Below, piece by piece: positions 1-28,032 of a stretch of DNA of 28,032 bases. The notes under the pieces are model-generated. The model searched no databases and was not told the DNA's origin. It was given only the letters and a program-made list of their open reading frames with translations. Both the position numbers and the translations under genes were made by a program. Every line of letters starts with the position of its first letter. Position 1 is the stretch's first letter. Source of the stretch: Aduncisulcus paluster (Eukaryota; Fornicata); assembly GCA_024181965.1 (NCBI GenBank), contig BQXS01012576.1:9447-37478 (forward strand), written 5' to 3'.

Positions 1-1116
1 TATAACAATCTGAATAATGCATACATACAAAACCGTCTTCTTAATTCGACTCATAAGTTTAGCTCCCATGTTGGAACTCCATATAACAGTACCGGCAATA
101 CCGACGGCAACCGTGGGAAGAATGATGAAAATACTCAATTTTCCAACAACTCCTATAATGGCGAGAAGGTCAGTGACTTGATCAGCGGGCGCATAGGCAT
201 GAATTTGGTTGTTTACCAGGATTGTAATGAAATTCTGAAGTGCTGATGGCAATCCTGTTGCCAAAGAAAGAATAATAGCCTTGAAAGCTATTTTCAAATC
301 CCAATGCCAAAAGTGATCCATTTTTAAGGACAATCCACACTTTTTCACAAGATACCATATCGAGAATGGCATTACCACGTACTGAGCGATAATAGTACTG
401 CAAGCGGCACCCTTAACACCCATGTCGGCAGAGAAGATAAGTAGAGGATCAACAGCAACATTAATTAGAGCAGAAGCAATACCAATAAGCATACTAACCA
501 TAGGTTTACCCATTGCCCTTATGAGACTGCTGGTTAATAAAGCAATGGAGTATCCAAAGGGAGTTCCGATGAGAATGATACGACCATAATCCATAGACTC
601 TTGTTTCAAATCGTCACGAGCTCCCAAAGCAACAACAAGAGGTTCTAAAACTGGGAGACAACAAATTGGCACAAGGATACCATAGGAAATAGCCATCTTA
701 AAAGCCACGGCAACGATATGGTTCATGCGATCGATATTCTTAGCTCCTTGAGCTTCAGCAAGTAATGCGGCCGAAGCAGAAAATAAACCTTGTGCCATGG
801 ACGAAACAACCATCTCAAATGCCATAAAGACAGAGGTTGAGGCGAGAGAATCAGTTGAATATTTTCCGATATAAATTGAATCACAGGTCGAATAAACGGC
901 AGTTGTAAGCATTCCAATTAATGTTGGAATGATAAACATCATTAAAAGCATTCCTATGGGTTTGGTAAATAAGAATGTGGGATCATGCTCCTTATGTTTC
1001 TTGGGAGCTTTCTTACAGCACTTTTTGATTGTATCTTGGTCTTGAGGAGGAATATCCACATCAGATTCTTGACGTTGAAGATCCAACTCTTTTGGGGACG
1101 ATTCTAAAGAGGTCAT
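1..1116 (-). CDS. MATE-family multidrug/toxin efflux transporter (partial, 3' end outside window)
   Basis: The minus strand is open without a stop from an ATG at 1116 to base 1, giving 372 residues; the stop codon lies outside the window. Residues 1-50 form a polar cytoplasmic tail with a Lys/Cys cluster. After that come repeated hydrophobic helices typical of MATE carriers: a first helix of the type GMLLMMFIIPTLIGM, then TAVYSTCDSIYIGKYS (the MATE 'D-x-I/F-x-x-G' loop after TM1), the segment ALLAEAQGAKN, and the helix-loop SLIRAMGKPMVSMLIGI followed by ALINVAVDPLLIF, which matches the conserved 'N-x-x-x-D-x-x-x-I' of this family. The later segment ATGLPSALQNFI marks entry into the second half. 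MATE proteins export organic cations or drugs by Na+ or H+ antiport at the plasma or vacuolar membrane; the substrate cannot be told here. Roughly the last 80-100 residues of a typical protein are missing. No intron is needed. Family call is firm. Confidence 0.9.
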   Translation of the reverse strand, partial: MTSLESSPKELDLQRQESDVDIPPQDQDTIKKCCKKAPKKHKEHDPTFLFTKPIGMLLMMFIIPTLIGMLTTAVYSTCDSIYIGKYSTDSLASTSVFMAFEMVVSSMAQGLFSASAALLAEAQGAKNIDRMNHIVAVAFKMAISYGILVPICCLPVLEPLVVALGARDDLKQESMDYGRIILIGTPFGYSIALLTSSLIRAMGKPMVSMLIGIASALINVAVDPLLIFSADMGVKGAACSTIIAQYVVMPFSIWYLVKKCGLSLKMDHFWHWDLKIAFKAIILSLATGLPSALQNFITILVNNQIHAYAPADQVTDLLAIIGVVGKLSIFIILPTVAVGIAGTVIWSSNMGAKLMSRIKKTVLYVCIIQIVI

Positions 1117-1157
1117 CGAGAACCAAACAGCTCCGCTGAAAAGTAAAATCACATCGA

Positions 1158-1176
1158 CGGAGTTCCTGAAACTCCG
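1158..1176. promoter_or_regulatory. Short perfect inverted repeat upstream of the MATE gene
   Basis: Arms CGGAGTT (1158-1164) and AACTCCG (1170-1176) flank a 5-nt loop, about 40 bases upstream of the transporter ATG. The role is unknown; it could be a protein-binding palindrome or a hairpin in the 5' leader. Comparable short palindromes occur upstream of H2B, DSS1, the ACS-like gene and the RRM gene. Confidence 0.3.
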
Positions 1177-1400
1177 ACCTTACAGCAGAGCAAACACAAC
1201 AAAAATATTTACTACAATGATATTAACATTTTAAAAATTATTAAAACAACTGGAAACTAATAACATTACCAAGCAAATCACCAAGATTGGGTAGAATTAT
1301 TGGGATTCCCAACGGGGATTGGAATAAAAGGAGTCTTAAATAAATAATAGTGTTAATAAACACTTCTTAAAAGAAAATAGAGTTTCAATAACTAAAGGAC

Positions 1401-1802
1401 TTATTCAGTGTCACCAGCCTTCTTGGAAGCGAAGTATTTGGAGACAGCCTTGTTTCCTTCACCGACAGCGTGCATAGCAAGCTCTCCAGGGAACTCAAGC
1501 TTGACAGCGGTAGCAACCTCATCAGCAGTGAGAGTGGTACGCTTGTTCATACGGACGAGCTCGGAAGAACGAGAAGCAACACGGGTGAAAAGATCGTTAA
1601 CCATGGAGTTCATGATAGCCATACCCTTGTTAGTGATACCGAACTTCTCTCCATGAACATCACGAAGAACACGGTAGATGTAAGAGTGGAAGGTCTCGAT
1701 CCTCTTCTTCTTGGAGGTTCTCTTCTCGCCGGTTCCCTTGGATTCGGTCTTTGAAGTCTTGGCGGTTTTGGTGGATTTGGTTCCTTTTTCTCCTCTAGCC
1801 AT
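1401..1802 (-). CDS. Histone H2B
   Basis: This 133-aa core histone packages DNA by pairing with H2A in the nucleosome. The N-terminal tail (residues 1-35) is rich in Lys/Arg/Thr/Ser, as expected for a modifiable histone tail. The histone fold spans about residues 36-127: the first helix region starts at ETFHSYIYRVLRDVH, the second contains MNSMVNDLFTRVASRS, and the C-terminal helix carries PGELAMHAVGEGNKAVSKY, a close match to the H2B signature 'PGELAKHAVSEGTKAVTKY'. The length is close to that of animal and plant H2B. It is intronless and starts at the only sensible ATG. Codons are noticeably more GC-ending (AAG, CTC, ATC, GGA/GGT) than those of the 230- and 1157-aa genes nearby, consistent with high expression. 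No other histone gene lies in the window. Confidence 0.97.
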   Translation of the reverse strand: MARGEKGTKSTKTAKTSKTESKGTGEKRTSKKKRIETFHSYIYRVLRDVHGEKFGITNKGMAIMNSMVNDLFTRVASRSSELVRMNKRTTLTADEVATAVKLEFPGELAMHAVGEGNKAVSKYFASKKAGDTE

Positions 1803-2400
1803 TTTTAAAAATTACGACACAAATTTATACAGACAAAAAAAAGCAAATCCACCAAAAAATAATTAACATTTAATAATCAATTTGGAAAATTTTATAATTT
1901 ATATAATTTTTAAAATTACCGATATAATTTTAATTGAATATATATATTAATAAATATATCTAAATATGGTTTTCACTTTAAAATATATATTATTTATTAT
2001 TAATACACAATTGCAGGATCAATTATACTCTGTGAATTCAGAAAAATTTTCGACTCGAAAGTTCGGAACTTCGACTCAGCCTGATCTAACTGAGTTAGAA
2101 AGATTTCATATTGAAATTAATATGATAATTCCTGATAATGCATCCTATTATTGTAATTCCTTATATTAACTTGATTGGATATCAATAAAGAACTCAATTT
2201 TTTTATTCGAAAAATTCAGCGAGAATTGAGGAATGAAGCCTTTGGATCAAGTAATAATGTTTCATAATTAAAAATTATATTGATTTTATAGAACAATTAA
2301 ATGGTATGACAAAGAAAAAGGTGAAATCATCAGATCTCTTGCATATCTAAAGTACTATTTCAGTAGTACTGAAATATTATCAGGGATAATTGTCAATAAT
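1803..2400. other. AT-rich intergenic region upstream of H2B
   Basis: There is no convincing gene here. The first 150 bases upstream of the H2B ATG are poly-A/T. A plus-strand ORF at 1966-2169 (67 codons) has no recognisable family and overlaps palindromes, so it is not called. Short symmetric elements are visible: AAGTTC-G-GAACTT at 2059-2071, a TTCGACTC direct repeat flanking it, TCTAAC-TGA-GTTAGA near 2084-2098, and ATTTCAG-TAGTA-CTGAAAT at 2357-2375. The first three may belong to the H2B control region; the last lies downstream of the DSS1 gene and could sit near its 3' end. These roles are inferred from position only. Confidence 0.4.
2059..2071. promoter_or_regulatory. Perfect 13-bp palindrome upstream of histone H2B
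   Basis: The arms AAGTTC and GAACTT are separated by one base, about 255 bases upstream of the H2B start. Its position suggests a regulatory site, but no known factor can be assigned. Confidence 0.25.
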
Positions 2401-2696
2401 ACAAACAAAAGAGCAATTTTCAACAGTTTTAAAATTCTGATGAGCATCATAGTACAGTGATATAGCAAGGTGCCAGATACTTATCTCAAAAAAAATAAAT
2501 GGATATATTCTATAAGTTATTCACTTTCAGCGTAGGCCCCAGCATCAATTAATACATTTTTGACCCGAGATATCGTTTTCTCGTCGATTTGAGTCTCGCT
2601 CCAATTTTGGTGCCAGTGTCTGTCGATCTCGTCTGTTAAAGTATCTGGAGTCCAATCTATAAAGAATAAAACAAAAAAAATAAACACATCAATAAA
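2401..2696. repeat. Tandem duplication, copy 1 (296 bp; DSS1 terminal exon)
   Basis: This is the first of two head-to-tail copies, 296 bp each, that read as identical base for base. The unit holds the 3' part of the DSS1 intron, its acceptor, the whole last coding exon with stop, and downstream sequence. This copy is the one farther from DSS1 exon 1. The short word ACAAA occurs at the start of both copies and again right after the second, so the junctions carry 5-bp microhomology. Confidence 0.95.
2517..2656 (-). other. Second (distal) copy of the DSS1 last exon
   Basis: This is an exact duplicate of the terminal DSS1 exon at 2813-2952, including its own upstream acceptor (TTTATAG) and TAA stop. 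If used, the donor at 3054 would splice to the acceptor next to 2656 (intron 2657-3054, 398 nt) and give the same protein. It is either a silent spare exon, part of the 3' UTR when the proximal exon is used, or an assembly artefact. Confidence 0.7.
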
Positions 2697-2992
2697 ACAA
2701 ACAAAAGAGCAATTTTCAACAGTTTTAAAATTCTGATGAGCATCATAGTACAGTGATATAGCAAGGTGCCAGATACTTATCTCAAAAAAAATAAATGGAT
2801 ATATTCTATAAGTTATTCACTTTCAGCGTAGGCCCCAGCATCAATTAATACATTTTTGACCCGAGATATCGTTTTCTCGTCGATTTGAGTCTCGCTCCAA
2901 TTTTGGTGCCAGTGTCTGTCGATCTCGTCTGTTAAAGTATCTGGAGTCCAATCTATAAAGAATAAAACAAAAAAAATAAACACATCAATAAA
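2697..2992. repeat. Tandem duplication, copy 2 (296 bp; DSS1 terminal exon)
   Basis: This second head-to-tail copy reads as identical to 2401-2696. It lies nearer to DSS1 exon 1 and holds the exon that a normal short intron would use. After 2997 the sequence diverges from the unit. Confidence 0.95.
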
Positions 2993-3121
2993 ACAAATTA
3001 ACTCTCAAATCATTATAAAAAACAATGATGTGTGAAATTGGAAATTAAACATACCTTCAGACTTAAATTCTTCAAATTTATCATCTACAAATCCTATAGC
3101 GCGAGGTCTTGCTGATTCCAT
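2813..3121 (-). CDS. SEM1: 26S proteasome lid / TREX-2 / BRCA2-partner small acidic protein DSS1/SEM1 (spliced)
   Basis: The gene is visible only after splicing. Exon 1 is 3055-3121 (ATG at 3121), the intron is 2953-3054 (102 nt, GTATGT...TTTATAG), and exon 2 is 2813-2952; the joint falls after base 1 of a GAT codon. The product is 68 aa, almost the same as human DSS1 (70 aa). It shows the family hallmarks in order: an acidic/aromatic block VDDKFEEFKSEDW (residues 12-24), a second block RHWHQNW with two Trp (about residues 34-40), then a C-terminal amphipathic helix VKNVLIDAGAYAE. DSS1/SEM1 is a largely disordered protein that ties together the proteasome lid; in other eukaryotes it also serves TREX-2 mRNA export and BRCA2. 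Exon 2 lies in a perfect tandem duplication. The family fit of both exons across the joint is strong support for the splice sites. Confidence 0.88.
2953..3054 (-). other. Spliceosomal intron of DSS1/SEM1
   Basis: This 102-nt intron has donor GTATGT and acceptor TTTATAG with a T-rich 3' half. Its removal joins the two halves of the conserved EDW motif in frame. The acceptor half is duplicated together with the downstream exon. Confidence 0.85.
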
Positions 3122-3134
3122 GATATAAAATTAA

Positions 3135-3192
3135 TTAAGTAACAAGAAACCGAGAACTTTGAACTTCGCTTTCAAAGCAGTAAGTTACTTAA
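3135..3192. promoter_or_regulatory. Nested inverted repeats just upstream of DSS1
   Basis: The outer arms TTAAGTAAC (3135-3143) and GTTACTTAA (3184-3192) enclose inner arms CTTTGAA (3157-3163) and TTCAAAG (3171-3177). They start 14 bases upstream of the DSS1 ATG and lie between DSS1 and the stop of the WD40 gene. This could be a promoter palindrome of DSS1 or a structured 3' end of the WD40 transcript. Confidence 0.35.
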
Positions 3193-3313
3193 TCTGTAAA
3201 ATCAAATTAATTGAACAAAACAAGATAAATTCAGCTAACTCTGAAAAAATGAATTTTATTCCTCACACACACAAGAAAAAAAAAAAAAAAAAGAATCAGG
3301 AGAAATCAGCAAT

Positions 3314-5985
3314 CTATTCTTCTTCTACAACTTCGTCAATTGGTTTAAATAGATCAACACCTTCATAATGAGTCACAATACAGAGACAATCGATCTGAGG
3401 ATGGAAATGGCATTCTTTTGGATGGGGTACTCCTTGGTGGGGAAAAATTAGTTGGACAGGCAAAGACTCACCCATTTCTACGAGTTCTTCCTCCTCCTGA
3501 GCAGGATTTTCCTCCGATTCGCCAGACTCATCCTCTCCCTTTCCACGGAATCCCTTCTCCTCATCCTCTTCCTCGAATGATCTTCCGGCTCTCCCCATGA
3601 ATTTCATTCTTCTCTGCCTCGTGCTCATGTCATCTTCCTCCTCATCTCCAACAGCGTCTGTCTCCTCAGCCTCTGCAGTGATATCCCACACAAAGACATT
3701 CCCACCTTCCTCACTGGATATGCAGAGACACACATCACTTGTGCTCCAAGCCACTGAAGTAATTGGGGACGTGTGGAAAGATGACTGGAACACAAGGGAG
3801 GCAGTTAGAGACACTGATGTCGATGATGAAGATGTCATCAAGAGGGAGGGAATGTGCCAGACCTTGATTAGGCCGTCATCACCACCTGTGAGAAGAAGAC
3901 AGGATGAATTGACGTAATCTTGGACTTCCTGGGGTTCAGATGACATAAATTGACGAGAGATACGCTCACGACGAAGTTTACGTTCAGAGTCAGATTTCAA
4001 AGGTGTTATGGGCCCATTAAAAGTATTACTTCCCCAATCACACACATTGATATCGCCTTCATGGGCATCAGGAATAACGACAAGGGCAGTGTCACGCTTA
4101 CGAGATAAGTCAAATAAGGCAATACATCCGCCTGATCCGACTCCTATGAACAGGTCATTGGAGAAAGGAGAGAAGACAACATCTTCACAACTTCCAGGCT
4201 TGCCGTATTGGTCAACAATGCCGGAATTGAACACACTGGACAATACAAAGCGAGCCTTTCTGGAGTGGTCAAAGTACTCTTTCTGTCTATTGACACCCGC
4301 TTGGCCTGCTTTGATTCTACTTCCTCTATCCCACGTGACACAGTCGATCACATATATCATACCATTGCAATCCCCAACAACGAGACGACCGAATGATTCC
4401 CGACTCCATCTGATGGCATAACCTTCACAATCCTTCATCATAGAAAGCTCATATACGAGGTTTGGATTTGAACGAGAATCTTCTTCTTCTTCTTCATCCT
4501 CTGAATCTCCGCTTTCTTCCTCGCTTATAGACTTTCTCTTGGACTTTCTAGAGTGGGAGGAAGTCTTGGGTTTATCATCCAATCCCCACAACAGGGTACT
4601 TTCAAGAGCACCAATAAGCTCTGGGGTGGACTCACACACTTTCTCCCGGATTCCTTCCCCGTAATCACCCTTGAGAACGTCTTTAATCTTATTCCCGCAG
4701 TGGAATAGATGATTGGAGATATCATACACACGAATGACACCGAGTTCACTGATGCATGCGACTAACCAGGGTGCTTGAGGACACACAGCAAGTCTATTCA
4801 CACAACCGTGGTGATGAATATATCTAGACATGACAACGGCATCGTCATCGTTCTCCCCTTCTTCCAGCTCTTTCTCTAGGCCCATGGATGCAGTGAGAGA
4901 CTTGCCTTTCTTGCCCTTCCTGCCTTTCTCCTTCTTCGTCTTGATGTACATGCTCGCTTCGCTGTCAAGATCAATCTCTTTCATGTCATCAGTGGTACGT
5001 TGGATATTATTGACACCACAGATAATAATACTATTGTCCTTGGCTTTCTCGGCTTGAGTTCCAAGGACAAAGGAGAAGGAATGCGGGAATAGCGTAGAAC
5101 GATATTGAGACATCAAATAGTTAACAGATTGCTGGTATTTGGAGGCAAGGGATCTTTCATCGCCAGATATTTCCTCTTGCTCGCTCTTTTCACTATCATC
5201 TTGGGCATCTTCATCCACAAAGACACGATGATCTGGGAGGAATGAGCATGACAAGCATGACCAATCGGTGTTTAGTCGGTAAAAAGATGTGTATGCGCCG
5301 CTGTCTCTCTCCATTTCTCCATGTTGTGGTGCTTTGGGATGGTGTGTGTGAGTTGTAAATTTGTCTTTCTCGAGATCTTCCTGAGCTAATTTATCAAATT
5401 CTTTCTTTGTCATCGGATCTTGGCCAATGGTGGATTCCTCTCCAACCTCCTCCTTGAAGATAGAGAGACACTGCTGGTAGGGGACACTAATTTGATGGGA
5501 AAGCTCTTTCAAAGCAATTTTTTTCTCTTTTATAATACGCATATACTGTTCATACGATATTCCATGGGATTTGGCCTTGTCTTGACGCTTTTTGGCAAGA
5601 CGTTGCTTTTGGCGTTTTCTACGAGCTGATCTGGATTGTTTTTGGCCAAATGAATCAATTTTAGAAACATTGGCGGGAGAAAAGATATCCTTTTCATCAG
5701 ATAACTCCTGATCAAGTTCATCAAGAACATCCATATTAACTCCAACTCCTTCTTTCTCCAGGAATGAGTCAATTTTCTCACCAGAGATCTGAATATCGGA
5801 AGTTCCACCTTCGTATTTTAATTCTTCTTCCTCTTTATGGTCAGATTTCTTTGAAACATGCCTTTTAGAAGGTTCAGCGATGGGTTTGGAACTAAATTGA
5901 AAAATGTTAACGATAAGGACAAATATATAATAAATAGATCTATAGATAGCACAATTAATTGAAAAACGTACCCTCGTCTTTTCAT
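3314..5985 (-). CDS. GRWD1/Rrb1-like WD40 ribosome-assembly protein (spliced, enlarged)
   Basis: Exon 1 is 5972-5985 (14 nt), the intron is 5892-5971 (80 nt, GTACGT...TTTAG), and exon 2 is 3314-5891; the product is 863 aa. GRWD1/Rrb1 is a nuclear histone/ribosomal-protein chaperone (Rpl3 in yeast). The family pattern is visible in order: a segment YTSFYRLNTDWSCLSCSFLPD at about residues 205-226 (the N-terminal CAF1C/H4-binding-type helix and strand), a strand SFVLGTQAEKAKDN close to the GRWD1 'LYLCAGTQAE', propeller blades such as LLTGGDDGLIKVWHIP and GNVFVWDI, and the C-terminal HQGVPHPKECHFHPQ followed by GVDLFK, the counterpart of 'HQGQ-x-x-KELHWHPQ...FNIF'. It is about twice the usual 450 aa because of a charged N-terminal extension with a basic stretch at residues 92-112 (possible nuclear/nucleolar signal) and acidic or Ser-rich insertions between blades. 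Reading through the intron gives a false hydrophobic N-terminus from a TTG. Confidence 0.85.
5892..5971 (-). other. Spliceosomal intron of the GRWD1-like gene
   Basis: This 80-nt intron has donor GTACGT and acceptor CAATTTAG. It follows a first coding exon of only 14 nt (MKRR plus two bases of Gly). Splicing replaces a frame-open but implausible hydrophobic stretch and restores an ATG start. Confidence 0.8.
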
Positions 5986-6286
5986 TTCGCCTCAAATATT
6001 ATCTACACGTCTCAATCATCTGTAATATGAATATTGTCTCGTTTTATAGGCTTGGTTTGATGTACTGGTTAGTTTACGATAAGAATTGTAGATAATATTG
6101 GGATGATCTCAACTATTTGTCGCCTTACATGAAAATTCCAAGGACATCCCAGATTGTGGATATCTTTGTAATTCAAAAATAAAAGAGATTGAAAATATTA
6201 CTGTAGTGATAGATAATTGTATTAGATATTGAGTCTCAATAAGAATTCAAACTTGAAAATGAAATCAAGTCTTTTGTGTTAATAGA
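5986..6286. other. Divergent intergenic region between the GRWD1-like gene and the 230-aa gene
   Basis: About 300 bases of AT-rich sequence lie between two starts pointing away from each other, so it must hold both promoters. I see no gene and no clear consensus element in it. Confidence 0.5.
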
Positions 6287-6979
6287 ATGAAAAAGGAGAG
6301 AGAATTACTCTATTTACGGAGTAAGATTAGGTTTATGGAGATTTATTTGGAATATAAAAGGAAATTGTTCCATGATAAACTTCAAGAAATGAAAAGAATG
6401 GAAGAAGAAGGATATTGTGGACCAACTGCCACTTCTAAAAAGGATCCTCGGTCAAAAAGAATGCCTATTATGGATAAAAGGTTATACCGCGCAGCCTTAT
6501 CTGTTCTTCCAAAGCCAATACACTATCAAGGAAAAGAGTATTTTCCCATGGTAAATCTATCTTCATACGAGTGTAAAATATCAAAAGATCAATCAGCAAT
6601 TATAGAATCATGTTGTGATTCCCCTCATAAACTTGAAAAATTGATGGATTCTTCAAGTAGAGTCAAATCCTTATTATTATCTAAAGACAGGTCATTTTCA
6701 GATCTACCATATATTCAACCGTTTCATATTCAAAAAAATTTAAGCACTCACTCGAGTAAGAGTTCAAGTTTACAGTCCAGTCGGCGATCTAGCCTCTCTG
6801 GGAAAACATCCTCCGATTTCTATGATCCTACTTCAACTGTTGTGGAGGCTATCATGGGTTTAGATCTTGCTGATAGTGAAATCAATTCGAAAGAGGCCAT
6901 TGTTCCACCAATATCTTCATATATTAGCCGCAGTTCAGCAATAGATATTCTCTTTGGTTCCATTAGTGCCAAAAAATGA
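6287..6979 (+). CDS. Hypothetical protein, 230 aa
   Basis: I do not recognise the family. The ATG at 6287 is backed by an in-frame TGA a few codons upstream. The first 40 residues are rich in Lys/Glu/Arg/Tyr and predict an amphipathic helix or coiled coil (MKKERELLYLRSKIRFMEIY). The middle has a compact part with paired Cys (ESCCDSP). Residues 150-190 are Ser-rich with basic residues (SSRRSSLS) that resemble basophilic kinase sites. The C-terminus ends in two Lys. There is no signal peptide, membrane helix or catalytic motif. The next plus-strand gene starts 190 bases downstream. Codon choice is AT-ending, which suggests modest expression. Confidence 0.7.
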   Translation: MKKERELLYLRSKIRFMEIYLEYKRKLFHDKLQEMKRMEEEGYCGPTATSKKDPRSKRMPIMDKRLYRAALSVLPKPIHYQGKEYFPMVNLSSYECKISKDQSAIIESCCDSPHKLEKLMDSSSRVKSLLLSKDRSFSDLPYIQPFHIQKNLSTHSSKSSSLQSSRRSSLSGKTSSDFYDPTSTVVEAIMGLDLADSEINSKEAIVPPISSYISRSSAIDILFGSISAKK

Positions 6980-7169
6980 AAAGAAAAGAAAAAAAATTGT
7001 GACGAATTCATGAACTTCTAATATTATTATATAGACAATAAATGAAATTATTTCTGATGAATTTGGAATATTATTTTAAATTCCTTTTTTCGGAGCGTTC
7101 AAAGGAATAATATTCTTCTTGGTACCAAATATAAAAATATAACATTTAAACGGAAAATAATAACTTATT

Positions 7170-10100
7170 ATGGAGAGATTATCCCTCCATGATGCTCAAC
7201 CAATTTTGACACCACAAAGCACTACTTTTCGAAAGGGAAGTTATTTTTTACTAAAAACTACATTAAAAAATGGATTTGGAATATATTGTAGTGAAAAGGA
7301 AACAATTTTACCAATTGATTTTCCCACCAGATTTCAACTTGTTCCATATAATCGAGTATTCTGTTCCTTTTCAGCTAGTGACTCCAATCGGTGTTTGGTA
7401 GATTGTTTTTTACATGATTCCAAAGATCTTGACCATTATTCCTCGAGATATCATCTTATTCTATTTGATATTGATTCTCTGTCGTGTGAGATCATCCTGT
7501 CAGACAATATTCGTCTTATTTCTTCAATAGGATCAGATGAATTGGGTATTTTATATGCCCCATTTGGGAAGTTAGATTGTTCTATAATGAGATATGATTT
7601 AGAATCGAAGAAATCCTTTCATTTCATACATTCTGTTTCAAACATTTCTCATATTGTGATTCTTCCAGGTGATTACATTTGCATATGTTGTATGAAAAAT
7701 GATTTGGAAGATCATTGTCCAATTTTTCATCTCTACCAAAAAGGAGTTTGTTTGTGGAGATTTTCTAGTGATATTCCTATCAAAATGGCTAAATATTCGA
7801 TTCCTCATCCAATCAATAGCCATATTGTATGTATTCATGCTGTTGAACGGTATTCTGATACCATTACCTTCATTGTCGATTGGTTTGAGCAAAAAGTTCT
7901 TTGTTTCTTTCGTGGAATGAATGTTCCTTCTTTTTCAAATGATGGAAATTTCATTGCTTTCTATTCGTCAACTCATCAACGGTATGTTATTCATCGTTGT
8001 GATATCAAGAATGATAACTTTGATGAAGTTTTTCACTCTGAATTGATCCCCAAACACATTGGTCATTCTTACCAACCCCAGAATATATGCAAGGACTTGT
8101 TTATATTTCCTCAAAGTAATGGATTTATCGGGGTCGTTTCACTTATTTCATGGAGATATGGTCGTATTGGGGTTGGGGAGTCATGGAATGGTTTGATTAT
8201 TCCTAAACATCAAAATATGCAGAAGAAATTTAATTATTTGGCCAAAGAAAAATTGGATTATGAATATTTTTATGTTCTTCCAATCTCCCCATTGTTTTCC
8301 TCGCTTCCTTTACTCACGCTCAGGCTTGATAGTCACCTCGAATGTTTGTCTCTACAAGAGATGGCCCTATTCCCATTCCCTTCCTTAAAGAATGATATTC
8401 ACTCTAGATTGGGAACCTTTTGTCTTCTTTCACAATATAACGGAAAGAAGTATCGAGTTGTTGCATATAACACCAAACAGCAGAAAATAATCAATTTCCA
8501 TGATATTGAGCGGATTACGAAAAAGATATCAGAATCCAGTTCTCTTGATTACCTTGAAAGTTTTGAATTCGCCCAAGTCCAAGCATCAGGCTTAAATCAA
8601 CATGACACACCTCGGTGTCAACGCCATGTTGATTATGATGATTGTATATATCCTGTGTGTAAGGCTCTACAGTGTAATAGCGAAGGTGATAGTTTATTCG
8701 ACATTGAGTCTCCTGAGCGATGTAATTCTTCAATGTCTGTTTGTGGAAGGTTTTGTATTTTGTGTGCTTATGTTGGAGGGGGAAAGTATTCAATCCAAGT
8801 TTTTGATTTTGTTCAAGGCGTTCGTATGGTGATCAGAGATGGATTATCCCAACCTCACACAGTGTCTGTTCTTTATGAAAAGGAATTAAATTGCCTTGAA
8901 ATATGTTATTATCCCGAGCGGTCTTCACTCGCTTCGATTTACTTATATCAAATATATTTCTTCCAAAAATGTCCCTCTTCATATGATGTTTCTCAAGATT
9001 CTTCAGCTGTCTCCAACTTTTCCTCGTGTTATGGAGAATCTGAGGAGTTATTCAAATTTTACGGCTCTGAATCGATATTTGAAAGTAGTGATCACGATAC
9101 TCACGACTCGCATGATTCATATTCATTTTATTCCATCGAACTAGAGACAATAATTGATAATCTTTCGCCAATATCACACATTATTCTCTCACTTGGGTGG
9201 ATAGTAGTGTTTGACGGATCAGTGAATTCATTTTCCACTTCTCCTTCGATCTCAGTTCTTTCTCGGGATGGAACAAAGTTATTCTCAACCTCTAATAATG
9301 GGGGTGTTAAGTTCAAGCCCAAAATAATTGAACTTGATGTTGATTTTTTAAAGAGTGCGGATGATGAATCGATTGAGAAACATTCAGACCAATCTTGCAG
9401 TACTGATGATCCTGTTGAGGTCAATCCAATGAGTCTTCTTCGATTGATTGCATGTTCTATTTATAAATCTGATTTTGAGAGTTTTTTGTTTATTCTCAAT
9501 CCTGATTCCCATTTCCATATTGAAATTCCGAAAGCTTCGTATCCCTCGTTTTCCCCTTCAAACGAGTATCTTTTATATTCCACGCCGAAATCGGTTGTTG
9601 TATTCAGCATTATTGAAATGAATGAAATTTATGAAGTTTATTATGATGATGATGATCGAGGAATAAGGGAGGCTCGTTTTATTATTGGCAGTAACGATCT
9701 TTTCTATTTTATTCAGAATTCAAAGTTATCAATCGCTTCTATTTCCAAAAGGATGTGCAAAACCATCCCTCTGGTTTCTTTTTCGTCTTTGTGTCAAATA
9801 ATTCCAATTTTTCCTGGGGCTTATTCAATCTGTCGCGGGGAGTGTTTTGACACTTTGATAAGTTCCAAGATTATCAATTCATTTGATGAGGAAGACTCAT
9901 CTGATTATTCTAAGGTTTCTCCGATTCGTTTGCATGAAGGAATAAGAGGAATCAGAGGTGAATCTCGAAAAATGTATGATGATTTTAGTGGAGCGCTTTT
10001 TTGTGTTGAATCAAACCTTTGTCCTTTCTATCCTTCTCTCAGTGCATGCATAGATGCTAAGGATATTATTTCTTCAACAATTAGTCGATATTCTTTTTTG

Positions 10101-10643
10101 TTATTCCATCCTTTTGTTCTCTCTTGCTCTGAACTGGTCGAGAACATTATATTTCAAATTATTCAACATCTATCGTCATGTTCTGACTCTTCAGTTCAGC
10201 TTCACCCACAATATATTCAAAGATCCATCTCTAAACTTATCCATAACACTCAAAGTACCCATAATTCCTTGATATTGGGAGACATTGGTGTTCAAGAATA
10301 TGTAGAACCCGAAGAATTCAGCCAAATGCAGCTAAAATCTGGTATATTATCGCCAATTTCATCCTCGCCACTAAGTGATCGATCAATTCGATTAAATCAT
10401 CCAATGATTCAGGCTTTTGTCGATAACAATTCTAATTTGCTTGATATTTTTGTAAAAAATGGAATATATCCCCTGAACCCAAGAATTTATATACCAAAAC
10501 TCCATTATATTGATATTTTCAATGTTCAATTTCCATTTTCTGTCTTATTCAAGCTCTTGGATTGTGATAAGAAAAAGATCAGAATGTACTATGATATTAT
10601 GGAAATATTGCTATATTCTCAGGTAGAATCAATATTTTGTTAA
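7170..10643 (+). CDS. Large hypothetical protein, 1157 aa, probable beta-propeller
   Basis: This is a single long reading frame in AT-rich sequence with no in-frame stop, so it is almost certainly coding. I do not recognise the family. Roughly the first 950 residues are short beta-strand-like segments alternating with polar turns (for example HLILFDIDSLSCEIILSD, GKYSIQVFDFVQGVRMVI, FILNPDSHFHIEIPKASYPSFSPSNEYLLYST), which is the rhythm of degenerate WD40/propeller repeats, though the WD dipeptides are missing. An Asp/His/Ser-rich loop (SSDHDTHDSHDSYS) lies near residue 645. The last 150 residues look helical and include a conserved-looking C-terminal block (RIYIPKLHYIDIFNVQFPF) that could be a partner-binding module. 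There is no signal peptide or membrane helix. Such scaffolds occur in trafficking, autophagy and ciliary proteins, but no function can be assigned. Confidence 0.75.
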   Translation: MERLSLHDAQPILTPQSTTFRKGSYFLLKTTLKNGFGIYCSEKETILPIDFPTRFQLVPYNRVFCSFSASDSNRCLVDCFLHDSKDLDHYSSRYHLILFDIDSLSCEIILSDNIRLISSIGSDELGILYAPFGKLDCSIMRYDLESKKSFHFIHSVSNISHIVILPGDYICICCMKNDLEDHCPIFHLYQKGVCLWRFSSDIPIKMAKYSIPHPINSHIVCIHAVERYSDTITFIVDWFEQKVLCFFRGMNVPSFSNDGNFIAFYSSTHQRYVIHRCDIKNDNFDEVFHSELIPKHIGHSYQPQNICKDLFIFPQSNGFIGVVSLISWRYGRIGVGESWNGLIIPKHQNMQKKFNYLAKEKLDYEYFYVLPISPLFSSLPLLTLRLDSHLECLSLQEMALFPFPSLKNDIHSRLGTFCLLSQYNGKKYRVVAYNTKQQKIINFHDIERITKKISESSSLDYLESFEFAQVQASGLNQHDTPRCQRHVDYDDCIYPVCKALQCNSEGDSLFDIESPERCNSSMSVCGRFCILCAYVGGGKYSIQVFDFVQGVRMVIRDGLSQPHTVSVLYEKELNCLEICYYPERSSLASIYLYQIYFFQKCPSSYDVSQDSSAVSNFSSCYGESEELFKFYGSESIFESSDHDTHDSHDSYSFYSIELETIIDNLSPISHIILSLGWIVVFDGSVNSFSTSPSISVLSRDGTKLFSTSNNGGVKFKPKIIELDVDFLKSADDESIEKHSDQSCSTDDPVEVNPMSLLRLIACSIYKSDFESFLFILNPDSHFHIEIPKASYPSFSPSNEYLLYSTPKSVVVFSIIEMNEIYEVYYDDDDRGIREARFIIGSNDLFYFIQNSKLSIASISKRMCKTIPLVSFSSLCQIIPIFPGAYSICRGECFDTLISSKIINSFDEEDSSDYSKVSPIRLHEGIRGIRGESRKMYDDFSGALFCVESNLCPFYPSLSACIDAKDIISSTISRYSFLLFHPFVLSCSELVENIIFQIIQHLSSCSDSSVQLHPQYIQRSISKLIHNTQSTHNSLILGDIGVQEYVEPEEFSQMQLKSGILSPISSSPLSDRSIRLNHPMIQAFVDNNSNLLDIFVKNGIYPLNPRIYIPKLHYIDIFNVQFPFSVLFKLLDCDKKKIRMYYDIMEILLYSQVESIFC

Positions 10644-10870
10644 TAATTTTGTTTATTTATTTCACGGTAATACAAAAAAAAGAGAACTTATCATCAATAT
10701 TAAATCCAATCTTCCCCGTTATAGCACTCCATGGGTTGATTCGAGCAAATTTGGAATAATACTATAAACTGATATCATTAAGCATAAAGTAAAAATAATT
10801 ATCTTGACAAAAGGTGGTCAACCAATAATAATCAAACAAAAAAAGGGAGAAAACGGGAGAATTTGTTATT

Positions 10871-11826
10871 TTAGTAAAATCCAGACTTGCCAGATTTCAC
10901 AACACATTTTTCTTCAAATGGTTGAACTTTCCATCCGTTTCCATTGTGAACAGCACCAACGGGGCAACCAAATTCACAGGTAAAGCATCCAATGCATTGT
11001 TTGGGCCTTGTTACAACGACAAGCTTCTTGGAGAGTTTCTTTTCACGTCTTTCAGTGGGATCCTCTGTACGATCCACCAAATCAAAAACATTGTAAGGAC
11101 ATTCACGGAAACATTTTCCACATCCTGTACAGATATCTGTCTCAATAACAGGAGGAAAAGAACTGTAAGAACGCATAGCACCAGGAGTACAGATTTTTCC
11201 AACAGCTTTCATAAATAATCCTCCGGAGGGAGACTTTGGTGCAGGAGTTTTCTTAATGATGCCATCAATAGCAATTTTGGCATTCACATCGATAAGAGAA
11301 TACTCTTTAGGACCCCAATGAGCAGATCCAGATTCAAATTTGGAAGCACTCTTTGTATGGATATAAGGAGCTACCACAACAAAGTAATGAGCAATATATC
11401 CGTGTTTAGGAGCAAGGATTTCTGATGCATGCTTGAAAAAGAGAGACTTCTTAGATCCACCACTGGTACTGAAAAAAACACAAGGCTTGTTTCCAAGATC
11501 TGGAATTCTTGGGGACATCATAATTTCTTGGGTAATTAAAGGTTCTTGGAAACCCCATACGGGAGCTCCAAAACAGAACCCGTCAAAATCATCAGAATTG
11601 AAGAGAGGGGTTTCTGGGCCACGGAGGGCCTTGTTAAGAGAGAATTCTTTCACTGAATGACCCATTGCACTAAAGATTCGGCCCATTTCCTGAGCGACAT
11701 GCTTTGTGTATCCGGTAAAGGAATTGTAGAGGATTGCAATCTGAATAAAGAATGAATATAGTTAATAAAACAGGGTAACAAATAATATCATGGAAATAAT
11801 AAAAATGGGTACCATACTCTAACCAT
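10871..11826 (-). CDS. Flavodoxin-2x[4Fe-4S] ferredoxin fusion (EFR1-like), spliced
   Basis: Exon 1 is 11818-11826 (9 nt, Met-Val-Arg), the intron is 11741-11817 (77 nt, GTATGG...TTCAG), and exon 2 is 10871-11740; the product is 292 aa. Splicing adds the start of a flavodoxin fold, IAILYNSFTGYTKHVA (residues 4-19), whose N-S-F-T-G-Y-T is the FMN-phosphate loop; the frame without the intron would start after it. A second flavin-side loop is GFCFGAPVWGF, with FFSTSGGS following. The C-terminus binds two cubane clusters: C207-x2-C210-x2-C213-x3-C217-P and C252-x2-C255-x2-C258-x3-C262-P. These fusions carry low-potential electrons in anaerobic protists and bacteria. The partner is unknown (for example PFOR or hydrogenase), and none is encoded nearby. 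No organelle-targeting presequence is visible, so a cytosolic site is likelier. It shares a 28-bp spacer with the divergent 75-aa ORF. Confidence 0.9.
11741..11817 (-). other. Spliceosomal intron of the flavodoxin/ferredoxin gene
   Basis: This 77-nt intron has donor GTATGG, a T-rich 3' end and acceptor TTCAG, in phase 0 after three codons. Removing it joins Met-Val-Arg directly to the first beta-strand of the flavodoxin fold, exactly where that family starts. Confidence 0.88.
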
Positions 11827-11854
11827 TGTGTAAGCAAAAGAAAGCTAGCGGCTT
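11827..11854. promoter_or_regulatory. 28-bp divergent spacer (minimal bidirectional promoter)
   Basis: The ATG of the flavodoxin/ferredoxin gene (minus) and the ATG of the 75-aa ORF (plus) are only 28 bases apart. If both genes are real, their core promoters must overlap or lie inside the opposite gene. The spacer holds the near-palindrome AAGCTAGCGGCTT; no TATA box is seen. Confidence 0.4.
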
Positions 11855-12082
11855 ATGCCAGTCACGTTCAACGAAGTGAGTCACTTGATTCAAGAATTCA
11901 TGTCTTTCATGATTAGACAAATTGAGGATTCTGACTTTGATATCAAGAATATTATTCATAATTCATATCAATTATCCTATCAAATTGAAAGATATTACAC
12001 ATTATCATGCAGAACTGATGAATTCACCAATAAGTGGATTAATTCACTGAAATATGATTTTACAAAAAATAATATTGAGTGA
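11855..12082 (+). CDS. Small hypothetical protein, 75 aa
   Basis: I do not recognise the family. The predicted protein is mostly helical and coiled-coil-like, with heptad-spaced hydrophobics (VSHLIQEFMSFMIRQI, then YQLSYQIERYY), two aromatic-rich stretches and an acidic-basic surface. The length and helical style are like small subunits of mediator, kinetochore or trafficking complexes, but there is no specific match. It is divergent from the flavodoxin/ferredoxin gene and lies 115 bases before the coiled-coil gene. It could be a chance ORF, although its composition (balanced charges, few rare residues) looks coding. Confidence 0.5.
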   Translation: MPVTFNEVSHLIQEFMSFMIRQIEDSDFDIKNIIHNSYQLSYQIERYYTLSCRTDEFTNKWINSLKYDFTKNNIE

Positions 12083-12197
12083 ATGAGGAATATTATGCAT
12101 AACAATGGAAGTAATAATGCGATATTTAGAGTTTTCAAAAAAGCAAAAACTCAAATAGTACATCTTCAATTTGACACAAGTAACAAACAATACAAAC

Positions 12198-13448
12198 ATG
12201 AATTCAGAAGGAATAGAAAAATCCGAATGGATTAAAGCAATAGAAGATCAAGCCAAATATCAAACAACCCATAATTCAAATACTGCCTCCTCAGAGACCC
12301 CAGATGTTTCAGACGTTCATATTTATGAGGGAAAATCTAAAAAAAGCCACTCATATCATCCAAAACATTCTTCAACTACACTAAAATCGTCAGAATACGT
12401 TCTTTATCCAACTCAAGCATTTCAATCGCCTCCCCACGTATATTCACCGTATATTCAAACATATGGAGCTCAAAATACTTCCCCACATGTTCAATTAGGT
12501 ATTCACACACATGATATATCCCCTAGGCATTTTCAACCTTCTCCTTCTCATAGTGTCGGCTTTGCAAGTCATGCAACACCAATGGCAGTAGGTCATGGAT
12601 TTTCAACTCAATATCAACCAATATTTTATCCCGGAGCCCCCATTGAATTTCCCGATCTCAAACAACCCAAATCTCCTGTGTATTATCAAAACCAGGTGAA
12701 ACATGAGAGGACGTCTGAGCATGGGAGTAAGAAAGAACATCATCATTCATCTCGTCATGCTCATCAGAAAAAACCGGTCTCTTCGGAGCCATTTTCATAT
12801 TCTACTCCAATTTCTTCCCATCCTAAAACGACCAGTGCTCTAAGTTCTGCTTCTAAACGATCTCGAAAGGCCAAACACTTTATGGAAGATTCCAGCCAAG
12901 ATGATTCTGCAGATTCTGTGAAAATGTCCATTGTCTCCGAGAAATCATTAAAGGGTGATAATGAACATATTTCTCTCAAGAATGTGCACAAATCTCCTGA
13001 TAAATCGATGAAATTTAAGGATTATTGTCCGGATTCGGGTTCACAGTCTGAAAAGAAACAAGAACAAAATGGTGACTTGGTATCGACCTCTGATCTAATT
13101 GCTCCAACGTTTGTTTCTGTTGATATTCCCACAAAAATATCATCATCCCCAAGAGTAACTGAGCTCCAACAACTCAAAGCTGATCACAAGGCTTTGCTCC
13201 ATACTCATTCGCTGCTGGAAATGACTGTAGAGGAACTGAAATCAAGTGTGGAAACGATAACGAAGGAGAAAACAGGCATTCAGGCTGAGCTTGTGAATGC
13301 AAAATCGACGATAAAATCTCTTGAGAATCAAGTTGATTTATTATTAAAAGAGAGAACCAAACAAAAGAACCAAAATGAGAAACAGGTGGATGTAATTTCA
13401 GCTCAAAAATATGCTGTTGAGGGAAGAAAAGAATCGAGACTGAAATGA
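12198..13448 (+). CDS. Coiled-coil protein, N-terminal part (frame 1 of a split gene)
   Basis: The ATG at 12198 is preferred; an upstream TTG in the same frame at 12171 is not a likely eukaryotic start. The 416 residues begin with a disordered part rich in His, Ser, Pro and Tyr (about residues 30-170, for example SPYIQTYGAQ and SPRHFQPSPSHS), followed by Ser/Lys-rich linkers. Residues from about 315 form a long coiled coil (LQQLKADHKALLHTHSLLEM... and LENQVDLLLKERTK). The frame ends at a TGA at 13446-13448 in the middle of coiled-coil sequence, while the next frame continues the coil from 13421 onward. It is therefore very likely the first half of one protein of about 818 aa. Family not recognised. 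Confidence 0.7.
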   Translation: MNSEGIEKSEWIKAIEDQAKYQTTHNSNTASSETPDVSDVHIYEGKSKKSHSYHPKHSSTTLKSSEYVLYPTQAFQSPPHVYSPYIQTYGAQNTSPHVQLGIHTHDISPRHFQPSPSHSVGFASHATPMAVGHGFSTQYQPIFYPGAPIEFPDLKQPKSPVYYQNQVKHERTSEHGSKKEHHHSSRHAHQKKPVSSEPFSYSTPISSHPKTTSALSSASKRSRKAKHFMEDSSQDDSADSVKMSIVSEKSLKGDNEHISLKNVHKSPDKSMKFKDYCPDSGSQSEKKQEQNGDLVSTSDLIAPTFVSVDIPTKISSSPRVTELQQLKADHKALLHTHSLLEMTVEELKSSVETITKEKTGIQAELVNAKSTIKSLENQVDLLLKERTKQKNQNEKQVDVISAQKYAVEGRKESRLK

Positions 13449-14653
13449 AGCATTTGAAGGAGCAACACGCAAGAGAAAGCCTTCAAAGTCAGAGAGAATT
13501 GGCTCAAGCAAGAAGAGAGGTGAAAGAATTAACCAAGGTTATTGAAGATAAAAAATGGGCTTCAATCTGTTCAGAAAAGAAATCAAAAGTCGTTGAATTT
13601 GGGATAAAGCCAGAATTGGATACAGGATCAAGAAAAGGTGTGAAAGATCATGATTCTTCTTCACTCCCAAATCAAAGTTCTCAACGATCGATAGAAATTG
13701 GACGAAAAAGTGGTATTGGTCAGAACTGGTCTGTTTCTGATGGATCTCCAACCTCTCAGCAATTATTTATTCAACCAGATCTTACAATTGATCATCCCAT
13801 TCCACAAAGTCAAAGTGATACCAGGGAAAAGAATGAATCTTCCAAAAGTCACGTGCATAGATATGTTCGAGATGAGGGTGAATCCAGAGAGAAACAATGG
13901 AAACGTCGCCTAGAATTTGAGAAATTTATGTATAAACAACGTCAACTCATGGGAGATAAAGAGGATTCTTCCCACAAATACATTGAGGATTCTTGTTCAA
14001 GATTTGATCACGAATTAAAATTTGAGGACAAATCTGAGTATGAGGAGGTGAGTGATCGTCAGAGGAAACGTAGCATGCCTGATGCAAGAGATGACAAATA
14101 TCATCCAGAACCTAGGCATTACATTCCTCCATATATATCTGAGCGTCAGCAGGAACAGGACTTTTCAAAGTTTCTTGAAGCCGAAAGTCGGGAAAAGGAT
14201 ACATTTATGAAACAAATGGATATGATGGCTGGTCGAACATCAAGGGATAGATTACCTCGAAAATCTCATGAAACTCCTCGTTCATCGCAGGTACAGGAAT
14301 CATCTTCAATTGATGATAAAAGGAAAAGAGAAGGGGAAGTTCGAGATTCACATTCTCCTCTAAAGAATTCTCCCAATAATGTTTATTCGTCGCATGAAAT
14401 GCCCCCTATTGCAACTGAGGTTGACTTTTTTGATATTCGTCGAAGATTGGGTGAAGCTCAAGCACAATTAAGTCAATTTCAACTCGAAAAAAAGAGGCTG
14501 ATGGAAGAATATGATCGCTTGTGTAGTTCCCAAATCAAAAAGAGGAGAGATATTGAACGCAAACATGCTTTAAATGAATCAATTGAAATATTTTCACATC
14601 GAGTGGCCACATACAAGGCTTTGGTGAAGGATTTGGAAGATATGCTAAGCTGA
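13445..14653 (+). CDS. Coiled-coil protein, C-terminal part (frame 2 of a split gene)
   Basis: The 402 residues read from an ATG that overlaps the TGA of the preceding ORF (ATGA). The same frame is open back to 13421 and encodes GKKRIETE just before this Met, which continues the heptads of the upstream ORF; this argues that the true joint is a frameshift and not a separate start. Contents: a coiled coil (residues 1-40, QRELAQARREVKELTKVI), a charged disordered middle with many Ser, Arg, Glu and Asp, and a C-terminal coiled coil (about residues 330-402: LSQFQLEKKRLMEEYDRL, then IEIFSHRVATYKALVKDLED). The C-terminal heptad pattern recalls ciliary and centrosomal proteins, but that is only a resemblance. 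Confidence 0.7.
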   Translation: MKHLKEQHARESLQSQRELAQARREVKELTKVIEDKKWASICSEKKSKVVEFGIKPELDTGSRKGVKDHDSSSLPNQSSQRSIEIGRKSGIGQNWSVSDGSPTSQQLFIQPDLTIDHPIPQSQSDTREKNESSKSHVHRYVRDEGESREKQWKRRLEFEKFMYKQRQLMGDKEDSSHKYIEDSCSRFDHELKFEDKSEYEEVSDRQRKRSMPDARDDKYHPEPRHYIPPYISERQQEQDFSKFLEAESREKDTFMKQMDMMAGRTSRDRLPRKSHETPRSSQVQESSSIDDKRKREGEVRDSHSPLKNSPNNVYSSHEMPPIATEVDFFDIRRRLGEAQAQLSQFQLEKKRLMEEYDRLCSSQIKKRRDIERKHALNESIEIFSHRVATYKALVKDLEDMLS

Positions 14654-15441
14654 TGCATCACTGTTGATGAAAGAAGAAATATTTATTAGATCTATTTGCC
14701 AAAAATAAGAAACCAAATATGACAAATATTAGATATTAAATATATAAAATATGTTTAAAATTGCAGAAAATATGAGGAAAGAAAACTTGTAAAAGAAAAT
14801 CACTCTTCATTTGGGTCTTCTTTTCAAGAATGAACCAACAACAAAATCATCCTAAAAACAACAGATTTGATTCAAAAAAAAAAAAAGGTATAAATCAAAT
14901 CATTAAATTTCTGTGGCGAATAATTAAAATAATGTTTTAGTTCAAAAATATATAAATTAAAATTTTAAAAAAATAAAGAAATGACAATAGGCAAAGAGGA
15001 GGAATTCAATCAAAAGAAAGAAAATCTATGAACCCACGATTTCTGAGATCTTACTAATATCATCTTGACATCTTTCATATCTATAATCTATTGAAAAATA
15101 ATAGTATTACCATCTTTCCGTGGAAAAATAATCATTGTTTTATATAAAAAAAATCTATTTTTGGAACAAATTATATTTTAGAATAAATTACAATACCCAA
15201 GAAGGAATAGAATAATAAAAATTGATTAAAAAAGTTCAACACCTTGGACAACGAACATGCAATATTAAAATATCCAAAAATAGAAACCAAAGCGTGAGAA
15301 AGAAAGGTTTTTGTTTCTTTGGTTGTTACGGACGAAAGATAATCAAAGAATGTATAAACAAAACATAAACAACAATAATATTAAAATTAATATCAAAATA
15401 ATAGAAAAAATAATAGAAATAATTCTGACGATCTCGACACC

Positions 15442-15866
15442 AACGATAAAATAAATGCTTAGATGTGAGATTTGTCAGATAGAATAGAATAATGATATTC
15501 TTTGGTCGGGAGATCTTTGTTTCTAACAAAAGGTTTAGAAGAAAATAAATAGCATTCTTTTGCTTCTTATTATTCTTATATATAATTTAAACAGAAAGAT
15601 CCCGAGGAGTTCAAGCAAAAAAAAGTTGTTGATCACGATGCTGGGTGCACACGTAGCAGTATTGTGAGACAGAAAACTATAAAACAAATATACTAAATAT
15701 AAACTATAAATAAGATAGAAGTGTGTGCTCACAGATACAAAATAATATATAAAAGATATAAAAATGGGAAGAATAAGAGAACGGATTGATAGTCAGAACA
15801 CTGTTCATACTGGACGATGAACTTATGTATATGTATGTTGAAGCAAATAATAGCAAGGATATAAAT
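15442..15866. repeat. Tandem duplication, copy 1 (425 bp)
   Basis: This is the first of two head-to-tail copies that read as identical. The unit begins with AACGATA, which also follows the second copy, giving 7-bp junction microhomology. It includes an unusually GC-richer island (about 15600-15665) with self-complementary words such as GCACAC/GTGTGC and GTGAG/CTCAC. Confidence 0.95.
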
Positions 15867-16291
15867 AACGATAAAATAAATGCTTAGATGTGAGATTTGT
15901 CAGATAGAATAGAATAATGATATTCTTTGGTCGGGAGATCTTTGTTTCTAACAAAAGGTTTAGAAGAAAATAAATAGCATTCTTTTGCTTCTTATTATTC
16001 TTATATATAATTTAAACAGAAAGATCCCGAGGAGTTCAAGCAAAAAAAAGTTGTTGATCACGATGCTGGGTGCACACGTAGCAGTATTGTGAGACAGAAA
16101 ACTATAAAACAAATATACTAAATATAAACTATAAATAAGATAGAAGTGTGTGCTCACAGATACAAAATAATATATAAAAGATATAAAAATGGGAAGAATA
16201 AGAGAACGGATTGATAGTCAGAACACTGTTCATACTGGACGATGAACTTATGTATATGTATGTTGAAGCAAATAATAGCAAGGATATAAAT
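15867..16291. repeat. Tandem duplication, copy 2 (425 bp)
   Basis: This second copy reads as identical to 15442-15866. AACGATA recurs at 16292-16298, after which the sequence diverges. No gene is duplicated. Confidence 0.95.
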
Positions 16292-16768
16292 AACGATATA
16301 ATAGGAAAATTCAATATATTCTAAAAATAGAAAAGATATATAATGTTCATCAGTTTGAGAATTGAGACGATCTAGAACAATATATATTTGTAATAAAAAA
16401 GATATAATATGAAATCAAGAGAAATAAAATGAAAACAGCTCGATAAATTGAAGAAAAACACAACAAGGATTATTCTTCAAACGAATTAAAAAAAAAAAAA
16501 AAAATCTTAAGTTTGAAATGAAATCAATAGAATGGGATTCGAACAATAAAAAGTTGAAATTTAAATATTTGACCATCAAAAAATAGTATTAAAATCGAAT
16601 TATCAACTAAATTATTAATTATCGAAAGCAAAAAGAGCAAATAAATCAAGAAATCAGAGAAATATTGGAGAAAAACACTAAAATTAGAAACTGAGAGTGA
16701 GGAAATAATTAGTAGTCATGATAAATATAACAAAAACTTATAACAAATCAATTGGGTTTGTTCATATT

Positions 16769-18610
16769 TTAACATCCTTTTATCATTGGTTCATCACTTG
16801 AGGAACTCAGACGTCTGCGATCACTTCCAATGACAAGAGAAAGCTGATCTTCCCCCATCGAGAGATCATCTCTGGAAGAGGTGGAAGAGGTGGAGGAGAT
16901 AGAAGCTGTGGAAGTGCACACAGGTTGTCTAGAACTATTCGGATAAGCACCTGGCATACCAACATGCCCATCATATCCCCTTGAGGAAATATGGCACGAA
17001 AGGGGAGCAGTGTCCTCTCGAGCAGGAGTTATGCTATTGGAATGAATGTCATAATGGTGCTGGTATCCATGAAAGGTCATACTGGGATCATACAAATGCT
17101 GACTTGATATGGGCTGAGGAAATACGAAGGAGGGTTGGCCATGAGGTTCTTGAACTGAAGACAGCATTTCAGGCGGATTTGAGGGTGAAACCTTGCGATT
17201 CTGGTGGTGGGATGATATTCCGACCGTGCGGCCATAACCATCGTGAGGAATCATCTGTTCAGAAGGACATGGGATTGAATAAGATCCGGCTCGAGGGGAA
17301 GACTTGGCACTGAAATCCATATCAGAAGAAGAAGAAAATGATCCTCTTGTCACATGAGCAGTGTGTGAATGCATTGGGAAGGAAAGGTGGGAAGACATGT
17401 CGTGGGGGGACATTCTCTTGGTACCTGTAGGCAGAGAGTCATCAGGAATTAAGGGTTGCTTGGGCAGAGATGTCTGGGAAGCGATGGAGGAACCGTGTAT
17501 TTTCATGCCATGGGGAAGAATTGGTTGCTCTGAGGGGGATGAAAAACGTCGTTCTATATGGCCAGAGAAGGAAGACGGATGATGGAGAGAGATTGGACGA
17601 GGATTTGATTTGGGGGAGTGTGGAACATGACCATTCGGACAGTAGTGGGGGTTTGATACAATCGTGGAGGTTGAAGAGTGGGCATATCCGTCTGGATAAA
17701 TAGTACGGCCATGAACAGGATAGGTATGATGAGAATCAATCGGATATCGCTCAGGATACGAACTGAGATGAGTCTGGGATGGGTGAGTGGCCGACAGATG
17801 CATGGATGATCCAGAAATGGACGATCTTTTCACTGTCACATCTTCTGGACACATCGAGACTTCCATAGCATGATGAAGAGGAGAGATACTGCTTGTATGG
17901 ATTGTTTGTGTATGAACCAATGGTTGATGCTTGGGAGAATAGGAAAGAACATGACTTTGCGGATGATATAGGTCCTGTGAGGGATGAGCATATGGAATAT
18001 GCTTCGAAGTTGTTGCACCGCTGTACAACGGAAGAGGATATCCATGTGGGGAATGAAAGGACCTGTGAGGGGGATGAGCAGAGGAATGAGGACATGATGA
18101 AGGAAATTGATTAGGATAGGGGCATGAGGATTGAGGGGGGAGGGGGAGGGAGCTTTTCGAGGGAGAATGATATTGTGAAGTTGCTGATATAGCTAAAGAA
18201 TGACTCATAGGGAAATGGTCAGGTGGGGAATCTGAGGATCTTGGCTGAATACAACTTTCATGTTGATAATATTGAGATTCAGTAGGCTTCGTTAGAAAAT
18301 TTATCCCTTTTGAAGAAGATTTGGGTATCTTTTTTTGCTTTCGGCCATGAAAATTATGAAAGTGGGCATGTGAAGAGATAAAGGCTCGTTTGGCTGGCTC
18401 AGCACCTAAAAGAACGCCATTAATTCTCATGTGATGAAGACTATCAATGGCTTTCTTTTCTTCTTCTTCGGTTTCATAGTCGACGAAACAATATTTTGCA
18501 CAATCTTGATCCGGCTTAGTTATTTTAACAACCTGGCCGTATGAAGATATTAGATCACGAAAAGATTTATCAGATACGTCCTTTGCAATATTATGACAGA
18601 AAATGGTCAT
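16769..18610 (-). CDS. RRM RNA-binding protein with a long His/Ser/Pro/Tyr-rich tail
   Basis: The 613-aa product has one N-terminal RNA-recognition motif (about residues 1-75). RNP2 is IFCHNI (residues 3-8) and the RNP1-like strand is KYCFVDYE (residues 39-46), with Phe42 and Tyr45 at the usual aromatic positions though the usual Gly is Tyr40. A basic linker follows (KRAFISS...GRKQKKIPK). The remaining 500 residues are low-complexity, rich in Ser, His, Pro and Tyr, with few charges, and end in a Ser/Thr/Asp-rich segment with RRRLSSSS (a possible kinase site). Such a layout is typical of proteins that form RNA granules or act in splicing or translation control; the RNA target is unknown. The start is the ATG at 18610, directly before RNP2. 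No intron is needed. Confidence 0.85.
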   Translation of the reverse strand: MTIFCHNIAKDVSDKSFRDLISSYGQVVKITKPDQDCAKYCFVDYETEEEEKKAIDSLHHMRINGVLLGAEPAKRAFISSHAHFHNFHGRKQKKIPKSSSKGINFLTKPTESQYYQHESCIQPRSSDSPPDHFPMSHSLAISATSQYHSPSKSSLPLPPQSSCPYPNQFPSSCPHSSAHPPHRSFHSPHGYPLPLYSGATTSKHIPYAHPSQDLYHPQSHVLSYSPKHQPLVHTQTIHTSSISPLHHAMEVSMCPEDVTVKRSSISGSSMHLSATHPSQTHLSSYPERYPIDSHHTYPVHGRTIYPDGYAHSSTSTIVSNPHYCPNGHVPHSPKSNPRPISLHHPSSFSGHIERRFSSPSEQPILPHGMKIHGSSIASQTSLPKQPLIPDDSLPTGTKRMSPHDMSSHLSFPMHSHTAHVTRGSFSSSSDMDFSAKSSPRAGSYSIPCPSEQMIPHDGYGRTVGISSHHQNRKVSPSNPPEMLSSVQEPHGQPSFVFPQPISSQHLYDPSMTFHGYQHHYDIHSNSITPAREDTAPLSCHISSRGYDGHVGMPGAYPNSSRQPVCTSTASISSTSSTSSRDDLSMGEDQLSLVIGSDRRRLSSSSDEPMIKGC

Positions 18611-19361
18611 TTAAGAATAATTGGGAAATCGTGATTATAACCAGAACAATATTACGAAAAATGAGTCAAAAAAAATGATCTCGTATTCAAGGGGAAAGGA
18701 AAAATGAAAATCCTTCTTGAAACTTGGATCAAAAGGATGTGGAGGGAGAGGATTTTGACCAGGCTAGAATTCACTGTTTGCAGCTTCAACATTGAAGTGG
18801 ATGATCTAACGGTTCGTGCAAGAATTTATCCATAAAAGAAAGATTATTTTCAATATTAAATAGTTATATTGTTTTCTTATGCAGTTCATTTGCTCAGACA
18901 ATTGCAAATTCCGGTAATCAATTAAATTAAGCTATTTATGCAGATAAAAGGACATATTTATTATTGAAATAGCATACAGAAGAATTATTTATGAATGCTA
19001 TATTAAGATAAGCCATAACGGCTATGATAGAAGAATTATTTCGAAAATAGAAAAAATAAAGCAGGGAAATTCTCATTACATTATTAATATTAGCAAGTAA
19101 TGTAAATAATAATCATTAAGAAGTGAAAATATAATTGATGTGAGTGAATATTAAAATTGATTTTGATAGACAAGAATCAAATTTAGAAACTTAAAATTAA
19201 AAGGACTTATCATTTCAAGGTAAGATAATCCATTCAAATAACAAAAAGTAAGAAATAAAACAAAATAAAACAACAAATTTTCAGAATTGAGAGATATATA
19301 TCAAAACATCACGATTTAAGCAATATAAATATATATATAAAAATCAACGTGGAAAGTCCAT
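18611..19361. other. Intergenic region between the RRM gene and the ACS-like gene
   Basis: About 750 bases of AT-rich DNA with no supported gene. The part nearest 18610 is the 5' region of the RRM gene and contains the palindrome CTTCA-ACAT-TGAAG at 18784-18797, about 175 bases upstream of its ATG. Further right are a short direct repeat (AGAAGAATTATTT at about 18980 and 19029) and the hairpin-like GCC-ATAAC-GGC near 19012. The right end is the 3' flank of the ACS-like gene. Confidence 0.5.
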
Positions 19362-21377
19362 CTATTCATCGTCATCGTCAACAATGACCTCCAATCTTCC
19401 CTTGTTGATAACATCGAGCACTTCAGGGTTGGCCAGTCCACTCATGTCTCCCCATTGTTCCTTGGGCTTACCATCAGCGATACCTCTGAGCATTCTCCTC
19501 ATCATCTTTCCACTAAGAGTCTTTGGAAGGGCATCAACCCATTGGATGAGGGAAGGCTTGGCAAGCTCTCCAATCTTCTTCACAAGCATCTCACTATAGT
19601 CCTTCTTGAACTTCTCCAGCATAGCAGGGGTGGCTTTGGCACTCACTTGAGGGAACAGACGGACAAAGAGATACAGACCTCTTCCCATGATAGGGTGTGG
19701 ACAGCCGACAGCAGCTACTTCAGCAACAGCAGGGTGCATGGAGATACAACTCTCAACCTCACCTGTCCCAATACGATGGGCATACCCTGTCTTAATAACA
19801 TCATCGACACGACCAATCACTGTGTACAGGCCATCCTCGTCACGCCTTGCAACATCTCCAGAGTAGAAATAACCAGGATATGGGTCAAAATAAGTCTTCT
19901 TGTACTCGTCCATGTGTCCATAGAAACCAGCAATCATTCCAGCCCAAGGCCTCTTGAATACAAGAACACCTTCAACCTCATTGCCTTCAAGTTCTTTCCC
20001 ACTATCATCAAGGAGAGCAGGGAATTGGGATGGCTGGGGAATATAGCCTCCACCAGGTTTGAATCCAGAGATCTCACGGTGGTGTCCAAGGAAACAGCCT
20101 TCAGATTGACCGTAAATGTGGATAAGCTCACTCTCACCATCCCTACAAACAGTCTTATGGATCCATTGCCAAAGATCGGGACTGCACACTTCCCCAGCGG
20201 TGATAACGGTTCTCAAGTGGGTCAGATCACAAGAAGAGACATATTTAGGACCGAGGGCACGTATCAAACGGTAATATGTTGGCTGAGTCATGAAGGAAGC
20301 AACAGAGTGACGCTCAAGAATCTCAAAAACACGACCAGGGGAAGGATAGAAGAAGTCTCCCTCGTACATAAGAGTAGTGATTCGAAGAAGGAAGGGACCA
20401 AGAACAGCGTAAGCGATTCCTCCAATCCAGGCGGGGTTTCCACAACACCACACAACATCACCAGTGTCTGTATTATGATAGATATCCGGACCCATAGCTG
20501 CCCATACACAGTAAGCAATTGTATGCACAATACCTTTCGGAACACCACTTGAACCAGAAGAATAAATGATAAAGAAAGGTTCGTTGGCCTCAACCAAAGT
20601 ATAATCACATTCTTTGGGCATTGAAGCAATCTCTTTCTCGAAATTCAAATCGGTCGGATGTGATTCATAGTCTAAGCCAGTGAAATGATGGACAATTGTG
20701 TGACGGACGTTGGGACAGCCAGAGAGGGCTACATTAGCTTTTTCTTTGATTGGATCATGTTTAATCCCGGAGATTCCTTCATCACAGGTGATAAGAATAG
20801 AGCTTCCAGATTGTTCAATACGAGTTTGAAGGGCTTCAGCGGAGAGAGCAGAAAAAACCGTAACGAATATGGCACCAAGACGAGCACAAGCTAAAATGGC
20901 CATAATCATCTGAGGACGCATTGGAAGGTAAATACAAACTCGATCTCCCTTTGTAACACCAAGTTTCTTGAGGAGATTAGCATACTGACAAACATGTTCA
21001 TGCATCTCTTGATAAGAAAAGCGTTTGATATTTGAAGGGTCATTTCCTTCCCATATTAGGGCAATATCATCACCATTTCCTGCCTCAATGTGTCGATCCA
21101 ATGCATTCCAGCAATAGTTGGTTTCATAACCAGTGAACCATTTTATCTTTCCGTTTTTCATGTCACAATCGTAAATTTTGCTCCCTTTTTTCATCCAAAC
21201 GATGTGTTTCTTGAATTCTCCTTCCCAATAAGCTTCTGGATCACTCCAAGATTCATCGAACATTGAACGGAACTGAGATGCATTGTAGTGCAAAGGAAGA
21301 GCGCTATTACAATCCCACTGAGCATATTTCTTCTTAGTGGGCATCTCAAGCGGCATGAAAGGTTTCTCCTCGGGCAT
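19362..21377 (-). CDS. AMP-forming acetyl-CoA synthetase-like acyl-CoA ligase
   Basis: The enzyme activates a short carboxylic acid with ATP and CoA through an acyl-adenylate. From the preferred Met at 21377 it has 671 aa, close to the usual 650. Motifs in order: the N-terminal ACS part (SWSDPEAYWEGEF), IYLPMRPQMIMAILACARLGA, the phosphate loop IYSSGSSGVPKG (about 271-282), TLMYEGDFFYPSP, the adenine/acyl-pocket motif HIYGQSEG, the hinge motif YFYSGDVARRDEDGLY with GRVDDVIK, and the C-terminal KTLSGKMMRRML with the catalytic Lys at about residue 624. Two differences from bacterial Acs stand out: the Trp that limits the pocket to acetate (W414 in Salmonella Acs) is Gly, and the loop after DDV is one residue longer. 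The substrate may be larger than acetate. An upstream in-frame ATG at 21440 would add 21 hydrophobic residues; no clear targeting signal is seen. It has GC-ending codons like H2B. Confidence 0.88.
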   Translation of the reverse strand: MPEEKPFMPLEMPTKKKYAQWDCNSALPLHYNASQFRSMFDESWSDPEAYWEGEFKKHIVWMKKGSKIYDCDMKNGKIKWFTGYETNYCWNALDRHIEAGNGDDIALIWEGNDPSNIKRFSYQEMHEHVCQYANLLKKLGVTKGDRVCIYLPMRPQMIMAILACARLGAIFVTVFSALSAEALQTRIEQSGSSILITCDEGISGIKHDPIKEKANVALSGCPNVRHTIVHHFTGLDYESHPTDLNFEKEIASMPKECDYTLVEANEPFFIIYSSGSSGVPKGIVHTIAYCVWAAMGPDIYHNTDTGDVVWCCGNPAWIGGIAYAVLGPFLLRITTLMYEGDFFYPSPGRVFEILERHSVASFMTQPTYYRLIRALGPKYVSSCDLTHLRTVITAGEVCSPDLWQWIHKTVCRDGESELIHIYGQSEGCFLGHHREISGFKPGGGYIPQPSQFPALLDDSGKELEGNEVEGVLVFKRPWAGMIAGFYGHMDEYKKTYFDPYPGYFYSGDVARRDEDGLYTVIGRVDDVIKTGYAHRIGTGEVESCISMHPAVAEVAAVGCPHPIMGRGLYLFVRLFPQVSAKATPAMLEKFKKDYSEMLVKKIGELAKPSLIQWVDALPKTLSGKMMRRMLRGIADGKPKEQWGDMSGLANPEVLDVINKGRLEVIVDDDDE

Positions 21378-21923
21378 TGTTTCGTAATCAAAAAGCAAAA
21401 TCGGCATCACAATTGTTGGGCAAGTGCAAATGGACTTCATAAACCAAATAGAAAATGAAAAAATTAAAGACAAAAACGCATGAAAGAATTTTATTCATTG
21501 TTTATTATTTAATATTGTTATTTTCTCGCTCACAGGGAGAAAACCATTTTCGCAGATAAAACTACTTGCACCGTCTTCATAATATGAATCGTTTGCATAT
21601 CTAGAATATTTGAAACTGAATTTAAGGAACACTTAAACCCCGAACGGCATTTTTGTGCATGTTTTTGAATGAAAGACTTCCCATGTTGAAGTTAACTTAA
21701 CTTGAAGTTGGCTTTGTCAACGTGCTCTTTTAATCGCCCTGAACATATTCAGCGATAATTAAGTGGCGAACTTTCAGTGGGTTCTTCACAGCTAGCATGA
21801 GAGTATTCATATATCGCGAGTGAACCACAGCTTGAAGCTGACAACTTCAGAATCCTGAATATTTCAAGTAATACTTTGATTGAAACAATAATAAATAAGG
21901 TTTGAGAAAGAATGAAGTGATTT
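21378..21923. other. Intergenic region upstream of the ACS-like gene
   Basis: This holds the ACS-like promoter/5' leader and the 3' flank of the acylphosphatase. No gene is supported. It is unusually rich in short palindromes built on GAAGTT/AACTTC words: AAGTTAACTT (21689-21698), then CTTGAAGTTGG, CAGCTT-G-AAGCTG (21828-21840) and TGAAG...CTTCA directly after. A short ATG-led frame at about 21498 in another phase could be an upstream ORF or chance. Confidence 0.45.
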
Positions 21924-22319
21924 TCATTTCTTTTTTCTCACAATGACACGTTTTGTAGCTAGTTTTTTCTTAGTGGCAATGCTCTTTGTCTTTCTTGATG
22001 TAGGTCGTATAATTTCAAAAGTGGGGGGTACTATTGTCTTATCAAAAGATGGAAAGGAGGCCCCATCTGCCAACAAATTCCAAATTCTTACATCCTCCAC
22101 TCGTGCACTAGGGGAGCCAATTTTGAGCCAATCAATCATTTTTTTCGAATTTTCTTTGTTGATTGTATTATAACACACTCCAGTAACCGATCCATCAGCC
22201 ATATTTTTGACATGTCCAGTTAAAGAAAGCTCTTGAGCCATTCGTTTCGTATACTTACGGAACCAAACGCCTTGAACCTTTCCCAAAACTTGAAATTTAA
22301 AAGCATCAATCAATGACAT
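21924..22319 (-). CDS. Acylphosphatase with a basic C-terminal extension
   Basis: Acylphosphatases hydrolyse carboxyl-phosphate bonds (acetyl-phosphate, carbamoyl-phosphate, 1,3-bisphosphoglycerate). The first 95 residues are the complete domain: GKVQGVWFRKYTKRMAQELSLTG matches the signature G-x-V-Q-G-V-x-[FY]-R, with Arg21 as the phosphate-binding residue, and VKNMADGSVTG carries the second catalytic residue, Asn39 (Arg23 and Asn41 in bovine enzyme). The usual enzyme ends at about 98 aa; here 35 extra residues are rich in Lys, Arg and Thr (TKKKLATKRVIVRKKK), which could be a nuclear or nucleic-acid-binding tail. The start is the ATG at 22319, with no intron. The ACS-like gene lies next downstream on the same strand, but there is no evidence that the two are linked. 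Confidence 0.92.
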   Translation of the reverse strand: MSLIDAFKFQVLGKVQGVWFRKYTKRMAQELSLTGHVKNMADGSVTGVCYNTINKENSKKMIDWLKIGSPSARVEDVRIWNLLADGASFPSFDKTIVPPTFEIIRPTSRKTKSIATKKKLATKRVIVRKKK

Positions 22320-22681
22320 TAGTTGGGCCGTTCAAATGACCAACCAAAAACGAAATTTCATTTTGTACAAATTCGTAATGTCAGGTTGGTAGCTATGAAT
22401 TTATAATTTATGTATTCAATCGTATTAAAACTATTTTTATGTTGTTTACGGCCTCATTTCATATTATACGAATTGATAGAGAAAACACAATTTCTTGCTC
22501 TTGAGAACAATAATTATTCAATTTGAGACATTTATTTCTCTTTCTCTCGCAAGATGTGAGAAATTGAAGTTTATAACACCAAAAAATACTAAAATATCTG
22601 TTGTAACATCCAATGATGAGACAAGGTGAATAATTGAAAAATAACTCAAAAATAATGACATTTCTTGAATGAAAAATACAA
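22320..22681. other. Intergenic region between HAP2 and the acylphosphatase
   Basis: About 360 AT-rich bases hold the 3' flank of the HAP2 gene and the promoter of the acylphosphatase. Short ORFs here are AT-rich chance frames. The palindrome GAAATTTC lies about 35 bases upstream of the acylphosphatase ATG. Confidence 0.5.
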
Positions 22682-25600
22682 TCATCCACTTATAACGAGG
22701 CGATTGATAATATTTCCACGAGCTTGGGGTGAAACACATTGTAATACAGCAGATGTTGACAATTCTCTTCTTGTAAAAGGTTTAAGTATCGATCCTTTGA
22801 ATAAACAAAATGATTGAGGCTTTTTCTTCCCAATGGATGTCCAAATTTCAGCAGAACTAGGAAATGGAACAAATACGAACTCGCCTTGAGCTTTTGTAGT
22901 TTGAGATCTATCTAAATCGGAGTCTTTGTCTTCAAGTCCATCATCTGAATCGCGAGATTTGACAAGTTCAGTTATGGATGTCCAAAGAGTTCTCTTGGGC
23001 TCACCTTCTGGAGAAGCGGGCAGTGTAGTCTTGGAAGAAGGTGTTTGAACTTCAGATTTCTTCCATAAATATCCTTGTATACTCACAAATTCAGGAAATA
23101 ACCTTTCGCCTTTCCGAGGAATTCCAATCATTCTGGCCAATTTCTTCCCGGGTATTGTTATAAATACTCTCGTTTTACGACTAGAACTTGAAATAAGGGA
23201 TCGCTTAGGCCACTGAATGATGGACTCAGAAGATCCTCTTTGCGAAGATTTATATGGATATTGATCACGAGCACTTCTGGACATTGAAGGAGCAAACGAT
23301 GACCCAAGATCACTTGAATCCTCACTAGGACGTAGAGTTCCATGGGATCCATCGCCGGTGCTTGTTATCAGAGAGACAGCGCCACTCACAAAAGAGGATA
23401 ATATTCCTGGCTTTGGTGGAGAAGCTGGAAGAGAGCACTTGATTGGAGTGATGGATTCGTTCTCCGTTGCAAATGAATGTTCGAATCCACCGGAATTAGA
23501 AGAGCGGATGGAAATGTGGCTGGCATCCAAGATTCGAGGAAGACTCCGGCTTTTTGGAGGGGATATTGATGAAGTGGAGGAATGTTTGAAGTGGCATGAT
23601 GCAATTTGAGTCGAATATATCATAGAATTGGGAGTTTCTTTTCCTTTCGGTTGCTGGGTTACTTTCTGTTGTTTTTTGGGAGGGGAAGGCAATGGTTTCT
23701 TCTTGTTCTTTCCTTTCTTTTTCTTGGGAGACTTTGGAGATTTTGACTCCTTGAACGAATCAAAGCCCATTATTACAACGCTGGATTCATCATCAGAGTT
23801 TTCATACAAATGTGGAACCTTCTTCTGGGGTTGTGAACGAGCAGATGGTTTCTTCTTCTTCTTTTGAATTTCTATGTCTTTCTCTGGGAATGAGGATTCA
23901 TAAGAATACTCATAATCACACTCCCGTGATAATGAGGGCATCGATACGATTGTAGAATCTATATCTTCCTGCTCGAGGGAACTATATTCAACAAAAGCAT
24001 ATTCATACTCATACTCATATTCTTCCCTTGGAGGAGGGATATATTTCTTTGGACGCGCTCGTCGAGGACTGGGAGTGCGAGATGATTTACCATGCATTTT
24101 TCGAAAAGACCGATCGATATCATACTTTGAACTTAAATGTTTTTGATTCTTCCTTCCTTTTTTGTTTGTTGAGTGTTTGTTTTTCTTATTTCTAGAAGAA
24201 TATTTGCTTCGCGAATGAGAATACTTGCTCTTTTTTCTTCTTTTTTTGGACTTTTCAGAAGCTGATGCATCACATGCCCAAAAACAACAGAATATCCCTG
24301 ATTTGCCTGTGCATATCCATCGGAAAATGAAGATAGCAACAATAATAGCTCCAATTTCATACAAAAAGGTTGTGTAGCAACGGAGGATCCAGAGACACTT
24401 AACGTTGAATAATCCACAACTTGACACACAATATCCTGGGAGACGACCATACCACTCAGATGATTCATAACCAGGCTGATCGATGATACCATCGGAAGTG
24501 TCGGTGGCTTTTGGTGTGAACGTCACTACTTTTGTATCATACAGCTTGCTTGATGAAGAAGATGATCGTAGATACACGGTGCACTCCATTTCTTCCGACA
24601 AAGGAGAGGTTGATGATATGGAAAAAGATCGTTGAACTTCTTGTTGAGCTTCAATTCCAACAGTTTGGGAAGGTACGGTCATTATTTCTTCACTACATTC
24701 AGTAACAGACAATGAGAAATCAGCGTTAAGCAAAGAATCTTCGTTCTTAACAACCACAATCATCTTTCCTTCTTCTGCGAGGGCTTCATACTCTTCAACA
24801 TAAGCATCAGAGATACTGGCATCAGAGGCTTCATTGGTTACGAATGATATAGAATCTGCTGCGAGCTCAATAAGCATCATTGTTGTTTGTTCTCCTGGGA
24901 CGTCATATGTCAACGTATATGCAATAGATCCTTCTGTGTCTTGTTCTGTCTCGACAGTGCACCCATCACCATAGATATCGACAAGATATAGCGGTTGTTC
25001 ACTGTTATCGATTCGATCCAGATCAGAATCATACAGATCACTGGCTTGATTGGCAAGACAATCGCCTGCACTCGAGTTTGAACATGTCTGTGTGTTAAAA
25101 GCAGTGAAGGAAGTTCCAACCCGATTACATAGACTTCCATCCAATGAGATATTCTGATCTGAAATTATCAACCAAGCATCCTTACCGAGAGCAACAAGAT
25201 CATCATCAGATGGAAACATGGGAGCAAGGAGATACTTATTCACTGGACTTTTCTTGAGTGCTGTGGCTTCAAAATCACCGACAATTTTAAGAAAAACGTT
25301 TGAATCTGCAGAAGTAAGTTGAGTAAGGGATGGATCGAGTGTGAATGTCTGTGTTTCGGCAGTTGTTCCAGATCCAGTCGTTATGGAACAGGTGATCGAA
25401 TAATAAATATCCTCATTTCCAATCAAAAATCCGGCATACCATAATTCAGACATTCGAAGACAATGGGCAAAATCTTTGAGAGTTGTAAGACCGCAAGTAA
25501 TTCCACTTCTTAATTCTGTATCATATGTGTAAGCTTGACAATTACAACACATGCCCTCGGATCCATCGATAGCATTCATGTCTGAGTCATACGAATAGCC

Positions 25601-26017
25601 GCATGTTGGTTCAGATCCACTGTCGACACAAGGGCTGGTGAGATAATTGGAAGTTATGACCTCCTCATATACCCGAGAATTAAACATTTTCAAATATTGA
25701 AGTGGATACACAAATTGAGCTTGTGACTTCGAACACGAGACACTAATATTCGTTTCTACTGTGACTTCATTGTCATTTTCATCTGTAACACTGTCAATAA
25801 CGGCTTCGACGGATGTTCCAATGGATGTGGAGTCAAGAGATAAGGATATTACAACTTTTTGTTCACAATTTTGATCAATACCGGAATCAGAAGATGTATT
25901 AGTGCAACTTTCAAGTGTAGATGATGATAAAATTGAACATATAGAAAAATTTAAGAGAATCGAAAAAAATATGACAAGAAAAGAAATTCGAAGGGAAATA
26001 AAGTTCAAATAATTCAT
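22682..26017 (-). CDS. HAP2: HAP2/GCS1 gamete membrane fusogen with a very long cytoplasmic tail
   Basis: HAP2/GCS1 is the class II fusogen that merges gamete plasma membranes in plants, algae, ciliates and many protists. The 1111-aa product starts with a signal peptide (residues 1-28, core SFLVIFFSILLNFSICS). The ectodomain shows the family's conserved run: YPLQYLKMFNSRVYEE (104-119), PCVDSGSEPTCGYSYD (129-144), the Cys cluster EGMCCNC (154-160; family pattern 'DSQGFCC-x-C'), FAHCLRMSELWYAGFLIG (183-200; family 'HCLRxxxLWYxGYxIG'), then DAWLIISDQNISLDGSLCNRVGTSF (280-304; family 'GxxCNKIGVSYxAF') and GDCLANQASDLYDSD (318-332; family 'CLxNQLxDL...D'). A single membrane helix lies at about 549-568 (EIGAIIVAIFIFRWI), followed by Cys residues that might be acylated. 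The tail of some 540 residues is basic and Ser/Pro-rich, with Glu-Tyr repeats. No intron is needed. The start is the ATG at 26017. Confidence 0.92.
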   Translation of the reverse strand: MNYLNFISLRISFLVIFFSILLNFSICSILSSSTLESCTNTSSDSGIDQNCEQKVVISLSLDSTSIGTSVEAVIDSVTDENDNEVTVETNISVSCSKSQAQFVYPLQYLKMFNSRVYEEVITSNYLTSPCVDSGSEPTCGYSYDSDMNAIDGSEGMCCNCQAYTYDTELRSGITCGLTTLKDFAHCLRMSELWYAGFLIGNEDIYYSITCSITTGSGTTAETQTFTLDPSLTQLTSADSNVFLKIVGDFEATALKKSPVNKYLLAPMFPSDDDLVALGKDAWLIISDQNISLDGSLCNRVGTSFTAFNTQTCSNSSAGDCLANQASDLYDSDLDRIDNSEQPLYLVDIYGDGCTVETEQDTEGSIAYTLTYDVPGEQTTMMLIELAADSISFVTNEASDASISDAYVEEYEALAEEGKMIVVVKNEDSLLNADFSLSVTECSEEIMTVPSQTVGIEAQQEVQRSFSISSTSPLSEEMECTVYLRSSSSSSKLYDTKVVTFTPKATDTSDGIIDQPGYESSEWYGRLPGYCVSSCGLFNVKCLWILRCYTTFLYEIGAIIVAIFIFRWICTGKSGIFCCFWACDASASEKSKKRRKKSKYSHSRSKYSSRNKKNKHSTNKKGRKNQKHLSSKYDIDRSFRKMHGKSSRTPSPRRARPKKYIPPPREEYEYEYEYAFVEYSSLEQEDIDSTIVSMPSLSRECDYEYSYESSFPEKDIEIQKKKKKPSARSQPQKKVPHLYENSDDESSVVIMGFDSFKESKSPKSPKKKKGKNKKKPLPSPPKKQQKVTQQPKGKETPNSMIYSTQIASCHFKHSSTSSISPPKSRSLPRILDASHISIRSSNSGGFEHSFATENESITPIKCSLPASPPKPGILSSFVSGAVSLITSTGDGSHGTLRPSEDSSDLGSSFAPSMSRSARDQYPYKSSQRGSSESIIQWPKRSLISSSSRKTRVFITIPGKKLARMIGIPRKGERLFPEFVSIQGYLWKKSEVQTPSSKTTLPASPEGEPKRTLWTSITELVKSRDSDDGLEDKDSDLDRSQTTKAQGEFVFVPFPSSAEIWTSIGKKKPQSFCLFKGSILKPFTRRELSTSAVLQCVSPQARGNIINRLVISG

Positions 26018-26480
26018 AAAAATGGAGGGAAATAAAAAAAAATTTCAAGAAAATGGGAGAAACTCATATCGAGAACAGTTTGGCACAATCAAAAAAAAGA
26101 CAAATTCTAGAAAATTAGAACCAAATTTTAGAAAAAGTCTTCGCCACATCAAAACGACTTTATGGACACTAAACCAATTATTTTCAACCCATTTGTAAAA
26201 TGATAATAACTATGAAAGGAAAGAAATCATTATTTCATTACTATCACAAACAACAGTAGAACAGATAAGAACTGAAGGAATATCATCACAATTATTACTT
26301 AAAGGATGATATATTCAATATTCATAAAATTAAATTGCAGCAAAACGGCTGTATTATCAAGTCCATTTTTCTTTGCAATACCAAGTTTCATTTGTGATTT
26401 AAACCTTGTATTTGGATTTGAATTTCAGTTTTCTTTTTAATTTATCTTATTATATATAATATTTCAATCATTCTGAACAA
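26018..26480. other. Divergent intergenic region between HAP2 and the Ser/Pro-rich gene
   Basis: About 460 AT-rich bases lie between two genes transcribed away from each other, so it must hold both promoters. I see no gene, RNA or clear motif here beyond A/T tracts. Confidence 0.5.
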
Positions 26481-28032
26481 ATGTCTGATCACGGCGAAGA
26501 TCATATTGATAGCCCATCTCAACCGGCTCATTTATATGTTTTACGGAAAGTAGCATCCCAGACTCTGTTTGATGATGATGATTTTCCACTTTTTGGACCT
26601 CCAAGTGATTTTCAATCAGTTGGGGGCACTCAAGGTTCTTTATCAGGTACACCTGCCTTTTTACAACTTCAATTATCTAGTCCTGAATATACTTCCAAGC
26701 CTCCTGTTGATATTGATGGTGATATGGCTTCTGACAACCCCATGGCACAATTGCATCGCCTTGCGATGGAACTTCAGTCTGTAGATAAGGAATCCCAGGA
26801 AAAAGAATACACAAAACCTACTTTTGATATACATGATCACTCTAAATCTCACTCTCGCTCTGGATCTCAAGATAGTCCATTGCCTATGGCACAAATTCGA
26901 AAAGAATCTAAGCGCATTGATGCCTCTCCTTCGCCAACCAAAACGCCTCCACAGACTCCTTCTGTTGTCTTTTCAACCCTTCCCTCCCATCCTCCCTCGA
27001 CACATGTTGATCCTCTCTCATTGTGTCCTTCCACTCTTTCTCAGCATTTAAACCTCATGGAAGACAATGACGGTGAAGGCTTACGCATTGTGGGATTGGA
27101 TGAGAATGGTGAAGACGCGTCCACTTCAGGCAATAGTAGTCCAGGTGGTAATGATGCTCGTAATACAGGAGGGAGTTATCCAATGGAATTGTTTGATCGT
27201 GAAAACGCTACAATTAGTGCTGGGGAGCGGCAGACAGATAGTTTGTCGCCTGAACCCCATGTTGAGATACGTCCACAATTGATAAGTCGCCCCCCATCCT
27301 TCGATCTTCTCAAAGATCGATCTGGATCATTGATGCGTATATCCTCTTCTGATGAAACCACTACTCATCCGTCTGGTTCTCCCAAGAGCTCTCCCTCTCA
27401 TCCAACTGATCCATCCGACACCAAGAAACACTCCATTCCAATCCATCCCCAGGCCATTCGGGATGCCATCCTTGGTGATTCAGCACAACACACATCCAGA
27501 TCTTCGTCCATTCCTGACCTTCTATATGATCGCTCTTTGGGTCTTTCTTGCCGCACTCCTCCTTCTTCAGGGAGATTTAAGGATGACAGTGCACAAGGTC
27601 ATCAAAAGTCCTCCTCTTCTTCTTTTTCCTCCTCTTCTTTTTCCTCCTCTTCTTCCTCTATTCGTCGCTCTAGCTCCACTTCTACGCTTGTCAAGAATCA
27701 TCACAGTCGGAGTGATATCAGAGCACCCTCTTCAACGCTCTCAACAGTGGATTCTATCCCTTCTCATGAAAGGGAAGATGGGAATACTATGGATGATATC
27801 AACCCCTTGTCTTCATTCACACCTCTCTCATTTATGCTAAATAGGATGTCAAAGTCCCATTCATCGCAATCATTCAGTAGAAACTATGATGGAATTTTAG
27901 GAGAACAAGAAAGCTTGGGGACAAAAACACTGACAAAAGAGGAGATTAGAGAAGAGATTGCAGCTCAGAAAGAACGACAAGATGAGCAAAAAAAATGGCA
28001 GTTCCTTCTTTCTGGTGGAACTCTTTCCGAGA
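26481..28032 (+). CDS. Ser/Pro-rich disordered protein, N-terminal part (runs off window)
   Basis: The frame is open from the ATG at 26481 to the window end, 517 full codons with no stop. I do not recognise the family. The protein is mostly disordered: an acidic start with a poly-Asp patch (FDDDDFPLFGPPSD), Ser/Pro/Thr-rich stretches containing proline-directed phosphorylation-like sites (for example SPSPTKTPPQTPS), a Ser/Phe homopolymer run (about 27608-27660, from a pyrimidine-rich TCC/TCT/TTT tract), and a Lys/Glu/Gln-rich helix or coiled coil near the edge (TKEEIREEIAAQKERQDEQ). A structured domain may follow beyond the window. It is likely a cytoskeletal, signalling or scaffold protein, but nothing specific can be said. 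Confidence 0.75.
   Translation, partial: MSDHGEDHIDSPSQPAHLYVLRKVASQTLFDDDDFPLFGPPSDFQSVGGTQGSLSGTPAFLQLQLSSPEYTSKPPVDIDGDMASDNPMAQLHRLAMELQSVDKESQEKEYTKPTFDIHDHSKSHSRSGSQDSPLPMAQIRKESKRIDASPSPTKTPPQTPSVVFSTLPSHPPSTHVDPLSLCPSTLSQHLNLMEDNDGEGLRIVGLDENGEDASTSGNSSPGGNDARNTGGSYPMELFDRENATISAGERQTDSLSPEPHVEIRPQLISRPPSFDLLKDRSGSLMRISSSDETTTHPSGSPKSSPSHPTDPSDTKKHSIPIHPQAIRDAILGDSAQHTSRSSSIPDLLYDRSLGLSCRTPPSSGRFKDDSAQGHQKSSSSSFSSSSFSSSSSSIRRSSSTSTLVKNHHSRSDIRAPSSTLSTVDSIPSHEREDGNTMDDINPLSSFTPLSFMLNRMSKSHSSQSFSRNYDGILGEQESLGTKTLTKEEIREEIAAQKERQDEQKKWQFLLSGGTLSE

Follow-up and report, generated by a model that had tools for sequence, protein, structure and literature searches.

The window analysed in this study, a stretch of 28,032 nucleotides, carries on its minus strand what we consider, with a probability of about 0.9, to be the gene for a working HAP2/GCS1 class II fusogen, used by a probably anaerobic protist to fuse its mating cells. 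The gene was recognised from the ORF reading of the window, the Pfam match of its product and its codon use, and occupies positions 22682..26017 (read from 26017 to 22682) as a single open frame of 1,111 codons, with an ATG start and a TGA stop. A preliminary description, made from the letters of the window, had placed a HAP2 gene at exactly these positions and had given no strand; read in the translated frame, the plus strand of the same interval is interrupted by many stops. When the window was randomised 200 times with a first-order Markov model, the longest run without a stop had a mean length of 139 codons and a maximum of 221. In codon likelihood the gene falls among the values obtained for other genes in the assembly. 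The earlier argument that an intact frame implies selection is weaker evidence than the conserved Glu-Arg pair and cysteines of the protein.

Identity and layout of the protein

The identification as HAP2 is close to certain and is strongly supported because the protein matches the Pfam family and HAP2 sequences in the PDB, and because it carries the Glu-Arg pair and the tip cysteines of the family. In a Pfam profile search, HAP2-GCS1 (PF10699) was the only family matched by the protein, at residues 50-545 (24383..25870; this and all other features of the gene are on the minus strand) and profile positions 3-512 of 515, with an E value of 6.9e-89 and 299.2 bits (cut-off 27.4). This is the match to which the preliminary description had looked for confirmation, and its reading of the protein is borne out, as are the motifs on which it relied, since TCGYSYD, CCNC, HCLRMSELWYAG, CNRVGTSF and CLANQ are each found in the translation. 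No other match to this profile was found in the 7.09 Mb of the assembly, and none of 14 control genomes gave one. Six of the eight sequences listed by a PDB search are HAP2 proteins (E 7.6e-61 to 3.1e-25), the remaining two being an unrelated endonuclease (E 0.67 and 0.77). The best score was that of 5ow4_A (E 7.6e-61), which covers residues 29-567, followed by 5ow3_C (5.6e-41), 6dbs_A (1.9e-32), 5mf1_A (1.2e-31), 6e18_A (1.5e-31) and 7s0k_A (3.1e-25). We take 6dbs, 5mf1 and 6e18 to be HAP2 of Chlamydomonas reinhardtii, 5ow3 that of Arabidopsis thaliana, and 5ow4 that of Trypanosoma cruzi, the numbering of the last agreeing with PMC6089408. A single-sequence AlphaFold run on 530 residues without relatives reached a mean pLDDT of 33.1 and a pTM of 0.22 and its model was not used, so the predicted three-domain class II fold rests on homology and is indirectly supported by the sequence matches to solved HAP2 structures.

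Hydropathy analysis gave a layout of signal peptide, 520-residue ectodomain, one membrane helix and 542-residue tail, which points to a type I membrane topology with a single helix after a large ectodomain. The profile has two hydrophobic segments only, in line with the signal peptide and one membrane helix described previously: the signal peptide at about residues 1-28 (25934..26017; the most hydrophobic 19-residue window is 11-29) and the transmembrane helix at about residues 551-569 (24311..24367). Residues 569-640 (24098..24313) contain the juxtamembrane cysteines C569, C577, C578 and C582 followed by a polybasic stretch, an arrangement described as common to many HAP2 proteins (PMC8777248). 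The cytosolic tail, residues 570-1111 and the stop codon (22682..24310), is rich in serine and lysine, and the Pfam search of the protein found no match in it. Its codon likelihood is higher in frame (-1.099) than in the shifted frames (-1.191 and -1.140), by a small margin. A tail of 542 residues is not unusual, since Chlamydomonas and Toxoplasma have HAP2 intracellular domains of at least 500 residues (PMC8777248).

The tip of domain II

The first 600 residues were aligned with three of the six PDB HAP2 sequences (Chlamydomonas, Arabidopsis and T. cruzi), using the portions printed by the PDB search. Identity was 28-29%, with 46 columns invariant among the four sequences. Nine invariant residues of the tip, seven cysteines with one Glu and one Arg, served as anchors for a published structure-guided alignment of 38 HAP2 proteins, and salt bridges are reported between E126 and R185 in Chlamydomonas, E117 and R163 in Arabidopsis, and E121 and R176 in T. 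cruzi (PMC6089408). In our alignment, E118 (25664..25666) and R170 (25508..25510) fall on this published pair in all three references, constant chain-numbering offsets of 22, 6 and 23 being allowed. The Glu-Arg pair at the domain II tip is, then, kept, with a putative salt bridge between its two residues. The pair is described as missing from viral class II proteins and from the FF fusogens of C. elegans, and gamete fusion in Chlamydomonas is blocked when the HAP2 arginine is changed (PMC8777248).

The tip itself was delimited as residues 139-186 (25460..25603) from the translation, the alignment and hydropathy and numbering. Six of its cysteines, C139, C157, C158, C160, C175 and C186, are invariant in the four aligned sequences, and C130, for which every reference has a cysteine 2-4 columns away, was assigned as the seventh; with that assignment, all seven conserved tip cysteines of HAP2 are probably present. 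Combining the alignment with the description in PMC6089408, we place variable region 1 at residues 119-129 (25631..25663), after strand b, and regard residues 161-169 (QAYTYDTEL) and 176-185 (GLTTLKDFAH) as putative membrane-insertion segments. These segments are short. There are 9 residues from CCNC to R170, against 4 in Arabidopsis, 13 in T. cruzi and 17 in Chlamydomonas, and 10 residues from C175 to C186, against 16, 10 and 19. Judged by segment length, the tip would resemble that of T. cruzi HAP2, with its several short loops, more than the amphipathic fusion helix of plants.

Each of the references shares the Glu-Arg pair and the cysteines, and each differs in other respects. T. cruzi HAP2, whose last two tip cysteines likewise enclose 10 residues, aligns (as 5ow4) from the end of the signal peptide through the membrane helix at 29% identity; it differs in the extra cysteine pair of kinetoplastids (PMC6089408), residues 161-169 of the present protein having no cysteine, and in having nearly no cytosolic tail (PMC8777248), against 542 residues here. 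Chlamydomonas HAP2 has in common the juxtamembrane cysteines, the basic stretch and an intracellular domain of at least 500 residues (PMC8777248), whereas both of its tip segments, CCxC to Arg and the one following, are longer, and a long insertion after residue 212 in the alignment is absent here. The Arabidopsis protein shares the segments from C-N-x-x-G to AFNTQ and CLxNQ, and differs in that its 16-residue segment includes the amphipathic fusion helix, where the present protein has 10 residues. The corresponding conserved segment in the translation and alignment, from CNRVGTSFTAFNTQTC to CLANQ, spans residues 297-324 (25046..25129). In the ectodomain, cysteines 95, 210, 312 and 353 stand in columns where the references have no cysteine, and might form two extra disulfides.

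These conserved residues bear on whether the gene is in use. It could be a relict, open yet unused, given that openness alone is no proof of use and that protein searches found no relatives with which selection could be measured. A run of 1,111 stop-free codons, against a maximum of 221 in the randomised copies, together with the retained pair and tip cysteines, makes such a relict extremely improbable, and we favour a working fusogen. The searches for relatives, made with the full-length protein, its first 600 residues and a profile of the four aligned sequences, scored the 7,992 or 7,995 candidates with the most words in common with the query, and returned only the window's own protein. In one scan each, none of 119 pattern matches in viral contigs and none of 24 in prokaryote genome contigs was confirmed.

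Meiosis genes and the assembly that carries them

From HAP2 the preliminary description had gone on to propose hidden sex. The HAP2 part of that proposal stands, on the profile and PDB matches, the pair and the cysteines; the sexual cycle is made likelier by the presence of HOP2, MND1 and a SPO11-family protein, all of which exceed their Pfam cut-offs, in the same assembly (7,088,625 bases in 397 contigs), where PF10699, TP6A_N, TBPIP and Mnd1 have one match each. MND1 matches the Pfam families Mnd1 (1.6e-16) and LZ3wCH (2.3e-9), and its sole PDB match is Mnd1 (4y66_A, E 2.1e-27). HOP2 has a Pfam match of 1.3e-10 and a sole PDB match to 4y66_B (E 7.4e-17), a chain of the Hop2-Mnd1 type. The third protein matches Toprim (3.4e-25) and TP6A_N (9.2e-16) in Pfam, the TP6A_N profile also matching four of the 14 control genomes, all of them archaea, and in the PDB an archaeal topoisomerase VI A chain ranks first (E 3.4e-18) and meiotic SPO11 second (6.1e-11). 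Its NCBIfam matches, to six topoisomerase VI/IV A models, are all far below cut-off (84.6 against 531 bits for the best topoisomerase VI A model), and it is for this reason called a SPO11-family protein, its identity as meiotic SPO11 being less certain. Of the meiosis genes that had been suggested for a search, therefore, HOP2 and MND1 were found as such and SPO11 at the family level.

DMC1, also among those suggested, was not found in the assembly, nor was RAD51, by a profile search made exon by exon. A weak match to the DMC1 profile (8.6e-7; 29.4 bits against a cut-off of 447.7) is not DMC1 and comes from a RAD51-family paralog; among the best 60 of its 70 PDB matches, XRCC3 chains are the best eukaryotic ones and bacterial RecA and archaeal RadA rank ahead of them. 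The assembly likewise gave no MutS ATPase domain, MSH4/5 included, by a search that matched 11 of the 14 control genomes, and no HORMA protein (HOP1), by one that matched none of the 14. All of these meiosis-gene searches went exon by exon and scored the best candidates only, so that split genes can be missed. The assembly also looks incomplete. Eight proteasome matches at seven loci represent seven genes, against 14 subunits expected, and there are three full-length CCT genes, with epsilon, beta and delta as their best matches, against eight expected. A fourth Cpn60 match, which scored below cut-off within a 3,202-aa frame, was left out of the CCT count. With 10 of 22 yardstick genes recovered, the assembly looks about half complete, and for that reason the missing DMC1/RAD51, MutS and HORMA genes mean little. 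All Fornicata examined in PMC8516963 are reported to have two DMC1 copies and no RAD51A, and in Anaeramoeba no DMC1 was detected (PMC12722695). A sexual anaerobe akin to Anaeramoeba, with gamete fusion by HAP2 and a meiosis that uses SPO11, HOP2 and MND1 and dispenses with DMC1 and every MutS protein, is an improbable version of events.

Whether these genes belong together depends on the unity of the assembly. Tetranucleotide correlation with the window was 0.92 for the SPO11 stretch (L016), 0.83 for that of HOP2 and 0.73 for that of MND1; 14 loci gave 0.73-0.92, against 0.71-0.84 for eight 3.3-kb pieces of the window itself, and the codon likelihoods of the tested loci overlap. This composition is consistent with one genome, short of proof, the comparison having no unrelated genome as a contrast. 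An assembly of mixed organisms, in which HAP2 and the meiosis genes come from different species, would suit the spread of the genes over different contigs among the 397 and the higher GC3 (0.49) of the gene for pyruvate:ferredoxin oxidoreductase (PFO); it sits poorly with the overlapping compositions and with the single matches of PF10699, TP6A_N, TBPIP and Mnd1, and we rate it as unlikely. Because the assembly encodes HOP2, MND1 and the SPO11-family protein, in stretches of similar composition, meiotic sex is likely in this organism, as judged from homology and the accompanying genes.

Another reading is a true HAP2 whose present role is in cell fusion of a non-sexual kind, such as somatic or trophic fusion. 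That DMC1 and all MutS proteins, MSH4/5 included, were not found would fit such a role. The retention of HOP2, MND1 and the SPO11-family protein speaks against it, as do the roles of HAP2 described in PMC8777248 and PMC10630298, which are in gamete or mating fusion; in Leishmania, deletion of the paralog HAP2-2 in one or both parents reduced or abolished mating (PMC10630298). A non-sexual role is accordingly held to be improbable, and fusion of mating cells remains the preferred reading. HAP2 would be made in mating cells, where the short segments at the domain II tip would insert into the partner membrane and the protein, as in other members of the family, would trimerise, fold back and merge the membranes. 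The long tail, with its cysteine-rich and polybasic parts, probably places and regulates the protein.

Probable lifestyle and comparison with published cases

PFO is encoded in the assembly (TIGR02176, E 1.3e-296, above cut-off), and because of its presence the organism is likely to be an anaerobe, as had been supposed at the outset. The window also encodes a ferredoxin-type protein, EFR1-like and below cut-off. A match to the Fe-hydrogenase profile was set aside as a sign of anaerobic life, since by its motifs the protein is a candidate Nar1, which is universal. An Rfam search of the window found nothing, and the PDB rankings of histone H2B and two proteasome subunits indicated no lineage; the metamonad placement put forward in the preliminary description is conjectural. 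Spliceosomal introns that begin with GTATGT and end with TAG were read by eye in three other genes, and they do not place the organism.

The gut flagellates Trichonympha and Oxymonas are metamonads. From 1949 on Cleveland described how gut flagellates, these among them, form gametes and undergo fertilisation, in accounts said to leave little room for recombination (review PMC5748591), and PMC8516963 states that there is no direct observation of sex in Metamonada. HAP2 and GEX1 were reported from metamonads in 2021 and sex was inferred from both (PMC8516963), and in Barthelona, an anaerobic flagellate, DMC1 was presented in 2025 as the first molecular evidence of sex (PMC12722695). A literature search on narrow terms returned no paper joining HAP2, an anaerobic protist and sexual reproduction. 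That protists of such a kind retain both HAP2 and meiosis genes is a general point already made in PMC8516963. The present case resembles the metamonads of that study in that HAP2 occurs with meiosis genes in an anaerobe, here a probable one, and is read as a sign of sex; it differs in DMC1, of which none was found here. The HAP2 of this window is, then, one more example of a well-known pattern with a known implication. It contributes a diverged, intact member, short in its tip segments and long in its tail, to a family that figures in arguments on the origin of sex, and it opens sex to testing in an organism whose HAP2 had no relative among the collections searched.

Genes and open frames around HAP2

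Besides HAP2, the window carries several recognizable genes on the minus strand, namely those for a MATE transporter (1-1152), a WD40 protein (3314-5995), an RRM protein (16769-18610) and an acylphosphatase whose C terminus is extended by a basic stretch (21924-22319). There is also a histone H2B gene (1401-1802, minus); in a sequence comparison of its product with the PDB, chain 8grq_D, aligning in two stretches, was far ahead of the other chains among the best 60 of 179. Long frames occupy 6287-6979, 7170-10643, 12171-13448, 13445-14653 and 26481-28031 (plus), the last being divergent to HAP2. A Pfam scan of three of these five, the frames at 6287, 7170 and 12171, gave nothing above the cut-off.

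Matches below the NCBIfam cut-off

Two further minus-strand genes matched NCBIfam models below their cut-offs. The product of 19362-21473 resembles an AMP-forming acetate-CoA ligase (574.6 bits against a cut-off of 657); antisense to it lies a frame of 365 aa (19455-20552, plus), which probably arose by chance. The protein encoded at 10871-11686 has two 4Fe-4S motifs, and its top models were nif-specific ferredoxin III (2.1e-13) and EFR1 (1.8e-12), neither of which reached its cut-off.

Features elsewhere in the assembly

Short introns with GTATGT at the 5' end and TAG at the 3' end were found in the meiosis gene HOP2 and in two proteasome genes (stretches L003, 1600-1850; L010, 1370-1510; L012, 1850-1960), lying close to the gene start in HOP2 and in L010. 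The MutS ATPase domain had no match across the assembly, while the identical search was positive in 11 of 14 control genomes; the missing match is probably due to incompleteness. On the contig of the SPO11-family gene (L016), positions 1660-3507 (minus) encode a multi-pass protein of 615 aa, which, judged by its sequence, looks like a bacterial-type sodium/glutamate symporter, and this candidate symporter may possibly have been acquired laterally.
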